Assembly (NCBI GenBank): GCA_027309085.1
Contig: DAIDDL010000011.1
Location: 25,279 to 89,278 of the forward strand
Source of the DNA: Sulfobacillus sp.
GTDB taxonomy: Bacteria > Bacillota > Sulfobacillia > Sulfobacillales > Sulfobacillaceae
Direction: 5' to 3'
DNA: 64,000 bases
The translations under genes were made by a program, and so were the position numbers. The notes beneath the pieces are model-generated. The model had not been told where the DNA came from, ran no database searches, and worked only from the letters and a program-made list of their open reading frames with translations. Positions 1 through 64,000 of this stretch are shown piece after piece (the stretch's first letter is position 1; every line of letters begins with the position of its first letter).

Positions 1-208
1 CTGTCCATCCGAGGATGCTCGCAATTCGGGTGTGCTGGATGCCGAACGCTATCAACAAGATCAGCATGGTGGCCGTGGCGAGGACAAGATGCCCGATAAG
101 GGTCGTCAGGGGAAACCTCTTTCCGGGCAAAACGTACACAAAAAACAAAATACCGCCACCTATCGATGTGGCTAAAAACATCAGATAGGCCCATGTCATT
201 AGAGTCAT
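1..208 (-). CDS. Membrane protein, C-terminus cut by window edge
   Basis: The leftward frame opens with ATG at 208 behind a clear GGAGG (about 8 bases upstream) and runs off the left edge without a stop, giving at least 69 residues. Two hydrophobic stretches are visible: residues 6-28 and about 38-58, consistent with two membrane helices joined by a short basic loop (PGKR). The family is not recognised; length and hydrophobicity alone would fit a small integral membrane or permease-like protein. A second ATG four codons in is possible but is further from the ribosome binding site. Confidence 0.6.
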   Translation of the reverse strand, partial: MTLMTWAYLMFLATSIGGGILFFVYVLPGKRFPLTTLIGHLVLATATMLILLIAFGIQHTRIASILGWT

Positions 209-522
209 GATTATCCTCCGCGCGTCCGAAAATCTTACCAAATATGTGACCACTTAACCGTAGTTATTAAGAAGCGTCAATTACTGTACCGATCCCTGGT
301 TAACTATAAAGTAAGGGAAGATCGCCGGCCATACTTTACGCAGGGGTTATTTGTCCCTGCTTTTGTCCCCCGTCGGCAAACGTTTTGCCGCGAGACGGTG
401 GCCTGTGGGAGTATCTTATCTAAAAGGGGAGCGGGAAAGACTGAATGGCCCAGCAAAAGGTGGGAGCCAGCCCTAATCCGTTATGGGCACGGGCAAGTCG
501 CGGCGTCTGCTAACCTCACGGA
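209..522. other. Gene-free structured interval with stacked hairpins
   Basis: No convincing gene. Several perfect inverted repeats follow each other: 7 bp at 307-313/332-338, 6 bp at 340-345/355-360 followed directly by TTTT (terminator-like on the + strand), and 7 bp at 374-380/384-390 with a 3-base loop, flanked by a further CCGT/ACGG pairing. The interval lies upstream of the membrane gene ending at the left edge and downstream of the 523-780 gene. A leader or small RNA is possible; no known riboswitch consensus was recognised. Confidence 0.4.
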
Positions 523-780
523 CTAGAGTTTAATTTGACCCCGGAGCGCTATGCCTAATATGACAAACAAAAACCAAAGGGCGTAATGCACCCATATAGG
601 AACACTGCGCCGACTGAGTTCGATGGCTCGGTCGAGCTTTTGGTCCATATTGGCGATTAGTTGTTTGGTGTCTTTAATGTCCATCTGCAATGCCTGAATC
701 CTCTTATCCAGACTGTCCGAGCGTTCCTCAAGTCTGGCTACCCGGACATCGACAGATTCCTTTGTATCTCCCAATGTCAC
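523..780 (-). CDS. Small coiled-coil protein with C-terminal membrane anchor
   Basis: An 85-residue protein, probably starting at GTG (780) behind AAGGGGG. Residues 10-58 form a charged heptad-like helix (LEERSDSLDKRIQALQMD and onward), and residues about 61-80 form one membrane helix followed by a short basic tail. This tail-anchored coiled-coil layout is common among short uncharacterised bacterial proteins, some phage-derived and some associated with membrane complexes. No family name can be given. It is transcribed leftward, like the chaperone-like genes to its right, but is separated from them by a terminator-like hairpin. Confidence 0.6.
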   Translation of the reverse strand: MTLGDTKESVDVRVARLEERSDSLDKRIQALQMDIKDTKQLIANMDQKLDRAIELSRRSVPIWVHYALWFLFVILGIALRGQIKL

Positions 781-969
781 CGCCCCCTTACCAAAACAAC
801 CCTGTTAAGGAATACTATGGAATTTGTTGGACGATCGTTCCTCAGTGCGTTGCGCTTTTGCGAGATCTGGAGTTTGGGAGTTCCAAGAGGCTGCAAACCG
901 ACGGTACTGTCCTGATATTCACTCAGCGGGCTGGCCGCAAGAATGGCCAGTTTCATCATAAAACAATTT

Positions 970-991
970 GGGCTCCCCTTTAGGGGAGCCC
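970..991 (-). terminator. Intrinsic terminator after the chaperone-like operon
   Basis: A perfect 9-bp stem (GGGCTCCCC with GGGGAGCCC) closes a 4-base loop. On the minus strand it is followed by AAATTGTTTTATG, a T-rich tail. It lies 29 bases past the stop of the J-like gene at 1020, so it most likely ends the leftward grpE-like/hsp70/J operon. Confidence 0.75.
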
Positions 992-1019
992 AGCGCGGAC
1001 AGTCGGCATACTGGCGGGC

Positions 1020-2261
1020 CTAGCGGGGCGCAGACTCCGAAGGCCACCGGATGAGGTCGGGCTGCAACGCCCGGTAAAGCCTTGGGTACTGATTTTCCAT
1101 GTATTTTACAACCTCATGGCTGCCTAATGGGAAAGGGGCATCAGGCCGTTCCTGCAATACTTCATCAAGGGCGGCAGAGCTCAGATTGGCGTGAAGTTTT
1201 CCGTAATTCTCAGTGAGGTATGATACAAAAGCATTGGACAGAGAGAAATCAGAAAGGGCACCAACCAGCTGCCGGAGAATGATGGCGCCGTCCATGTACC
1301 GCCGCCGGGCTGTCCGCAATGCGTGGTTTGACGGATCGAGAGTTAGCAGCAGGTCTGTGTAGGTGACAGCATCGGGCCAGTCTTTGCGTGTGGTTGCCTC
1401 ATTGCGCCGCAAGTCCAGTTCGGCCGTGACCTCCGCCATATAGGGTTGGCCGGATGAGCGGAGCAAGGCTGGCTTCACTCTCTTGGCGATCGTTGTGGAC
1501 AGTTCAGCGTCGAGGCCCGCATACATCATCGCATCGATCCACTGCAGGTACACCTCCCAGTCATGTCGCGTGGGGATTTTCCGGCGGGAGATCAAGCGGC
1601 TGAAGGATTTCATCGCATCTTTGGGGCGGTCCACGTCAAGGTAGAGATCAAACAGTTCCTGCGCGATCGCGGTCGATTTAATGGCGGAATAGTCCTGAGC
1701 AATCTCCTCAATTTGCCGGATGCACTCATAGAGATCTGGTGTGGAATAGGCGTGGTTGATCAGCAGTTCTATTTTTTTTGCGTCGTCCGGAGCTAGTTCC
1801 AAGGCCATGGCGAAGGCTGTATCAGACGCTTCCACATGGCCTAACTGGCTGTGTGCCTGAGCAATTTTAAGGTAGGTAGCGGCAGACGGCTGGATTGCTG
1901 AAATTTTCTCCAAGATGGATAGCGCGTCCTGCACGCGCTCTTTGGCCATCAGCATCTGCGCTTGAGCAGACAGGTCCTGCAGTGAGGCTCCATAAAATCT
2001 TTCCAAGTCATATTGGCGGCGTGTTTGCGCATTGCTTAAGACCTCGTAGGCACCCCGGATGACTTGGAACTTCTCCGGCTCTCCTTCCGGGGAAAATAGC
2101 TTGACCAGATCTAAATAGCGCTGGCGAATCGTCTCGGCATCAGCCTTGACATCCACTCCAAGCACCTGATAGTGGGTGCTCGCCTTCACAGGCGCTGGCG
2201 GGTTTGAAGGGCGGCGCTGCGGTTTTTTGGTCTTGTGGTGCTGTTTTGGTTTTTTGGCCAT
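1020..2261 (-). CDS. J-domain-like protein with TPR-type helical region, HPD motif lost
   Basis: About 413 residues from the ATG at 2261, chosen because GGAGG lies 9 bases upstream; the longer frame has no better site. A basic, proline-rich N-terminus (1-28) precedes a J-like fold at about 29-87, with HYQVLGVDVKA, the helix RQRYLDLVKLF and the end motif AYEVLSNAQTRRQYD. Where DnaJ proteins carry His-Pro-Asp this protein reads Ser-Pro-Glu (57-59). Residues about 95-200 look like helical TPR repeats; the rest is helical and unassigned. HPD is needed by DnaJ to stimulate Hsp70 ATPase, so this J-like protein may dock or scaffold rather than activate. It lies 47 bases downstream of an Hsp70 gene, which suggests it works with that protein. 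Confidence 0.8.
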   Translation of the reverse strand: MAKKPKQHHKTKKPQRRPSNPPAPVKASTHYQVLGVDVKADAETIRQRYLDLVKLFSPEGEPEKFQVIRGAYEVLSNAQTRRQYDLERFYGASLQDLSAQAQMLMAKERVQDALSILEKISAIQPSAATYLKIAQAHSQLGHVEASDTAFAMALELAPDDAKKIELLINHAYSTPDLYECIRQIEEIAQDYSAIKSTAIAQELFDLYLDVDRPKDAMKSFSRLISRRKIPTRHDWEVYLQWIDAMMYAGLDAELSTTIAKRVKPALLRSSGQPYMAEVTAELDLRRNEATTRKDWPDAVTYTDLLLTLDPSNHALRTARRRYMDGAIILRQLVGALSDFSLSNAFVSYLTENYGKLHANLSSAALDEVLQERPDAPFPLGSHEVVKYMENQYPRLYRALQPDLIRWPSESAPR

Positions 2262-2308
2262 CAGGGAACGTCCTCCATTTACACGGGATTTGTGGACGGA
2301 TGCAGCAA

Positions 2309-4186
2309 TCAAAACGAAGCTTCCCACTCAAAGAGCAGATCCGTCGCCTCGTCCAAGGCGTCTTGCAGCGCTGCCAAGTTGCCTTGGTTGGCTGCTGCCT
2401 CGAGATTCTTGACTAGGAGTTTAGCCTTGCCTGATATTTTTGGGGATCGATGCGACAAGTACGGTGCCAGGTCGGCCAGCGTAATTTCTGCTTCTTGGTG
2501 AAGGTCATTCGCCGCATCAGACTGGTTTCCCGCTGGGACGACGCCTGCCAGCATATCGCCTTCCCCACCGAATTCATCCTCCATGGTGTCGAATGCGTCC
2601 AGCGCGTCCTCTTGTTCGGTGACTTCTGGACCGTGTGCCCACAGGCTCTCGAGCCGGGCCTGGCTGGCTTGGAAACTTGCCGCAGATTGCCTCTCAAGGC
2701 CATCGTGCACCACAATTTTCTGGGTTTTCTTGGTCGAAATGATTTGTGCGGAGGCCTCTAAAATCCCATTGAGATTATATCGGAATGTGACTTGAATAGG
2801 TTCTTCACCGGCCATGGCCGGTGGGATCCCCGTCAGGCGAAAAGAACCGAGCGCAAAGTTGTTGGCGACCATGCGGTCTTCTCCCTGAAATACTTCAACT
2901 TCCACTTCGGTTTGACCGTTGTCCACCGTCGTCACCGTTGTGGTGCGGGTACAGGGAATCGTGGTGTTGCGTGAAATTATCGGGCTGAAAAAGCCGGGGC
3001 CCCAGCGGCCGGCCGATAAGGGTTCGGCTACCGCAATTCCCATGGAAAATGGGGCGACGTCGGTCACCACCAGCCCTGATTCCGACAGGGCTCCCGATTT
3101 GAGGCCGGCCTCTACAGCGGCACCGAGGGCTACCGCCAAATCCGGGTCAATTTCACTGTGAACCGTCTGCTGGAAATATTCAGAAATCATTGACTGGACT
3201 TGGGGAATACGGGTTGAGCCGCCGACCATGAGGATATCGTGTATGTCTTGCGGGGTCAGGTTGGCCTGGCTCAGAACATCCGACACCAACGCCATCGTCT
3301 CGTTGAGCCAAGGCTGAATCAGTTGGACGAATTCCTTGCGGGTGATCTCAGTGCTCAGCATGATGGGTGTGCCGTTATCTACAAGCAGGACCGGAGATTC
3401 CACGGTGGCGGTATTTTCCGATGACAGGGTCCATTTAATATGTTCTGCCAGGTCTTTGAGCAGAGCCCGCGCGCGCAGGTTGTCCCTAGGGTCTACCCCA
3501 AACTGGGACTGCACGCGCTCAGCCATCCAGTCGACGAGGCGCCAATCAAAATCCTCACCGCCTAGCTGGCGGTTGCCGTTTGAAGACCGGACTTCCAGAA
3601 CCCCCTGGTCCACCGTCACCACCGATACATCGAAAGTGCCACCGCCAAGATCATAGACCAGGATATTTTTGTGCCCTTGACTATGATTCAACCCATAGGC
3701 CAGAGCCGCTGCTGTCGGTTCATTGATGATGCGCTCCACAATAAATCCGGCAAGCTCCCCGGCCCGCTTGGTCGCCCGCCTCTGAGCATCGCTGAAATAG
3801 GCCGGGACCGTAATGACGGCCTCTATATCTTCCTCACCGAATATGGGAATCAGATATGAGCGCAGTTCTTTGAGAATCAAGGCGGAAATTTCTTCTGGCA
3901 AGAATTTTTTGCCAGCCAGCGTGACCGGAGCGGTACTACCCATGCTCCGCTTGATAGCCGCTACTGAGCGGTCGGGCATCGCCACCAAACCGTCACGCGC
4001 ATGTTTACCTATAATCACCCGGTCTTGAGTGTCAATGAGTACGCATGACGGAAGGAGAACATCGCCCTCAGGAGAGGGGATGACATAGGGAGTTCCTTCC
4101 CGGATATATGCGACTGAGGAATTGGTCGTGCCTAAATCAATTCCGACGACTGGGCGAAAGCCTGCGCCTTCGGCATCTTTACTCAT
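2309..4186 (-). CDS. Hsp70 (DnaK-like) chaperone
   Basis: About 625 residues. The start at 4186 (MSKDAEG) is preferred because GAGGAG lies just upstream and the frame overlaps the grpE-like stop by 8 bases. The actin-like ATPase domain fills residues 13-380, with phosphate-loop IDLGTTNSS near 15, ITVPAYFSDAQR, VYDLGGGTFDVS and GGSTRIPQVQ. A substrate-binding beta domain spans about 385-500 (TTTVTTVDNGQTEVEVEVFQG), followed by a helical lid. The C-terminus lacks the usual DnaK EEVD-like tail and ends in a long acidic helical segment. Encoded with a GrpE-like and a J-like partner, it is probably a second, dedicated Hsp70 machine rather than the main DnaK; the main dnaK is expected elsewhere. 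Confidence 0.93.
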   Translation of the reverse strand: MSKDAEGAGFRPVVGIDLGTTNSSVAYIREGTPYVIPSPEGDVLLPSCVLIDTQDRVIIGKHARDGLVAMPDRSVAAIKRSMGSTAPVTLAGKKFLPEEISALILKELRSYLIPIFGEEDIEAVITVPAYFSDAQRRATKRAGELAGFIVERIINEPTAAALAYGLNHSQGHKNILVYDLGGGTFDVSVVTVDQGVLEVRSSNGNRQLGGEDFDWRLVDWMAERVQSQFGVDPRDNLRARALLKDLAEHIKWTLSSENTATVESPVLLVDNGTPIMLSTEITRKEFVQLIQPWLNETMALVSDVLSQANLTPQDIHDILMVGGSTRIPQVQSMISEYFQQTVHSEIDPDLAVALGAAVEAGLKSGALSESGLVVTDVAPFSMGIAVAEPLSAGRWGPGFFSPIISRNTTIPCTRTTTVTTVDNGQTEVEVEVFQGEDRMVANNFALGSFRLTGIPPAMAGEEPIQVTFRYNLNGILEASAQIISTKKTQKIVVHDGLERQSAASFQASQARLESLWAHGPEVTEQEDALDAFDTMEDEFGGEGDMLAGVVPAGNQSDAANDLHQEAEITLADLAPYLSHRSPKISGKAKLLVKNLEAAANQGNLAALQDALDEATDLLFEWEASF

Positions 4187-4757
4187 TCTCCTCGCCCTCC
4201 TTGTAGACAATGACCTGGGCTTTGCGGTAGAGTCGGCCGTCCTTCGTCAATCCACGTCGGAGAAGGCGGACAACCTGATAAGGGGCAGGGTGACTGCCCG
4301 TACGGTCGCACTCGTGGGTGGTCCCCAAGGCTTCCGCTTGCCGGGGGTCATAGATTTTTCCTAAAATGTCCATATCGTGAAACCCGTATTGTGATAGCGC
4401 ATCTTGAAGGTTGCCGGCCCACTTGCTGAACAGCGAGCTCCACTCTGCCGGTGGTCCCGCCGGGGTTGCACAGAGGGCGTCAAGGTCATCGAGCCAGGCG
4501 ATAAGCCGCAAGGCCGTGTTGTCGGACTGTTGCGCCGCAACTTCCCTCTGCCTTTCCGCTTCGCTGCTGACGTTAGCCAAGCCCTGCTCAATATTATGAA
4601 GCGACTCTGCCAATGTCTTTTGATTGCGGTAGCTCCAGCGGATGAATTTACTTAGTTGCTCGGTCAGTGCCGACAAGGATGCGCCCGCATCGCTTGTCTC
4701 TGCAGACGGGTTGTCCGGCGCGGCACTCCCTTGTTTTCGAAAATGGAACGGCCACAT
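4179..4757 (-). CDS. GrpE-like nucleotide exchange factor
   Basis: 192 residues from the ATG at 4757, with AAAGGGAG about 8 bases upstream; longer starts are less supported. The N-terminus (1-30) is basic then Ser/Ala-rich, residues 31-80 are a long amphipathic helix, and residues about 126-187 resemble the GrpE C-terminal beta domain (YDPRQAEALGTTH, then YQVVRLLRRGLTKDGRLYRK and AQVIVYK). GrpE normally releases ADP from DnaK; the order grpE-like, hsp70, J-like on one transcript supports that role for the adjacent Hsp70. Similarity to canonical GrpE is weak in the helix, so this is a divergent member. Confidence 0.8.
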   Translation of the reverse strand: MWPFHFRKQGSAAPDNPSAETSDAGASLSALTEQLSKFIRWSYRNQKTLAESLHNIEQGLANVSSEAERQREVAAQQSDNTALRLIAWLDDLDALCATPAGPPAEWSSLFSKWAGNLQDALSQYGFHDMDILGKIYDPRQAEALGTTHECDRTGSHPAPYQVVRLLRRGLTKDGRLYRKAQVIVYKEGEENE

Positions 4758-4847
4758 ACAGCAAACTCCCTTTAAAAATCGCATGATGAATCGTAAGCAT
4801 TTTACCATGAGCAGATTTTTTTTGTGTAAATTTTTGGTGATGCAAGG

Positions 4848-5240
4848 TCAGCGATACCGACTTTCGACACCGCAAGGCAGTACCGGTGTCATGAGGGAAG
4901 ATACAGCCAGAGTCTGCCCTGCCAGGTGGACATGCATCCCCAGATCCATCCCCTCAGGTGAGACTGCGCGCGGAGCAAAAAAGAGTAAAACTGGTGGATA
5001 CAGCTCGATAATGCGCCAAAACTCACAGGAAGTACCGTCGCGTTTTTTTTGCTGGAGGGTAAGAATCCGGCAATGACGGGTTTCCGGATGCTTACCCTCT
5101 GGGCCGTAGTACAGCTCCCAGTGTACTACGGCGCCCGATTGACTGACGCTCTCCCCAGAAGGTTTTCTTCTCAAACGCGCGAGCAATGCGCCAGTATGCA
5201 AAGACTCTCTACAATGTCGGATGGTATTCGATTCGGCCAT
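4848..5240 (-). CDS. Doubtful 130-residue reading frame
   Basis: This leftward open frame fills most of the 428-base gap between the grpE-like gene and the TnpB relic. No family is recognised. Its N-terminal third lies antisense to the relic and its middle runs through the two hairpins at 5055-5131, which argues against a conserved protein. The composition (ELYPPVLLFFAP, SPEGMDLGMHVHLAGQ) is not obviously random. No good ribosome binding site was found at the first ATG. It may be a fragment of a decayed gene or a chance frame. Confidence 0.22.
   Translation of the reverse strand: MAESNTIRHCRESLHTGALLARLRRKPSGESVSQSGAVVHWELYYGPEGKHPETRHCRILTLQQKKRDGTSCEFWRIIELYPPVLLFFAPRAVSPEGMDLGMHVHLAGQTLAVSSLMTPVLPCGVESRYR
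5055..5131. repeat. Two tandem hairpins upstream of the TnpB relic
   Basis: The first hairpin pairs 5055-5070 with 5084-5099 (16 bp, one mismatch, 13-base loop). The second pairs 5104-5112 with 5123-5131 (9 bp, perfect, 10-base loop). Neither is followed by a T-run on either strand, so they are not typical terminators. They sit about 55 bases before the first recognisable TnpB residues. Subterminal hairpins are a hallmark of IS200/IS605-family ends, so these could be the left end of the relic element, though that is inference. Confidence 0.45.
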
Positions 5241-5915
5241 ACCATTTTCTCGAAGGCCGGTACTTGCGCTACGAATCTAACTATCACACCGTCAAGGTCA
5301 GCAAATTCTCAAAATCGTGGATCGTGCATTTCGGTCACGATTCTATGATGTGAAAGTTCCTCACTACATGGAGAAGGCTGCAGTCTTTCGACGAATGCTA
5401 TTGTGCATGAAGGATGAGTGCTTGCCGATTCGCCTGTCGAACGCATCAAAGTGGCTTTCCGACACGACTGCGGGACAAGGCATTAAAGAAGTGCGCATCA
5501 TCAACCAAGGAACGTGCGCGGTTCTTCACCGTGCAATTGCCAGCAAAGAGCTGCAGGTGGTGTCGCAAGAATCTGCCTTGGGAATTGATCTCAGACTCGG
5601 TAATTTGGCGATGTGCGTCAATAGTACAGAGGGGGGCCATCTCTTCTGGACGGAGAACTTAATCATCAACGGGCACCTGGCGCAGTGCAATCGGTCTTGG
5701 ATCTTAAAAAATGGCGCGAATCACGATGAGCCGTAATCACCGCGAGCACGACCCCCGGATGAAGGCCGCGCGATACCTCATCCACTATTGCCTGGGGCAC
5801 CGCAGCGGGACCGTCATTGTCGCGAGAACGCCGACTGGAAGCAGCACATCCGTCCGGGAACGCGCAACACCCAAGGAGCGAATCGTGCCTGGTCTCTCTT
5901 TGTATCTTTGCGTGG
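5186..5915 (+). pseudogene. IS200/IS605-family TnpB (OrfB) relic, frameshifted and 3'-truncated
   Basis: Successive frames on one strand spell the TnpB order. From 5186: YAKTLYNVGWYSIRPYHF then LEGRYLRYESNYH, ending at TGA 5351. From about 5296 in another frame: QQILKIVDRAFRSRFYDVK, continuing to GIDLRLGNLAMCVNSTEGG (first RuvC motif) and stopping at 5736. From about 5714 in a third frame: RNHREHDPRMKAARYLIHYC then LGHRSGTVIV. From about 5825 in a fourth: ADWKQHIRPGTRN. The reading then meets the end of the convergent gene at 5918. At least three frame changes are needed, and the later RuvC acidic residues and zinc finger are gone. TnpB is an RNA-guided nuclease of transposons; this copy cannot be active. 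Confidence 0.8.
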
Positions 5916-5917
5916 CG

Positions 5918-7378
5918 TCAAGAATCGGCAGCTCCAGACTCGAGGTCGGTTGTGCCAAGCAGGTAATCAACGACGTTGCGCGCCGAAAAACGTTGGCCGA
6001 AACGCTCCAGAAGCGGCAAGAGTTCTTCAAGCGCATCGCCGCTGGTTACGACCGGGGGCTCAACGTAGCCTCCGTGTTGAATCTGAGCGTAGCCTGATGC
6101 CGACATCAGGCCGTTGCACAGGCACAGGCGCCTATAGGTATCTTCCAGCTTCCCGCCGTGCGCAATGTAATCGTCCATGGGTCCCGCCGCGCACCGCTGC
6201 TGAATATGGCCCCGGCTGTCCTGATAGGATTCGCGCAGGTAGCCCAGATCGCAAATGCGCGGCCGATTGTGATAGATGTTCTTCTCCGACAAGGTGCCGG
6301 GCACACTGACCACCTTAAACGGAAATCCCGTGGGAGATGCGAGGGGATCCGTGTACACGGATGCTGTGCCGTCTTCCAGCGTGCTGAACACCCGCTGCCT
6401 AAGTTCGGGAATCAGTCCTGATTCTTCGCAGTAGGCAAAGAGCGTGCCCACCTGAATGCCATTGGCCCCCTGCTCCCATGCCGAACGGAGCCCGGAACGT
6501 GATCCAAACCCGCCCGCCAGCCAAAAAGGATACCCTAATTTGGCGATAGCTGTGACGTTCGCTGTATCGCGGGGATGGTACACAGGCTGCCCTATCGCGT
6601 CATACTCCATCACCCCGCGCGGAGGCGCATTGTGCCCCCCGGCACGGGCGCCCTCGACAATAAAGCCGTCTACGGCTCCTGTAGCTTTCTTGATCAGCAT
6701 GACAGCCAGAGTGGCCGCGGAGATGATGGGAAAGAACCCAGGGCGGTGAAGACGGCTGCTTGGCGCTGACTCTGCGTAATCGGCGGGATTGAAGCGAATG
6801 ACAGAATTGCCGGCAGAGGGCGCGTCACTCACCGTGTAGCGCATGGCAACTTCCTCATGTTCTGCAAGACGGTCCAGCACTCCGGGGATCTCGCGCGGGA
6901 TTCCTGCACCCATTAGCACGGCATCGACCCCAGCTTGCATGGCTCCATAGAGAATAGGCAGATTCGGCAGCTCGACTTTGGTCAGCAGGTTGATTCCCAC
7001 CGTTCCCGCCTGCCCTGCTTTGGCCAGCCAGACTTCTGCGAATCCCCCCAGCATAGCCAGTGAGGTTCTCCACCGGTTGGGTGACAGTGTCCAGAGCGGG
7101 ATGCGGGCATAGGGCTGATTCGCTTTTCTGCCATGCGGCTGAAAAAATCTTTCAATCACATCTGCGGCCATCTGCGGCCAGGGACTGGCCTTCAGGGCCC
7201 TGCGCATGTGGCCTCCGGGATCTCCGTCCTGCAGGCGCCTGAGCAGCACCATGTCAATTGCTGTCCCTGACACCACTCCCAGTTGCCCGGCCGACGAGAC
7301 CGCACGGGCCAGAGGCCAGTGTGATACCGCGATTCCCATGCCTCCTTGAATAATGGCAGGCCACTTCCGATCTGTCAT
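5918..7378 (-). CDS. Nitronate monooxygenase / 2-nitropropane dioxygenase-family flavoprotein
   Basis: About 486 residues from the ATG at 7378 (MTDRKWPAIIQGG), with GGAAGG about 12 bases upstream; a TTG start 14 codons earlier is possible. The TIM-barrel, FMN-binding NMO fold is indicated by the N-terminal IIQGGMGIAVS, the central VDAVLMGAGIP, FIVEGARAGGHNAPP (the conserved GGH phosphate loop) and FWLAGGFGSRSG...GANGIQVGTLFAYCEESG. Family members oxidise alkyl nitronates or act as FMN-dependent reductases or isomerases. At 486 residues it is longer than classical NMO (about 320-380), with an extra C-terminal region holding CLCNGLMSASG, as in the longer NMO/PfaD-like group. The substrate is not predictable. 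Confidence 0.85.
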   Translation of the reverse strand: MTDRKWPAIIQGGMGIAVSHWPLARAVSSAGQLGVVSGTAIDMVLLRRLQDGDPGGHMRRALKASPWPQMAADVIERFFQPHGRKANQPYARIPLWTLSPNRWRTSLAMLGGFAEVWLAKAGQAGTVGINLLTKVELPNLPILYGAMQAGVDAVLMGAGIPREIPGVLDRLAEHEEVAMRYTVSDAPSAGNSVIRFNPADYAESAPSSRLHRPGFFPIISAATLAVMLIKKATGAVDGFIVEGARAGGHNAPPRGVMEYDAIGQPVYHPRDTANVTAIAKLGYPFWLAGGFGSRSGLRSAWEQGANGIQVGTLFAYCEESGLIPELRQRVFSTLEDGTASVYTDPLASPTGFPFKVVSVPGTLSEKNIYHNRPRICDLGYLRESYQDSRGHIQQRCAAGPMDDYIAHGGKLEDTYRRLCLCNGLMSASGYAQIQHGGYVEPPVVTSGDALEELLPLLERFGQRFSARNVVDYLLGTTDLESGAADS

Positions 7379-7750
7379 CCACTTGTCCGTCCTTCCGGTG
7401 TGCTGCTGCCCATCGTACAATATTAAGGCTCTTTCTATGTTATCATGCCCACCAAGCCATGGAGAGCGTCTGCGCCTAAATAGTTCTTTGGATGTGACAA
7501 TAATGAGTCCGGCAGATAGCCGCGCGAAAAACGCACGGTCCTAATGGCCTAGAGCGCCAGCGCTAATCCAGGGGCGCTGGGCCTCTGGCCGAGCCGATTC
7601 TGTGTCGAAAAGGACTATACCAAAGTTTCACGGCGGCGGCAATCAGCAGATGACGGTGCGGGCGGGTGGATATTGGCCGGGCGCCGGCACATACTAGGAT
7701 GTCGGTTGCGCCTAGTGGTTATGATGAGTGCTAGCCCGACTCGGAGGGGG
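7379..7750. other. Divergent intergenic region
   Basis: No gene is supported between the nitronate monooxygenase-like gene and the rightward flavoprotein. A 7-bp hairpin (7557-7563 with 7574-7580) is present. Open frames reading into the flavoprotein lack ribosome binding sites. Both flanking genes should have promoters here, but no strong -10/-35 pair was found. Confidence 0.3.
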
Positions 7751-8947
7751 ATGCCTGAATCCATGGCGACACGGCAGGCAGTGGTGCTTGGCGCCCGGTT
7801 TGGAGGGTTGGCGGTGGTCACCTGGCTGCGCAGGGTCTATAGCCCCCAGACCCTCGACATTGTGGTCATCGACCGGTGGGAAGAGACCATTTACCGTCCC
7901 GGTCTGGTGCACGCCATGACGGTAGAGCCACTGCAGGTGGTCCCCCCTGTCCGCATGGCCATGGCAGCCTTTTGGAAGCGCCACCACGTGCAGTTTATTC
8001 ACGATACAATTACCGGTCTGGACCCCCAACGGCGGCAGATCTACACCGTCTCCCACCCGCCCATTTCCTATGCCGCGCTGTTCGTGGCGACAGGGAGCGA
8101 CCCAGGCTGGGACACTGTGGATGGGCTGGGCCCTCACAGGGGAGGCATCTGCGAAGGGTATCTGGCCCGGCAGACGGCGTCAAACTTGACGCCACGCCCC
8201 CCCAGACGGATGGTCTTCGCAGCCGGGATGATTCACGGCAATCCTGCGTGGACTCCCCAAATTTCTGTGGGCTGCGAGTGTCCCCTACTCGAATCAGCAC
8301 TCTTGTGGGAGGACCGCCTGAGGCGCAGCGGCCTGCGCGAAGACGCAGACATTGTGGTGCTGACTCCGGCTGCGACCATTGCCGAAAGCGCTGGGCCACA
8401 GGCCCAACAGTGGCTTCGCCAAGCCTTTTCCCGCCGCGGCATCCGGGTGATTACGGGGGCCTCCTATAAAAAAGTGACGGACAGCGAAGTGATTCTTGCG
8501 GATCGGCGCATTGATTATAACGGCAGTCTGTGGATTCCCCCTTATATCGGAGCATCTTGGCTCCGCGGGAGCGCCATCGAAGACGGATATGGGTGGATTC
8601 CTACAGACGGTTACCTGAACCATCCGGATTACCCTGACATCTATGCCGTGGGGGACGTTGCGAGCCACCCGTGGCCCAAAATGGGTCACAGCGCTATGGT
8701 TCAAGCGCGCATCGCAGTGCGCCACTGGTACGGGGTCCAAACCCACCGCCCGCTTCCTAGGCCCTATCACCCCGAGCTTCTGTGGGCCATGGACACAGGA
8801 GGGGGGCGGGGGCTGTTTGTGCAAAGTGATGTGTTTTATGGCGGAACGCGCGAGATTGTCCATTCCGGATATTGGCCCTGGGCTGCCAAGCAAATCTTCC
8901 AAAAAACCTATGTGTCACTGCGGGGGGCGCTCCCCTTGATGCCCTGA
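7751..8947 (+). CDS. FAD-dependent pyridine nucleotide-disulfide oxidoreductase, SQR/NDH-2-like
   Basis: About 398 residues from ATG 7751, placed directly after GGAGGGGG; ATG 7763 has more normal spacing and is equally possible. A dinucleotide-binding loop at the N-terminus (VVLGARFGGLAVV) is followed by VVIDRWEETIYRPG, LFVATGSDPGW, and the C-terminal FAD motif YAVGDVASHPWPKMGHSAMV typical of sulfide:quinone reductases and type II NADH dehydrogenases. A CECPLLESALL segment sits where SQR/flavocytochrome c proteins keep a conserved cysteine. A role feeding electrons to quinone is likely; sulfide as substrate is plausible in a sulfur-oxidising acidophile but unproven. A hydrophobic or amphipathic C-terminal stretch (WPWAAKQIFQKTY) could bind the membrane. 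Confidence 0.82.
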   Translation: MPESMATRQAVVLGARFGGLAVVTWLRRVYSPQTLDIVVIDRWEETIYRPGLVHAMTVEPLQVVPPVRMAMAAFWKRHHVQFIHDTITGLDPQRRQIYTVSHPPISYAALFVATGSDPGWDTVDGLGPHRGGICEGYLARQTASNLTPRPPRRMVFAAGMIHGNPAWTPQISVGCECPLLESALLWEDRLRRSGLREDADIVVLTPAATIAESAGPQAQQWLRQAFSRRGIRVITGASYKKVTDSEVILADRRIDYNGSLWIPPYIGASWLRGSAIEDGYGWIPTDGYLNHPDYPDIYAVGDVASHPWPKMGHSAMVQARIAVRHWYGVQTHRPLPRPYHPELLWAMDTGGGRGLFVQSDVFYGGTREIVHSGYWPWAAKQIFQKTYVSLRGALPLMP

Positions 8948-8981
8948 TGGCAGTGCGGGAAGCACTGTCCTGCTACGCGCC

Positions 8982-9020
8982 AAAAGGATCCGGGTGGCTA
9001 TTGGGGTCAGCCGGATCCTT
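8982..9020. terminator. Bidirectional terminator between convergent genes
   Basis: A 10-bp perfect stem (8984-8993 with 9011-9020) contains an inner GGCT/AGCC pairing. On the minus strand it is followed by TTTT, which suits the enolase transcript ending at 9091; on the + strand the tail is poor. A smaller 6-bp hairpin at 8952-8967 follows the flavoprotein stop closely. Confidence 0.65.
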
Positions 9021-9090
9021 AGGGTGAAGCGATGTTGCAATTCTAATCCTGCTGTCTTTTCTGAAATCGATCTTCCCGCCCCATCTCCGC

Positions 9091-10389
9091 CTAAAACCTG
9101 ATGGGCCGGCAAAATGCGTCTGTGCCGGCGTAGGCTGCGGCAGGTCCCAGGCTTTCTTCAATACGCAGCAGCTGATTATACTTTTCTACCCGCTCGCCCC
9201 TGGTCGGCGCGCCGGATTTCAGGTGCCCGGTGTCCAGAGCCACGGTGAGGTCGGCAATAAAGCTGTCGATAGTTTCCCCGGAACGGTGGGACACAAAAGC
9301 TCCCCACCCGTGGAACTGCGCTAGGCGTGTGGCGGCAATCGTCTCGGTCAGCGTGCCGATCTGGTTCAGTTTGATCAAAGAGGCGTTGGCCACGTTTTCC
9401 TCGATGGCCCGCGCAATGATGGCGGGATTCGTGCAGAAGATGTCATCGCCTACCAGTTCGATAAGCCCGCCAAGACGCTGATTGAGCACCTTCCAGCCCG
9501 TCCAGTCGTCTTGAGCCATCCCGTCTTCAAGCAGGCAGAAGGGGTAATTTTGCACCAGCCGCTCGTAGTAGTCAATGAGCTCATGGCTGGTCAGGTCCTT
9601 CTTTTCCGTGCGCAGGTGGTATTTGCCGTCCTGGTAGAATTCGCTGGACGCAGCGTCGATAGCCACACCGACTTCTTGTCCAGGCTTGAGGCCTGCCTTT
9701 TCAATTGCGGCCACAATCAGGTCCAGCGGTTCGCGGTTTGAGGAGACAATGGGCGCGAAGCCGCCCTCGTCTCCTACCCCGACCGACAGCCCTTTGGACA
9801 GCAGTTCAGACTGGAGTGCGTGGTAAATTTCCGCGCCCCAGCGCAGGGCTTCGCGGAACGTGGCAGCGCCATAAGGAGCGATCATGAATTCCTGGACGTC
9901 GGCCCCCTGCCAGTGGGCGTGCACCCCGCCGTTCATGATGTTCATCATCGGCACCGGGAGCCGCGTCGATCCGGGACCGCCGAGGTAGCGGAAGAGAGGC
10001 AGCCCGCTGAGTTCAGCGGCAGCCCGGGCGCACGCCATGGATACGCCCAGCAGGGCATTAGCTCCGAGACGCGACTTGTTTGGGGTGCCGTCGAGCGCAA
10101 TCATGGTATCGTCAATCAGCTTCTGGTCGCGCACATCCAGCGATATGACTGCGGGCGCAATCACTTCTTTGATGTTGTCGACGGCGTGGAGCACGCCTTT
10201 GCCGCCAAATCGCTTCGGGTCGCCGTCGCGCAATTCCACAGCTTCCCGGCTGCCCGTGGAGGCCCCCGAAGGGACAGCGGCGCGGGCGTGCACCCCGCTA
10301 CCCAGTGTGACTTCCACCTCCACGGTGGGATTTCCCCGTGAGTCCAGAATTTCCCGGGCAGTCAGTTTGACAATTTGATGATCCATCAT
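9091..10389 (-). CDS. eno: Enolase
   Basis: 432 residues, the family's usual length. Start ATG 10389 follows GGGAGG by 6 bases. The N-terminal capping domain (EILDSRGNPTVEVEV, PSGASTGSREAVELRDGD) and the barrel domain with NIMNGGVHAH, VGDEGGFAP, CLLEDGMAQDDW, VGDDIFCTNP, LIKLNQIGTLTE and FVSHRSGETID are all present, including the catalytic Glu, the two metal-binding acids and the active Lys in IKLNQ. It interconverts 2-phosphoglycerate and phosphoenolpyruvate. It lies just downstream of, and in the same direction as, pyruvate kinase, so two consecutive glycolytic steps are probably co-transcribed. Confidence 0.98.
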   Translation of the reverse strand: MMDHQIVKLTAREILDSRGNPTVEVEVTLGSGVHARAAVPSGASTGSREAVELRDGDPKRFGGKGVLHAVDNIKEVIAPAVISLDVRDQKLIDDTMIALDGTPNKSRLGANALLGVSMACARAAAELSGLPLFRYLGGPGSTRLPVPMMNIMNGGVHAHWQGADVQEFMIAPYGAATFREALRWGAEIYHALQSELLSKGLSVGVGDEGGFAPIVSSNREPLDLIVAAIEKAGLKPGQEVGVAIDAASSEFYQDGKYHLRTEKKDLTSHELIDYYERLVQNYPFCLLEDGMAQDDWTGWKVLNQRLGGLIELVGDDIFCTNPAIIARAIEENVANASLIKLNQIGTLTETIAATRLAQFHGWGAFVSHRSGETIDSFIADLTVALDTGHLKSGAPTRGERVEKYNQLLRIEESLGPAAAYAGTDAFCRPIRF

Positions 10390-10491
10390 CTATTCCTCCC
10401 CTTGGTGCAGTAAGATTCAGAAGTTGCCTCACCGGTGAATAGGCGAGTGAACTCTCGCGTTTCGTGCAAATTTTTTGGACCGTATCCGCCG

Positions 10492-11922
10492 TTACAGGTC
10501 CCCGGACTGCTCAAGACGAATGATCAACAGACGGTTGGTGCCGCCTGGCGGTCCCTGGTCCGGCCCTTGGGTCAGGATAACGACGCCCTTCTCAATGCCC
10601 CTAGCCCCCAGCCAATCGCGCGCGGCTACTTCCCATGCCGTGTCGGTCGGGGCCATCGTCACCGCATGGACCCCGTAGGAAAAGGCTAGCCGCTGGCAGA
10701 CTTCATCGTGAGCGCTCATGGCCAGAATCCAGGAGGGCAGGCGGAAGCTGGCCACGCGTTTTGCGGTAGCCCCGCTTTGGGTTGGGGTGACAATGCATAC
10801 AGGGTGCAAGCGCTCGCTCGCTTGCAGGACGTCGTTGGCAATGACTGAGTCAATGCTGGGAACACCATGCTCCTTCTCTGCCATGGGAGGCAGAGGCTGT
10901 TCGTGGCGGGCGCGCTCTGTCACCTGGGCTATTCGGCCCAGCATGCGGACAGCATCCACGGGATACTCCCCCACCGCTGATTCCTCGGACAGCATCACGC
11001 AGTCAGTGCCATCGAGAATAGCGTTGGCCACGTCGGTCACTTCGGCTCGGGTGGGCCGGGGGTTGCTGACCATGGACTCGAGCATTTGGGTTGCGGTGAT
11101 GACGGGTTTGTGGGCTTCGCGTGCTTTTCGGATGAGGCGTTTCTGGATCAAGGCGATATCCTCGATGGGAACTTCCACCCCCAGGTCACCGCGGGCCACC
11201 ATAATCCCGTCAGCCGATTCCAGAATGGCATCGATCTGGTGCCAGGCGCCCTTGCGCTCTATCTTGGCAATGAGAAAGGGAGAATACCCCATTTCTGAAG
11301 CCGCCTGCCGCGCCGTCTGTACGTCCGCCGCACTGTCCACAAAAGATATTCCCAGCGCATCGACCCCGAGGTCCAGGGCAAATGCCATGAGTTCTTTATC
11401 ATGGGCGGTGATGGCCCCGCCCGCAACCCCGGCTGTCGGGAGATTGACCCCTTTGTGGGATACCAGGGTCCCCCCCACCTTTACCTGGCAGTGGATGCCC
11501 TGGTCATCCACTGACTCCACCTGAAGGGCGATGAATCCGTCGTTTAAAAAGACGGGGTCCCCGTGCTTCAAAGGATGCACCAGTTCCGGAATATCCAGAG
11601 GGATTGCGTCGTCTTGGGCTGCTGCGAGGTGAGCTAGGCGGACGTGCTGCCCTTTAGTCAGTGTTAGCGGGGCGGGCAGAATGCCTATGCGGAGCTTGGG
11701 ACCCGGAAGGTCGGCCAAAATGGTAACCCGGCCCGTTGAGGCTGCGGCCGCGGCGCGAATGCGCAAAATGCGCCCCCGCTGTTCCGTGAGGCTGCCGTGT
11801 GCCAGATTGATGCGGGCGACATTCATGCCGCTGCGCAGAAGCTGTTCCAGCACCTCGGGTGAATCGGACGCGGGCCCAATCGTGCACACAATTTTGGTCT
11901 GGTGGGAGGGGAGATGAATCAT
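10492..11922 (-). CDS. pyk: Pyruvate kinase
   Basis: 476 residues from ATG 11922, with GGAGG 7 bases upstream. The sequence runs TKIVCTIGPASDS, GMNVARINLAHG, DLPGPKLRIG, LNDGFIAL, the catalytic-lysine region LIAKIERKGAW, MVARGDLGVEVP and TQMLESMVSNPRPTRAE. The signature continues as CVMLSEESAVGEYPVDAV; SEE(S/T) rather than the common SGET is a known variant in some bacteria and archaea. There is no extra C-terminal PEP-utiliser domain as in Bacillus. It makes ATP and pyruvate from PEP. It is followed by eno after 102 bases, and PEP synthase, encoded further right, runs the opposite reaction. Confidence 0.97.
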   Translation of the reverse strand: MIHLPSHQTKIVCTIGPASDSPEVLEQLLRSGMNVARINLAHGSLTEQRGRILRIRAAAAASTGRVTILADLPGPKLRIGILPAPLTLTKGQHVRLAHLAAAQDDAIPLDIPELVHPLKHGDPVFLNDGFIALQVESVDDQGIHCQVKVGGTLVSHKGVNLPTAGVAGGAITAHDKELMAFALDLGVDALGISFVDSAADVQTARQAASEMGYSPFLIAKIERKGAWHQIDAILESADGIMVARGDLGVEVPIEDIALIQKRLIRKAREAHKPVITATQMLESMVSNPRPTRAEVTDVANAILDGTDCVMLSEESAVGEYPVDAVRMLGRIAQVTERARHEQPLPPMAEKEHGVPSIDSVIANDVLQASERLHPVCIVTPTQSGATAKRVASFRLPSWILAMSAHDEVCQRLAFSYGVHAVTMAPTDTAWEVAARDWLGARGIEKGVVILTQGPDQGPPGGTNRLLIIRLEQSGDL

Positions 11923-12393
11923 AAGCGCACCTCCTCTATTGTCCTGCTTTTAACGAATCGCCTGCTCCTTGAATCCCCCGCACCACTCTCTGAGCTTCTT
12001 GTTCGGAAATGCACGGCGGTGCCCGCTTCAATGCGCCCTGGCTGCGTGTTCAAGCTACCCCTCTTTTCATACCCCATTTGAGAATACCACCTTACCAATT
12101 ACCAGTGACTTCATAGTGGACGCCGCTGCCATGTCTTGTCAATACGCTGATGGCGGTCCTCTTGGAGAGCATATGAACGCGGACGAGATCGCTGCAAGCA
12201 GAGCAGCCGCCACCGCTTTGATGCATGTGCCCGGGGAATCCTTGAACTGGGGGCCAGATGGCGCTAGCCGCTAACAAACCGCTTACGGTAGAATAGAACA
12301 AGACGGGTGACCACTGGCCTTCCGGGTTATGACCGCCAGTCTACACTGGGTAGCGCGGAAGATGCGGAAACAACAGAGAGGGGCGGCACACTC
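11923..12393. other. Intergenic region, no supported gene
   Basis: This 471-base stretch separates pyk from the rightward AhpD-like gene. Short frames are open on both strands, but none has a ribosome binding site or recognisable motif. The pyk promoter must lie near 11930-12050 on the minus strand. A possible -10 (TAGAAT, about 12289) precedes the AhpD-like gene, without a clear -35. Confidence 0.3.
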
Positions 12394-12750
12394 ATGGGAC
12401 AAATGAATGACCGTATTCAGCAGGTTTCTGGACTGATTCAGCGCTTGCAACAGAAATATCCTACCGAAATCGAGGCCTTTTTAACTTTTTCGGGCAAGAC
12501 TGAAGCCACCGGCGCACTGAGCGCCCAAGCTAAAAGTCTGATTAATGTCGCGCTGGCTGTCGCCGCGCAATGTGAATGGTGCATTGCTTTGCATGTTCAG
12601 GCCGCGATTCATGCGGGGGCGACACAGGACGAAATTATCGAGGCGGGATTTATGGCCGTGATGATGCACGGGGGCCCCGCACTGATGTACTTAACCCCGC
12701 TGCTGCAGTCTTTGGATGAGTTTTTGCCTGGCGCGGACCCGCGGGCATAA
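12394..12750 (+). CDS. Carboxymuconolactone decarboxylase / AhpD-like protein
   Basis: 118 residues from ATG 12394, with GAGGGG about 11 bases upstream. The CMD fold is shown by LSAQAKSLINVALAVAAQ followed by CEWCIALHVQAAIHAGATQ, containing the CxxC...H motif of AhpD-type thiol peroxidase partners, then EIIEAGFMAVMMHGGPA. Proteins with this motif reduce peroxiredoxins or act as small alkylhydroperoxidases. Here it stands alone, so a general redox role is the most that can be said. The following gene is a proton ATPase 148 bases away, probably a separate transcript. Confidence 0.9.
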   Translation: MGQMNDRIQQVSGLIQRLQQKYPTEIEAFLTFSGKTEATGALSAQAKSLINVALAVAAQCEWCIALHVQAAIHAGATQDEIIEAGFMAVMMHGGPALMYLTPLLQSLDEFLPGADPRA

Positions 12751-12898
12751 TCCGGTGCTTGTTAATTCCGCTACGTCCAGTGAATTAGCCTGAGCGGCAT
12801 CCACATAAGAGGGTGCCAACAACGGGAGACCTCCAGCGTTATATCGAGTCAGGGATAGAAGCCGATGTTGATCTTAACTTTCCACTAAGGAGAACAAT

Positions 12899-15412
12899 AT
12901 GTCACAGAATCTCTCAGAACCGCCGCCCAAGCCTACTATCTCTGAAACTATGGCACAACTGCAGACAACACCTCAGGGACTGACTGCAGAGGAGGCCCAA
13001 AAGCGCATTCAGCAGTGGGGTCCTAATGCCCTGAAAGAGACCAGAGTCAGTCCTGTTATGCGCTTCCTGCATTATCTGTGGGGACCTATTCCGTGGATGA
13101 TTGAATTGGCGGCCCTCCTCTCCGGGATAGTAAGGCACTGGGCAGATTTTATCATTATTATGTTGCTTTTGATTTTCAATGCTGTAATTGGGTTCTGGCA
13201 GGAATACCAAGCGGCCAGCGCTGTCGAAGCGTTGAAAAATCAGTTGGCATTAAAATCCCGAATCTTGCGAGATGGACAATGGCAGGAAGTTCCTGCGGCT
13301 GATCTGGTGCCTGGCGATATCATACGGATCCGTCTTGGTGACATCATCCCTGCGGATGTGCAGTTGCTCAGTGGCGATTATCTCAGCATCGACCAGTCTG
13401 CCTTAACGGGCGAGTCTCTGCCAGTGAGTAAGAAAATAGGCGATGCAGCCTATTCGGGCACCGTCGTCAAACAAGGCGAGATGCAAGCAGTGGTCACAGC
13501 TACCGGAATGCATACCTTTTTCGGGCGGACGGCAGGTTTGGTGCAGAAGGCCGGTGCCGTGTCCCATTTTCAGAAAGCCGTTCTGCGGATAGGGGATTAT
13601 CTCATTTATCTCGCCCTGGGGTTAGTGGCCATACTCGTTACGGTCCAACTTTTCCGCGGCGCCCCATTCGTGCAGCTCCTCCAGTTTGCGTTGATCCTGA
13701 CCGTGGCCTCTATTCCGGTTGCAATGCCGGCAGTGCTCTCCGTGACGATGGCATTAGGGGCTTTGAAATTGTCCCGTATGCGTGCTATCGTGACGCGTCT
13801 GGAATCCATTGAAGAGATGGCGGGAGTTGAAATCCTATGTTCAGATAAGACGGGAACCCTCACACAGAACATTCTTACCCTGGGCACGCCGCAGGCCTTT
13901 GGCAAGGCAGTGGATGAGGACACTTTAGTTCTTATGGGAGCCCTTGCCTCCAAGGCGGAAGACAACGATAGTATCGACATGGCCATTTTAGCGGGTGTTA
14001 AAGATAACTCTCGTCTCGCTGCCTATCAGGAGGAAAAATTCACTCCGTTTGACCCGGTTTCTAAACGCACGGAAGCGGTGGTGCGTGATGCTGACGGTGT
14101 GGTTTGGACCGTCACCAAAGGCGCGCCTCAGGTGATCATGACTCTCTGCGCGCCTGGCCCTGAACTTCAGAAGCAAGCCCAAGATGCGGTGGAGCAACTC
14201 GCTGGCAAAGGGTACCGCACACTGGGTGTGGCGCGACGCCAGGGAGACGGAGCATGGACCCTTCTCGGCATTCTGCCGCTGTTTGATCCGCCTCGAGAGG
14301 ATTCCCGCGATACCATCGCCCGGGCCGAGGCCCATGGCATTCAGGTTAAAATGGTGACCGGCGACAACGTGGCCATCGCCCGGGAAATTGCTGGGCAACT
14401 AGGTCTGGGCACAAATATTCAGCCAGCCGACCAATTATTTTTGAAAAATGTAGACATCAATCACCTGGATGCGGCGGCGGAGGAGAAAATCGAAGCGGCG
14501 GATGGTTTTGCGCAGGTGTTTCCCGAGCATAAATATGGCATTGTCAAGGCTTTGCAGCAGCGCGGGCATCTTGTGGCCATGACTGGTGACGGTGTTAACG
14601 ATGCGCCTGCGTTGAAGCAGGCCGATGTGGGCATTGCCGTCTCAGGTGCGACGGACGCAGCCAGGGCTGCGTCAGCCCTGGTGCTGGTGGCTCCCGGCCT
14701 GATTGTAATCATCAAAGCTATAGAAGAGGCTCGGCGTATTTTTGAACGCATGAATAGCTACGCAATCTACCGGATCACCGAGACCATTCGGATAATGTTT
14801 TTCGTCGTGCTGGCAATGCTGGTTTTTGATTTTTACCCGATCACGGCTATGCTGATTATTCTACTGGCCTTCTTTAATGACTTGCCAATCATGGCCATCG
14901 CTACAGACAATACATGGCTGGATCCTAAACCAGTACGGTGGGACATGCATCGGGTATTGACCGTCTCGACGGTTTTAGGTCTGATTGGCGTCGTCGAAAC
15001 GTTCGGGATGCTCTTGATTGCGAAAGACTATTTTCACATGGCCATCCCTCAAATCCAAACACTCATTTTTCTTAAGCTTGCTATTGCGGGCCATTTAACA
15101 CTCTTCATTGCGCGGACCCGCAAGCCCTTTTTACAAAAACCATACCCGTCACCCGCTCTTCTCTGGTCGGCCATCGGAACAAAAGTCGCTGCTACTCTTT
15201 TGGTCATTTATCCCATGGGTTTAATCGCGCACATCACCTTGCTACAAGCTGCGATTGTATGGGCATATTGCATTGTCTGGATTTTTGTGGAAGACCGTGC
15301 AAAGTTGGCCGTTTATAAGCATTTGGAGACCGACACGCCAAGACACTACCCATTTTTAGATCTCCTGCACATGCCCTTAATGGCGGGCAAGAGGGAGAAC
15401 AGAGCACGGTAA
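12899..15412 (+). CDS. Plasma-membrane proton-translocating P-type ATPase (P3A)
   Basis: 837 residues from ATG 12899, preceded by AAGGAG. The N-terminal cation-ATPase domain has the fungal/plant-type start (LTAEEAQKRIQQWGPNAL). Motifs are ALTGESLPVSK (phosphatase loop), CSDKTGTLTQN with the phosphorylated Asp, FTPFDPVSKRTEA, KMVTGDNVAIARE and MTGDGVNDAPALKQADVGIA. About ten membrane helices are visible, including four after the catalytic region. The family pumps protons outward using ATP; bacterial members are frequent in acidophiles, where proton export supports cytoplasmic pH. No regulatory partner is adjacent. The C-terminus is short and lacks the fungal autoinhibitory tail. Confidence 0.95.
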   Translation: MSQNLSEPPPKPTISETMAQLQTTPQGLTAEEAQKRIQQWGPNALKETRVSPVMRFLHYLWGPIPWMIELAALLSGIVRHWADFIIIMLLLIFNAVIGFWQEYQAASAVEALKNQLALKSRILRDGQWQEVPAADLVPGDIIRIRLGDIIPADVQLLSGDYLSIDQSALTGESLPVSKKIGDAAYSGTVVKQGEMQAVVTATGMHTFFGRTAGLVQKAGAVSHFQKAVLRIGDYLIYLALGLVAILVTVQLFRGAPFVQLLQFALILTVASIPVAMPAVLSVTMALGALKLSRMRAIVTRLESIEEMAGVEILCSDKTGTLTQNILTLGTPQAFGKAVDEDTLVLMGALASKAEDNDSIDMAILAGVKDNSRLAAYQEEKFTPFDPVSKRTEAVVRDADGVVWTVTKGAPQVIMTLCAPGPELQKQAQDAVEQLAGKGYRTLGVARRQGDGAWTLLGILPLFDPPREDSRDTIARAEAHGIQVKMVTGDNVAIAREIAGQLGLGTNIQPADQLFLKNVDINHLDAAAEEKIEAADGFAQVFPEHKYGIVKALQQRGHLVAMTGDGVNDAPALKQADVGIAVSGATDAARAASALVLVAPGLIVIIKAIEEARRIFERMNSYAIYRITETIRIMFFVVLAMLVFDFYPITAMLIILLAFFNDLPIMAIATDNTWLDPKPVRWDMHRVLTVSTVLGLIGVVETFGMLLIAKDYFHMAIPQIQTLIFLKLAIAGHLTLFIARTRKPFLQKPYPSPALLWSAIGTKVAATLLVIYPMGLIAHITLLQAAIVWAYCIVWIFVEDRAKLAVYKHLETDTPRHYPFLDLLHMPLMAGKRENRAR

Positions 15413-16138
15413 TTGGGCCGAATCATGTCTGGTTGCCCACCGGCGGTTCAAATACGATACTCGGCGATTTGCGTTTCGGCCCCCCGGCGCATGGATTAGC
15501 CCCGGCGAGTACGCGGTCGAAGGGAGGATGAGTCACCGCAAGAAGTTGTCCTGCCATTGAAGCCGGGGCGGTGGGTACTTGATTATCGTCTGTCAAGCTC
15601 ACTGGACACGCTTTGGCTGTGAGTGGTTAGTTCGCCGGGTCTGGCTGCGCCATGGCTGGTGGTGCTCAATCACGAACACCAGTCCCCCGAAAAAGGACTG
15701 GTTCAAGACTTGTTGGCTATCCCCCAGGTCTTTCGGCAACCACTTCAGAAGGCCCTTGGATGCCGCCGTTAGCAACCTGATGCCTGAGCCAGTGACCTAG
15801 TTTAAGCGAGCGTGCGGCACGATCAGTTTTATTTGGAACGGTCCGTGCCGCATTCACTCGGGCGCTCACAGCCAGCCGTTCACTGGGAGCATTGGTGACC
15901 TGCCATGCGGGTCAATGGTTTCTCTCCATGCAGGTGGAGGTGCTGAATACGCTATATTAATCGCCCTCGCTCGGATCGCCAACGACCACCTGATTTATAT
16001 CAGGCCTTATAGCAGATCCTGTCGGCGTTCGTCCTTCCTGCAATGCGTGTTCTTGCCCGAAATGCACAACAAAGAGGCTCGGCAAAATCTCCGGTCTCTT
16101 TGTTGTGGGCAGCATGTTCCGGGCCACTTGTCCCGATA
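15413..16138. other. Gene-poor interval with possible decayed coding remnants
   Basis: This 726-base region lies between convergent genes. Around 15540-15770 one frame reads EVVLPLKPGRWVLDYRLSS, then a stop, then LVVLNHEHQSPEKGLVQDLL, which looks like a broken reading frame but is not assignable. A 9-bp hairpin (about 15812-15820 with 15843-15851) is present, as is the strong stem described at 16065-16107. Nothing else was recognised. Confidence 0.3.
16065..16107. terminator. Strong bidirectional hairpin between convergent genes
   Basis: A perfect 12-bp stem (16065-16076 with 16096-16107; CACAACAAAGAG with CTCTTTGTTGTG) encloses a 19-base loop. It lies 32 bases past the PEP synthase stop and is the likely transcription end for that leftward gene. 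T-tails are weak on both strands. Confidence 0.55.
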
Positions 16139-18565
16139 TTATTTTCCTGATGTTCGGGACTTCAGGTTTTTCTCCACCTCCAGCACATGCAGTGTGGTGG
16201 CCAGCACAGTGTCAGGGTCCAGGCTCATGGAGTCGATGCCGATTTCCACCAGAAATTCCGCCATTTCGGGGTAGTCGGACGGCGCCTGGCCGCACAGGCC
16301 GGAATGCCGGTGATTGCGGCGGCACCCGTCGACAGCCAGCCGGATCATCTCTTTCACGCCCGGGTCGCGCTCATCGTAATCACACGCGACGATAGAGGAA
16401 TCCCGGTCCACACCTAGGGTCAACTGGGTCAGGTCATTGGATCCAATCGAAAATCCGTCAAATTGCTGCGCGAACCGGTCGATCTGGATGACGTTGTTCG
16501 GGATCTCGCACATGACATAGATTTCGAGCCCGTTGTCCCCCCGCTTGAGTCCGAGTTCGGCCATGCGCGCCAGCACCTGCTCAGCCTCTTCAACACGCCG
16601 GCAAAAGGGGATCATCAACAGCACATTGCTCAGTCCCATGGTTTCCCGCACCCGCTTCATGGCGGCGCACTCCAGCGCAAAGCCGTCCGCATAGGCGGGA
16701 TGCGTATACCGCGAGGCACCCCGGAATCCCAGCATGGGGTTGTCTTCTTGCGGTTCAAACCACCTCCCCCCCAACAGCGAGGCGTATTCATTGGTCTTGA
16801 AATCGGACATTCTGACAATCACGGGCTTGGGGTAAAACGCTGCGGCGATTGTCCCCACCCCTTCAGCCAGACGGGTGATGAAAAAGTCGCTGGGCGATGC
16901 GTACGTTTCGGTCCGCTTCGCGATCTCCGCGCGTTCATGACCGTCTGCCACTTTTTCGGGATGGATCAGGGCCATGGGATGAATCTGGATGGATTCGTTG
17001 ATGATGAATTCCATGCGGGCCAACCCTACCCCGTCATTGGGCAGAAAGCTGCTGGCAAATGCCGTATCAGGATTGCCGATATTCATCATGATTTTGGTAG
17101 CGGGCCGCGCAATGGTTGACAGATCGGTGTGCCGGACTTCGAAAGGAATGGTGCCCGCATAGACATGCCCCACGTCGCCTTCCGCACAGGACACAGTGAC
17201 CGCCTCTTGGTCCTTTAAAACGGTCGTGGCATTATCCGCCCCCACTACCGCGGGAATACCCAATTCCCGGGCAATAATCGCAGCATGGCAGGTCCTGCCG
17301 CCGCGGTTGGTTACAATCGCGGCCGCCTTCTTCATAATGGGCTCCCAGTCTGGGGTTGTGGTGTCGGCCACCAAGACCTCCCCTTCGTGGAACTCTCCCA
17401 CATGTGCGCTGCTGGTAATCACATGCACCGCAGCGGATGCAATCTTGCTGCCCACCGCCCTGCCGGTCGCCAAAATGGGGCCGGGCGCCGAAAGCCGGTA
17501 CTCTTCAAGCACCTGGCCCTTCTTTTGGGACGCCACAGTTTCCGGCCGCGCCTGGACCATGTAGACCTGCCCGTCTTCGCCATCTTTCGCCCACTCCATA
17601 TCCATGGGTTCGGCGGAGCCGCGGATGCGGCTGTAGTGCTGTTCGACTTTGATGGCATAATCCGCCAGTGTCAGCACATCGTCATCGGTAAGGGAAAACC
17701 GTTCGCGGCTGGCGCGCGGCGTCGGGATGTTCCGTGTGGTCAGCCCATTGCGCCCTTTGGCGTAGACCATGGTAATCTTCTTGGATCCTAGCGTGCGCCT
17801 CAGCACAGCACGGTGCCCCTGCAGAAAAGTCGGCTTGAACACGTAGAATTCATCAGGATCCACCGCGCCTTGCACCACATTCTCGCCCAGCCCGTAGGAA
17901 GCCGTGATGAACACCGCGTCGCGGAAGCCGGTTTCGGTATCGAGAGAAAACATCACACCGCTGCTCGCCAAATCGGAACGCACCATCTTCATGATGCCAA
18001 TCGAAAGGGCCACTTTGAAGTGGTCGAATCCTTCGTCGAAGCGGTAGTGAATGGCGCGGTCGGTGAACAGGCTGGCGAAACAGCGGCGGCACGAATCAAG
18101 CAGCATGGCGTCCCCCGCGATATTCAGATACGTGTCCTGCTGCCCAGCAAAACTGGCCGTGGGCAAGTCCTCGGCGGTCGCTGAAGAGCGGACGGCCACT
18201 GACAGGGTCTCGCCGTATTCTTCGCGCAGCGCGTGATAAGCGGACAGAATTTCCGCCTGCAGGTCATCGGGCAGCGGACAGCTATACACAAGATCCCGGG
18301 CCTGCTGCCCCCGGGCGGCTAAGTCGTTCATATCATTCGGATTGCAGGTATCAAGAATCGCATGCAAGGGATCCCAAGCTTTTGCTGCCGTCAGCACATA
18401 ACGGTAAGCCTCTGCTGTGACTGCAAATCCGTTGGGCACCTTCACGCCTTCCGGCAGCAAGTTCTGGTACAATTCCCCCAAAGAGGCGTTCTTACCACCT
18501 ACCAAAGGGACATCGCCCATCCCGATTTCGTTGAAAAAACGAATATATTGATATGCCATCGCCAT
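16139..18565 (-). CDS. ppsA: Phosphoenolpyruvate synthase
   Basis: 808 residues, close to the usual 790-810. Start ATG 18565 or 18559, with AAAGGA just upstream. The N-terminal ATP-binding domain (VGGKNASLGELYQNL, VAVRSSATAEDLPTASFAGQ) is followed by the swivelling phosphohistidine domain, TNRGGRTCHAAIIARELG with the catalytic His, and the C-terminal PEP/pyruvate barrel (MSDFKTNEYASLLGG, NPMLGFRGASRY, FSIGSNDLTQLTLGVDRDS, CGQAPSDYPE). It makes PEP from pyruvate with ATP conversion to AMP, the gluconeogenic entry step, and opposes the pyruvate kinase encoded nearby. It appears monocistronic. Confidence 0.97.
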   Translation of the reverse strand: MAMAYQYIRFFNEIGMGDVPLVGGKNASLGELYQNLLPEGVKVPNGFAVTAEAYRYVLTAAKAWDPLHAILDTCNPNDMNDLAARGQQARDLVYSCPLPDDLQAEILSAYHALREEYGETLSVAVRSSATAEDLPTASFAGQQDTYLNIAGDAMLLDSCRRCFASLFTDRAIHYRFDEGFDHFKVALSIGIMKMVRSDLASSGVMFSLDTETGFRDAVFITASYGLGENVVQGAVDPDEFYVFKPTFLQGHRAVLRRTLGSKKITMVYAKGRNGLTTRNIPTPRASRERFSLTDDDVLTLADYAIKVEQHYSRIRGSAEPMDMEWAKDGEDGQVYMVQARPETVASQKKGQVLEEYRLSAPGPILATGRAVGSKIASAAVHVITSSAHVGEFHEGEVLVADTTTPDWEPIMKKAAAIVTNRGGRTCHAAIIARELGIPAVVGADNATTVLKDQEAVTVSCAEGDVGHVYAGTIPFEVRHTDLSTIARPATKIMMNIGNPDTAFASSFLPNDGVGLARMEFIINESIQIHPMALIHPEKVADGHERAEIAKRTETYASPSDFFITRLAEGVGTIAAAFYPKPVIVRMSDFKTNEYASLLGGRWFEPQEDNPMLGFRGASRYTHPAYADGFALECAAMKRVRETMGLSNVLLMIPFCRRVEEAEQVLARMAELGLKRGDNGLEIYVMCEIPNNVIQIDRFAQQFDGFSIGSNDLTQLTLGVDRDSSIVACDYDERDPGVKEMIRLAVDGCRRNHRHSGLCGQAPSDYPEMAEFLVEIGIDSMSLDPDTVLATTLHVLEVEKNLKSRTSGK

Positions 18566-19138
18566 CAGTCATCCTTTCTGAGACTATTCCTTGTTGTACC
18601 AACGATCTTTCAGCCCATGTAGCACAGCCAACAGCTGTGGGGTCCGAATCCAATCCGGTTCAGTGGGGAACCGGTCGAATCTTCATTCTGTTTCCAGGAT
18701 AAGCTTTGGACGTGACACGCTATCAGGGCCAAAAGACCATGTTTTCCCGGAACTTTGGGTACTATTTCAGGACATGCATCGTTATTCAGTGGGCGTTTGC
18801 GGCACAGCAGCGTGGGCGACGGAAGGTTAAGGGGTTGTTCAGACAGGAAGACTGTTCACGTCCCAGCAAAGGTTGTGCCTGCTGGCACGGCAGTGCGGCT
18901 GTCCCCTGCCCCGATTCGCAGGACCGGCAAGTGATGAGAACTAGTTCACATTTTAATCCAGATCGCCCCCCGTTAAAAATGGCTTTCCGGAAGTTTCTCC
19001 CCGCACGGTTTTATAGTATGGTTAAAAGGGAAAGGCGCCATGGTGGCCGGTTGCTGTGGTTTGAATCGGCCGCTTACATTCCCTCGTGGCGCTGGCAAGT
19101 TCTTCTTGACCTCACGGGTTTGGTAGAAAGGAGGGTGA
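18566..19138. other. Divergent intergenic region before the cytochrome operon
   Basis: 573 bases with no supported gene. It should hold the leftward ppsA promoter and the rightward cytochrome operon promoter. A TATAGT (about 19011-19016) is a candidate -10 for the latter, without a good -35. Frames open on the + strand have no ribosome binding site and no recognisable protein motifs. Confidence 0.35.
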
Positions 19139-19228
19139 ATGACAACATCTACGGGCAATTATCTTGTTGAAGTGCTGTTCCTTGCGGTGTTCGCTGCAGG
19201 CATTCTATGGCCTGCGCGCAAACGCTAG
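19139..19228 (+). CDS. 29-residue single-helix membrane peptide
   Basis: ATG 19139 follows an excellent site (AAAGGAGGGTGA) and reads 29 codons to TAG at 19226-19228. The product has a short polar N-terminus, a hydrophobic stretch (residues about 8-24, YLVEVLFLAVFAAGILW) and a basic PARKR end, so it is a single-pass peptide with its C-terminus inside. It lies 44 bases before the cytochrome b gene. By analogy with the very small subunits of cytochrome b6f and terminal oxidases, it may be an accessory subunit of the same complex; that is inference from position, size and topology. Confidence 0.65.
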   Translation: MTTSTGNYLVEVLFLAVFAAGILWPARKR

Positions 19229-19272
19229 ACGACTGACTATGGCAAATGCTAATTCACCGAGGAGATGACGTC

Positions 19273-19896
19273 ATGGCAAACTGGACATCGGCATCACGCC
19301 AGGCTCTTGCGGATCTATTGTCCGTGGACACATGGCTGCCGGAAACGATGCCGGAATATGCTCAGGGTTTCATGTATATGCTGGGGTCTCTCACGGCTTC
19401 AAGCTTCGTGGTTCTGGTTCTCTCGGGAGTGGTGCTGGCTGCCAACGGTCCGGCCAGCTGGTCCTACAACGGGGCAGACCGGTTTGCGGCGGCGGTGCAT
19501 TTTTGGGCCGTCCAGGCCTTTTTCTTCTTTATGATGCTGCATCTCTGGCGGGTCTTCTTTACAGGCGCCTGGCGCGGCGGCCGCAAGGAAACCTGGCTGC
19601 TGGGCGCTTTGGCCTTTCTCATCGCTATCCCCACCGCGTTTACCGGATATCTGATTAATGGGGATTTCTATTCGCAATGGAATGCGGTGCAGGCTAAAGA
19701 TGGTCTCAACGCATTGGGTTTGGCTTGGGTGAACCTGCCGAATGCGGGCCAGATGTTTGGCATGCACGTGGTGGTGCTGCCCCTGACCCTGTCCGCGCTG
19801 ATCTTTGGCCACATCGCGCGGGTCCGCTTGAAAGGGGTCGTGCCGCCTTATCCAGCGGCGCAGGTCCAGACTCATACATCGAAGGAGGGACAGTAG
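19273..19896 (+). CDS. Cytochrome b (b6-type, N-terminal four-helix module)
   Basis: 207 residues from ATG 19273 (MANWTSAS), with GAGGAG 8 bases upstream. Four membrane helices are visible at about 35-58, 75-96, 108-128 and 163-183. Candidate haem-ligand histidines are H76 and H90 (spacing 14) and H165 and H180 (spacing 15); the 15-residue spacing in the fourth helix is the b6f/Firmicute pattern rather than the mitochondrial bc1 one. It should carry two b haems and exchange electrons with quinone. The gene is followed after two bases by its partner. No Rieske protein or c-type cytochrome gene is nearby. Confidence 0.9.
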   Translation: MANWTSASRQALADLLSVDTWLPETMPEYAQGFMYMLGSLTASSFVVLVLSGVVLAANGPASWSYNGADRFAAAVHFWAVQAFFFFMMLHLWRVFFTGAWRGGRKETWLLGALAFLIAIPTAFTGYLINGDFYSQWNAVQAKDGLNALGLAWVNLPNAGQMFGMHVVVLPLTLSALIFGHIARVRLKGVVPPYPAAQVQTHTSKEGQ

Positions 19897-19898
19897 CG

Positions 19899-20864
19899 AT
19901 GGCCGCGCAGGGACAGGAGGACATGGTCACCCAGTACCAGTATGTGCCGGAAGATTTCATGAAGCACCTGATGGGGACGCTCGGAATTGTGTCGGTTCTG
20001 GTACTGGTCTTGGCCATTTGGTTTGGGGTTCCGGAGGAGGCTCCGCTGACCATTCAGAAAGACGCGCTCCAAAATCCCGTGGCGTTTGAGGCAATGACCA
20101 CCCGGGACCTCAACGGACAGGGACGGATGGCCAGCTACGGCCCTCCCTACAATGACGGCACCGGTAATTTGGAATCAGTAGTGCAAAAGTGGGTGGGCAT
20201 CCTGCACCCGCTGAACGCCGAAGACGATTTCATTGTTAAGCCGCTAGAGATGGCGGCGACGGTGAATCCGGCGATTACCCCCGTGCTTAACCGGTTTGAA
20301 AGCGCCTCTCCTGCCCAGAAAGTACTATGGGCAAACAATTATGAAACGGCCTTGGCGAGAGGCACGGTGAAGAATGGGCTGGTCGTGGTTCCCTCCGGCG
20401 ATTATGGACCGGTTTCCACGTTGATGAATGATACGTTGAAACTGGGAGAGAGCGGGTTGATGTCGGGGGCCCTAATGCGGAATCCCAACGTGGTTACGCG
20501 ATTTAACAACCAGAACTACGAACTGTTCTTGGAGGGCGACCCTCTGCACACTGCGGCCGCGCCGCTGCAGCTGAAAGGCACCCAGTGGGGCATCATCCAT
20601 TCGGCAGTGCCAGGATACCCCGGGGCCTGGTGGATGACCATTCCCTCCTGGATTTACCAGTGGCCGTTTGTAGCCAATTCCCCCGCTAATGACGGCATTG
20701 CCCTCGGTCTCGGATTTGTCGTGTGGGTCCTATTGGCGGTGACCCCCTGTATTCCCGGGTGGAACCGGGTGCCGCGGCTGCTCGGCGTCTACCGGCTGAT
20801 CTGGAAGGACTACTACCACCAGCACACCGCAGACCCGGCTGTTCCGCCGGAAAACCTGCCATGA
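19899..20864 (+). CDS. Membrane-anchored partner of cytochrome b, with large extracytoplasmic domain
   Basis: 321 residues from ATG 19899, with GGAGG upstream. It starts two bases after the cytochrome b stop. One membrane helix at about 24-43 (HLMGTLGIVSVLVLVLAIWF) is followed by VPEEAPLTI, resembling the start of cytochrome b6f subunit IV. About 230 hydrophilic residues then precede a second hydrophobic segment (about 276-296, LGFVVWVLLAVTPCIPGW) and a basic tail. The PEWY-type quinol-site motif of true cytochrome b C-terminal modules was not found. No CxxCH haem site is present. It is probably an electron-transfer complex subunit of unusual architecture, and its function is open. Confidence 0.7.
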   Translation: MAAQGQEDMVTQYQYVPEDFMKHLMGTLGIVSVLVLVLAIWFGVPEEAPLTIQKDALQNPVAFEAMTTRDLNGQGRMASYGPPYNDGTGNLESVVQKWVGILHPLNAEDDFIVKPLEMAATVNPAITPVLNRFESASPAQKVLWANNYETALARGTVKNGLVVVPSGDYGPVSTLMNDTLKLGESGLMSGALMRNPNVVTRFNNQNYELFLEGDPLHTAAAPLQLKGTQWGIIHSAVPGYPGAWWMTIPSWIYQWPFVANSPANDGIALGLGFVVWVLLAVTPCIPGWNRVPRLLGVYRLIWKDYYHQHTADPAVPPENLP

Positions 20865-21112
20865 CCCCCAAACATCGTCTCAAGCAGGCGTTCGGGATAC
20901 TCCGTCTAGCTCTCGGCAGCATCTTGGGCATCGTGGGGTTCGGGACGATAAGCTTGGGCCTGCTGCCCTTTAAAGCGTCGGCTTTGGGAGCCGGGGTCGG
21001 CGAGCTGGCGGTCGGCACTGTGCTCGCGCTGGGGGTACTTACCCCCATGCGTGGCCGGCGGCCATCTCCCCCGCCGCAAGGGGGCCTGGACGAAAAGTCT
21101 CCGGAAAAATGA
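20861..21112 (+). CDS. Small two-helix membrane protein, end of cytochrome operon
   Basis: 83 residues from ATG 20861, overlapping the previous stop by four bases (ATGA), which indicates translational coupling. After a basic N-terminus (MTPKHRLKQ) there are two hydrophobic segments, residues about 11-35 and 40-62, then a proline-rich polar tail. No family is recognised. Coupling to the cytochrome b partner suggests a subunit or assembly factor of the same membrane complex. The transcript ends at a terminator directly downstream. Confidence 0.65.
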   Translation: MTPKHRLKQAFGILRLALGSILGIVGFGTISLGLLPFKASALGAGVGELAVGTVLALGVLTPMRGRRPSPPPQGGLDEKSPEK

Positions 21113-21118
21113 CAGCGG

Positions 21119-21148
21119 GAGGGCGCGCCCAAGCTGCGCCCTCTTTTT
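21119..21148 (+). terminator. Intrinsic terminator of the cytochrome b operon
   Basis: An 8-bp perfect stem (GAGGGCGC 21119-21126 with GCGCCCTC 21136-21143) is followed by TTTTT. It begins just after the last gene's stop at 21112 and also separates the operon from the convergent SNF2 helicase gene. Confidence 0.88.
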
Positions 21149-21160
21149 ACGCATGCGGCG

Positions 21161-24100
21161 CTATAAGGACAGCAGTTCCCTCACGTCATCTTCTGTCAGG
21201 GCGGACAAGCCTTCGTCATTGGCCTGCACGACCTGGTCAATCAGGTGGCGCTTCTTCTGCTGCAGCTCGTAAATCTTCTCCTCAATGGTGCCCTTGGTGA
21301 TGAGCCGGATCACTTGCACGGACCGTTTTTGCCCGATGCGGTGGGCCCGGTCGGCAGCCTGTTCCTCGACGGCGGGATTCCACCACAGATCGTACAGAAT
21401 GACCGTATCTGCTCCGGTCAGATTTAGGCCAGTCCCCCCCGCCTTTAGGGAAATCAAAAAGATTGGGCGCTTCCCATCATTGAACCGGTTGCAAAGGTCC
21501 AGCCGGTCAGCCACGGGGGTGCTGCCGTCGAGGTAAAAGTAGCTGATTCCCCGCTGGTCCAGTTCGGACCGGATGATGGCCAGCATGGATGTAAACTGGG
21601 AGAAAATGAGCATGCGCTTGTCGGCGCCCATCCCTTCGTCAATGATCTCGAGGAGCTGGTCGAGTTTGCCTGACTCTCCTTGATAGTTTTCCACAAAGAG
21701 TCCTGGGTGGCAGCATATCTGCCGCAACCGTGTGAGTCCAGCCAATATTTTGAACCGGCTCTTGTGAAAGGTCTCGACAGACAGGTCGCGGGCGGTTTCT
21801 TTACGCAACTGGGCCAGGTATGCCAAATAGATCTTCTTCTGCTCCACCGCCAAGTCTGTCGTGTTCACTGTCTCAATTTTTTCAGGGAGCTCCTTCAGCA
21901 CATCCTTCTTGAGACGCCGCAACAGAAAGGGGCGGACGCGCCGGGCTACAATCTCGGGCGGGAGCTGCGAGAATTCTTCCCGACCACCAAACAGCGCAGG
22001 GAATACCGCATGAAAAATTGACCAGAGGTCGTCGAGGGAATTTTCCACCGGAGTGCCCGTCAGCGCAAAGCGCTGGTCACTCTTCAGGTCGAAAATGGCC
22101 TGGGCTGTTTGCGTCGCATGGTTTTTGATGGCCTGGGCCTCGTCCAGAATGAGCGTGTGGAAACGCTGTGAGGAATACGTCTGCAGGTCCCGGCGAAGCA
22201 ACGGATATGAGGTAATCAGCACATCATACTCCCGGGACCGCTCCAAGAGAGCCGCCCGTTGGCTGCGGGTGCCTGCGATGACAGCAGACTTCAAGCTAGG
22301 AGCAAACTTGTGAATCTCACTCTCCCAGTTGTAAACCAGGGACGCTGGGCAGATAATCAGCACGGGGTGCTGGAACGGGCCACCCTCCCGTTCCGAGAGC
22401 AAAAATGCGATGCTTTGCAACGTCTTCCCCAGACCCATATCGTCTGCTAAAATACCTCCGAAGCCGTAATGGGCAAGCGTTTTCATCCACTGAAATCCGT
22501 AGCGCTGATAGTCGCGCAGCACATGGCCCAGAGTTTCAGGCGCCTGAAAGTCCAAATTGTCCGGATTGCGCAGATTGTCAAGCCAGCGGCGCAGAGACTT
22601 TCCTAGTTTAACCGCCATCTGCCGGTCGTCGTGTTCGATGAGGGCCAGCGCCCGGTGCCCAGGAAGCTTTAGGGAGCCGCCTTCCAGCTCCTTGCTGTTC
22701 AGGCCCATGTCTGCCATCAGCTCGCCAATCTGCTGAAACGCCTCATCACTGAGGGGGACGAAGGCCCCGTCCGGCAGACGGTGGTAGGGACGCTTCTCAA
22801 TGATGGCTGCCAGTACTTGCTGTATGTCAGAAGGACTCAGGTCGCCAAAATCGAAAGAGACGTCCAGCCACCCGGTTCTCTCATCAATCTCCAGTCTGGC
22901 TTTTGGCTGGTAGCTGGAAGGTCCCACCATAGAGTGCACGGCCTGCGTCACAAACACCTCGGCCGACTGCTCAAGAAGGGGTAGGACATTGAAGAGAAAT
23001 TGGTATAATTGCCTTTCTCCCTCCAGATACAAAACTTGACCCCTCGCAGTGAATCCCGCCTGCAGGAGCGCGGACAGGATGCGTTCCTCCCCTTCGGAAT
23101 CGCGCAGCAGAATGAGTCCTTCTTCACCGCGCCGGTCCGCCGGGGCCAGCGCGTCCAGAATGCTCTCGCCGTAGACGTAGCGAACCTTCACACTGAGCTC
23201 GTCTTCGTCCCGGTCAAGATATAGGCGCACAATAAGCGGGTGATCGGCAATGCGGTTGGTTACCTCCTTTGCGATGCGCACCGCCGCGAACGATCTCAGG
23301 TCGGGAATGACCGTGTCCATTACCGCTTCGAGATCGGATCCCGACATCTCTATGGGTTCGTGAGAGGATGCCATAACCACTGTCTTCAGTTCAGCGATTC
23401 TCGCCAGGTGGATCTCGTCGAGGGGGTAAATGCTTCCCTCAGCCAGGGCGCAACGGTAAGCCTCCATGATCATCAGCCGGTCCAGCCCCTCAATCTGCAG
23501 GGCGTATTGCCCGCCCGGGGTGCTCTTCACTACGGCGGTCATGGGAAGACCGGCAGGATCTGGGTCAAGGGCCCACTCGCCCCCGTGTTCGTAAGCCACA
23601 ATTGTGTTGGCTCCGCGCAGAAGGGAAATTAACGATTCCCAGGCGAACGGGGGAATGTACAATCTGCGGCTGTTCGTGCCGCCGTATCCAGAATACCCGC
23701 TGTAGCCCCGGGAGCCGTAGGGGTTGAAAGTCTTTTGGTAGAAGCTGTCCTGGCGCCTTACGTCCTGCAGTGCTTCGACGACTGCCAAATCCTTGGGTTC
23801 GAAGGCATGAAGCGTTGGGTCAAAGGTGAACCGCTTGCTGAATACGTGAGGTTGCCCATTCGAAGTCTTCTGTAAAAACTCCTCAATGTTTTGCACCACG
23901 TACAAGCGGTCTAAGCCAACTTTCATTTCAATGAGAAAAATTCCAGACCGGTAGTAGGTTGCCGACGGGCGCAGAATGAATTGCGCCTGCAGGCGCGGTT
24001 GGCCAGGCCGAATTGCCAGCGGTGGCTGCAAACGTGAGGTCCGGGCGGTGTTGCGGTAAATAGCCAGCAGACGCTGTGCCGCCGAGGGTGCCGCGGGTTT

Positions 24101-24472
24101 GACTGGGACCACCGGTGCCGCGGGCACCGGTGGTTTAACGGCCGGGGCAGGCTTTGGCGCCGGTGTCACGGCTGGCGGCTTGGGATGACCGATATTGGGC
24201 CTGACGAGATTGAGCAGCACCGCCACGATGTGCTTGCACCACGAACCCGTTACAAAAGCTGGACATTCACACGCGGCGTCGATCTCTCCGTTGGGGAGAG
24301 CCACAATATCAACGGTGTACAGGACCCGGCCTTGCACTTTGCCAATCCAGTGCGAGCTGTCCTGTTCATCTTGCTGGCATGACGTAACGCGCTGCTGCTG
24401 GTAGTAGGCCTGCCCCCTTTGAAAGTACGTGTTGCCTGCTCGGCGTTTAATGACTTCAGGTGTTAATACCAT
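21161..24472 (-). CDS. SWIM zinc-finger SNF2-family helicase/translocase
   Basis: 1103 residues from ATG 24472, with GAGGGAG upstream. An N-terminal SWIM finger (C68, C70, C79, H81; CECPAFVTGSWCKH) is followed by a Pro/Ala linker (about 92-130) and a long middle region of the bacterial SNF2-associated type. The C-terminal half is the two-lobed ATPase motor: LADDMGLGKTLQSIAFLL (Walker A), LILDEAQAIKN (DEAQ box), LTGTPVENSLDDLWSIF, LISLKAGGTGLNLTGAD, and the last motif DRAHRIGQKRSVQV. Such proteins move on double-stranded DNA and remodel protein-DNA complexes. It is the last gene of a leftward six-gene run with two BREX-type ATPases and a Rad50/Mre11-like pair, so a shared DNA-processing job is likely. 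Confidence 0.93.
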   Translation of the reverse strand: MVLTPEVIKRRAGNTYFQRGQAYYQQQRVTSCQQDEQDSSHWIGKVQGRVLYTVDIVALPNGEIDAACECPAFVTGSWCKHIVAVLLNLVRPNIGHPKPPAVTPAPKPAPAVKPPVPAAPVVPVKPAAPSAAQRLLAIYRNTARTSRLQPPLAIRPGQPRLQAQFILRPSATYYRSGIFLIEMKVGLDRLYVVQNIEEFLQKTSNGQPHVFSKRFTFDPTLHAFEPKDLAVVEALQDVRRQDSFYQKTFNPYGSRGYSGYSGYGGTNSRRLYIPPFAWESLISLLRGANTIVAYEHGGEWALDPDPAGLPMTAVVKSTPGGQYALQIEGLDRLMIMEAYRCALAEGSIYPLDEIHLARIAELKTVVMASSHEPIEMSGSDLEAVMDTVIPDLRSFAAVRIAKEVTNRIADHPLIVRLYLDRDEDELSVKVRYVYGESILDALAPADRRGEEGLILLRDSEGEERILSALLQAGFTARGQVLYLEGERQLYQFLFNVLPLLEQSAEVFVTQAVHSMVGPSSYQPKARLEIDERTGWLDVSFDFGDLSPSDIQQVLAAIIEKRPYHRLPDGAFVPLSDEAFQQIGELMADMGLNSKELEGGSLKLPGHRALALIEHDDRQMAVKLGKSLRRWLDNLRNPDNLDFQAPETLGHVLRDYQRYGFQWMKTLAHYGFGGILADDMGLGKTLQSIAFLLSEREGGPFQHPVLIICPASLVYNWESEIHKFAPSLKSAVIAGTRSQRAALLERSREYDVLITSYPLLRRDLQTYSSQRFHTLILDEAQAIKNHATQTAQAIFDLKSDQRFALTGTPVENSLDDLWSIFHAVFPALFGGREEFSQLPPEIVARRVRPFLLRRLKKDVLKELPEKIETVNTTDLAVEQKKIYLAYLAQLRKETARDLSVETFHKSRFKILAGLTRLRQICCHPGLFVENYQGESGKLDQLLEIIDEGMGADKRMLIFSQFTSMLAIIRSELDQRGISYFYLDGSTPVADRLDLCNRFNDGKRPIFLISLKAGGTGLNLTGADTVILYDLWWNPAVEEQAADRAHRIGQKRSVQVIRLITKGTIEEKIYELQQKKRHLIDQVVQANDEGLSALTEDDVRELLSL

Positions 24473-24649
24473 GCGGCTCCCTCACTCCTTGATTTACACG
24501 GAATCCTATAAAATGAGCAACAACCCATGGAACGATTTCTGTAAGACCTGCGTGAAGGCAGCAGGTCATCTCCGCTATTCCCCCTGCGGGGTCCATGCCG
24601 GCGTTGCGTTGCCGGAAGATCTCAACCCATGGCTGCAAGCTCGCCACCT
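24473..24649 (-). other. Spacer between BrxD-like and SNF2 genes, with hairpin
   Basis: The only wide gap (177 bases) in the downstream part of the operon. A perfect 7-bp hairpin (24545-24551 with 24561-24567, 9-base loop) could attenuate or process the transcript. A 63-residue frame from GTG 24647 also bridges the gap and overlaps the helicase start, but it has an odd composition and no recognisable motif, so a protein here is doubtful. Confidence 0.35.
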
Positions 24650-25918
24650 TTATTCCAGAAAGTCTGCGCGGTATACATTGCCCGAACCTGGGGCGTTGCC
24701 GTCCACGTGCGCACCCTCAGTCGGGCCCGTCTTCCCCTGGTCTTCTGCCAGGTCTTCGTCTTCTACCTGCCCGATGCTTAAAGACGGGTCGACTCCGTAT
24801 TGGAACCAGGTATCCAGAATTGTCAAGCTCAGGCGGACTACCGTGCGCAGGCGGGTATCTTGGGCTGGAGCCAAATTGCGGATCAGGCGGATTAGGTCCA
24901 GCGGCTCTTGTGGCGGCTGCCACGAATAGGCATCACGGTGAAAACTGTAGATTTGCATAATCAACTGGTCCACCTGGTCCCGCGACAGCGGCTCAAGGGA
25001 TTTGGCTTCGACTAGAGCTCCAATTCCCTCTTGGCAAAAGGCGGCGAGATGCTGCTCTTTCGGGCGGGACTGCAGCCAACTGGGGGCAGCAGCCTGGTCA
25101 TTGCGCTGATAAATGACATCCGTGAGAAAGTTGGACGCTAGCGCCCACACGGTCAGGAGGTGCGGGGTGGCTAGGTTGAGGAGGCGGCCAATCGAGGCGT
25201 AGGCCCGACTTCTGGCGCCCCGCCCAAACTTGCCAATCAGTTCCACCTCGTCAAACAGAATCAGCCACCCCTGGTAGCCAGCGCGGTGGATCAGCCAGTC
25301 GACAAGGCGCAGATATTCAAACGCTTCCTCCCGCATCACCGTCCGTTCGAGCTTCAACGCCCGCGAAAAATTGCCGCGGTAAATCCGCTTCAGTTCAGCG
25401 GCGGTGAGAAATGTGCCGGAAATATCCTGTATCAGCTCGGGATATCCTTCGTTATGGGCCACCAAATTGTCCAAAATGGTCATGACCCGCGCCGAAAATT
25501 CCATGGCGCGCGCCTCCGCTAAAATTTGGGGAGCTTTCAAGCCCTCGTCGACAATCGACTCAATCCCTGCCAGCTTCCCGCCTGGCACGAAGGTGCTGTC
25601 AATAATTTTGGGATAAATCTGGTCTAATCGGTCCAACGGCGTTTCCTTGCTGAGACTGATATAACTGACCACCCAGTTGCGATCGGCGGCCGAGCCCCAA
25701 AACGACTGGAGAAGATGCGTTTTACCCTCGCCGTAGTGGGCCCGGATCACCATGGCGGGAAATTTTGGACGACGAGCGTCCTCAGTTTGCTCCATGAGCC
25801 GGTTCAATTGGGTGATCTGGCTTTCACGCCCGAACACGATCGCTTGGGCCATTTCCTGATACGGGATGCCAGACCGCAGTCCTTCCACGACGCGCCGGAG
25901 CCGCTGTGGGTCGTCCAT
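24650..25918 (-). CDS. DUF2791 P-loop ATPase, BREX BrxD-like
   Basis: 422 residues from ATG 25918, which directly follows the stop (TAA) of the previous gene. A Walker A loop (HYGEGKTHLLQSFW, residues 61-74), a SLSKETPLDRLDQIY segment and a clean Walker B (GWLILFDEVELIGKFG, about 218) match the DUF2791 ATP-binding proteins found in BREX-related and other defence or DNA-repair islands. The C-terminal 50 residues are acidic and probably disordered. These proteins are AAA-like and thought to act on DNA or restriction complexes. The closely linked neighbour upstream encodes a second P-loop ATPase, so the two may form a hetero-oligomer. No pglX, pglZ or brxL gene lies beside it. Confidence 0.85.
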   Translation of the reverse strand: MDDPQRLRRVVEGLRSGIPYQEMAQAIVFGRESQITQLNRLMEQTEDARRPKFPAMVIRAHYGEGKTHLLQSFWGSAADRNWVVSYISLSKETPLDRLDQIYPKIIDSTFVPGGKLAGIESIVDEGLKAPQILAEARAMEFSARVMTILDNLVAHNEGYPELIQDISGTFLTAAELKRIYRGNFSRALKLERTVMREEAFEYLRLVDWLIHRAGYQGWLILFDEVELIGKFGRGARSRAYASIGRLLNLATPHLLTVWALASNFLTDVIYQRNDQAAAPSWLQSRPKEQHLAAFCQEGIGALVEAKSLEPLSRDQVDQLIMQIYSFHRDAYSWQPPQEPLDLIRLIRNLAPAQDTRLRTVVRLSLTILDTWFQYGVDPSLSIGQVEDEDLAEDQGKTGPTEGAHVDGNAPGSGNVYRADFLE

Positions 25919-27109
25919 TTAGTTGTCCCCCTCCAATGCGTCTTTCAGTTGCCGTGCGATGCGGCGGCGGACCGGCGACCAGTCCAGTTCCACGCTGCGG
26001 GGCACCACGTCCGCCTCGCCAGTCCGCACTCCTTGAAAATGCCGGGCGGCCCAGACTCTCTCCACGGTGTCCAAATCTTCATGATTGACGGACCACAGGC
26101 GGTCCCAGTCGATTAAGTCATTGAAGCGGTTAATCTGTGTCATAAAGATTTCAGACTGAATCCGGGACCACAGAGCCGGGTAGGAGGGGAATCCCAGACG
26201 GCCGTCCTCGAACAGCTCAGGAGAAGCGGCCAGCATCACAAACAAGTAGGCGGCGTGGTGGCTGTCATCGATCAGTTCCCGCCACATTTCATAAGCTTGA
26301 TCGCGGGCGGTCCGGGTGTAATAGGGCACATCATCCCGGCGCTGGCGGGTGGCCATCACCTGGCCATTGTCAATGAGCACAGCCAGGCCATGGTAACCTG
26401 CCGCATGACAGAACACAGCCAGGGAGAACAGCATGGCCCGGGCGTTGCGGCGGTCAATCACGCCTGGCACCCCCAGAGACTTTTTCTCGGCGGCGGTAAT
26501 CCGCTCGCCCATCAGCCAGCGTTCGGTCACGGGGTTCTCGCTGCCTTCCGGTTCCATGGCCCGCAGCATCCACTGCCGCATCACTCCCCCCCACTGGGCG
26601 TCGAGGCCTTGCCGGCCAATCCAGCGGTCTGACGCGTCCCGCACATCGCTGTGCAAAATCGAGGCGTTGCGTCCCCTGGACTGTTGCGCCCACCCCCAAA
26701 ATTCCCTCGGGCTGCCAGGGAAGTCGTGATAACCGAGCTCGTCCTGGATCATGCGCACTGCAGCTCTCCCAACCAGGTCGCTCCAGGCTATATGCTGCGC
26801 CACCACCTTATACAGTTCGTCGATGGCAGCCAGACGGGTGTGAGTGCCGTCGATGAGAACCGCCTGGTAATCCAGATCGCCGAGGGTCAAGGCCAGATGC
26901 CGCAGAAAGTGGGTTTTCCCCGATCCGGGCCGTCCTTGAACGAATTTGAGTTTGCCTGCCCCCTGGTCAACAAATCCCGCCAAATACCATTTTTGGATGA
27001 AGGCCTCCATTCCTGCCGGATCTACGTACGTATCGCGAATGGCCGCGTCATCCAGCATTTCGGATGACGGGTCGTTGGCAAATTGCCACAGGGTTTCATT
27101 GAGATTCAT
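25919..27109 (-). CDS. Second DUF2791-like P-loop ATPase with degenerate Walker B
   Basis: 396 residues from ATG 27109 (MNLNETLWQF), with GGAG 9 bases upstream; this start overlaps the preceding gene by 14 bases. Walker A is GRPGSGKTHFLRHLAL (59-74). The likely Walker B strand reads GLAVLIDNGQVMA, with Asp but no following catalytic Glu, whereas the next gene has the canonical DEVE. The remainder is alpha-helical with many Trp and Arg residues. It resembles the BREX-type ATPase superfamily but only in the nucleotide-binding core. The degenerate site suggests a binding or regulatory subunit paired with the BrxD-like protein encoded immediately downstream. Confidence 0.75.
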   Translation of the reverse strand: MNLNETLWQFANDPSSEMLDDAAIRDTYVDPAGMEAFIQKWYLAGFVDQGAGKLKFVQGRPGSGKTHFLRHLALTLGDLDYQAVLIDGTHTRLAAIDELYKVVAQHIAWSDLVGRAAVRMIQDELGYHDFPGSPREFWGWAQQSRGRNASILHSDVRDASDRWIGRQGLDAQWGGVMRQWMLRAMEPEGSENPVTERWLMGERITAAEKKSLGVPGVIDRRNARAMLFSLAVFCHAAGYHGLAVLIDNGQVMATRQRRDDVPYYTRTARDQAYEMWRELIDDSHHAAYLFVMLAASPELFEDGRLGFPSYPALWSRIQSEIFMTQINRFNDLIDWDRLWSVNHEDLDTVERVWAARHFQGVRTGEADVVPRSVELDWSPVRRRIARQLKDALEGDN

Positions 27110-27938
27110 CAGCGGTCTCTCCTTCGGGCACGAGTTCCAACGACCCAAAGGCCGTTTTAGTTCCCCCGGGGACGGGAATCGTGACGGCGTCCGCGGCCCG
27201 CCGGCCTTCCCCTAAAACCAGGTGATACCCTCCATAATGGAGGGTCTGGAGGCGCACCCGGTAGAGGTCAAAGGCAAACTGGCTGAGACTGTAGCCCCCG
27301 GGTCCAGTCCGGATGGTCATCACCTCATAAATCTGCTTGAGCGGCAGGGCGCGGATCAGCGCCTGGTTGGGGTGTTCGGCCTGCCATTCATGGAGGACGA
27401 TGTGATAGGCCCGCACCAGGGCTTTGAGGAATTGGTTGGCATTGAACCGTTCCCGGTACAGCTTGTCAATTTGTCCCAAGACTTGCAGGGCGGCGGCTTT
27501 CGGGTCCAGCGCCCGGACGGTCCGGTTGTTGATTAAGACCAGGTCATGGGCAAAGTCGACTTTCACCTCCAAGGGAAACACCCGAAACGATGGAAATTCG
27601 CCATCCACCGCGTGGCCGCCTTTCTGGCACTCCCGGATAAAGACTGCGCTCCATGCCACGCTGTCCGTTTCGTATCGGCCCAGTTGAAAGGCCTCAAGAC
27701 TCTTGGCTATCTCGGCGCCCAGCGAGAGGGCCTGGGCATTTTCGCCAAGCAGTTCCTCCACCTGCTTGCGAAGCTCGGTCAGATTGAGCAGTCCGGCTTG
27801 TTTGGCCAGCTTTTTGGATCGTCCCATGCGCTCAGCCAGCTTGGCGAGCTCTTCAATTTGCGGTTCAATATTCTCAGTGAACTGATCCCAACTGTTTTTC
27901 ACGCCGCTATTCTCTTGGCGCTCTCCGACTGATTCCAT
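27096..27938 (-). CDS. Unrecognised 280-residue protein of the helicase/ATPase operon
   Basis: Start ATG 27938 follows GGAAGGAG. The N-terminal 90 residues are helical and charged (NIEPQIEELAKLAERMGRSK, then LTELRKQVEELLGEN), probably a coiled coil. Residues about 95-260 look alpha/beta, with VFPLEVKVDFAHDLVLINNR, FNANQFLKALVRAYHIV and YSLSQFAFDLYRVRLQTLHY. No catalytic motif, zinc site or membrane segment is seen. Its stop overlaps the start of the first P-loop ATPase and it lies 56 bases after the Rad50-like gene, so it is an integral part of the operon, perhaps an adaptor linking the nuclease pair to the ATPases. Function unknown. Confidence 0.75.
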   Translation of the reverse strand: MESVGERQENSGVKNSWDQFTENIEPQIEELAKLAERMGRSKKLAKQAGLLNLTELRKQVEELLGENAQALSLGAEIAKSLEAFQLGRYETDSVAWSAVFIRECQKGGHAVDGEFPSFRVFPLEVKVDFAHDLVLINNRTVRALDPKAAALQVLGQIDKLYRERFNANQFLKALVRAYHIVLHEWQAEHPNQALIRALPLKQIYEVMTIRTGPGGYSLSQFAFDLYRVRLQTLHYGGYHLVLGEGRRAADAVTIPVPGGTKTAFGSLELVPEGETADESQ

Positions 27939-27994
27939 ATATTGTCTCCTTCCATTGCCTGTTAGTGGATTGTTCAGGGTGGCAGTCCCCTCAT

Positions 27995-30900
27995 TTAAGT
28001 CCTGACAGGCTGCTGCGGTCCCAGATAATGCACGTGCAGATGGTCATGCGCCGCAAGCTGTTGAGCTTGGTCGACTACCGACTGGTGGTGAGTAAAATAC
28101 AGGATCTGTGTCTGCTCACCCAGTTCGTGCAGAACTTCCAAGGTGGCCTGGGTCCTGGCGTCATCAAAGTGCACAAGAATATCATCCATTACCAGGGGCA
28201 GAGGCTCAGAACCCGCCAGATGCTGTTCGACAAAAGCCAGGCGCAAGGACAAGAAGAGTTGGTCGCGGGTGCCGTCGCTGAGCTGGAATACACGGCGCCT
28301 GCTGCCGTCTGCATGAACAGCAAGCAGATACGGCGCGCTGCCATCGTATTCCACCAGCAGTTCTTCGTACTGGCGCAGGGTCATCCGCCGGAACAACTGT
28401 CCCGCACGGTGTAAAATGGCGGATTCATTGCGCTCGCGGAACTCCTCGATGGAACGCTCAAGCAGCCGTCGAGCCAATTCGACCCGGAGGTACTCGTTCC
28501 ACAGCCGGTCCACCTCAGCCAAATGCTGCTGCCCCTGCTGTGCGAATGCGGCGGCCGCTTCATGGGTTTCATTAATGTGCGCGAAGGCCGTCTGCAGCGT
28601 CTGCAGGTGGTCCTTTTCCCGCTCAATGTCTCCCCTGATGCCATCCTGCCTCCCTTCGAGCACGCTCTTTTGCGACTCTAAAGTGTCTGGATCTCCCAGC
28701 TCTTCCAGGGATTGGGCAATGGCGTCCACGCTCATGCCGTCAGCGGCCTGCCGGATTCTGCGTTCCTGGGAGAGTTTCTCCTCAGCGAGCTTGCGCCGCT
28801 GGCGCGATATTTCAACGTGGGCGCTCAATTGGGCAAGGTCCGCGGCATGACACTGCGCTTGGTAGTGCTGCAGCTGTTGCGCGATCAGTCCCGCTTCTGC
28901 CCCGTGCTGGTCCGCTTCACTGAGCAGGCGCGCCTGCTCAGCTTCGATACTATGCAAGAGTTGCTCCGTCTCCCTCGCATTGTGCATGCGCTGGCGGGCT
29001 TGGCGCACCCACGACTCCACAGAGGCAGCCTCGGCCAGGTTCTCACCGAGCTGCTCGGCGACGGCTAGGGCCTGCCGTTCAAATTGGTGGCAGATCTCTT
29101 CGCTGGTGCGGATAGCCGTCTCCATCTGCTCTATCTCTTGCACTCCGCGAAGCAGCTCCCTGAGGTGCTGGGAGTAGTGCAAGGCGTCCTGCGGCCTTGG
29201 GGGCAGAGATGGATAGGCGCGGATCACGGACTCCCACTCTTCGTCTTGAAGCTGCAATTGCTGCTCCCACTTGGTTAGAGACTGGGTCCGGGCGTGGATC
29301 TTTGTTTCGAGCACGCGCCTTTGATCCCAGAGCGTGCGGCGTTTCAGATCCCGCTCGCCCATCATCCGCGCGTAGTTCTCGCACTGTTCGAGCGCGTCGT
29401 TCAGGGTGAGCGCGTCCCCCACTTGACAGTGTGCCTCTTGGGCCGCGGTGGCTAGGGCCTGCCGCAATTGGGCCTGGTGCTGGGTCAATTCGGCCCTATC
29501 CGCCTCGCTGGCGTCCAGTTCCCCGAGCATCAACACCAAGGGGGCATGAAAGGCGCTCATCCATTCCCGCATTTCTCCCGGGCTTTTGGGGAGGATTCCG
29601 CACGGCTGCCATTCCCCTGCCCATAACGTCTCAAGCTGTGAGAACTGGATGTCAAGGGATTGGCGCCTCTTGGCATTGTCTGCCAGAGCCTGCCTGGTCT
29701 GGTCCTGTTTCATCAGCAACAAGGCCCGGTTGGCTGAGCGGTCGGCTTCCCGCCGCATAGCGTCCACCACCTGGTCAGCGTTCGCCAAGCACTGGGCAAA
29801 GTCGTCAGCTAAATCCTGCGGGGCGACCCCCTCAGGCAGCACGTGGTGCAGCCACGACTGTTTGACGCGGGTCCAAGCATCTTCTCTCAGGGACCGGGCC
29901 TCAAGCAGGTCTGATGGCACCGGCACCTCCCCCTGCAGTTCCAACACCTCTAAATCATTCGCCAAAGACACCGCTGCCGCTCTCAGAGTCTGATGGTCGC
30001 GGCGGGCTTCACTCCGTTCCTGTTCCAGGCTTGCCCACTGGCCAGCATAACGTTCTACCGTGTCGTGAAGCGGCAACGGCAACATCTTAAGACCGCGAAG
30101 GGAGCCTGCATACAGTGTTTGTTGGCGAAGCCGCTGGTCTATTGCCTGCTGTTTGAGCTCAATGTCCCGGTCGGCCTGGGCGATCTTCCCCTGAACATTG
30201 CCCTCCTCACGGATTGTTCGGATCAGCCCGCTGAGATGCGACACGTCATAAATGGGCCCGAGAGCCTCTAAGTCCTTCTCCACCTTGGCAGAGTCCTCGA
30301 TGAGCTCTTCGCACTGCGCCTGTTCCAAGGCGTAATTCGCACGGGCGCCAGCGATTTCCTCGGCGAGGGTGTCAATGCGGTTGAGTGCCGTCAGAGGCAG
30401 TCGGAGCTGGTCGATCTGCGGCCAGAAAGTGCCTGGCGACAACTCCTGAAGGCGCTGTTCAGTTTCGGCCTTGCGCTTTTGCCTCTGTTCCCGGGCTGCC
30501 GGGAGATCGGTGTCCCGCAGGGACAGAAACTGCATAAGTCCTTCGCTCAGCCTCTCAATCGAATCGGCCAGGGACGTTGCCTGGGGATCTGGATGGAGTG
30601 CATGAGCCCGTTCTGCCTGCCTCCGGCACTCATCCTCTGCGCGCGCCTGGCTCTGCGTGTTTTCTCCGTGCTTTTTGAGCAGTGTCAGAATGTTTTCCTC
30701 GTCATGCGGCGAGACAGTGGCCGGCCCCAACTCCTCAAGCTCTTGCTTCATGGCCTGCCATTCGCTAATCATCGGGCGCACCCGCAAGAGGCGGGTCACC
30801 TTCTGCCAGGCGGCGTCTACGTCGGCTAGTTGGCGTTCTAACTGTTCGGCGCGCTGCTCGCTCAGAAAAATCTCCTGCCGCTGCCGGTGCCATTCCTCCG

Positions 30901-31510
30901 CCCGCAGGCTGGACTGCTTGAGGCTTTTTTGGGTGTCAATAAAGGATCGCCACTGCTTATTCAGCTCTTTGGCAGAGCGCGCATTAAAGCTCGGGTCGAG
31001 GAGCTGCGCGGAGCGGTCTGCCAGACTGCCCAGCAGTTTGGTCAGGTACTGGACGCCCCCCCCGGCTTCAAAGAGAGAAATACCAGCCTGGCCCTGCGAG
31101 TCGAGCAGGCTCTGGCCGCCTGCCCGCAGGCGCTCGTGGTCAAACCCAAACAGCAGCGCAAACGGCTCGCGGGTATATCCTCCAAGATATCGCGCCAGCG
31201 CGTCTTCCGACAATTCCGGGTGGTCAGCGTCTGTGAGGACCAGCCGGTTGTAGCGGCGTTTGCGCTCAATGCGGTACACGGCCCGGTCCGAGCGCTCGAT
31301 GACCCCCTCGATTCGGGAGCGGCTGTCGTAATGGTCGCGGAAGGATTCTGCAATGGTCCCCCCAAACAGCAAGTCCATGATGAGGGTCAGCAGGGTGGAT
31401 TTTCCCGTCTCGTTGGGTCCGTGCAAGATGTGCAGCCCGCCGTGATCCAAGTTCAGCTGGAAGGCTTCATAATGCAGCACCTGGCGGACAGCAATGCTCC
31501 GTATTTTCAC
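27995..31510 (-). CDS. YhaN/Rad50-like SMC-type ATPase
   Basis: 1171 residues from GTG 31510, overlapping the nuclease stop by four bases. Walker A is GPNETGKSTLLTLIMD (31-46). The C-terminal half-site has the ABC signature LSDGTRDQLFLSLRLAF, Walker B LPLVMDDILVHFDDAR and the His-loop YFTHHQ. About 900 residues of coiled coil lie between, rich in Gln, Arg and Glu. No CxxC zinc hook was found at the coil apex, so dimerisation must differ from Rad50/SbcC; this matches the AAA_27/YhaN type. With the YhaO-like nuclease it should form an ATP-gated DNA end-processing complex. Confidence 0.92.
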   Translation of the reverse strand: MKIRSIAVRQVLHYEAFQLNLDHGGLHILHGPNETGKSTLLTLIMDLLFGGTIAESFRDHYDSRSRIEGVIERSDRAVYRIERKRRYNRLVLTDADHPELSEDALARYLGGYTREPFALLFGFDHERLRAGGQSLLDSQGQAGISLFEAGGGVQYLTKLLGSLADRSAQLLDPSFNARSAKELNKQWRSFIDTQKSLKQSSLRAEEWHRQRQEIFLSEQRAEQLERQLADVDAAWQKVTRLLRVRPMISEWQAMKQELEELGPATVSPHDEENILTLLKKHGENTQSQARAEDECRRQAERAHALHPDPQATSLADSIERLSEGLMQFLSLRDTDLPAAREQRQKRKAETEQRLQELSPGTFWPQIDQLRLPLTALNRIDTLAEEIAGARANYALEQAQCEELIEDSAKVEKDLEALGPIYDVSHLSGLIRTIREEGNVQGKIAQADRDIELKQQAIDQRLRQQTLYAGSLRGLKMLPLPLHDTVERYAGQWASLEQERSEARRDHQTLRAAAVSLANDLEVLELQGEVPVPSDLLEARSLREDAWTRVKQSWLHHVLPEGVAPQDLADDFAQCLANADQVVDAMRREADRSANRALLLMKQDQTRQALADNAKRRQSLDIQFSQLETLWAGEWQPCGILPKSPGEMREWMSAFHAPLVLMLGELDASEADRAELTQHQAQLRQALATAAQEAHCQVGDALTLNDALEQCENYARMMGERDLKRRTLWDQRRVLETKIHARTQSLTKWEQQLQLQDEEWESVIRAYPSLPPRPQDALHYSQHLRELLRGVQEIEQMETAIRTSEEICHQFERQALAVAEQLGENLAEAASVESWVRQARQRMHNARETEQLLHSIEAEQARLLSEADQHGAEAGLIAQQLQHYQAQCHAADLAQLSAHVEISRQRRKLAEEKLSQERRIRQAADGMSVDAIAQSLEELGDPDTLESQKSVLEGRQDGIRGDIEREKDHLQTLQTAFAHINETHEAAAAFAQQGQQHLAEVDRLWNEYLRVELARRLLERSIEEFRERNESAILHRAGQLFRRMTLRQYEELLVEYDGSAPYLLAVHADGSRRRVFQLSDGTRDQLFLSLRLAFVEQHLAGSEPLPLVMDDILVHFDDARTQATLEVLHELGEQTQILYFTHHQSVVDQAQQLAAHDHLHVHYLGPQQPVRT

Positions 31511-32769
31511 GGCTGGCCCCCTCCTCTTGCCAGCATCGCCACCAGCACATCGCGGGCATCGGACACCAAGTCCCTGACCTCCTCGGCAGATGCGATGACG
31601 GTGGAGCCTTCGGAGCGGAGGTAATCCGGCATGCGCATCTGGATTGTCTGCATCTCGCTGGCGAAAAGCTCAAGAAACTCGGGACGGACTTCTGTCTGCT
31701 GAATAATGCGGTCCAGTTCCGAAATGGCGTCTGTGCGGTCAGGCAAAGACTGGCCGGTCTCTTCGCCTTGGGTATCAAATATCACTTTTTCCACCCAAAT
31801 TCTGTCGATGGCACTTTGCTGGGCGGCATTTACAATCTCATTGAGGTAATATTCCGATTCGGCCAAGAGGGAGCCGTGCAGGGCGGTTTGGCCGGTCAGC
31901 CGGATGCGGAGGGCCAAAGGGTAGCCGGGGTTGGCGGCGGTGGTTTGTTGGAACACAGACATCACGCGGCCAACCACATCCTCCGCACGGAGGGTCCCCG
32001 TCAAGTCCACCTCACACAGAGCCCAGCGCAAGACGTCAAGAGAGCGGTGCTGCAAATCAATACGGCCGGAATCGACCGTGACCAGAGTGCATCCCTTGTC
32101 CCCGGTTTCACGGATGTGCCGCCCCTGAAGGTTGCCTGGATACACAATGCACGGACTGGTGTCCCGAATCACCTGCCTTTTGTGCACGTGCCCCAGGGCC
32201 CAGTAATCGTATCCCTTGGCAGTCAGGTCGTGGACTGTACAGGGGGCGTAGGTCTCATGTCCTTCGTGTCCCTCGAGGGACGTGTGCAGCACGCCAATAT
32301 TGAAATACCCCGGCACTGGCAACGGGTACTGGGGAACCAGGTTTTGCGTCACTATGCGGTCCTTGAATCCCTGACCGTGCAGCGCCACCTGGAGGTCGTC
32401 GATGACGAAGGTCTCGGGCTGGTCACTAGAAAAGCGGTGCACGCCACTCGGCAGCAGCAGTTTGCGGCTGATGGTGCTGGCGGCGTCGTGATTGCCGCTC
32501 ACTATATAGACCCTGATATCGTGGGCGGTCAGCCGCGTCATGCAGGCATTGAAAAATAGTCCGGTGGAATAGTCCTGCCAATCGCCGTCAAATACGTCGC
32601 CAGCGATCACGAGAAACCGCACGTGTTCCTCGATACACAGCTCCACCAGGTTGTCGAGGGCGCGCCGGGTGGCAGAACGGATGGCCTCTGCCGGAGCGTC
32701 CTCGCGTAAGGACAGTCCGCGAAGCGGGCTGTCTAGATGCAGGTCAGCGCAGTGAACAAATTTAAACAT
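31507..32769 (-). CDS. YhaO/SbcD-like DNA repair exonuclease (metallophosphoesterase)
   Basis: 420 residues from ATG 32769, with GGGGAGG 7 bases upstream. All calcineurin-type metal-site motifs are visible: CADLHLD (D9, H11), AGDVFDG (D58), SGNHDA (N93, H94), VLHTS and ALGHVHKRQ. The C-terminal 190 residues carry the accessory domain typical of YhaO/Mre11-type enzymes. It should cut DNA ends or hairpins in partnership with the Rad50-like protein encoded by the overlapping next gene. It is the first gene of the operon, with an extended -10 promoter just upstream. Confidence 0.93.
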   Translation of the reverse strand: MFKFVHCADLHLDSPLRGLSLREDAPAEAIRSATRRALDNLVELCIEEHVRFLVIAGDVFDGDWQDYSTGLFFNACMTRLTAHDIRVYIVSGNHDAASTISRKLLLPSGVHRFSSDQPETFVIDDLQVALHGQGFKDRIVTQNLVPQYPLPVPGYFNIGVLHTSLEGHEGHETYAPCTVHDLTAKGYDYWALGHVHKRQVIRDTSPCIVYPGNLQGRHIRETGDKGCTLVTVDSGRIDLQHRSLDVLRWALCEVDLTGTLRAEDVVGRVMSVFQQTTAANPGYPLALRIRLTGQTALHGSLLAESEYYLNEIVNAAQQSAIDRIWVEKVIFDTQGEETGQSLPDRTDAISELDRIIQQTEVRPEFLELFASEMQTIQMRMPDYLRSEGSTVIASAEEVRDLVSDARDVLVAMLARGGGQP

Positions 32770-32812
32770 CAAATACCTCCCCATCCGTCAAAATCCGGGA
32801 AAATCTTCTCCA

Positions 32813-32821
32813 ATTATAGCA
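32813..32821 (-). promoter_or_regulatory. Extended -10 promoter of the nuclease/ATPase/helicase operon
   Basis: On the minus strand the sequence reads TGCTATAAT: a perfect -10 with the extended TG motif. It lies about 44 bases before the nuclease start. The -35 is weak (TTTCCT at 19 bases). It is the only strong promoter seen for the six-gene run. Confidence 0.65.
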
Positions 32822-32900
32822 GGACGCGCTGTTTTAGAGGAAAGGGGTAAAGCTTGTGGGCGGCGTAAAACAAAATGACTACAGAAAAACCACGAAATCC

Positions 32901-32915
32901 CCTTTACGTAAACGG
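32901..32915 (+). promoter_or_regulatory. Putative MerR/LiuR operator
   Basis: CCTTTACGTAAACGG has a perfect TTTACGTAAA core (32903-32912). It lies 53 bases before the MerR-family gene, in the divergent intergenic region. MerR-type LiuR regulators of branched-chain and fatty acyl-CoA degradation bind TTTACGT-like palindromes, so this is a plausible autoregulatory site. Whether it also affects the divergent operon is unknown. Confidence 0.5.
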
Positions 32916-32967
32916 AAAATGTCTGTATTTTTAGGAAAGAACAACAGTCAGGCAGCGAGGCGAAACG

Positions 32968-33387
32968 ATGTCATCCCAATCCATCCCACAACCAGAAGAG
33001 CTTTTTACCATTACGGGAGTCACCGCTGAATTTGATGTCACCGCGCGCACCTTGCGGCACTACGAAGAAATCGGCCTGATCTCACCCCTTAGGCGGGGCA
33101 GCCAGCGCTTGTACACCGCCCGCGACCGGGTGCGCATCCGGCTTATCCTCCGCGGGCGCCGCCTGGGATTTGCGTTGGGGGAGATTCATGAGATGCTCGA
33201 CCTGTACGATGCGGATCCGACGGAGGTGACCCAACTCCGTGAAGTCATCCAACGCGGTGACGATAAGTTGCAGGAGCTGTACACGCAGGTCGCCGAGCTG
33301 CAGGAAGTGATCACGGAACTGGTGGAACTGCGCGCTAGGATGAAAATTCGGCTTGATGCAATTACCGCAGAGGGGGAACCATTGTGA
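32968..33387 (+). CDS. MerR-family transcriptional regulator, LiuR-like
   Basis: 139 residues. The N-terminal winged helix-turn-helix (FTITGVTAEFDVTARTLRHY, then EEIGLISPLRRGSQRLYTAR) is followed by LGFALGEIHEMLDLYD and a C-terminal coiled coil (about 85-130) for dimerisation. There are no metal-binding cysteines, so this is an effector-sensing rather than metal-sensing type. Its stop overlaps the acyl-CoA dehydrogenase start (GTGA), so it is co-transcribed with acyl-CoA metabolism genes. LiuR-type MerR proteins control branched-chain and fatty acid catabolism, which fits this context. Confidence 0.88.
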   Translation: MSSQSIPQPEELFTITGVTAEFDVTARTLRHYEEIGLISPLRRGSQRLYTARDRVRIRLILRGRRLGFALGEIHEMLDLYDADPTEVTQLREVIQRGDDKLQELYTQVAELQEVITELVELRARMKIRLDAITAEGEPL

Positions 33388-34997
33388 ACAATATTTCCTA
33401 TGCCTACGGCACCAATCATTTTGATGACGACGTCGATATTCAGGCGGTTCTTCGTCATTTTTGGCCCGGCCACGAGACGCACTGGTCACGTCTCCAAGAA
33501 TTTGGAGCGTTTGCGGGTCGCGATGTCTATGAGGCGGTATACCATATTGATCATGAAGCGCGCCCAGTACTGACGGCCCATGACCTTGACGGCAACCGGA
33601 TCGACCGGGTGCGGCTCAGTCCTACCGAGAAGCGCGTGCTCAGCGAGACCGCGTGGATTAACCGGGCCCCCTATGAGGGCCAGGGCTGGCCCTATCACTA
33701 CGCCCTCCTCTATCTTTTGGGTGACCCGGGCTTGGGATGCGTCCTGACAATCACAGGCCAGACGGTGTATGCCCTTTACAAATACGCTGGCGCCGGCATT
33801 GCCAACCGGGCCCAAATCACAGAGGACTTGCTGGCAGGGCAGGCTTACGGCGCGACCTGGATGACCGAGTCTCAGGGCGGCAGCGACCTGGGCGCCAATG
33901 AGGCCGCCGCCAAGCCAGCGGGAGACGTCTGGCTGTTGACCGGAGACAAGTACTTTGCGAGCGGCGCCGGGCTGACCGATTATGCCATCACCACCGCGCG
34001 TCCCGACGGGGCGGCTGCCGGACCCAAGGGCCTGGCTCTGTTCCTCCTGCCCCGGATTAACAGAGCTGGCCACCTGAATTTCCATGTGCGCCGCCTCAAG
34101 GACAAAAGCGCGACCCGCGCTGTGCCTTCCGGCGAGGTGGAACTGAATCAGAGCGAGGCCTACCTTATCGGCAGGGCTGACGAAGGCATCTACTACACTC
34201 TGGAGAATTTAACGGTCTCCCGGCTGGCCAATGCTGTCGTGGCGATGGCCACCGGCAAAAAGGCGCATCTGGAAGTGCTGCAGAGGGTCACCCGGCGCCG
34301 GAGCTTCGGCCAGGTGCTGCAGGACCACCCTCTCATCCGGCGCGACTTGACCGACTTGGCGGTGCGCTCTGCTGCTGGCCTTGCTTTGGCATTTTACAGC
34401 GTGCAGAAATTCAATGAGGCTTGGGAGGACCGCCCTCCCTATACTCCCCGCTATCATATGGCGCGCTTTGTCACGCATTTGGCCAAGAACCGCACAGCGG
34501 AGCACGCCGCGGCTATGACGCAGTCAGCCATGGAACTGTTTGGAGGTCTGGGCTTTTTGGAGGAGTACGCCGTAGCCCGCTGGCACCGGGAGGCGCTGAT
34601 CACCCCTATTTGGGAGGGGCCCAGCAATATTCAGGCGCTCGACTTTCTGGAGACGGTCACGAAGCAGAAGGCTCACCGCACATTTTTATCTGAAATGATT
34701 CCTATTCTGGAGGGTTTCGGAACACCCAACGCCAGCCGTGCTCAAACTGTGATGGAGCAGGCTTTAAGCCGCCTGGAACATCTGTCGGGCCGCGAAGCTC
34801 AGTGGTATGCCAAACACGATCTGCAGCGGGTCGCAGACGCCACCCAGGTGGGGCTGCTGTACCAAATGGCCGAGGACCAAGGCTCCCGGTACGAGAAACT
34901 GGCGGACCTCTATGTTGCGCGTTTTCTGGATCATGACGAGTATCCCAGTTGGGTGGATGGAGATCCCAGCATTTGGGGAGGACCGGACCATGCGTAA
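33384..34997 (+). CDS. Acyl-CoA dehydrogenase, AidB-like
   Basis: 537 residues from GTG 33384, overlapping the regulator by four bases. Larger than standard acyl-CoA dehydrogenases (about 380), it has the AidB/ACAD11-type N-terminal extension (TNHFDDDVDIQAVLRHFWPG). FAD-site segments TWMTESQGGSDLGANEA and WLLTGDKYFAS, the RRSFGQVLQDHPLIRRDL region and the C-terminal PIWEGPSNIQALD are present. The family oxidises acyl-CoA substrates or, in AidB, protects against alkylation; the neighbouring acyl-CoA ligase favours a catabolic role. Electrons would pass to electron-transfer flavoprotein. Confidence 0.9.
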   Translation: MNNISYAYGTNHFDDDVDIQAVLRHFWPGHETHWSRLQEFGAFAGRDVYEAVYHIDHEARPVLTAHDLDGNRIDRVRLSPTEKRVLSETAWINRAPYEGQGWPYHYALLYLLGDPGLGCVLTITGQTVYALYKYAGAGIANRAQITEDLLAGQAYGATWMTESQGGSDLGANEAAAKPAGDVWLLTGDKYFASGAGLTDYAITTARPDGAAAGPKGLALFLLPRINRAGHLNFHVRRLKDKSATRAVPSGEVELNQSEAYLIGRADEGIYYTLENLTVSRLANAVVAMATGKKAHLEVLQRVTRRRSFGQVLQDHPLIRRDLTDLAVRSAAGLALAFYSVQKFNEAWEDRPPYTPRYHMARFVTHLAKNRTAEHAAAMTQSAMELFGGLGFLEEYAVARWHREALITPIWEGPSNIQALDFLETVTKQKAHRTFLSEMIPILEGFGTPNASRAQTVMEQALSRLEHLSGREAQWYAKHDLQRVADATQVGLLYQMAEDQGSRYEKLADLYVARFLDHDEYPSWVDGDPSIWGGPDHA

Positions 34998-36558
34998 ATG
35001 GGTTGTTCACGAAGTGCTGGCTGACGCCGCCTACCAGTATGGCTCCATCCCTGTGATCAGCGGCGCGCGCCGCCTCACCTATGCCGCGGTGTACGAGCGC
35101 AGCGTCCGCCTGGCCAACAAGATGGAGCAGCTCGGCATCGGGCCGGGCACGGTCGTGGGGGTCATGGACGTGAACAGCCACCGCTACCTGGAGCTCAAAT
35201 ACGCCCTGTCGATGACGGGAGCCGTCATCCACACCATCAATTTCCGCTTGCCCGCCGCAGACATGGCTTTTACCATCCACCATGCCCATGACGAGTGGCT
35301 GTTCGTGTGGGGCGGGTTTGGCGAAATGGGCGCCCAGATGGCGTCATTGGTTTCACAAGTCGTCTGGCTGGAAGGACAACCAGACGCGCCGGGGAGGTCG
35401 TACGAGGAACTCATTGCGGGCGGGAGGCTCGAACTGCCCGCCCAGGCTGAGCGCGTAAGAGAGGACGACACCTACTCGCTATTTTATACCACCGGAACCA
35501 CCAGACGCCCCAAGGGGCTACGCTACAGCCACCGCGAGATGCTCGCAGCTTCGTTTCAAATCGCTCATGATTTGGGTTTGCACGATACCGGAGCGGGTCT
35601 GCGCGCGGATGACGTCCTGATGCCGTTGATTCCATTTTTTCATATCCACGGGTGGGGTGTGCCGTTTATCGCGCCCTACCTGGGCTCGGCTTTAGTCCTG
35701 CCGGAAAAGGCCGGACCGGGAGAGCAAGTGCAGTTGATTCGCGAAAACCGGGTGACGTGGAGCAACATGGTTCCCACGCAGCTGTTCATGCTTTTGCAGG
35801 AGTCTGGCAAGGACCGCGGCGCCGTTCTGGGGCTCAAGGTTCTGACGGGAGGCAGTCCCCTGTCGCGGGGACTGGCAGAGAAAGCTGCGGAGCTTGGGGT
35901 GCAGTTTTCCTTGATCTATGGAGGGTCCGACCAGTTGGGCAGCGCTATTTCCACGGCGGCGGGGCTCGCGGGAGAGGAGCGGCTGGAGCGCTTGTCGACC
36001 CGCATGACTCCTTTCCCGATGGTGCGTGTGGAAATTCGTGACGGGGCAGGCGCGCATGCCGCATCCGACGGCGCAACCCTTGGTGAAGTGTGGGTGCAAA
36101 GCCCGTGGATTCCTCAAGGCTATGTGGACGACTTTGATGAGTCGCGCTATGCATTTCAATCGGGGTGGTTCCGCACAGGGGACCTGGCCGTCAGGTATCC
36201 CGACGGCAGTTTTCAGGTGATGGACCGCCTCAAGGATGCCATTAAGAGCGGCGGGGAATGGATTGCCGGCAGCGTCATCGAATCGGTCATATCGGAAGTG
36301 CCGGGAGTCGAGGCCGTGGCTGTGATAGGGCAGCCCGATGCGCAGTGGGGCGAGCGTCCCGTCGCGGTGGTTCAGGCCGCACAAGATCTCACAGCCGGGA
36401 TCATCCAAGAGTACCTGCGCCAGGCCGTCAGCCAAGGGCGCATCGCCAAATTCTGGCTGCCCGACCGTATTCACTTTATCGGCGCCATGCCCATGACCAG
36501 TGCCGGGAAACTGCACAAGGCCGCGCTGCGCCGCCCGGGGGCGCTCTCCCCTTCTTGA
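34990..36558 (+). CDS. Acyl-CoA synthetase (AMP-forming), medium/long-chain type
   Basis: 522 residues from ATG 34990, with GGGGAGG 8 bases upstream; it overlaps the dehydrogenase by 8 bases. AMP-binding motifs are FYTTGTTRRPKGLRYSH, PFFHIHGWGVPF, LIYGGSDQLGS, GWFRTGDLAVRYPDG and DRLKDAIKSGGEWI, and the C-terminal catalytic lysine lies in TSAGKLHKAALR. It activates a carboxylic acid with ATP and CoA. It resembles AlkK-type medium-chain ligases. It is co-expressed with the MerR regulator and the dehydrogenase, feeding acyl-CoA to it. Confidence 0.93.
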   Translation: MRKWVVHEVLADAAYQYGSIPVISGARRLTYAAVYERSVRLANKMEQLGIGPGTVVGVMDVNSHRYLELKYALSMTGAVIHTINFRLPAADMAFTIHHAHDEWLFVWGGFGEMGAQMASLVSQVVWLEGQPDAPGRSYEELIAGGRLELPAQAERVREDDTYSLFYTTGTTRRPKGLRYSHREMLAASFQIAHDLGLHDTGAGLRADDVLMPLIPFFHIHGWGVPFIAPYLGSALVLPEKAGPGEQVQLIRENRVTWSNMVPTQLFMLLQESGKDRGAVLGLKVLTGGSPLSRGLAEKAAELGVQFSLIYGGSDQLGSAISTAAGLAGEERLERLSTRMTPFPMVRVEIRDGAGAHAASDGATLGEVWVQSPWIPQGYVDDFDESRYAFQSGWFRTGDLAVRYPDGSFQVMDRLKDAIKSGGEWIAGSVIESVISEVPGVEAVAVIGQPDAQWGERPVAVVQAAQDLTAGIIQEYLRQAVSQGRIAKFWLPDRIHFIGAMPMTSAGKLHKAALRRPGALSPS

Positions 36559-36585
36559 GTCTGTTCCTCTTGCGCCGGGGCGGCA

Positions 36586-36618
36586 GAGGCCTGGGACTTC
36601 GTGTCCCGGGCCTCTTTC
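36586..36618 (+). terminator. Intrinsic terminator of the MerR/acyl-CoA operon
   Basis: A long stem (36586-36597 with 36603-36614, 12 bp with one mismatch, 5-base TTCGT loop) is followed by a short TTT run. It comes 28 bases after the ligase stop. Confidence 0.8.
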
Positions 36619-36702
36619 CTGCTGCGAAGTCCTTCTCGTCGGGGTAACCGTGGGATTAGTATGAGGGCAGGCTGTCAATTCGCCACTGATATCCTGACCG
36701 CC

Positions 36703-37133
36703 CTACATAATTGAGGGGCGGGGTCTGGCAATGGGAAAACTTTTCACTCCCATCGCGTAGCCATGCCTCCACACAAGAAACTCAAACGTGTAAGAATTAA
36801 CCTGCTTGACACCAATGATCTCATATCCCTGATGAGACGGGTTTGAGGAAGAAAAATATTTGCGGTCCGACTCCGCAACCCCTCCCGTGTCACGCGTGGG
36901 GACGTGATGGGCAGCGTGCGGGGTCAACAGTTTAACGCCGTCCACGGCATCAAGTCCAGCCAGTCGCTGAGAAATCTGTCAGCGGTGCGGAGTGCGGGGT
37001 AATATCCGGCAGTGATTTTTCCGAGGGGACGGTACGCGGCCCTTTTGGCGTCTGTGGGCAGGAAGTGTGCCCCGCATCCCGCCAAGAGCGCCGATCCGGC
37101 CACTGCCACGGTCATAGCACTGAGAAGGCGCAT
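36703..37133 (-). pseudogene. Small lipoprotein gene split by a frameshift
   Basis: The leftward frame from ATG 37133 encodes a signal peptide with lipobox LLAGC (Cys20), then runs to NC and stops at 36924. A second frame opens on the same strand before that stop (QRLAGLDAVDGVKLLTPH) and continues to 36703. Joined near 36955 by one frame change they give a lipoprotein of about 142 residues. The C-terminal part (YEIIGVKQVNSYTFEFLVW, then RHGYA) looks like a folded domain. Either the gene is broken or there is a sequencing error. No family is recognised. Confidence 0.5.
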
Positions 37134-37279
37134 CTGTCAGTCCTCTCACTTTCCCCTGATAACACCATAACGCCCCGCGGACTCTACTTACGGCACTCTG
37201 GCCGGACGAACTAGCGGCGGCGCCAGCGCACTTCCCGTTTTGGGGGTCTGAATTTGTCCTTACTGACCCGGCCCGGGCC

Positions 37280-37744
37280 CTACCAGCCTTTGCCTGACGA
37301 GGCAGCGCTGGGGCTCCCGGAGCCGGCAGGCGACGCGGCTGATCCTTTGGTGGTGAAAGTGACTGTGCGCACGGTCCCTTTATAGGGAGTCATGGTGTTC
37401 GTGACCAGTTCAATTTTCAAGGTGTGCGGGCCAGGCTTCAAATGGGTGAAGGTGTAGTGGCGGTGGTAGGTCATGACCACGGGCCGCTGGTCCAGATATA
37501 AGTGCACATGCCCCTCCCCTTGCGCATTGGCAGGATGTGTTGCGGGGTTCACTAAGTGGATATCGCGGGTGGTGAGTGACACCGCAAACGATGAGGAATT
37601 GACAGTCTCGCCTGTCCGGGGCGCATTGACAGTGAGTTGCGGGATTGCAGCGCGCACAGGTGACGCGTTGGTCGACTGGACTGTTCCGCACCCCGCCAGC
37701 AGCAGCGCCAGTCCCAGGGAGGCAGCCAAAATTGACGAACGCAT
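37280..37744 (-). CDS. Secreted lipoprotein with His-rich beta domain
   Basis: 154 residues from ATG 37744, with GGAGG 8 bases upstream. The lipoprotein signal (MRSSILAASLGLALLLAGC) puts the lipidated Cys at 19. The mature part has a beta-sandwich-like pattern: LTVNAPRTGETVNSSSFAVS, GEGHVHLYLDQRPV, TYHRHYTFTHLKPGPHTLKI. The HVH...H...H layout resembles DUF4399/CopC-like extracellular domains, some of which bind metals, but the match is only suggestive. The C-terminus is Ser/Gly/Pro-rich and probably disordered. Confidence 0.72.
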   Translation of the reverse strand: MRSSILAASLGLALLLAGCGTVQSTNASPVRAAIPQLTVNAPRTGETVNSSSFAVSLTTRDIHLVNPATHPANAQGEGHVHLYLDQRPVVMTYHRHYTFTHLKPGPHTLKIELVTNTMTPYKGTVRTVTFTTKGSAASPAGSGSPSAASSGKGW

Positions 37745-37819
37745 GAAAACCCCTCCTTTTCTCGGGAAATCAATCGGCCAACGGGCTACCACCGGATCGT
37801 CCCGTCCGGCCTGCCCCTG

Positions 37820-38464
37820 TTATCTCTGCGGGTGCCAGGCAGGGCTGGGCGGGAGGTCCTGCTCGGCCAGTTCCCTTGCCCTGCGCCAGGAACCGAAGAC
37901 TTTCTGGGCCGCGCCATAGAGGGCCCGGTGGTGCTGGCGGACGGCCGTGTCACGCAAGTCTTCCCCATTCCTCATCGCGTCCTGAATAGCCGCCAACACC
38001 TGATGGGGGGTGCGCCTCACTGTCCTCCGAATTTTGAGAGAATCGAAGCCCGCTTCGGCCAGGGCTGCGGTCCATGACCCGAAATAGTATACGGCCGCCG
38101 CCACCAGCCTGTTGTTCCTCTGCTGCATTCCGTGCGAATCCAGCCGCCATCCTTGGCGCTCAGCCTCGCGGATCTGGGTGAGAATTTTCTCCCGGCTCCA
38201 ATATCCCCGCTCATGCCGCCCCTGCACCAAGCGCTGGGGATTGAGTCCGCAAGACACCACTGCTGCTCTCCAGTTGCCAAAATAGCGGCGCGCGGCCGCC
38301 CACAGAGCGGAGTCCTGGTCCATGACAGCTTGGGAGTTGATGGGCAGTCCCTGCTGGTGGCGCGCGTCAATTTCTTGGATGACCCGCTTGGCCGACCACT
38401 GTCTCCGGCACTTGGACATAGACACATTCGGCGCCGGATTGGGTCCGGCTTTCCCTTCAGACAT
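37820..38464 (-). CDS. Protein of three homologous FG(N/S)W repeats, likely DNA-binding
   Basis: 214 residues from ATG 38464. Three units of about 52 residues repeat at roughly 24-75, 90-143 and 151-203. Each begins with a helix after Ser/Trp/Thr (SAKRVIQEIDARHQQG, SREKILTQIREAERQG, TPHQVLAAIQDAMRNG) and ends with AARRYFGNWRAAV, AAVYYFGSWTAAL or AAQKVFGSWRRAR. This pattern resembles the homing-endonuclease-associated repeat (HNH_repeat) and Myb/SANT-like units. No nuclease domain is attached. Its genomic role is unknown; it lies next to, but need not belong with, the ECF sigma factor operon. Confidence 0.7.
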   Translation of the reverse strand: MSEGKAGPNPAPNVSMSKCRRQWSAKRVIQEIDARHQQGLPINSQAVMDQDSALWAAARRYFGNWRAAVVSCGLNPQRLVQGRHERGYWSREKILTQIREAERQGWRLDSHGMQQRNNRLVAAAVYYFGSWTAALAEAGFDSLKIRRTVRRTPHQVLAAIQDAMRNGEDLRDTAVRQHHRALYGAAQKVFGSWRRARELAEQDLPPSPAWHPQR

Positions 38465-38511
38465 CAACTCAGTTCCCCCTCCCGCAATCGTTCGCTTACA
38501 CGTGTGGCCTC

Positions 38512-39168
38512 TTAGCTCCGGCGGATGCGCCCCTTGAGCACAATATGCCCCGGTGCCTGCTGTGAAGTGATGCGGCTGATGGATACCACGACACTGGACG
38601 GACCTCCGAGCGCTGGGAGGCTATGCCAAATGACGCCGTAGCCGTGGCCCGCCGGTGTCAGATGCCCGAGCAGAAGGGCACGCGCGCGGGGACGCTTCAG
38701 CCATAGGGTATACTGTTCGGCACGGGGGAGAGTGCGCAGTCCGACGGCGAGCACCATGATCCGGTGGGCCTGCGGAACAACGACCACTTCCCCCCAGGTT
38801 TGCTGCCAGGGGTTGCTGGCTTGCAGGGAGCTGGCGGAATATGTGCTGGACAGCGCCTGTGGCCCAAATAGCGCCCGGCCGGCTCCGAGACCCAGCGTGA
38901 ATACGGCGACGGCCGCGACAGAGGCCAGCAGATACTTCCACCTCTTGGACCACTGCCGCTGCTGACCGAGAATTCTCTCCCACACTCTGGGAGGCGGTGA
39001 GGTCTGCAGGGTGCTGAAGCACAGAAAATCTTCTGTGTCCTGCAGTGCCCGCAATGTTCCAAGACAGTCAGGACAAGATGCCAGGTGCTGGTAAAAGGAT
39101 GCGTAGCGCTCTTGCGGAAGGTCACCGGTCAGAAAATCCCAGAGCTGATCCTCGTCATGTGTTTCCAT
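38512..39168 (-). CDS. Anti-sigma factor with zf-HC2 domain, RskA-like
   Basis: 218 residues. The start at 39168 overlaps the sigma factor stop (TGATG). The N-terminal zinc-binding anti-sigma motif is H28-x3-C32-x2-C35 in HLASCPDC. One membrane helix lies at about 77-95 (YLLASVAAVAVFTLGLGAG). The extracytoplasmic part resembles the RskA C-terminal domain (YTLWLKRPRARALLLGHLTP). It should hold the cognate ECF sigma factor at the membrane and release it on a signal, by regulated proteolysis in RskA systems. Confidence 0.85.
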   Translation of the reverse strand: METHDEDQLWDFLTGDLPQERYASFYQHLASCPDCLGTLRALQDTEDFLCFSTLQTSPPPRVWERILGQQRQWSKRWKYLLASVAAVAVFTLGLGAGRALFGPQALSSTYSASSLQASNPWQQTWGEVVVVPQAHRIMVLAVGLRTLPRAEQYTLWLKRPRARALLLGHLTPAGHGYGVIWHSLPALGGPSSVVVSISRITSQQAPGHIVLKGRIRRS

Positions 39169-39797
39169 CAATCCCTGTCCTCTCGCCCAAAGCGCTGCTT
39201 CAGCTTGGCCATAGCTAGGCGGAACCGGCTCTTGACGGTGCCCGCTGGAATGGCCAGCAATTTAGCGGCTTCTTGACCTGTGTAGCCCTGTATGACGATG
39301 AGGTCCACCACCCGCTGCTGTTCCCAGGGGAGGTGCTGCAACAATCGCAGGACCTGCTCCCGTGTCACGATATGGTCCAGCGCCGACACATCCGGAGACG
39401 GCACCGTGACGTCAAATTCTTTCGCCGGACCGGAACGCTGGAGCTTGCGGAGCTCATCATAAATGGCATTGCGTGCGGTGACATAGAGCCATGATTCCAG
39501 GGAACCCCGGGTTGCGCTGATCTCCTTGCGGGATTTCCACAGCTTTACAAACACATCTTGGACAATATCTTCAGCGGTCACGGCATCCTTGACCCGTCTA
39601 AGCGCCAGACCGTAGATGGATGCGCTATAGTACTGATAGGCGCGAGAAAATGCCTCACGGCTGTGAGAAGCCATGAGAAGGGTCAGGTCGTCGGCGAGGC
39701 TCTGCCCCGGCTGAGGAATTGCCGAAATTTCCGGGTCCGGGGACGTCTCTAGGAATGGTGGACGTCCCGCCATTTTTGCTTGCTCGTCGTCATTCAC
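39168..39797 (-). CDS. ECF-family RNA polymerase sigma factor, SigK-like
   Basis: 209 residues from GTG 39797; a later ATG at residue 9 is possible. Sigma region 2 spans about 45-115 (AEDIVQDVFVKLWKSR, LESWLYVTARNAIYDELRKL) and region 4 about 145-205 (LPWEQQRVVDLIVIQGYTGQ, EAAKLLAIPAGTVKSRFRLA). The translationally linked zf-HC2 anti-sigma gene downstream supports membrane-stress or envelope signalling. A poorly conserved 40-residue N-terminal extension precedes region 2. Confidence 0.93.
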   Translation of the reverse strand: MNDDEQAKMAGRPPFLETSPDPEISAIPQPGQSLADDLTLLMASHSREAFSRAYQYYSASIYGLALRRVKDAVTAEDIVQDVFVKLWKSRKEISATRGSLESWLYVTARNAIYDELRKLQRSGPAKEFDVTVPSPDVSALDHIVTREQVLRLLQHLPWEQQRVVDLIVIQGYTGQEAAKLLAIPAGTVKSRFRLAMAKLKQRFGREDRD

Positions 39798-40171
39798 CGG
39801 CCGCGTTCCTGGTTTCCCCGCAATTTACGGGGGAATTCATGGCTGGGCTCATGGCTTCACACACCTCTCAAATGAAACCTTTCACTATTAAATACGTTGG
39901 GCGCTCCTGAATGGATCACCCTGTTAGGCTTTTTTCAAAAAAGTGGATGCTTTCCCAGAAGAGTCTCACCCCTAAGCGCCAGGCAGCGGTGCTGCGCCTC
40001 CATGCCAGCTATTTGCGCTGCGCACTCCTGTGGCCCCCGCAAATTCTTCAGGGGGCATGCAGACCGCTCGCACGGCTGGCGGCAATGTCGTAAGATGAGC
40101 ATAAGATGCGCCGGGGAACTGGCGCAAGAGCCGGAATTCACGGGCTGTATCATAGAGACAAGGAGTGAGTC
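39798..40171. other. Divergent intergenic region, ECF sigma and TetR genes
   Basis: 374 bases with no supported gene. A 15-base near-palindrome, CTTTTTTCAAAAAAG (about 39929-39943), is the most striking element. An AT-rich stretch at about 39875-39900 could hold the sigma gene's promoter. An AAGGAG site lies just before the TetR start. Confidence 0.35.
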
Positions 40172-40765
40172 ATGGCACGCCCGAGCAAGAAAACGGAAAT
40201 CGTGCAGGCTGCAGCCGAACTTTTCAGTACCAAGGGCTTCAAGGCTACCACGGTGCGCGACATCGCCGAACGCGCCGGTATCCTCTCTGGAAGCTTATAC
40301 GCGCACATTGACACCAAGGAAGACTTGCTGCTGGAAATTGTGCGCCGGGCCGCCGGCGAATTTGCCGATGCGATGAAGCCCATTGCCAGCGCAGACCTGG
40401 CTCCTGAGGAGAAGGTGCGCCAGGCTGTCCATGCTCATTTGGGCGTGATTGCGTCCTCCCGCGCCTGGAGCACGGTCTATCTGGATGAGGATACGGCATT
40501 TTCTGACGCTGGGCGCCACGAGGTGAGGCAACTGCGCAGATCTTACGAGCATTACTGGATGCAAATCCTGGAAGAAGGCCAGGCCCGCCACGTCTTTTCA
40601 TTGGATGACCCAGCGCTGGCCAGACTATTCATCTTGTCGGCACTGAATGGCTTTCACCGCTGGTACAACCCAGAAGGAAAGTTAATGGTCCGCGATATCG
40701 CGGACCATTATGCCGATATGGTCATCAAGATGCTGCGGAACAGCGCCTTCCCCTCAGACTCTTAG
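40172..40765 (+). CDS. TetR-family regulator, probably of phenylacetate genes
   Basis: 197 residues from ATG 40172 behind AAGGAG. The N-terminal helix-turn-helix is textbook: KTEIVQAAAELFSTKGFKAT, TVRDIAERAGILSGSLYAHI, then DTKEDLLLEIVRRA. The C-terminal ligand domain (about 80-190) is helical. It is adjacent to and convergent with a paa gene run, its stop overlapping that of the thiolase. In Thermus the phenylacetate regulator PaaR is also TetR-type and responds to phenylacetyl-CoA, so a similar role is likely. The palindrome between the divergent paaA and thioesterase genes is a candidate target. Confidence 0.9.
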   Translation: MARPSKKTEIVQAAAELFSTKGFKATTVRDIAERAGILSGSLYAHIDTKEDLLLEIVRRAAGEFADAMKPIASADLAPEEKVRQAVHAHLGVIASSRAWSTVYLDEDTAFSDAGRHEVRQLRRSYEHYWMQILEEGQARHVFSLDDPALARLFILSALNGFHRWYNPEGKLMVRDIADHYADMVIKMLRNSAFPSDS

Positions 40766-41964
40766 GGACGCTCGACGAGGGTGGCGATCCCCTGCCCTAC
40801 CCCGATGCACATTGTCGCCAGTCCGCGCCGTGCCCCGCGCCTGCGCATTCCATGCACCAGGGTGGTCAGAATGCGCGCCCCTGACGCTCCCAGAGGGTGT
40901 CCCAAGGCAATCGCCCCGCCGTCGGGGTTGACGATGTCGGGATTGAAAGGGAGATCATGCAGAACGGAGAGGACTTGAGCAGCAAAGGCTTCGTTGAGTT
41001 CAACCAGGTCCACATCTTCCAATTTCCAGCCGTGGCGCTTGAACGCCCGCTCAGTTGCCGGAACGGGACCGTAGCCCATGATGGAGGGATCCACACCGGC
41101 GACGCCGCCTCCGCGAATATATGCCAGAGGCTCTAAATGGTGGCGGGCAGCGGTGCCGGCCTCCATCAACACCACGGCAGCCGCCCCATCATTAATCCCC
41201 GAAGAATTTCCGGCGGTCACTGTGCCTCCTTGGCGGAAGGCTGCTCTGAGTCTCCCCAGCTTCTCCATAGACGTATCCGCCCGGGGATGTTCGTCTGCGC
41301 TCACCCACGTGACTTCCCCGGTTTTGGGGTTCTCGATAGGGACGGGAATGAGCTCTTGCGCAAATCGGCCTTCCTCTTGGGCTAATACCGCCCTCTGGTG
41401 AGAGCGCAGCGCCCAGGCATCTTGCTCTTCGCGGGTAATGCCAAAACGTTCCGCTAGATTTTCCGCTGTCTCCCCCATGGAGTAAGGGTAGTATAGGGCA
41501 GCTAATTTGGGATTGGTCAGCCGCCACCCGATGGTAGTGTCATAAATCTCCCGGTTGCCCATGGGGAAACCGGTTTCGAACTTAGGCAGAACAAATGGGG
41601 CGCGGGTCATCGACTCGACTCCGCCCGCGATGATAATGTCAGCTTCACCAGAATAGATCGCCTGATATCCGCGGTTGACCGCTTCCAGCGAGCTTCCACA
41701 TAACCTGTTGACTGTAGCGCCCGGAACTTCCACGGGGAATCCTGCCAGGAGAAGCGCCATCCGCGCGACATTGCGGTTGTCCTCTCCGGCTTGATTTGCG
41801 GCCCCCATCAATACGTCGTCCACTTCCCGCGGGTCAAGGCCTGTCTGCTCAATGACCGTTTTCAGCGCCAGTGCGGCCAGGTCATCTGGCCGCACTGTTT
41901 TCAGCGCCCCGTGATGCCGTCCAACTGGTGTGCGCCTGGCAGCGACAATCACCACTTCCCGCAT
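40762..41964 (-). CDS. Acetyl-CoA acyltransferase (thiolase), PaaJ-like
   Basis: 400 residues from ATG 41964 (MREVVIV), with GGAG 8 bases upstream. Catalytic residues are evident: Cys in VNRLCGSSLEAVN, His in IALGHPLGASGARI and the second Cys in TMCIGVGQG; the NEAFAAQ motif is present. It cleaves a 3-ketoacyl-CoA to acetyl-CoA. Within the paa run it probably acts on 3-oxo-5,6-dehydrosuberyl-CoA and 3-oxoadipyl-CoA (the PaaJ steps), but a general beta-oxidation role cannot be excluded. It is the last leftward gene of the cluster. Confidence 0.93.
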   Translation of the reverse strand: MREVVIVAARRTPVGRHHGALKTVRPDDLAALALKTVIEQTGLDPREVDDVLMGAANQAGEDNRNVARMALLLAGFPVEVPGATVNRLCGSSLEAVNRGYQAIYSGEADIIIAGGVESMTRAPFVLPKFETGFPMGNREIYDTTIGWRLTNPKLAALYYPYSMGETAENLAERFGITREEQDAWALRSHQRAVLAQEEGRFAQELIPVPIENPKTGEVTWVSADEHPRADTSMEKLGRLRAAFRQGGTVTAGNSSGINDGAAAVVLMEAGTAARHHLEPLAYIRGGGVAGVDPSIMGYGPVPATERAFKRHGWKLEDVDLVELNEAFAAQVLSVLHDLPFNPDIVNPDGGAIALGHPLGASGARILTTLVHGMRRRGARRGLATMCIGVGQGIATLVERP

Positions 41965-42021
41965 ATGAACCACTCCTTTGGCCCTGACTGACTCTCCAAC
42001 CTGAATAGGGGCAGGAAAAGA

Positions 42022-43518
42022 TTACTGCAGGCTGATCCACACATCTTTGGTCTCCGTGTACAGTTCCAGCGCGTGGTGCCCCATTTCCCGCCCGAATCCT
42101 GATTGCTTGAATCCTCCCCAGGGAGCTGCCGCATCATAGACATGGTACGCATTGACCCACACCGTTCCTGCTTCGAGGCTGTGGGCAAGGTAGTGGGCCG
42201 TGCGCACATTTTCTGTCCACACCCCAGCCGCCAGACCGTACGCCGACACATTGGCCCGCTCAATGACTTCGTCGATGCTGTCGAAAGGCATCACTGCCGC
42301 TACTGGGCCAAAGATTTCTTCGCGGGCGATGGTCATGCTGTCCGTCACCTGAGCGAACACGGTGGGTTCGATAAAAAAGCCCGCGCCGGCGCGGGACATC
42401 TCCCCGCCGCCTGCCACGACCTTCGCTCCCTCCTGTCGGCCCTTGGCAATATAGCCCAGGACACGTTCGTACTGTTCTGCGGACACAACGGGCCCCATCT
42501 GCGTTTTAGGATCCAGAGCCATGCCCACCCGCATATTTTGCGCATAAGCGGCCATTTGCTCTAGAGCCTCGTCATAGATCTCCCGCGCTACATAAATCCG
42601 CGATCCTGCAGAACAGACCTCACCCTGATTCATGAAGATTCCCAGCATAGACCCTGAAATGGCCCGCTTGAGGTTGGCGTCCGCACAAATGATGTTAGGA
42701 GACTTGCCGCCCAGCTCGAGAGAGACGCGGGCCATCCGGTCCGCAGCCGTGCGCATGATCGACTTGCCCACCTCGGTCGATCCGGTGAAGGCGATCTTGT
42801 TGACGTCAGGGTGCGCTACCAACGCGGCCCCTGCTTCCGGGCCGTATCCGGTCACAATATTGATGACGCCTGGAGGGAATCCTGCTTCGGTGACCAGACT
42901 GGCCAGACGCAGCACGCTCAGGGGAGACTGCTCAGCCGGTTTCAACACCACCGTGCACCCGGCTGCCAATGCGGCGCCCAGTTTCCAGACAGCCATCAGC
43001 AAGGGGAAGTTCCACGGAATGATGGCTCCCACCACCCCCACGGGCTGCCGGACGGTATAGTTGAAGAAGGGACCCGCAGAGACCGGGATAGTTTCCCCCT
43101 CAATCTTTGTCGCCCACCCGGCCATATACCGCATATGGTCAATGGCCATGGGCACTGTGCCGTATTGAGCCTGGCGCAGGGGCATCCCCATATCCAAACT
43201 GTCTATCTGGGCCAGCTCTTCAAGATGCTCCGCCATCAGGTCGGCAAGCTTCCACATGAGGACGCCCCGGGCCTGGGGGGTCATCTGCCGCCAGCTTTTC
43301 TCCCGAAACGCCTGACGGGCAGCTTCCACCGCCCGGTTGATGTCGTCCCCGTTTCCCCGCGCAACATGGGTCAGGACGGTGCGGGTTGAGGGGTCAATAT
43401 CTTCCATGGCCAGTCCCGACTGCGAGGGCACCCACTGGCCCTGAATATAATGATGATGGGGTTGGTGAATAAAATTCTGCACGGCCGCCACTGCATTGAG
43501 AGATTGTTCCACATTCAT
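42022..43518 (-). CDS. NAD(P)-dependent aldehyde dehydrogenase, phenylacetaldehyde-type
   Basis: About 498 residues. The start is ambiguous: ATG 43518 lies too close to GGAGG, GTG 43512 has ideal spacing, and ATG 43533 has no site. Motifs are VGAIIPWNFPLLMAVWKLG, FTGSTEVGKSIM, LELGGKSPNII (general-base Glu) and NQGEVCSAGSRIY (catalytic Cys). It belongs to the classical class-1/2 group (HYIQGQWVPSQSG start), not the PaaZ aldehyde-dehydrogenase domain. Next to paaK it most likely oxidises phenylacetaldehyde to phenylacetate. Confidence 0.92.
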   Translation of the reverse strand: MNVEQSLNAVAAVQNFIHQPHHHYIQGQWVPSQSGLAMEDIDPSTRTVLTHVARGNGDDINRAVEAARQAFREKSWRQMTPQARGVLMWKLADLMAEHLEELAQIDSLDMGMPLRQAQYGTVPMAIDHMRYMAGWATKIEGETIPVSAGPFFNYTVRQPVGVVGAIIPWNFPLLMAVWKLGAALAAGCTVVLKPAEQSPLSVLRLASLVTEAGFPPGVINIVTGYGPEAGAALVAHPDVNKIAFTGSTEVGKSIMRTAADRMARVSLELGGKSPNIICADANLKRAISGSMLGIFMNQGEVCSAGSRIYVAREIYDEALEQMAAYAQNMRVGMALDPKTQMGPVVSAEQYERVLGYIAKGRQEGAKVVAGGGEMSRAGAGFFIEPTVFAQVTDSMTIAREEIFGPVAAVMPFDSIDEVIERANVSAYGLAAGVWTENVRTAHYLAHSLEAGTVWVNAYHVYDAAAPWGGFKQSGFGREMGHHALELYTETKDVWISLQ

Positions 43519-43568
43519 CGCCTCCATTGACATTCATGCGGGCGGCTCAGCCGCCCCTTGCATCCTCA

Positions 43569-44897
43569 TCAGCGCACCTCGGTTGAAGAGACGCGGTTAT
43601 CCACGATTCGCACAGCTTTGCCTTCACTGCGCGGGATGGTGCCGGGCTTGTGGATTTTCAGTCCTACTGATATCCCGAGCTCGCTTTTCAGGGCATGAAC
43701 AATTTGCCGGTGCAGCTGAGCGGACCGGGGGTCTGCATTGCTGCTGGACGCCTGATGGAACTCGGGCGTGACCTCGCAGTGCACCTCCAGGGTGTCGAGT
43801 GTCCCCGCGTGGTCGACGACCACCTGATAATGGGGTGAGATTTCTTCGACTTGCAACAGCACGTACTCAATTTCCGTGGGGAACACGTTGACCCCCCGGA
43901 TAATCAGCATATCATCCAACCGGCCTTTTATGCGCGACATTCGCATCAGTGTGCGCCCGCAGGCGCACGGTTCGGGATTCAGGGAGGCAATGTCTCCCGT
44001 GCGGTAACGGATCACGGGGAAAGCCTCTTTGGTCAGAGACGTGAAAACCAGTTCACCGCTTTCCCCGAAGGGGACCGGGAGACCCGTCTCGGGGTCGATA
44101 ATTTCTGGGAGAAAGTGGTCTTCAGCAATATGCAGTCCGTTTTGAGTCTCCCAGCACTCAATCGCGACGCCGGGGCCAATGACCTCACTCAGGCCATAGA
44201 TATCCATGGCTTTGATCCCTAGGACCTGTTCGATTTCGGCGCGCAGGGCCTCGCTCCAGGGCTCTGCGCCCAAAATGGCGTATTCCAGGCTCGTCCCCCG
44301 GGGATCCAGTCCTAAAGCACGCATCTCTTCCGCAATATTCAGCACATAAGAAGGCGTGCCGGCAATTCCCCTCGGCATGAAGTCCTCGATGAGGCGGACT
44401 TGGCGGGGAGTATTGCCGCCGGATACAGGAATGACGGCGGCGCCCAATTCCTCAATGCCATAATGCAAGCCCAATCCGCCGGTAAACAGTCCGTAGCCGT
44501 AAGCGTTGTGAAACCGGTCGCCCGACCTCGCTCCCGCGCACATCAGGGCGCGGGCCACAATGCGGGCCCAGAGCGCAATGTCGCCCTTGGTGTAGGCGAC
44601 CACCGTAGGCTTTCCCCTCGTTCCCGATGAAGCGTGGAATCGGACGATTTGGTCCATTGGCACCGCCAGCAGGCCAAATGGATAGTGGTCACGTAAATCG
44701 CTTTTCCGCGTAAATGGCAGGCGGACGATATCCTCCATCGACCAGATGTCTCCAGGTTTTACACCCGCATTGTCCAAAGCCTGCCGGTAGAACGGCACGG
44801 ATGCATAAGCGTGGTTCAACGTTTGGCGCAGACGCGCCAGTTGGAGATCTTGCAGGTCTTGGCGCGCGAGCGTTTCTATCTCCGGATCTAAAATCAT
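43569..44897 (-). CDS. paaK: Phenylacetate-CoA ligase
   Basis: 442 residues from ATG 44897 (MILDPEIETLARQDL, the usual PaaK start). Motifs are FHASSGTRGKPTVVAYTKGD, AYGYGLFTGGLGLHYG, DIYGLSEVIGPGVAIECWE, PVIRYRTGDIASL and the C-terminal RGVNVFPTEIEYVLL region. It activates phenylacetate to phenylacetyl-CoA with ATP, the first step of aerobic phenylacetate breakdown, and lies downstream of the epoxidase genes on the same strand. Confidence 0.97.
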   Translation of the reverse strand: MILDPEIETLARQDLQDLQLARLRQTLNHAYASVPFYRQALDNAGVKPGDIWSMEDIVRLPFTRKSDLRDHYPFGLLAVPMDQIVRFHASSGTRGKPTVVAYTKGDIALWARIVARALMCAGARSGDRFHNAYGYGLFTGGLGLHYGIEELGAAVIPVSGGNTPRQVRLIEDFMPRGIAGTPSYVLNIAEEMRALGLDPRGTSLEYAILGAEPWSEALRAEIEQVLGIKAMDIYGLSEVIGPGVAIECWETQNGLHIAEDHFLPEIIDPETGLPVPFGESGELVFTSLTKEAFPVIRYRTGDIASLNPEPCACGRTLMRMSRIKGRLDDMLIIRGVNVFPTEIEYVLLQVEEISPHYQVVVDHAGTLDTLEVHCEVTPEFHQASSSNADPRSAQLHRQIVHALKSELGISVGLKIHKPGTIPRSEGKAVRIVDNRVSSTEVR

Positions 44898-44963
44898 TGT
44901 CTTTTGCCACTCCTTCCCCTTTTCCCCGTCATCTGCCAAGTGCCCCGGTCCGCTTAGATCTCT

Positions 44964-45413
44964 CTAGATGCTTTTCATCTGCTCGAACGGCTGCGCACAG
45001 TCATGGCAATAGAAGGAGGCCCGGCACAGTCCGGAGCCAAATGCGCTGGTGCGGCGGGTGTTCGGAGATCCGCACAGCGGGCAGCGAACACCCGCCGGGC
45101 TGTCCGTCGGCGGGGCAATTCCCCACTGGGTCAATGCTGCCCGCCCTCGCGCCGATACCATCTGGGTCGTCCATGGCTTAGTGTGAACAAACCGGACTAC
45201 CGCGGGCGCGTCCTCCAATGCGTCTTGCACCCGCTGGCGGATCACATCCAGAGCGGGACATCCCATGAAAGTCGGAATCAAATCCACGTGCACGCCGCTC
45301 TCATCAACCTTTATGGAATCAACCATTCCCAGATCCACTATGCTAAGCGCAGGAATTTCGGGATCCATGACCCGGGTCAGAAGCTGCAAGGCGCGGTCTG
45401 CGGTGATCGCCAC
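44964..45413 (-). CDS. paaD: Phenylacetyl-CoA epoxidase assembly protein PaaD
   Basis: 149 residues from GTG 45413, chosen because it lies 20 bases after the paaC stop with a GGGGGA site; the longer frame would lie inside paaC. The N-terminal MIP18/DUF59 domain (LLTRVMDPEIPALSIVDLGM, then PTFMGCPALDVI) is followed by a C-terminal four-cysteine zinc-ribbon-like tail (CPLCGS, then YCHDC). PaaD proteins are thought to help insert or mature the metal centre of the PaaABC(E) epoxidase. Gene order A-B-C-D supports the call. Confidence 0.92.
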   Translation of the reverse strand: MAITADRALQLLTRVMDPEIPALSIVDLGMVDSIKVDESGVHVDLIPTFMGCPALDVIRQRVQDALEDAPAVVRFVHTKPWTTQMVSARGRAALTQWGIAPPTDSPAGVRCPLCGSPNTRRTSAFGSGLCRASFYCHDCAQPFEQMKSI

Positions 45414-45433
45414 TCTCCATTCCCCCTTCGTCC

Positions 45434-46207
45434 CTACCACTGAGCCGTAAGATCTGTGCGCTGAACCTCTGTCATCACATTGAGCAGAGCCTGTAAATCC
45501 TGGGTATGCTGGCCCCGGCGCCCATCTGCCAGCGGCTCTGGCACAGGTCCGGGCCACGGGATCCCCGCCGCCTCCAGCTTGTCTCCGACACGCCTTTCCC
45601 AGGCGGCCTTGATGACCGGCTGGGAAAGATTGTCCAGGCCCATGGCCGCCAGCCAGGTGTCAGGCTGGCCCCACGAAAACAGGTCGCCTAAATTCATCCA
45701 CAGGGCATCGATTCCGTTCACGAGGCGGCGGCGGGATTCAGGCGTTCCCACTGCCAGCATGTCAAACCATGTGGAAAAATGCTGCAAATGATAGGACTCT
45801 TCGCGCCGGATGGTGCGAATGCCGTCTTGCAGGGGCTGCCAGAGGGAATGGCTCAGGCCTTCCAGTCGGAGGTCATCGAAGACCTCATAGAAATAGCGCA
45901 GCGCCACTGTCTGTGCCCAGTCGCCATTGGGGGCTTCTAGGATGCGGGCATTGCGCCACTGTTCTGGGGGGCGGCCGTACACGGTCCGTTCCGGTTCGGG
46001 GTCCCCCAGCTCCGCAAGCAGCGCGTAATAAAAATGGGCATGCCCCATTTCGTCCTGATTAATCGAACTGTAGGCCAGATCTTCTTCCAGATCCGGAGCC
46101 AGACCCAGCCACTCGGAGCCGCGGTGGGCAACAATCCATTCGTCATCGGCCACCGGTTTGATCAGCGCAACCCAGTCGGATCCCTCCGATTTCTGCCCAG
46201 TGTTCAT
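45434..46207 (-). CDS. paaC: 1,2-phenylacetyl-CoA epoxidase subunit PaaC
   Basis: 257 residues from ATG 46207, with GGAGG 6 bases upstream, overlapping the paaB stop by four bases. It has the degenerate ferritin-like carboxylate-bridge fold of PaaC (SSINQDEMGHAHFYYALLAE, GDWAQTVALRYFYEVFDDLR, ESYHLQHFSTWFDML). It is the structural, non-catalytic partner of PaaA in the oxygenase. Confidence 0.96.
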   Translation of the reverse strand: MNTGQKSEGSDWVALIKPVADDEWIVAHRGSEWLGLAPDLEEDLAYSSINQDEMGHAHFYYALLAELGDPEPERTVYGRPPEQWRNARILEAPNGDWAQTVALRYFYEVFDDLRLEGLSHSLWQPLQDGIRTIRREESYHLQHFSTWFDMLAVGTPESRRRLVNGIDALWMNLGDLFSWGQPDTWLAAMGLDNLSQPVIKAAWERRVGDKLEAAGIPWPGPVPEPLADGRRGQHTQDLQALLNVMTEVQRTDLTAQW

Positions 46208-46560
46208 GAGGGTCCTCCCTTCCCGCGAGTCTTCATATCGTCGGCCACTTCCTCGATGGTCATCGCCTGAGCTTTAAATCGTTTCCAGTGGGGCGCATTA
46301 TCATATCCGGAAGGCAGCCGGTATCTTTTGTCCATGCCGCGGACCGGCAGGTGGGCCGCATCATGGGGACTGGCAAAAATGCTGTCCTGGGGCACCACCC
46401 AGATATCGTAAGCATCGTCGCGCCGGAAAAATGTTTCGCGGGCCATCTGCAGAGCCATTTCCGGATTGGCTGCGCGCAGACTTCCCACATTCGTGTGAAA
46501 GTCGGTGGCGTCCTTTTGGAAAAACACTTCGTACACGCGGTATTCTCCAGCGTCTGGCAT
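46204..46560 (-). CDS. paaB: 1,2-phenylacetyl-CoA epoxidase subunit PaaB
   Basis: 118 residues. It shows the PaaB pattern YEVFFQKDATDFHTNVGSLR, NPEMALQMARETFFRRDDAY and IWVVPQDSIFAS. PaaB links PaaAC dimers in the epoxidase. It lies 13 bases after paaA and overlaps paaC. Confidence 0.95.
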   Translation of the reverse strand: MPDAGEYRVYEVFFQKDATDFHTNVGSLRAANPEMALQMARETFFRRDDAYDIWVVPQDSIFASPHDAAHLPVRGMDKRYRLPSGYDNAPHWKRFKAQAMTIEEVADDMKTRGKGGPS

Positions 46561-46573
46561 CGGCGTCCTCCCT

Positions 46574-47524
46574 TTAGGCTCCTTCGCGCTCCAACAGTCG
46601 GGACGCTTCGTTGACAGCTTCCCTGACCCACTGCTGCCCTGTATGGGCCTGCTTGCGCAGATTCAGCCGGGACTGTGATTCAGGGCCGCAGTTGTTGCGT
46701 ACCATATCGGTGTGCAGGGCCCAGTCCGGTTCCGTGAAGCCCCACACGCCTGTCGCCGGGTCTTGCTTGACAGCGGGGTCGGGAATGCTCATGCCCAAGG
46801 CTTGCAAACGCGGCACATAGCGGTTAATGAATTTCTGGCGAAGTTCCTCGTTGGTTTTTGTGCGGATTTTATAATGCATCATGCGCTCGGCGGATTTTCC
46901 CATCCCGCGTGGCCCAAAAAAGAACATCATCGGCGACCACCAGCGGTTGATCGCTCCTTGCAGCATGTCGCGCTGAGCTTGGCGGCCTTCAGCTAATGCC
47001 AGCACGACGGATTCTCCGTATTGCATGTGGAAGCTTTCCTCGGCCACAATCCGCTTGAGCATGCGCGCGTATGGGGCATACGAACTATCAAGGAGCGCCG
47101 CTTGGGTAATGATGGCCCCGCCGTCCACCAAAAATCCAATCACTCCCGCGTCGGCCCACGTCGGGGCTGACAGGTGGAAGACGTTGTGGAACTTGACGCG
47201 GCCATCCAGCAAGTCATCCATCAGCGCTTCGCGCCCGCGCCCATAGGGGCGGCTTAAGTCCTCCGCCAGTCTCAAAAGCATTTGCCCATGCCCAATTTCA
47301 TCTTGCACCTTGGCGTTGAGGGCTAATTTCCGCCGGATCGTGGGAGCCTTAGGGACCCATTCCTTTTCCGGGTAAGCGCCCATGATCTCGCTGACTCCGT
47401 GCATATGAATCTGCTTGATCAATAAATCCCGATATTCCCCGGGCATCCAGTCGTTGGCTTCTACCCTCTGCCCGGACGCAATGCGAGCCATGAAATCCGT
47501 CATTCTTTCGTCTTCGCCCATCAC
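46574..47524 (-). CDS. paaA: 1,2-phenylacetyl-CoA epoxidase catalytic subunit PaaA
   Basis: 316 residues; start GTG 47524 (8 bases from GGAGG) or ATG 47521. The diiron carboxylate ligands lie in QDEIGHGQMLLRLAEDL (EIGH) and ILKRIVAEESFHMQYGES-type segments (here MLKRIVAEESFHMQYGE), typical of PaaA. It epoxidises the ring of phenylacetyl-CoA using oxygen and reductant. The usual reductase gene paaE is not present in the window. It is the first gene of the leftward epoxidase operon. Confidence 0.96.
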   Translation of the reverse strand: MMGEDERMTDFMARIASGQRVEANDWMPGEYRDLLIKQIHMHGVSEIMGAYPEKEWVPKAPTIRRKLALNAKVQDEIGHGQMLLRLAEDLSRPYGRGREALMDDLLDGRVKFHNVFHLSAPTWADAGVIGFLVDGGAIITQAALLDSSYAPYARMLKRIVAEESFHMQYGESVVLALAEGRQAQRDMLQGAINRWWSPMMFFFGPRGMGKSAERMMHYKIRTKTNEELRQKFINRYVPRLQALGMSIPDPAVKQDPATGVWGFTEPDWALHTDMVRNNCGPESQSRLNLRKQAHTGQQWVREAVNEASRLLEREGA

Positions 47525-47583
47525 ATCTTTCGCCTCCTGTAGCCTTGCTCAGTCACACAAAAAGAATCAGGAGATTTTAAACA

Positions 47584-47637
47584 AAGCAATCGCTTGCTTA
47601 CACAATGATATAATGCTAGTCAGTATTGGTCAACAAT
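47584..47637. promoter_or_regulatory. Divergent paa promoters with palindromic operator
   Basis: A perfect 6+4+6 palindrome AAGCAATCGCTTGCTT (47584-47599) lies between divergent genes. On the + strand an extended -10 TGATATAAT (47606-47614) follows it. On the minus strand TTGACC and TATCAT are spaced 17 bases apart just upstream of the palindrome. A repressor bound at the palindrome would block both directions; the TetR-family protein encoded at 40172 is the natural candidate. Confidence 0.55.
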
Positions 47638-47878
47638 TCTCTTGTATTATATTATTTCAGGCTTTTGCATTGAGCGCTGGCGATGTGTGAGGAACGGTGT
47701 GGCGCAAGGAATCCAGGCGTTGCTTGTAGTCCGGCGGGCTACCGGCCGCCATAATTGTTTTGGCGCAATCGAGCAACAAGCGGGACATTATCGCTCATAC
47801 GGGCTAGTGCTAAAGGATTACCAGGCCGGGAGCCTTCCTGCCGCCATTCCTAAAATAAATGGGAAAGGATGGGATCTA

Positions 47879-48271
47879 ATGAATATTGCGCGTGATGTGT
47901 TCAGCGAGGAGTTGGGTATTGTCATCGATGAGGAGAAGCCGGGGTCCGCGCGGGGCCACATTGATATTTTCCCGCGCCATCTCAACCAGCATGGGACGGT
48001 GCACGGCGGGGTAGTGTTCTCCCTAGCCGATGCGGTTTTCGCACGCGCCAGCAACAGCCGGGGTGTGCCGGCGGTGGCTCTTGACACGTCTATGACCTTC
48101 ATCCGCGCCAGTCGCGTTGGGGATGTCCTTTATGCCCGCTGCGAAGAGGCCGCCCTGCGGAGAAAAGTGGCGGTGTATACCGTGCGCGTGTACACCGGGG
48201 ACGACGATGTGGTGGCTCTTTTCCGGGGGACTGTCTACCGCCTGACCCCAGAGTCTCCCGACGAGCATTAG
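47879..48271 (+). CDS. PaaI-type hotdog-fold thioesterase
   Basis: 130 residues from ATG 47879, with AAAGGA about 10 bases upstream; the longer frame to the left has no ribosome binding site. The hotdog motif HLNQHGTVHGGVVFSLADAV holds the HGG and the acidic residue of PaaI thioesterases, followed by ALDTSMTFIRASRVGDVLYA. PaaI removes CoA from dead-end hydroxyphenylacetyl-CoA, relieving CoA sequestration. It heads a rightward set divergent from paaA. Confidence 0.9.
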   Translation: MNIARDVFSEELGIVIDEEKPGSARGHIDIFPRHLNQHGTVHGGVVFSLADAVFARASNSRGVPAVALDTSMTFIRASRVGDVLYARCEEAALRRKVAVYTVRVYTGDDDVVALFRGTVYRLTPESPDEH

Positions 48272-48367
48272 CGCTACAATCAGAAGCGAAGGAGTGGGCG
48301 TCCTTCATACGCATGGCTGACAGGCGCCTGCCCCGCGCACCTGCATACGACGAGGAGAGATGGCCGT

Positions 48368-48838
48368 TTGGGAAGATACTACGAAGAATTTCACGTCGGA
48401 GATCAGCTGCGCACTCCCGCACGCACTATCACCGAGAGCGACGTGATGAGCTTTGCGCAGTTGACGGGAGATTTCAATCCGCTGCACACCGACTTTGAGT
48501 TTGCTAAGACCCAGCGCTTTGGCCGCCCTGTGGCGCACGGCATGTTGGGCCTGAGTGTGCTTCTGGGACTCATCGCCCGTCTCAATGTGTTTGATGGCAC
48601 GGCCGTGGCGTTGCTGGGAGTGGAAAACTGGAAATTTGCCGCCCCCGTGTTTTTCGGCGATACGGTTCACGGTGTGGTTGCCATCCGGGATATGCGGGGG
48701 ACGCGCGATGCGCGCTACGGCATTCTGTACCGCGATGCCCAACTGGTCAATCATACCGGAACGGTGGTCCAACAGGGTCAACTCAACATTATGATGATGC
48801 GCCAATTACCTAACCATGAGGAGGACTTTAAAGAATGA
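48368..48838 (+). CDS. MaoC-family (R)-specific enoyl-CoA hydratase-like protein
   Basis: 156 residues from TTG 48368, with GAGGAG upstream; no in-frame ATG or GTG precedes it. The hydratase-2 motif is complete: FAQLTGDFNPLHTDFEFAKT with the catalytic Asp and His, then RFGRPVAHGMLGLSVLLG. It hydrates or dehydrates enoyl/3-hydroxyacyl-CoA. In PaaZ a MaoC domain opens the oxepin-CoA ring; here the domain is a separate gene near an unrelated type of aldehyde dehydrogenase, so this could be a split oxepin-CoA hydrolase or a hydratase of another pathway. Confidence 0.9.
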   Translation: MGRYYEEFHVGDQLRTPARTITESDVMSFAQLTGDFNPLHTDFEFAKTQRFGRPVAHGMLGLSVLLGLIARLNVFDGTAVALLGVENWKFAAPVFFGDTVHGVVAIRDMRGTRDARYGILYRDAQLVNHTGTVVQQGQLNIMMMRQLPNHEEDFKE

Positions 48839-49599
48839 GCGGACTAAATGGGCATGTGGGAATCGTGACGGGAGCCGCCCGAGGCATTGGCCAGGCCGAT
48901 GCTGTCCGCCTCGCCGAGGAAGGCGTGGCGGTGGCCGTGTTCGACCTGAACGCGGATGCTTGCCGCGACACCGTCGACACCATCAGGCGCCAAGGCGGGA
49001 AGGCGATGGCGCTGGCTTGCGACGTCACCGACACCGAGAGCGTGAATGAGGCTGTCGGGCAAGTGGCGGAGCAATGGGGACCTGTCACAGTGCTGGTCAA
49101 CAATGCGGGCATCACCCGGGACAATCTAATTTTCCGGATGACGGACGACGAATGGTCGTCCGTGCTCAACAGCCACCTGACGGGTTCTTTCAACTGCACC
49201 CGTGCGGTCCAGCGCTATATGGTGCAGGAACACTGGGGAAAGATTGTGTTTACCTCGTCCACTTCGGCGTTGGGCAATCGCGGACAGGTCAATTATGCCG
49301 TAGCCAAGGCCGGACTGATCGGCATGACGCGCACATTGGCTATCGAACTGGGGCCGTTCAATATCAACGTCAACGCGGTCGCGCCAGGATTTGTCGACAC
49401 GGACATGACCCGCGAGACCGCCTTCCGCCTCAAAAAAGATCCAGAACAGTGGAAAGCGGAGCGGGCCGCCCAGATTCCCTTGCGCCGGGTGGGCACCCCC
49501 CGGGACATTGCCAACGTCGTGGCGTTTTTATGCAGCGATGAGGCCTCATTTGTCAATGGCCAGGTTATCTACGTCAGTGGAGCACCGGGACGAGCCTGA
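48835..49599 (+). CDS. Short-chain dehydrogenase, FabG-like
   Basis: 254 residues from ATG 48835, overlapping the MaoC stop (ATGA). The Rossmann loop VGIVTGAARGIGQADAVRLA, NNAG, Ser in FTSSTSALGN and the YAVAKAG catalytic Tyr/Lys are present. It would oxidise 3-hydroxyacyl-CoA or reduce 3-ketoacyl substrates. Coupling to MaoC suggests successive hydratase and dehydrogenase steps, perhaps replacing PaaF/PaaH. Confidence 0.93.
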   Translation: MSGLNGHVGIVTGAARGIGQADAVRLAEEGVAVAVFDLNADACRDTVDTIRRQGGKAMALACDVTDTESVNEAVGQVAEQWGPVTVLVNNAGITRDNLIFRMTDDEWSSVLNSHLTGSFNCTRAVQRYMVQEHWGKIVFTSSTSALGNRGQVNYAVAKAGLIGMTRTLAIELGPFNINVNAVAPGFVDTDMTRETAFRLKKDPEQWKAERAAQIPLRRVGTPRDIANVVAFLCSDEASFVNGQVIYVSGAPGRA

Positions 49600-49620
49600 C
49601 GCCTGCGGCGAACCATCCCT

Positions 49621-49653
49621 AGCCCCGGTGCGCTTGGCCGTCCGGGGCTTCTA
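49621..49653 (+). terminator. Terminator after the SDR gene
   Basis: An 8-bp stem AGCCCCGG (49621-49628) with CCGGGGCT (49642-49649) is followed by TCT. It lies 22 bases past the dehydrogenase stop and also faces the convergent GntR gene. Confidence 0.65.
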
Positions 49654-49684
49654 CTTCAACGGCCCCGCCCGCCGCTGCGCCTTC

Positions 49685-50404
49685 CTACTGCCGGTGGCGG
49701 CGGACATCAAAATGAAAATGGCCAGGCAGAAAGTGATCCTGAGACCACAAGAGGACCGTGGAGTGCTGGTTGTAGTGCGCCTGACGCAAACACAGCAGGG
49801 GCGTAGCGCGCGGTACTGCCAGCTCTTCCGCCATAATCTTCGATGCCACCACCACGTCAATTTCCGTTTGGGCAAAAATTACGACCTGGCCCCACCGGGT
49901 TTCCAGATATGCCAAAAGCGATTCATCCAAGTCCGATGGCGCCGTGGGGGCAAACGCGGCCGGAATCACGTCAATACAGTACAACACGGGAATTTTACTG
50001 GCAGTGCGCACCCGGTGAATTTCCACCACCTCATCGGTCTTCCAAGGCGCAAACAACTCTCGCTCATGTATTGTTGCGGCGCGCCGGTCAATATCCACAA
50101 AAGTCGTGCCCGGCTCCTTGCCGCTCTGCCGGATCCACTGGGTAATGCTGATTAGAGATTCCAGCCCTCCGGAGATGGCGTCGGGCTGCCCCACAAATGT
50201 GCCCACCCCGCGGCGCTTGATCAGGTAGCCCTGCAAAGCCAGCGATGCTACCGCTTCCCGGACGGTGGCCCGGCTTACCCCATATTCGCGAGCGAGTTCC
50301 TCCTCGCTGGGCAACTGCTCTCCCGCCTTGCAGTCACCCGAGATGATGCGCTCCTTTAACCGGTCTTCCACTTGTCTTGGCAAAGGCATACGGTTCGGCT
50401 GCAT
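49685..50404 (-). CDS. GntR/HutC-family regulator with UTRA domain
   Basis: 239 residues. The N-terminal winged helix (RQVEDRLKERIISGDCKAGE, QLPSEEELAREYGVSRATVR, EAVASLALQGYLIKRRGVGT) is followed by a UTRA effector domain from about 85 (ATPLLCLRQAHYNQ near the end). The ligand is unknown. A good promoter (TTGCTT-17-TACAAT) lies upstream. It is divergent from a decayed secreted beta-helix gene. Confidence 0.92.
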   Translation of the reverse strand: MQPNRMPLPRQVEDRLKERIISGDCKAGEQLPSEEELAREYGVSRATVREAVASLALQGYLIKRRGVGTFVGQPDAISGGLESLISITQWIRQSGKEPGTTFVDIDRRAATIHERELFAPWKTDEVVEIHRVRTASKIPVLYCIDVIPAAFAPTAPSDLDESLLAYLETRWGQVVIFAQTEIDVVVASKIMAEELAVPRATPLLCLRQAHYNQHSTVLLWSQDHFLPGHFHFDVRRHRQ

Positions 50405-50446
50405 GGTTTCACCCCGCTGGCGGTCAGATGTCCGACTTTATGTTGT

Positions 50447-50475
50447 ATTGTATTTTTCCGCGTGTCATAAAGCAA
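50447..50475 (-). promoter_or_regulatory. Promoter of the GntR-family gene
   Basis: On the minus strand TTGCTT (50475-50470) and TACAAT (50452-50447) are separated by exactly 17 bases. The -10 overlaps a direct TTGTATTGTAT repeat on the + strand, which could be the regulator's own operator. Confidence 0.65.
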
Positions 50476-50530
50476 CAAAAAGTGTGGGAAGGATTTCTAT
50501 TCCAAATTTGAATGATGAGGAGTTAATACA

Positions 50531-52633
50531 TTGACCCAATACTCAATAAATAAAAGGGCGTTGCTGGGCCTGGCATCATCTGCCCTCCTGCTCGCCGCAC
50601 TGACAGTGCCTTCCATGACCGCTATGGCGGCTTCGCTGCCGTCCACCCTTTATGTGAGCACGCAGGGGAGCAATAGCGCTGGCAGCGGCACACAGCAAGC
50701 GCCCTACCAGACCATTCAATACGCCATTGACCACGCCGTGCTGGGCGCGACCATCATCGTGGAGCCAGGCATCTATAATCAGTCTGTGAGTGTGCAAAAG
50801 TCGGTCACCCTGGACTCCGCCCTTGACAGCGCTATGGGCACCACGACCATTTCCGGGGCGAACCAGGCTGGCGTGAACACGATCCTCATTTCCGGGCGCG
50901 CCGCGGACAACACCGCCATCGACGGATTTACCGTGACTGCCGGCGCTGATCACGGCATCTTTGTCCAAAATAGTGACAACGTGACGATTGAGGACAATGT
51001 GGTCACCGGAAACGGGACGGCGGGCAAAGGCACCATTCCCGACGACAAGCCTATCGAATTGGCTGGGGCACCTCTAATGCTGTGGTCAAAGGCAATACAG
51101 TCACCAAAAATCTCGCCGACGGCGGAATCAGCCTTGTCGATGACGGCCCTCTCGACCCAGGGGTGGCTCAAGGGAAAATTCCGGTTGGCGGGACACTTGC
51201 CCCATCGAAAGACAACACCATCGAAGACAACACCATCACCGACAACCAGGGTGGCTGCGGCATCGTCATCGCAGCCTATAATGCCGGCGAGGGCGTCATA
51301 GACAACATAGTGTCCGGCAATACTGTCAGCCACGATGTGGCCGGTATCGTGGTGGCCACAGACGTGCCGGGAAGTTTAGCTGAAGGCAACGTGGTGTCGC
51401 ACAACGTGGTTTCCGACAACTTCATCGCGGGAATCGTTCTCCACAGCAATGCCCCCGGTGACATGCTGATGAAGAACGCCGTGACAGACAACACGGTGGC
51501 GGGCAATGGTGCCGATGGCGAAGTTGGCGCCTTTCAGACCACGGGGATTGTCGAGGCTGGGGCCGTCGCTCCCGTGACGGACAACACTATCACGGGCAAT
51601 CATGTCTCCGATGAAACACTTGGCATCTATGTAACCGGCGCCCTCGCCAACCACATCTCCGGAAACATCCTGGACACCCCGGTGTCTGTGGCGCCATCCC
51701 TAGAAATGGTGGGCCAAGGCGGGAATGTCGCGGCCGGGAAAACTGTCGTGTATACGGTCGAGAACCCAACAGCGCCAACGGGCTTGCTTTACCAGTACTG
51801 GGTTGACTCGGCTGCGGGGTGGAGGATGGTGCAGAATTACCTTCCCGATAACGTGTACGCTATGAAGGACGTCGCGGCCGGAAGCTACCAGGTGGTCGCT
51901 TACTCATTGACGCCGGCCGCACTGAAAGCGCGCGCATGGCATGACGCGGCGTCCGCCAGCCACATCATTAACGTGGGCAGTTCCGTCAGCCTCGCTGTGA
52001 TGGGCGCGATGTCCGGCATGACGGCGAATTCCACGACCGTGCAGGCCGCGGCTAAGAATTTGCTCCATCCCGTTTACCAGTTCTGGTGGCAGGGGCCAAA
52101 TGGCCAGTGGACGGCAAGCGGCAACTATTCCACGGACAATATGATGGATATCCTGCCCCCCACGGTCGCTCCGCCCAGGCCGGCACGTATGCTGTGGTGG
52201 CTTACGCTAAGGGCGCCAACGCCCCGGAAAGCGCCGCTTATGAGGTATTCAGCCAGCCGCTGTCCATAAAAGCATCGCCCACAGTGGATTTTGTGCTCAC
52301 TCCAGCAAGCGCCTCAATAAATCCCGGCGGCTCTGCTGTCTTAACCCTATCCCAGGAATATAGCACGGGGGCCATGGCTTTCGGCATGTCGCTCGACAAT
52401 CTCGACTCAACCTTTACAGTAGCTGGCGCCAACGGGCAACCCGCATCCGGATTCACCATTGTGAGGCGATGCTCGACGGCACATATACTTTTTTGGGTGC
52501 GCCCACCCGTGCTGTGGGCACGGTCGACGTGACGGCGGGGTCTGGCGTCGCGCCTGGCACTTACACCGTCACAGCGTCTGATCCCGATCACATGGATGTG
52601 ACCTCTGCGCCCGTCGACATTGTCGTGAGGTAA
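50531..52633 (+). pseudogene. Secreted parallel beta-helix (NosD-like) protein, broken by frameshifts
   Basis: Start TTG 50531 follows GAGGAG. The protein has a signal peptide (AMA cleavage near 33) and a right-handed beta-helix region with repeated DNTI/GNTV-type turns (IEDNVVTGNG, VKGNTVTKNLAD, DNTITGNHVSDE), then Ig/CARDB-like repeats (PTGLLYQYWVDSAAGWRMVQ; HPVYQFWWQGPNGQW). The frame shifts near 51070 (in a GGGG run), near 52160 (in a C6 run) and near 52460, after which the last frame ends VDIVVR at 52633. Undoing the three shifts gives about 700 residues. Two shifts fall in homopolymers, so sequencing error or phase variation must be considered as well as decay. Such proteins often bind or trim surface polysaccharides. 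Confidence 0.7.
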
Positions 52634-52657
52634 TCGGTCTTCCATGCTCCGCACGCA

Positions 52658-52692
52658 GGAACCGGATCTTGCTCCCGGTTCCTTTTATTTTA
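52658..52692 (+). terminator. Intrinsic terminator after the beta-helix gene
   Basis: GGAACCGG (52658-52665) pairs perfectly with CCGGTTCC (52675-52682), 9-base loop, followed by TTTTATTTTA. It is 24 bases past the reconstructed stop, which supports the end of the broken gene at 52633. Confidence 0.88.
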
Positions 52693-52832
52693 CGGTGAAG
52701 GCTCTCTGCGCCTGGCTGGCGTGACAGGTTCTCGCCTGCGGTTCAGGAGAGCCTGGCAGTGCTGTGGGAATATGCCGCGAACGTCCTGCATTTTAGCCCA
52801 GATTACAGGAGTCTCAAGATAGGGTGCAGGTC

Positions 52833-52862
52833 TTGTTTTTGCCAAAACAAATAGAGTACAAT
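52833..52862 (+). promoter_or_regulatory. Promoter of the nucleoside operon with overlapping palindrome
   Basis: TTGTTT (52833-52838) and TACAAT (52857-52862) are 18 bases apart. The -35 is part of a perfect inverted repeat TTGTTTT...AAAACAA (52833-52839 and 52844-52850), a likely operator for a repressor of the nucleoside genes downstream. Confidence 0.55.
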
Positions 52863-52987
52863 CACAGCAGACGTCAGACATCATCCAAGGCGATCTATTC
52901 ATTATTATCAGATAAGTAAGAAGTATGGCGGCGGTCCAACATCACGCACAGCTTTGACCGTAACCGAAAGGCAGGTGTTGCCCCGTG

Positions 52988-53143
52988 ATGACGGTGCTTT
53001 TATCTTTTGGCGTGGGCCTTCTCATTGGCGCTGCGTTCACTCTCCTGCATCTTCCTGTTCCCGCTCCCCCCACCCTTGCCGGGGTCATGGGAATTGGGGG
53101 CATTTTCTGCGGTATGTGGGTGACCCAATACTTTCTGCGCTGA
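52988..53143 (+). CDS. XapX-domain small membrane protein
   Basis: 51 residues from ATG 52988 (GTG 52985 possible) to TGA 53141-53143. It has two short membrane segments (residues 3-20 and 30-46) with the XapX pattern GVGLLIGAAFTLLHLPVPAP followed by PTLAGVMGIGGIFCGM. XapX/DUF1427 proteins are found near nucleoside or nucleobase transport genes, which agrees with the permease encoded next. The ribosome binding site is weak. It appears to be the first gene of the operon. Confidence 0.8.
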   Translation: MTVLLSFGVGLLIGAAFTLLHLPVPAPPTLAGVMGIGGIFCGMWVTQYFLR

Positions 53144-53239
53144 ATTTCCGGGGAGCAGAGAAGTGTGCACAGTTGGATATGCTAGGCAGGGGCCATGACG
53201 ACGCTCCAAAGACATCCAAAAACGAACGGAGGAGTAGGC

Positions 53240-54613
53240 GTGAAACATTCGGCCGGCGCGGAGGAACAGCCTTCGGGACTGTTTCATAAAACGTTGAACG
53301 AAATTGAGACGGTTGGGGTGCTTCCCGTGCCCCAGGCAGAACGGACCATGACGTCCGGCAAGCTGATGGTCGTCTGGCTGATGGCGTCAGCGTCAGCGAT
53401 GACCCCTTTGATAGGGTTGCTGCTGTTCCATTTTGGGATGACGGATATGATTTTGGCTATTGTGGCTAGTTGGCTTATCAGCTTCATCCCGGCGGGACTG
53501 TTTTCTGAAATGGGGCGGGAAGTTCCCCTAACCGGGCTGATTGTGGCCCGCAAAACTTATGGACGCGTCGGGGCATTTTTATTCGCGGTGCTGTTTACGT
53601 TTGTCAATATGGGGTGGTTTGGGCTCAATACCGCAGTGGCGGGGGAAGTGCTCAATGCCATATTTCATGCGACGGGCTCGTTCTGGTTTTGGGTTATTGG
53701 CGCAGCGCAGGTTATCCTAGTGCTGTTTGGCATGAAGTGGTTGGAGTACTTTTACCGTTACACGTCCATCCTCCTGCTGGTTTGCTATGGCGCCCTGACA
53801 TGGTACTTGTTCACCCACTTTCACACCATCATTCCGCACGCAACCGTCCCTATGCAGTGGGGCACCGCGATTACTACGGTGGTAAGCTTTTCGATCCTTG
53901 CATGGACATACAAACTCTCCACTGTCTCTCGTTTTTGCGTCCCTAAAACCGGTCAGTCCGGCAATGCCCGGTACTTCCTCGCGCCTTCCGTTGGCATTAT
54001 GCTGGCAGTGCTCCTGATGGGCATTGTGGGCATGGATGCCCAGCAAGCCACAGGAAACTGGAATGTGGCGCTCTTGGGCCCCCACATCCCTGTCTGGGGT
54101 CTGGCGGCGGCGCTTGGGGTGGCCCTGGCCATCATTCATACCAATGCCATGAACTTGTACCCGTCCACCGTTGACCTGCTGGTTGCGCTGAATACCTTGC
54201 GCAAATCGACGCGCTGGGAGCAGCCCGTGGCGACAATTATTTTGGGAGTGCTGAGCACTATCCTGGCTGTACTTGGCATCTTGAACCACGTCAGTGGCTT
54301 CCTCGATGCCATCGGCGACGTCATTGTGCCCTTTACGTTTATCATGCTCGTGGACTGGCTGTGGGTGCAGCGGCGGAAAACTCCGGCCGATGCGTTCTTC
54401 GCCCACCCCGAAACGCCCCGGGAATGGGTAAACTGGGCGAGTATTATTGCCTTCGCCGCGGGCCTTGCCTTTTGCCTGTGGGGCGCAGATCTGGCGCCTG
54501 GAGCGTTTGCCACGGTGCTTCCCCTGCCCGTTGTCGGCGGGTTGGTTTCCGCCGTGATTTATGCCTTGTGGCGGGTGCGTGCGCCCCACCGGTCGGAACC
54601 TGTTAAAGAATAG
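53240..54613 (+). CDS. NCS1-family nucleobase/nucleoside permease (CodB-like)
   Basis: 457 residues from GTG 53240, with GGAGG 7 bases upstream. About twelve membrane helices are visible. NCS1 features include an early amphipathic segment (FHKTLNEIETVGVLPVPQAE), then LMVVWLMASASAMTPLIGLL, GREVPLTGLIVARKTYGRVG and VNMGWFGLNTAVAGEV. It would import cytosine, purine or a related base or nucleoside by cation symport. The deoC, phosphorylase and deoB genes downstream suggest that nucleosides or their bases are the substrate. Confidence 0.9.
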   Translation: MKHSAGAEEQPSGLFHKTLNEIETVGVLPVPQAERTMTSGKLMVVWLMASASAMTPLIGLLLFHFGMTDMILAIVASWLISFIPAGLFSEMGREVPLTGLIVARKTYGRVGAFLFAVLFTFVNMGWFGLNTAVAGEVLNAIFHATGSFWFWVIGAAQVILVLFGMKWLEYFYRYTSILLLVCYGALTWYLFTHFHTIIPHATVPMQWGTAITTVVSFSILAWTYKLSTVSRFCVPKTGQSGNARYFLAPSVGIMLAVLLMGIVGMDAQQATGNWNVALLGPHIPVWGLAAALGVALAIIHTNAMNLYPSTVDLLVALNTLRKSTRWEQPVATIILGVLSTILAVLGILNHVSGFLDAIGDVIVPFTFIMLVDWLWVQRRKTPADAFFAHPETPREWVNWASIIAFAAGLAFCLWGADLAPGAFATVLPLPVVGGLVSAVIYALWRVRAPHRSEPVKE

Positions 54614-54648
54614 GAAACAGCTGTTTAAAAAGTCTAAGGAGCTGAATC

Positions 54649-55425
54649 ATGATGACGACACCAGACTGGAGTCCCTGGATCGCAACAATCGAACCCATTT
54701 TAACCGCCCCTGAAGTGTCGCGGATAGCCGCCATTGACCGTCTCCCCTGGGTTCCCCCAGCCGTCCAGTCCCGCAGAGATCTGGCAGAATTCATTGACCA
54801 CACCCTGTTGAGCGCAGACGCCGTGCCGGAGCAGGTGGTGACTTTGTGCGAACAGGCGGTGGCGTGGAAAACTGGCGCTGTCTGCATTAACCCCGTGTAC
54901 GTCCCGCTTGCCCGCAAGACTCTGGGGGAAACATTCATGGATATTGCCGCAGTGGCGGGCTTTCCGTTAGGCGCCACATCGTCTGCGGCGAAAGCCTACG
55001 AAGCCGCATGGGCCGCAGCGGCAGGGGCCAGCGAGATCGACATGGTAATCAGCATCGGGCTGCTGAAAAGTCAGCAGTGGCGCAACGTTCTCGACGACAT
55101 TCTCGCTGTGCGCGCAGCGGTCCCCCAGCCTGTCCGCCTGAAGGTCATTATGGAAAATGCCCTGCTGACGCGGGACGAGATCATTTTGGGCTGCCTGCTG
55201 GCGGTTGCGGCAGGATCCGATTTTGTGAAAACATCCACCGGGTTTGGACCGTCGGGGGCGACAGTGGAAGATGTGCGCTTGATGCGCCAGGTTGTCGGGC
55301 GCAATACGGGTGTGAAGGCGGCCGGAGGAATTCACACCGCCCAGGAGGCGCTGGCGATGATTGAGGCGGGGGCCGACCGCATTGGCGCAAGCCAGACGCA
55401 GGCGATTCTGGAAGCCCTGGCTTAA
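54649..55425 (+). CDS. deoC: Deoxyribose-phosphate aldolase
   Basis: 258 residues from ATG 54649, with AAGGAG 7 bases upstream. The TIM-barrel motifs are LAEFIDHTLLSADAV, AVAGFPLGATSSAAK, GASEIDMVISIGLL, LKVIMENALLT, the Schiff-base lysine in DFVKTSTGFGPSGAT and KAAGGIHTAQEAL. It splits 2-deoxyribose-5-phosphate to glyceraldehyde-3-phosphate and acetaldehyde, the last step of deoxynucleoside breakdown. It carries an N-terminal extension of about 45 residues relative to the shortest DeoC proteins. Confidence 0.97.
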   Translation: MMTTPDWSPWIATIEPILTAPEVSRIAAIDRLPWVPPAVQSRRDLAEFIDHTLLSADAVPEQVVTLCEQAVAWKTGAVCINPVYVPLARKTLGETFMDIAAVAGFPLGATSSAAKAYEAAWAAAAGASEIDMVISIGLLKSQQWRNVLDDILAVRAAVPQPVRLKVIMENALLTRDEIILGCLLAVAAGSDFVKTSTGFGPSGATVEDVRLMRQVVGRNTGVKAAGGIHTAQEALAMIEAGADRIGASQTQAILEALA

Positions 55426-55441
55426 GCGAGAGGAGATGGCG

Positions 55442-56746
55442 ATGATGGACCACGATATAATGCCTACAATCATCCAGAAGACGCGTGACCGCCAAGCCTT
55501 GTCCGCATCGGAAATCCGCCAGTTGGTTGACGGCGTAGTGAGCGGCGCCTGGCCTGATTACCAGTTGTCCGCCTGGCTGATGGCGGCATACTGCCGCGGC
55601 CTGACGGATACCGAAACTTTTGAGCTGACGGGGGCGATGGCCGACTCCGTCGGCCCCCCGCAAGAACCGTTGGGATTGGTGGACAAACATTCCACCGGAG
55701 GAGTGGGTGACAAGACGACCCTGGTGCTAGCGCCGCTAGTCGCCAGTCTGGGTCTGCCCATTGCCAAAATGTCGGGACGGGGTTTGGGCCACACTGGGGG
55801 AACTCTGGACAAGCTGGAGAGTATTCCCGGATTTACGGTAGACCTTTCGCCGGAGGCCATTCGGGCACAGGTTAGGGATATCGGCATTGCCGTCGTAGCG
55901 CAGTCCTCGACTCTCGCCCCAGCCGACAAGCGGCTGTATGCCCTGCGCGATGTAACGGCTACGGTCGACTCCATTCCGCTTATCGCCTCGTCGATTATGT
56001 CTAAAAAGCTCGCCAGCGGGACGCGCCATATGGTGCTTGATGTGAAAGTCGGCAACGGCGCCTTTATGACCACGCTGGAGCGTGCCCGCGAACTGGCCCA
56101 GCTTATGGTGAAAATCGGCGAGTTCCACCAGCGTCACGTGACAGCGCTGCTTACCACCATGAACGAACCGCTCGGGTGGGCCATAGGCAACGCCGTGGAA
56201 GTCAATGAAGCGGTGGCGTGCCTGAAGGGCGGGGGGCCGGAGGACCTGCGTACGCTGGTGTTGGCCTTGGCTGCTGCGCTGGAGCAGTCAGTGCATGGCA
56301 CGGACCCGGACACGGCTTACGGGGCAGCCCGGGACGCGCTGACCAGCGGAAAAGCTTGGGATGTGTTCGTCCGCTGGATTGCGGCTCAGGGAGGACAGCC
56401 TGCCAGTGTTGAGCACGACCTTCCCTTGGCCCCCATCGCCCGGGAAGTGCATGCCGACAGGCAAGGATGGGTGGCAGCCATCCAGACCCAGTCTCTCGGC
56501 GAGGTGGCTTTGGAATTAGGGGCGGGGCGCCATGAACTGGGAGACCGCGTGGACTTTGGCGTGGGCCTGCAGTGCTTCGCCAAAATTGGCCGCCATTTCG
56601 ACCAGGGAGAGACCGTGGCCATCATTTATGCACGCAGTGAGGGATCCGCGGAGGAGGCGGCCCAGGGGGTGCGCGCCGCCATCTCCTGGAGCCCGCAATC
56701 TGTCGCAGTGCCGCCTTTGGTGCTGGACCGCATTGCAGGCGCCTAA
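55442..56746 (+). CDS. pdp: Pyrimidine-nucleoside (thymidine) phosphorylase
   Basis: 434 residues from ATG 55442, about 6 bases after AGGAG. The family signature KMSGRGLGHTGGTLDKLES is complete, with VDKHSTGGVGDKTTLVLAPL, SIMSKKLASGTRHMVLDVKV and GNGAFM following. The enzyme splits thymidine, deoxyuridine or uridine with phosphate to base and (deoxy)ribose-1-phosphate, the substrate of DeoB. Uridine/thymidine specificity cannot be told from the sequence, so Pdp or DeoA are both acceptable names. Confidence 0.95.
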   Translation: MMDHDIMPTIIQKTRDRQALSASEIRQLVDGVVSGAWPDYQLSAWLMAAYCRGLTDTETFELTGAMADSVGPPQEPLGLVDKHSTGGVGDKTTLVLAPLVASLGLPIAKMSGRGLGHTGGTLDKLESIPGFTVDLSPEAIRAQVRDIGIAVVAQSSTLAPADKRLYALRDVTATVDSIPLIASSIMSKKLASGTRHMVLDVKVGNGAFMTTLERARELAQLMVKIGEFHQRHVTALLTTMNEPLGWAIGNAVEVNEAVACLKGGGPEDLRTLVLALAAALEQSVHGTDPDTAYGAARDALTSGKAWDVFVRWIAAQGGQPASVEHDLPLAPIAREVHADRQGWVAAIQTQSLGEVALELGAGRHELGDRVDFGVGLQCFAKIGRHFDQGETVAIIYARSEGSAEEAAQGVRAAISWSPQSVAVPPLVLDRIAGA

Positions 56747-56780
56747 GCGGGATGCACATAAATTTTTCAGAAAGGAGCAG

Positions 56781-56831
56781 GTGGAGCGTTTGGGCTCTAC
56801 CAACTCACACCGATGCGCATTATCTTATTAG
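56781..56831 (+). other. Possible 16-codon leader frame overlapping deoB start
   Basis: GTG 56781 follows AAAGGAG and reads 16 codons to TAG 56829-56831, so it ends 19 bases inside deoB in another frame. The deoB ATG itself has no ribosome binding site, so translation of this short frame may deliver ribosomes to it. Spacing from AAAGGAG to the GTG is short (3 bases), which weakens the case. Confidence 0.3.
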
Positions 56832-57982
56832 TGATTGACTCTGGAGGGATCGGCCCTGCGCCGGACAGCGAAGCATTCGGGGATCTGGGCGCCAATACTA
56901 TTGGGCATACCGCGCAAGCCGTGCCGGGTCTGGCCCTGCCGAATTTAGCAGCTATGGGTCTGTCCTCTTTAGTGGATCTGCCCGGCACACCAGCGGTGCC
57001 GTTAAAGGGAGTGGCATACCCGGTGCATTCGCAGGCGGCTGGCAAGGATACTCTGGCTGGCCACTGGGAAATGATGGGCATTACGGTGACTGTGCCCTTC
57101 CGAACTTTCCCCAATGGATTTGATGCGGATATTGTCGCCCGCCTGACGGAGGCATTTGGCCGTCCCCTTTTGGGAAACGAAGTAGCGTCGGGAACAGAGA
57201 TCATGGCGCGCCTCGGCGAGCGCCACATGCAGACGGGGTGGCCCATTGTGTATACGTCTGCTGACAGTGTGCTGCAGATAGCGGCCCATGAAGACATTGT
57301 GCCGCTGCCTCAACTGTATGCCTGGAGCCAGAGCGCGCGTGATATCATGCAGGGACCGTGGCTTGTGGGCCGGATCATTGCCCGGCCGTTTGTGGGTACC
57401 CCCGGCCACTTCACGCGCACTGCGCACCGGCACGATTTCAGTGTCAAAGCTCCGTCTGCCACAGAGGTCGACGCACTGCAGCAAGCGGGTGTCCGGACCG
57501 TAGCGGTCGGAAAGATTGGCGACATTTTTTCAGGGCAGGGGTTCGACGTGAAGACGCCTACGGTGAGCAACCAGGATGGACTGGAAAAGACTGCGCAGGC
57601 TCTGGAACAGTGGCCGTCAGGGAAGCCCGGGTTTATCTTTACCAATCTGGTGGAATTCGACTCGCTCTATGGCCACCGGCGCGACCCCGTGGGATATGCG
57701 CGGGCACTGCGCGAGCTCGACGATTTTCTCCCCCGTCTGTGGAACCTGCTCGGTCCCGGCGACCAACTGTGGATCACGGCCGACCATGGCTGCGACCCTA
57801 CCTACCCGGGAACCGACCATACCCGGGAGACTCTGCCGTGGCTCTGCTACGGCCCATCTCTGATTCCAGGCATCGGCCATCCCAGGTCTACCCTGGGTGA
57901 TATTGCCGCCACGCTAGCGGCGCTCTTTTCCGCAACCCAGGTGGGTCACGGCCACATCAGCGACAAGCTGGTCCCCGGCTAA
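56813..57982 (+). CDS. deoB: Phosphopentomutase
   Basis: 389 residues from ATG 56813. Alkaline-phosphatase-fold metal motifs are present: IILLVIDSGGIGPAPD (metal Asp), GANTIGHTAQAV (with the Thr that is phosphorylated at family level in AGKDTLAGHWEMMG), GKIGDIFSGQGF, NLVEFDSLYGHRRDP and WITADHGCDPTYPGTDHTRE. It converts ribose- or deoxyribose-1-phosphate to the 5-phosphate, linking the phosphorylase to DeoC. No ribosome binding site is seen at its start, unlike its neighbours. Confidence 0.96.
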   Translation: MRIILLVIDSGGIGPAPDSEAFGDLGANTIGHTAQAVPGLALPNLAAMGLSSLVDLPGTPAVPLKGVAYPVHSQAAGKDTLAGHWEMMGITVTVPFRTFPNGFDADIVARLTEAFGRPLLGNEVASGTEIMARLGERHMQTGWPIVYTSADSVLQIAAHEDIVPLPQLYAWSQSARDIMQGPWLVGRIIARPFVGTPGHFTRTAHRHDFSVKAPSATEVDALQQAGVRTVAVGKIGDIFSGQGFDVKTPTVSNQDGLEKTAQALEQWPSGKPGFIFTNLVEFDSLYGHRRDPVGYARALRELDDFLPRLWNLLGPGDQLWITADHGCDPTYPGTDHTRETLPWLCYGPSLIPGIGHPRSTLGDIAATLAALFSATQVGHGHISDKLVPG

Positions 57983-58000
57983 CTGCCGCCGTCAGGACCT

Positions 58001-58031
58001 GGCGGACGCTCACGAGGCGTCCGCCTCTTAT
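58001..58031 (+). terminator. Terminator of the nucleoside operon
   Basis: GGCGGACGC (58001-58009) pairs perfectly with GCGTCCGCC (58017-58025), 7-base loop, followed by TCTTATATT. It begins 18 bases after the deoB stop. Confidence 0.75.
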
Positions 58032-58138
58032 ATTCGGGCGATAACACCGGTTGCCCCACGCAATTTCTGTGTCTCGGTCGCCCTCCTTTTCCCGTCTTGG
58101 TAATCCTTTTCTGGCCTTCCGCTGTAGGCACTTCGCTG

Positions 58139-58675
58139 TCATAAAGAAAACACCTGCGCAATCCAGTGGCCCGCGTAGGTTATGAGAAATACTGACAACA
58201 CCATTCCCACCAAAGTCGAAAGCAATGTCCTCAGCGGTTTCCAACCCGTACCGAACCCTATGGCAATACAGACGTACGCACCTAAAAAGGGAGACAGAGG
58301 TGCCAGAATCCCAACCCCATACCGCCCGTACTTGTCCGCCCATTTTTGCACCCGCTGCACCTTGGCTTTAGCCCAATGCCAATGGCTGACAATTTGATGA
58401 AAGCTCAGCATCAGCACTGGGATCGGAATCAGGTTGGCTAGGATGCTGATTACCGCTCCAGTGAGCGGGTGAAATCCCAGAGCCACACTGGCGACCGCCG
58501 CTGGCTGAGCTTCCAGCACAATCGACGTACCAATGAGGGAAAGCGCCGCCCACGGCCTGTGGCTGCCTACATACAGGGCCGCCGCGAACAAGACGGCCGC
58601 TGCAGCGAACCCGTAGAGCAGCCTGCCAAGAAATGTCGCGGGCGCCCAGTAAACCCGTTTCCACCATTCGTCCAC
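58139..58675 (-). CDS. Small multidrug-export-like integral membrane protein
   Basis: 178 residues from GTG 58675, 8 bases after GGGAGG; a GTG at 58699 would add 8 residues. About five membrane helices are seen, with FEA-like segments SIVLEAQPAAVASVALGFHP and VISILANLIPIPVLMLSFHQ, a soluble KVQRVQKWADKYGRYGV loop and IAPLSPFLGAYVCIAIG-type final helices (here ILAPLSPFLGAYVCIAIGFG). This matches the Sm_multidrug_ex/COG2426 family, whose transport substrate is unknown. The gene stands alone between two rightward operons. Confidence 0.82.
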   Translation of the reverse strand: MDEWWKRVYWAPATFLGRLLYGFAAAAVLFAAALYVGSHRPWAALSLIGTSIVLEAQPAAVASVALGFHPLTGAVISILANLIPIPVLMLSFHQIVSHWHWAKAKVQRVQKWADKYGRYGVGILAPLSPFLGAYVCIAIGFGTGWKPLRTLLSTLVGMVLSVFLITYAGHWIAQVFSL

Positions 58676-58911
58676 TTTATGGCCTCCCAGTTGCCGCACC
58701 TACCCCGAAGTGTATACCAAAAATTGTCGAAGATCTTCTCATTCGACTTTTTTGGCGACCGGGCGTGTCCTGCAATCTTCCTTACCATTTTTGGCATCGC
58801 GCCCCCCCGTCATGCGCGGCGGGTCCCAAAATCTCCGCGGGTTCTCTTGACACCAAGCGCGCGGCGCCGTCCAATAGAATAGAGAACGTTCATACCATTG
58901 GGAGGTCAGAA

Positions 58912-59406
58912 ATGTCACCTACACAGCGCCATGAACTGCTGGTCCGGCTCCATGACGACGCCAAACTTTCCATTACGACCTTGGCCGCCATGATGGATGT
59001 CGACCCCGCTGATGTCGAGGCAACCATTGCCGAACTTGAAGCGTCTGGCATTATCCGCGGATACTGCGCCGTAATTAACTGGGACCGGATAGAGAGAGAC
59101 CGGGTGCGCGGAATTATTGAGGTCAAAGTCGCTCCGCAGCGGGAAGTCGGTTTTGACGCCGTTGCACGGCGGATCTACCAGTATCCCGAAGTCAAAGACG
59201 TCACTCTGGTCTCTGGCAGCTACGACCTCCAAGTGATTGTGGAGGGCCAGCGCATTCAGGAAGTGGCCCGGTTTGTCTCGGAACGGCTTGCGACCATTGA
59301 GCATGTCCAATCCACCACCACGCATTTTGTTCTCAAAACGTACAAGGTCGACGGCGTCGTATTGGACGACGACGGTGGCGAGCAGCGGTTGGTGATTAGC
59401 CCGTGA
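58912..59406 (+). CDS. Lrp/AsnC-family regulator, AlaR-like
   Basis: 164 residues from ATG 58912, with GGGAGG 6 bases upstream. The N-terminal helix-turn-helix (LLVRLHDDAKLSITTLAAMM, DVDPADVEATIAELEASGII) and the RAM effector domain (GIIEVKVAPQREVGFDAVA; LVSGSYDLQVIVEGQ) are complete. Its stop overlaps the aminotransferase start by four bases. Bacillus has the same pair, alaR-alaT (formerly yugG-yugH), in which the regulator activates its aminotransferase in response to alanine, so this is the likely function. Confidence 0.9.
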   Translation: MSPTQRHELLVRLHDDAKLSITTLAAMMDVDPADVEATIAELEASGIIRGYCAVINWDRIERDRVRGIIEVKVAPQREVGFDAVARRIYQYPEVKDVTLVSGSYDLQVIVEGQRIQEVARFVSERLATIEHVQSTTTHFVLKTYKVDGVVLDDDGGEQRLVISP

Positions 59407-60572
59407 ATGCTCTGAGAAACCGCCTGGCACCGCTGGCCCGTTCGCTTCCGCCATCCGGCATCCGCCGATTCTTTGACATGGCGAGCACCATGAAAGACGT
59501 CATTTCCCTGGGCGTCGGCGAACCTGACTTTGTGACGCCCTGGCATATTCGCGAGTCGGGTCTTCACGCTTTGGAACGCGGTGTCACCTCCTATACCGCC
59601 AACGCCGGGATTTTCGAATTGCGTCAGGCTATTGCCCGTTATCTCAATGGATATGGGACGTTTTATCATCCAGAAACAGAAATTTTGGTCACTGTTGGCG
59701 GAAGCGAAGCTATTGACCTCGCAATCCGCGTGCTGGCGGGACCAGGCGACGAGGTGCTGATAGCGGAGCCCGCCTACGTGTCTTACAGGCCGCTAGTGCA
59801 CCTGTCTGGCGCTACGCCGGTGTCCGTGCCGCTCCGCCCGGAGAATGGCTTCAGGCTAGACGCCAACGATGTGCGGGCACGGATTACGCCCCGCACCAAA
59901 GCTCTCATTCTCTGCAATCCCAACAATCCTACGGGGTCCGTGCTGAACCGCGCCCAACTGGAATCGATCGCGCAAGCGGTGCGTGATGCGGACATCTTCG
60001 TGGTTGTCGATGAAATTTATGCGGAACTGACCTATGGCCAGTCCCATGTTTCGCTGCCTTCCCTCCCCGGGATGCAGGAGCGTACGGTACTTATTGGCGG
60101 ACTTTCCAAGGCTTACGCGATGACGGGGTGGCGCTTAGGCTATGCGGCAGCTCCGGATTTCATCCTGCATGCCATGCTCACCGTGCATCAATATACTATT
60201 TTGTGTGCGCCGGCGGCCGCGCAGGTCGCAGGAATTGAAGCGCTTGCCCATGGCGGCCCCGCGGTTCTGGCTATGGTTGCAGAGTACGATGCGCGCCGCC
60301 ATCTGATTACCCGCGGCCTTAACGAACTAGGCTTGTCTTGCGCGCTGCCCCAGGGAGCCTTTTACGCTTTTCCAGACATACGCTCCACAGGCCTCAGCTC
60401 CGAGCAATTTGCAGAAGAGCTCTTGGTGCGCGGCCGCGTCGCGGTGGTTCCTGGCAATGTGTTTGGGGATCAGGGTGAAGGATTTGTGCGCTGCTCCTAT
60501 GCGACGTCGATCGGACAAATTGAACAGGCGCTGGAACGAATCCGGATGATGTTGTCCGCAGGCCGCGACTGA
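59403..60572 (+). CDS. PLP-dependent class I aminotransferase, AlaT-like
   Basis: 389 residues from GTG 59403, coupled to the regulator. Fold type I motifs are LGVGEPDFVTP, TVGGSEAIDLAIRVLAGPGD, ILCNPNNPTGSVLNR (substrate-carboxylate and PLP contacts), FVVVDEIYAELTY and the Schiff-base lysine in GGLSKAYAMTGWRLGYA; RCSYATS near the end holds the carboxylate-binding Arg. It moves an amino group between alanine or an aromatic/aspartate donor and a keto acid; the context favours alanine transaminase. Confidence 0.92.
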   Translation: MNALRNRLAPLARSLPPSGIRRFFDMASTMKDVISLGVGEPDFVTPWHIRESGLHALERGVTSYTANAGIFELRQAIARYLNGYGTFYHPETEILVTVGGSEAIDLAIRVLAGPGDEVLIAEPAYVSYRPLVHLSGATPVSVPLRPENGFRLDANDVRARITPRTKALILCNPNNPTGSVLNRAQLESIAQAVRDADIFVVVDEIYAELTYGQSHVSLPSLPGMQERTVLIGGLSKAYAMTGWRLGYAAAPDFILHAMLTVHQYTILCAPAAAQVAGIEALAHGGPAVLAMVAEYDARRHLITRGLNELGLSCALPQGAFYAFPDIRSTGLSSEQFAEELLVRGRVAVVPGNVFGDQGEGFVRCSYATSIGQIEQALERIRMMLSAGRD

Positions 60573-60596
60573 CGGGCCTGCGGCGTTCAGTGCTGT

Positions 60597-60624
60597 GTCC
60601 CTTCTAGAAGGGACTGGCCTTTTT
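60597..60624 (+). terminator. Terminator after the aminotransferase
   Basis: An 18-base perfect palindrome GTCCCTTCTAGAAGGGAC (60597-60614) is followed, five bases later, by TTTTT. A second GC-rich hairpin (60556-60564 with 60575-60583) spans the gene end. Confidence 0.6.
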
Positions 60625-60879
60625 AGGATCTCTGGGAGGCGTGAAGCGTTGAGCACGCCCGCCTGTCCTGGCACGGGGCGGGTTAAGTCTCTGTCACACA
60701 GAGTATTCCCGCCTCAGCCATGCAAAACAGATCCACAATTCCCCCTCGTAGGGACCTCTTCGGCGCACCGCAAATCACCGCGTCCCCCCTTCACTCCAGA
60801 CTGTAAAGCTGCGGCAGAACGCGGGCCACTTCACTGGTCTCCACTGCTGTTCTATGGCATCTGGTGAGGGTTGAACTGC
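60625..60879. other. Intergenic stretch without recognisable gene
   Basis: No ribosome binding site precedes the short + strand frame here. A small hairpin (CTCTG...CAGAG, about 60690-60703) is the only element seen. Confidence 0.3.
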
Positions 60880-61242
60880 CGCCGGTTTGACACTCCCCTC
60901 CCTGAAGGAAGGGGATCTTGCGAGGAACCGACTGACGTCAGCTTTACTCGCAAAGGGTGAGCTAAACGCCCCCTATTCGGTCGCCCGAAGGTCTCCGGTT
61001 ACTTGGACTAATCGTTCGCCGAATCCTGTTAACGTCTGGTCTTGACGACGCCATACATTTTACGTCTCCCACGATTGCGGGAGACAACCGCCAACGTATC
61101 TAATTGTCAAAGGGCGAACACATAGTTAAGATATCACGAAGCGACCACGGTATAGCATTGCAGGGAAAAACTTTCGCCTGACGGCCGGCGAGCGCCTTAT
61201 ATCTCCGCCCTGAACGGCGAAGTTTTACGGCGCATCTGATAA
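60880..61242 (+). mobile_element. Orphan right-end / guide-RNA-like region of an IS200/IS605 (TnpB) element
   Basis: The stretch is gene-free but highly structured. It opens with a CCCCTCC...GGAAGGGG hairpin (about 60896-60915), contains AGCTAAACGCCCCC, a perfect 7-bp stem (GTCTCCC with GGGAGAC, about 61063-61084), and closes with CGCCTTATATCTCCGCCCTGA then ACGGCGAAGTTTTACGGCGC. A G/C-rich hairpin followed by GTTTTACGGCGC-type sequence is what I associate with right ends of TnpB-encoding elements, where the 3' RNA (omega RNA) is made. No tnpB gene adjoins it. The identification is by sequence resemblance only. Confidence 0.45.
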
Positions 61243-61500
61243 ATGCGACAACCCGCCGCGCGTAGGCCCCGCCGGGCGGATATCATTTACTGGCTGCGAG
61301 GCATTTATCCCTTTGGAACCCCCGCCAACCTACCGCTGAGGGGCGGTTTGGCATGTCGTTTTTCCCCGCAATGCGCTCGCACCCTACTCGCCCACGCCAG
61401 GACTGAAGACCTAGTTCCGCATACACCTTGGGGCCAGCGCGTGAAGCGGCTCGCCACAGGACAATGAGTGAAGAGCGTGAATTCCAAGGGGGATGAAGAG
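61243..61500. other. Interval before the small membrane peptide, no supported gene
   Basis: No convincing coding sequence. A long leftward frame from 61768 passes through but has the proline/serine/arginine-rich composition of a shadow frame and no family motif. A GC-rich imperfect hairpin lies at about 61318-61350. Confidence 0.3.
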
Positions 61501-61632
61501 GTGAGGCAAAGAGCATGGCTCCGTGTGCTTGAGGAATATCAGCGCGAACTGTCCAATCCCGTGCCCGGGATTGACTGCGCAGGCATGGCAGTGTTTTGCG
61601 GACTGGTCCTTTTGGCTTTGTTTGGGCATTAG
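61501..61632 (+). CDS. Possible 43-residue single-helix membrane peptide
   Basis: GTG 61501 follows GGGGGATGAAGAG and reads 43 codons to TAG 61630-61632. The N-terminal half is a charged amphipathic helix (RAWLRVLEEYQRELSNPVPG) and residues about 26-42 are hydrophobic (CAGMAVFCGLVLLALFG). The pattern fits a tail-anchored peptide. An in-frame GTG at 61480 would lengthen it. No family is recognised. Confidence 0.42.
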   Translation: MRQRAWLRVLEEYQRELSNPVPGIDCAGMAVFCGLVLLALFGH

Positions 61633-61649
61633 ACCGACATAGCGAAAGA

Positions 61650-62582
61650 TCAGCGAAGGGGGGACTTTGTGGAATTGGGGCCGGGATTGCTGTTCGGGAA
61701 TATTCCCGGCCCCAGCTGTCCGGTCCGCTGTGAGGACGGCATGAAAACCGCGAGGACCCCCAAGGCAATTAAGGGGGCAGTGTTGGGATCCGTAGACATC
61801 CCGACAAGAAGCATTCCAAATCCTTCCCCCACCCACCAAATTGCCAGGAGCCATATCAGGCTTGCGGTCGCTAGGAGAGTTCGGGCAGGCCAGCGCATCG
61901 CCCAAGCAGCGCCGAGAAGCGCACAGATTAAGATGATAACTCCATTCGACTGGACCGGATGCTGCTGCACCGCCGCCATAATCCACAAAATGGGCACCTG
62001 AACCCAGTGAGGCTGCGGCACAGTCGTGGCAGTGAGGTTGCTGTCAATTTGCGAGAACAGCACAGGCTGTGTCCACCACCCGGGCAGGGACTGCATCACC
62101 GCGCCGGCAGCGAAAAGCGCTGCCAGACCCCACTCTACCAAGCGCCGCGCCTTATCCCTGACCTGCGACCGTGGGTGGAGCAAAAACAGTGCCCACAAGA
62201 CATAAAGCAAAGCGGAGCCGGGGGCTCCACTGAACAAAGAGGCCTGGCCGGTGAGCAGCCCGCCCATCCCCTCACCCAGGATCCAAATCCCCATGCCCCA
62301 GATTATGGAGATGATCAGGCCCGCCCGGGCCGTGGGCTGAAACAGGAGCAACAGTCCCACCAGCATTTGGATGGCCGCCACAAGAACATTTCCCAAAAGC
62401 AGGTGCGCAGAGAAAAGATTAACGGCTTGGGTCAACAGCGTCAGCAGCCACAACGGCTGGTGGGTCAGCAGGGGCTTCATGACATTGGTCACCATGTCCA
62501 TGGTAAACATCAAAGGCTGCAACTGCAGCACAGCATCAGCAATCCACAAGATCCCCAGTGTGCGCCGTATTGCGGTGCGCAT
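61650..62582 (-). CDS. Polytopic membrane protein, function unknown
   Basis: 310 residues from ATG 62582, with GGGAG 7 bases upstream. Seven or eight hydrophobic helices are visible, with recurring GMGIW, GEGMGGLL and GEGFGMLL turns that suggest an internal duplication of a helix-GEG(F/M)G unit (about residues 97-115 and 252-268). The C-terminal 30 residues are polar and Pro/Asn-rich. No cofactor motif is seen. It resembles uncharacterised actinobacterial and firmicute membrane proteins, some annotated DoxX-like, but I cannot place it firmly. Confidence 0.75.
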   Translation of the reverse strand: MRTAIRRTLGILWIADAVLQLQPLMFTMDMVTNVMKPLLTHQPLWLLTLLTQAVNLFSAHLLLGNVLVAAIQMLVGLLLLFQPTARAGLIISIIWGMGIWILGEGMGGLLTGQASLFSGAPGSALLYVLWALFLLHPRSQVRDKARRLVEWGLAALFAAGAVMQSLPGWWTQPVLFSQIDSNLTATTVPQPHWVQVPILWIMAAVQQHPVQSNGVIILICALLGAAWAMRWPARTLLATASLIWLLAIWWVGEGFGMLLVGMSTDPNTAPLIALGVLAVFMPSSQRTGQLGPGIFPNSNPGPNSTKSPLR

Positions 62583-62666
62583 GCCCACGCTCCCTTCCGG
62601 CCGGCGGTGTGAACCCGCCGCTCCTCAAATGCAGGCCATGTGGCTAACAGTGCTGTTTAAGTGCTG

Positions 62667-62942
62667 TCACCACGGGCGGCTTAAGCTTAGTGGTTGAGAA
62701 TTCCCCTCGGGTCTTGTGGAATGCGCCAAGCTCAGCAGTCCTGTGTCCATGACCGTTAAGGCAAGGATTGCCGCCATTCGGGAACCCAATTGCTCCCGGT
62801 TAATGCGCCTTATTATAGCATCAGCCCTGCGCTGAGCAGAACTGGTATTTAGGCTCTGCACACCGAGGGTGTGTGTATAATTTTCGAACGCGTCAATCCT
62901 CGCGGCCAGCGGTGTCTCTTGTTGTGCGCTTTCTTTCTCCAT
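62667..62942 (-). CDS. Small hypothetical protein
   Basis: 91 residues from ATG 62942, with AGGCGG upstream; an earlier start at 63002 is possible. It is mostly helical and charged (AARIDAFENYTHTLGVQSLN, then SSAQRRADAIIRRINREQ), with a mildly hydrophobic stretch (MAAILALTVMDTGLLSLA) and a disordered end. No family is recognised. Confidence 0.45.
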   Translation of the reverse strand: MEKESAQQETPLAARIDAFENYTHTLGVQSLNTSSAQRRADAIIRRINREQLGSRMAAILALTVMDTGLLSLAHSTRPEGNSQPLSLSRPW

Positions 62943-63047
62943 AGCAATACCGCCTGTGGGCCCCAACTCACGGCAATTCGGACCGAGCGGTTGATGACCC
63001 ACCCCGGCTGGTGGTAGTCTTGTGATAGCACGTTAAAGGAGCCGCTT

Positions 63048-63626
63048 ATGGACTACTATTTCATTCGGCATGGCGAGAGCACTCTCAACCGGGAACATAC
63101 ACTGCAGGGCTGGTATAATGCCCCCTTGTCTCCCCGGGGACATCAGCAAGCGGCAAAGCTGCGGGGATCGCTGCCCCCCTATCCCGTAGTGAGCAGTGAT
63201 TTGGAGCGGGCTATAGAGACAGCTCGAGCACTGGCGGAAGTTGGTCAGCGCATTCACCCCGACGCTAGGCTTCGGGAAGCCGATGTCGGGGAATGGGCGG
63301 GCATACCCAAAGTGCTGGTGCAGGAGAGCACTTTATGGCACCGTTATCAAACAGCGCCCGAACTCTTCCGGTTTCCAGGCGGGGAAAGCCTGGAAGAAGT
63401 GCAAAACCGTATGATGGGCGCATTGGAAGAATATGCTAGTGTCTATCCCCGCCTCATCATTGTCTCGCACCAGCTCGCCCTCAAATCCCTAATTTGCCAT
63501 CTGCAAGGCTGGGACCTCGCCCGTCTTCACCGGTTCACCTTGCCCAACGCCTCCGTTACACATGTGACGGGAGGAAAAGGCCACTGGGTTTGCACGGGAA
63601 TTGGATTTGATTTACAACCGGATTAG
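63048..63626 (+). CDS. Histidine phosphatase (phosphoglycerate mutase-like)
   Basis: 192 residues from ATG 63048, with AAAGGAG upstream. The catalytic N-terminus is YFIRHGESTLNREHTLQGW (His8 phosphorylated), followed by PLSPRGHQQAAKL, VVSSDLERAIETARAL, the acidic ADVGEWAG region and the second His in IIVSHQLALKSLICH. Family members dephosphorylate small phosphate esters such as alpha-ribazole phosphate, phosphoserine or sugar phosphates; the substrate here is unknown. It stands alone. Confidence 0.92.
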   Translation: MDYYFIRHGESTLNREHTLQGWYNAPLSPRGHQQAAKLRGSLPPYPVVSSDLERAIETARALAEVGQRIHPDARLREADVGEWAGIPKVLVQESTLWHRYQTAPELFRFPGGESLEEVQNRMMGALEEYASVYPRLIIVSHQLALKSLICHLQGWDLARLHRFTLPNASVTHVTGGKGHWVCTGIGFDLQPD

Positions 63627-63645
63627 ACTGAAATAGAAGCGAGTC

Positions 63646-63891
63646 CTAGGATTTGCTAGATTTTTTGGGCCAGCGGAGTTGGGCATCGCGGCGTACTGTT
63701 TTGACCCGGTTTGCAGCTTTCTGGGGAATGAGTCCCGGAGCAACCACCGCACAGGTGACGTGCAACCCGCCCAGATGACGCGCCAATCCAAAGCTAGTCG
63801 GGCCAGCCTCGTAGCACATCGGAAGGTTTTGGGGACCGGAGATTGTGGGAACGGGGCGGTGCATAAACGGTCGTTTTATGCACCACTCCAC
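63646..63891 (-). pseudogene. IS110-family transposase relic (N-terminal fragment)
   Basis: The leftward frame contains CYEAGPTSFGLARHLGGLH and VVAPGLIPQKAANRVKTVRR, continuing DAQL. These match the conserved block of the IS110 RuvC-like transposase domain around its second and third acidic residues. The fragment stops soon after (63646), lacks the preceding DEDD start (no DVHK motif in frame) and has no C-terminal transposase_20 domain. It is a remnant; the other element ends were not identified. Confidence 0.72.
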
Positions 63892-64000
63892 GACGCCTCT
63901 TCTCGAGCACGGGAAGTTACAGGTAAAGTGGACCCCTTTGTCAAGACAATTTTTTAGTCCTTTAAGTGTGAGACTGATGTCCCCTCCTTTGATGGTTTGA

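Follow-up and report, generated by a model that had tools for sequence, protein, structure and literature searches.

A co-inherited triplet of two BrxD-like ATPases and a p280 protein, next to a SWIM-SNF2 ATPase in Sulfobacillus, as a candidate loader of DNA motors

Six open reading frames, all on the minus strand, lie in a compact run within the window (the whole 64,000-nucleotide stretch analysed here, in which all coordinates are given; Table 1). The leftward run described in the first-pass annotation was confirmed from the ORF coordinates and the sequence, two gene pairs overlapping (by 4 and 14 bases), one pair abutting (0 bases) and two being separated, by 56 and 177 bases. The Mre11-like frame starts at 32784, the end given earlier (32769) being an internal ATG, and the start of ATP1 was taken as the ATG at 27109, the frame as listed opening with TTG at 27148. 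A promoter scan returned 7 sites, against 3.7 +/- 2.2 expected, one of them on the coding strand. There was no sign of recent import, because the GC content of the six genes (0.571-0.604) resembles that of the flanks (0.566 and 0.598).

Table 1 Features of the six-gene stretch, with positions in the window
Feature	Position	Strand	Description
YhaO/Mre11-like phosphoesterase	31507..32784	-	Metallophos, 47.1 bits
YhaN-like SMC-type ATPase	27995..31510	-	AAA_27, 133.6 bits
p280	27096..27938	-	Signature protein of the triplet p280-ATP1-ATP2; unrecognised protein of ~280 residues
ATP1	25919..27109	-	BrxD-like AAA+ ATPase; PF10923, 92.7 bits (frame from the TTG start)
ATP2	24650..25918	-	BrxD-like AAA+ ATPase; PF10923, 82.4 bits
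ATP2-SNF2 gap, 177 bases	24473..24649	-	Position of BrxL in related loci; no BrxL here
SWIM-SNF2 ATPase	21161..24472	-	Pfam SWIM, SNF2_assoc, SNF2 and Helicase_C

Profile searches agreed with the initial view of two DUF2791/BrxD-type ATPases, both of which exceed the curated cut-off of the BrxC/BrxD family PF10923 (22.2 bits, Pfam), and of a SNF2 motor with a SWIM finger, which matched PF04434 (26.8 bits; cut-off 19.6), PF00176 (214.1 bits), PF00271 (91.5 bits) and PF08455 (260.8 bits) and scored below the NCBIfam equivalog cut-offs for Zorya ZorD (204.8 against 1500 bits), Dpd DpdE (54.2 against 500) and DISARM DrmD (119.6 against 950 and 70.4 against 610). The nuclease pair, which we take to be YhaO/YhaN-like (the AAA_27 match fits that name), resembles YhaO-YhaN and SbcCD-type pairs in its gene order, a metallophosphatase and then, overlapping by 4 bases, a coiled-coil ATPase, but the SbcD model TIGR00619 gives 64.8 bits, under its cut-off of 77.65. 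In agreement with the first-pass annotation, the locus is not BREX, because neither PglZ nor BrxL is present at it: the two PF08665 (PglZ) matches in this genome (G000) lie on contigs C82 and C77, whereas the window is on C22, and PF13337 (BrxL) has no match in the whole genome. No PglX-type methyltransferase was found among the six proteins (Pfam), and both ATP1 (69.9 bits) and ATP2 (55.0 bits) fall under the 350-bit cut-off of the BrxD equivalog NF033438.

To place these genes in context, we used 34 genomes of the family, 154 of the class, a 398-genome sample of the phylum and 80 named loci from Bacillota and Spirochaetota. The named loci and the G-numbered genomes overlap in common contigs (for example, of 57011 and 3749 bases), so counts from the two were never added. 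Across these samples, the triplet p280-ATP1-ATP2 is a conserved unit, co-inherited and co-diverging across Bacillota and Spirochaetota, although the first-pass annotation had not set it apart within the run: the three genes adjoin one another on a single strand in 75 of the 80 named loci; the class genomes hold p280 in 41, ATP2 (E 1e-40) in 38 and both in 37; and, across 67 loci, the pairwise distances within p280, ATP1 and ATP2 are correlated with one another (r 0.949-0.976; permutation maximum 0.205, n = 999). A second tree omitted L136 and L138, where the ORF caller missed ATP2, and alignment A4 omitted L165 (masked bases). We found no description of the triplet, and no paper matching DUF2791, in the openly accessible literature, which misses most subscription papers; a machine built on the triplet is apparently undescribed.

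The two ATPases differ at their catalytic motifs. In the window both Walker motifs of ATP2 are intact (A, GEGKTH; B, DE); Walker B reads DE in 96 of 96 aligned rows, and ATP2 is predicted to hydrolyse ATP. ATP1 has a Walker A motif but lacks the Walker B glutamate (DN in the window; none of 71 rows of the named set has Glu there) and is predicted from these motifs to bind ATP without hydrolysing it. The first-pass annotation had called p280 unrecognised, and so it remained: nothing exceeded the cut-off in Pfam (best match PCRF, E 0.17) and nothing was found at E 1 in PADLOC or NCBIfam, with members scanned from elsewhere likewise matching no family over cut-off in the three collections. A search of the sequences of solved structures at E 1 yielded 35 matches, none of which extended beyond profile positions 8-111; a designed coiled coil scored best, at 2.5e-05. 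The predicted fold, in outline a coiled coil joined to a winged helix, has a helical hairpin at residues 16-83, then a mixed alpha/beta segment and, at the C terminus (~164-274), a domain resembling a winged helix. ORC/Cdc6 entries make up 24 among the best 50 fold matches listed for the C-terminal part, a weak similarity among the families that the fold lists cover; from this model, p280 is predicted to bind DNA through its winged helix. BrxC is given a content of wHTH, alpha+beta, wHTH and coiled-coil domains in the available text of a BREX survey (PMC12839542), and p280 was considered as the C-terminal piece of a BrxC divided in two; profile comparison with three BrxC sequences lent this no support (probability 0.2%, from a BrxC alignment of 3 rows only), and it was rejected.

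Elsewhere, the triplet often keeps company with one of two DNA motors. BrxL is the next gene downstream of ATP2 in 13 of the 80 named loci, a SF2 helicase (PbeA/XPB-like) lies within 1.3 kb of the triplet in 45, and no locus among the 80 has both. Partner type (BrxL or SF2) changes once on the ATP2 tree (65 labelled of 93 rows, omitting the duplicates L043, L044 and L055 and the long branches L167 and L156), against a shuffled mean of 18.1. Three BrxL examples scanned exceeded the cut-offs of PF13337 and PF20442 and matched PADLOC BrxL at E 1.3e-99 or better, and the one SF2 helicase scanned has ResIII, Helicase_C and ERCC3/XPB domains and matched PADLOC PbeA at 5.7e-66. Within the family, BrxL occurs in 10 of the 34 genomes, 9 of which have ATP2; in 8 it comes after ATP2 on the same contig. 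A defence-gene profile scan (PADLOC, 1e-15) gave 112 families for 126 of 238 core-near genes, 76 for 126 of 189 far genes and 25 for 126 of 129 genes of YhaN/SNF2 loci, these being counts of families rather than proteins, with the far set (140 picked, 126 given) drawn from the same stretches and the YhaN/SNF2 set from other taxa.

Our preferred reading, to which we assign a probability of about 0.5, is that p280-ATP1-ATP2 is a co-inherited module, likely a split ORC/Cdc6-like loader that brings a DNA motor to invading DNA or activates it there. In such a loader, ATP2 would hydrolyse ATP, ATP1 would serve as its ATP-binding-only partner and p280 would hold DNA via its winged helix, and the assembly would place or switch on the motor (BrxL or a SF2 helicase in relatives) on the invading DNA. 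We infer that the three proteins form a heteromer and load the motor, with a likely anti-invader role. The idea has a precedent in BrxD, which is classed as an ORC-Cdc6 AAA+ protein and proposed as the loader of BrxHI, and in BrxL, classed as an MCM-family AAA+ protein, in the available text of the same survey (PMC12839542).

The machinery could instead serve the chromosome: an ORC-like loader might act where the host's DNA is damaged and place a helicase there, in replication restart or repair rather than defence. Consistent with this, searches for ATP2 among viral contigs (with alignment A2), among plasmids (E 1e-20) and among phages (E 1e-5) found nothing; 10 proteins near the triplet, from 9 loci lacking a known motor, were mostly transporter, metabolic, envelope or regulator proteins, with one DEAD-box helicase and one without a family; and the YhaO/YhaN-like pair and SNF2 in the window are repair-type neighbours. 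However, presence is patchy, unlike that of core maintenance genes (ATP2 in 19 of the 34 family genomes and in 2 of 8 within one genus; p280 in 17 of the 398 genomes of the phylum sample), and the BrxD, BrxL and PbeA models that the parts match derive from defence systems. We regard a maintenance role as unlikely.

A further possibility is that the triplet and the SNF2 gene form a working unit here, in which the SWIM-SNF2 ATPase replaces BrxL and the YhaO/YhaN-like pair is a bystander. The two lie on one strand with a short gap between them, and the ATP2 tree places the window with the BrxL-partnered loci, yet its genome has no detectable BrxL; the SWIM-SNF2 may have taken the place of the absent motor. 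Same-species copies of p280 (99%) and SNF2 (98%), both listed under a longest contig of 7687 bases, indicate that the neighbourhood is probably present in a second assembly, and one of the 80 named loci (L165) has a SNF2 gene directly adjoining the ATP2 locus. That gene, however, belongs to another subfamily (DUF3670 type) and is convergent to the triplet. Moreover, full-length SNF2 and the triplet are on different contigs in all 7 other family genomes that have both; none of the 8 BrxL-less family genomes with triplet surroundings read shows an adjacent SNF2; and the best SNF2 from another species (58%) is on a 59901-base contig, the nearest p280 and ATP2 being on a 43677-base contig, possibly of a different genome. 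Weak SNF2 relatives 3-6 kb from the triplet (L205 and the class loci L066-L068) were not scored as adjacent. We regard such a unit as unlikely.

The first-pass annotation had gone further and joined all six genes in one system, in which the Mre11/Rad50-like nuclease would receive DNA from the ATPases and the helicase. The tight packing on one strand speaks for this, as does SNF2 adjoining YhaN also in G009, G010 and G006, neighbours that point to some affinity between the SNF2 and YhaN units. These three genomes, however, carry the triplet on another contig, and the six genes occur together in 1 of the 34 family genomes, the window's own. Full-length YhaN is found in 13 of the 34 (split across two contigs in G006), 6 of which lack ATP2; the pair stands without ATP2 in 6 family genomes (G013, G016, G017, G018, G019 and G027) and on contigs separate from the ATPases in 6 that have both, and none of the 80 named loci has YhaN or Mre11 within the stretches examined. 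The Mre11-like gene adjoins YhaN in 12 of 12 loci read that hold the former. On co-occurrence across family genomes and named loci, the ground for refutation that the first-pass annotation had itself set, the six-gene operon was rejected as one system, a reading now very unlikely, and with it went the tie of the nuclease pair to the ATPases and helicase: the pair is probably an independent repair pair and a chance upstream neighbour. Of the DNA-processing or anti-invader system first envisaged, a DNA-processing module remains likely, but not with the six genes as its unit. Most improbable is the triplet as an in-trans accessory of the BREX-like locus on contig C82 of the same genome, which does carry BrxC-, PglX- and PglZ-like genes: six family genomes match PglZ strongly (E 1e-44 or better) and 5 of them have ATP2, but with ATP2 in 19 of 34 genomes at least 5 of 6 would arise by chance in ~0.15 of draws, the remaining one (G012, its PglZ cut by the contig end) lacks ATP2, and 14 of the 19 ATP2-positive genomes have no strong PglZ match.

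The proposed loader can be set beside several known systems. Shango consists of SngA, SngB and SngC, with a TerB-type SngA and a BrxD-like ATPase beside a helicase. The SngB model scores ATP1 at 61.4 and ATP2 at 34.1 bits (both lower than the BrxD model; PADLOC sets no cut-off), but p280 matched neither the TerB domain of Pfam nor, at E 1, any PADLOC model, no SngC-type helicase is among the six genes, and 4 of the 5 BrxD-type rows with a Walker B DE adjoin a DEAD-box helicase, unlike ATP1. The BrxL homologue that can follow ATP2 recalls BrxL of Type-1 and Type-4 BREX, although in triplet loci it comes after a BrxD-like pair and p280. The SF2 helicase of a Clostridial triplet (one example scanned) matches, over residues 2-405, positions 252-627 of the 672 in the model that PADLOC names PbeA, but lacks its first 250 positions. 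An analogy can be drawn with eukaryotic ORC/Cdc6-MCM loading in the ORC-type ATPases, winged helices and MCM-type motor, but p280 resembles the winged helices of ORC only weakly, and we do not claim homology. Also comparable is the BrxD-BrxHI dyad of Type-2 BREX, in which a BrxD-type ORC/Cdc6-like AAA+ protein is genetically tied to a helicase and a loader role is proposed (PMC12839542, available text); by contrast, the triplet has two diverged ATPases, one with an altered Walker B, together with p280, the motors of its relatives are BrxL or PbeA/XPB-like SF2 helicases, and the window's locus is without PglZ and BrxL.

In its broadest and more tentative form, the loader reading would make the triplet the core of an undescribed anti-invader system that is widespread in Bacillota and Spirochaetota and parallels eukaryotic origin licensing in design, in which a catalytically active ORC-like ATPase, its ATP-binding-only partner and p280 as a winged-helix adaptor load an interchangeable motor (MCM-like BrxL, XPB/PbeA-like SF2 or perhaps the SWIM-SNF2 here) onto foreign DNA, with neither methylase nor PglZ. 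BrxD itself is called uncharacterised in the available text of the 2026 BREX survey (PMC12839542), and a BrxD-like pair with a small protein and either BrxL or a SF2 helicase, a set that includes no PglZ, would offer a four-protein test of the BrxD-BrxHI loader idea, with p280 as a marker gene for finding triplet loci.

The six genes of the window, a Mre11-like nuclease gene, YhaN, a 280-residue protein (p280), two BrxD-like AAA+ ATPases (ATP1 and ATP2) and a SWIM-SNF2 helicase (SNF2), have the open reading frames, strand and spacing that the first-pass annotation described, and Pfam bears out the domains that it assigned (table). The window's genome comprises 4.49 Mb in 172 contigs. An assembly error is an unlikely source of the arrangement, because records of the same species give 7687 bases as the longest contig for both p280 and SNF2. 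The six genes are not, however, the single unit that had been proposed. Among 34 family genomes, ATP2 was present in 19, YhaN in 14 (E 1e-20), Mre11 in 15 (E 1e-15), and full-length YhaN and full-length SNF2 (at least 46% identity) in 13 each, with the YhaN copy of G006 split over two contigs. Full-length YhaN co-occurred with ATP2 in 7 genomes and full-length SNF2 with ATP2 in 8, and for both pairs a shared contig was seen in the window's genome only, same-contig counts being limited by draft assemblies. The suggested tie between nuclease pair and ATPases also failed: YhaN and Mre11 occurred without ATP2 in 6 of the 34 genomes (G013, G016, G017, G018, G019 and G027), three of them assembled in at most 3 contigs. 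In G007, the triplet (p280-ATP1-ATP2) contig stops inside BrxL and a second contig, ending near a BrxL copy, has SNF2 ~15 kb from that copy, so that SNF2 and the triplet may share one stretch there, though without adjoining; most other triplet contigs extend several kilobases on either side.

SNF2 and YhaN are neighbours without the triplet in three genomes (in G009 and G010 the two converge with ~50 bases between them; in G006 one open reading frame separates SNF2 from a 74-residue YhaN end at the contig edge), the triplet sitting on a different contig in each. The window triplet therefore stands between two genes that adjoin each other in those genomes, and SNF2 is reversed here relative to that arrangement.

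Window genes and compared loci, with coordinates and contents
Feature	Coordinates	Content
Six-gene run	21161-32784	minus strand of the window
Mre11		Metallophos (Pfam)
YhaN		AAA_27 (Pfam)
ATP1, ATP2		BrxC/BrxD, PF10923 (Pfam)
SNF2		SWIM, SNF2_assoc, SNF2, Helicase_C (Pfam)
L222	5478-12530	SWIM-SNF2 and YhaN convergent, ~50 bases apart, then Mre11; another genus
L223	2498-9551	as L222, second genome
L057 (G038)	12561-15644	1027-residue AAA_11/AAA_12 (UPF1-like) helicase upstream of p280; topoisomerase zinc ribbon and PLD-like stretch below cut-off
L053	1358-5642	Shango-like pair directly upstream of triplet: DEAD-box helicase and BrxD/SngB-type ATPase (Walker B DE; PF10923, 405 bits)
L056	2884-8924	Shango-like pair as in L053
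L234 (G000:C82)	1669-14427	BREX-like: BrxC (PADLOC 1030 bits), Eco57I/N6-methylase (PglX-like), PglZ, helicase (best score DISARM DrmD, 991 bits)
L235 (G000:C77)	2-9618	same-strand run: second PglZ-domain gene (about 600 aa) and genes of 748, 950 and 901 residues, the last SNF2-like

In a profile search of the best 80 named loci among 254 relatives, p280, ATP1 and ATP2 were contiguous on one strand at 75 loci; two exceptions start at a contig edge (L137, L192) and three have members incomplete or missing (L184, L189, L191). At class level (154 genomes), p280 was found in 41 genomes and ATP2 in 38 (E 1e-40), and 37 genomes carried both; in a phylum sample, p280 occurred in 17 of 398. Across 67 loci, the three proteins have diverged in step, with distance correlations of 0.949-0.976. 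The triplet is thus a module inherited together, with a patchy distribution. Apparent decay was seen on two contigs, one with ATP2 interrupted by a stop (G002:C33) and one with p280 interrupted and no ATP2 match (G029:C94). The ATPases and motors of these loci are of known kinds. For p280, no family exceeded the cut-off in Pfam or PADLOC 2.0.0 (two members scanned in each) or in NCBIfam 20.0, where 52 members gave three stray matches to unrelated names (E 0.002-0.0075), and no description of the triplet was found in the openly accessible papers searched, a set of incomplete coverage.

Motor partners were largely of two types. Among the same 80 named loci, BrxL (PF13337) follows ATP2 on the same strand at 13 loci (cut by the contig end in L153), an SF2 helicase (PbeA/XPB-like) lies within 1.3 kb of the triplet at 45 (divergent upstream in 34), and no locus has both. 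A gene of another SNF2 subfamily adjoins the triplet at one (L165; DUF3670 type, convergent). The 21 loci with none of these include 10 with at least 2.2 kb on both sides, and L158, with another DEAD-box helicase upstream. On the ATP2 tree (21 BrxL and 44 SF2 rows among 93), partner type needs one change (shuffled mean, 18.1), suggesting that the switch was probably single and old and that the exclusivity does not represent many independent events. The window's row falls among BrxL-linked rows, yet a PF13337 search of its genome (99% complete) gave no BrxL; in 8 other ATP2-carrying family genomes without a BrxL match, the surroundings that were read held nothing consistent in its place. The UPF1-like helicase of L057 is perhaps a further partner.

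Elsewhere in the window's genome, the BREX-like locus L234 joins a DrmD-type helicase to a BREX core, and L235 is perhaps another defence locus. A strong PglZ match (E 1e-44 or lower) was found in 6 family genomes (G000, G003, G006, G012, G031 and G033), of which 5 carry ATP2, versus 19 of 34 overall, which is not beyond chance; the sixth, G012, lacks ATP2 and has its PglZ cut by a contig end.

Some observations count against a defensive role for the triplet: ATP2 had no match in phage, plasmid and viral collections, and the neighbours at several triplet loci are ordinary genes. Nevertheless, because the ATPases and motors match defence-system models and the distribution is patchy, we consider the chance that the triplet acts in defence to be somewhat better than even.
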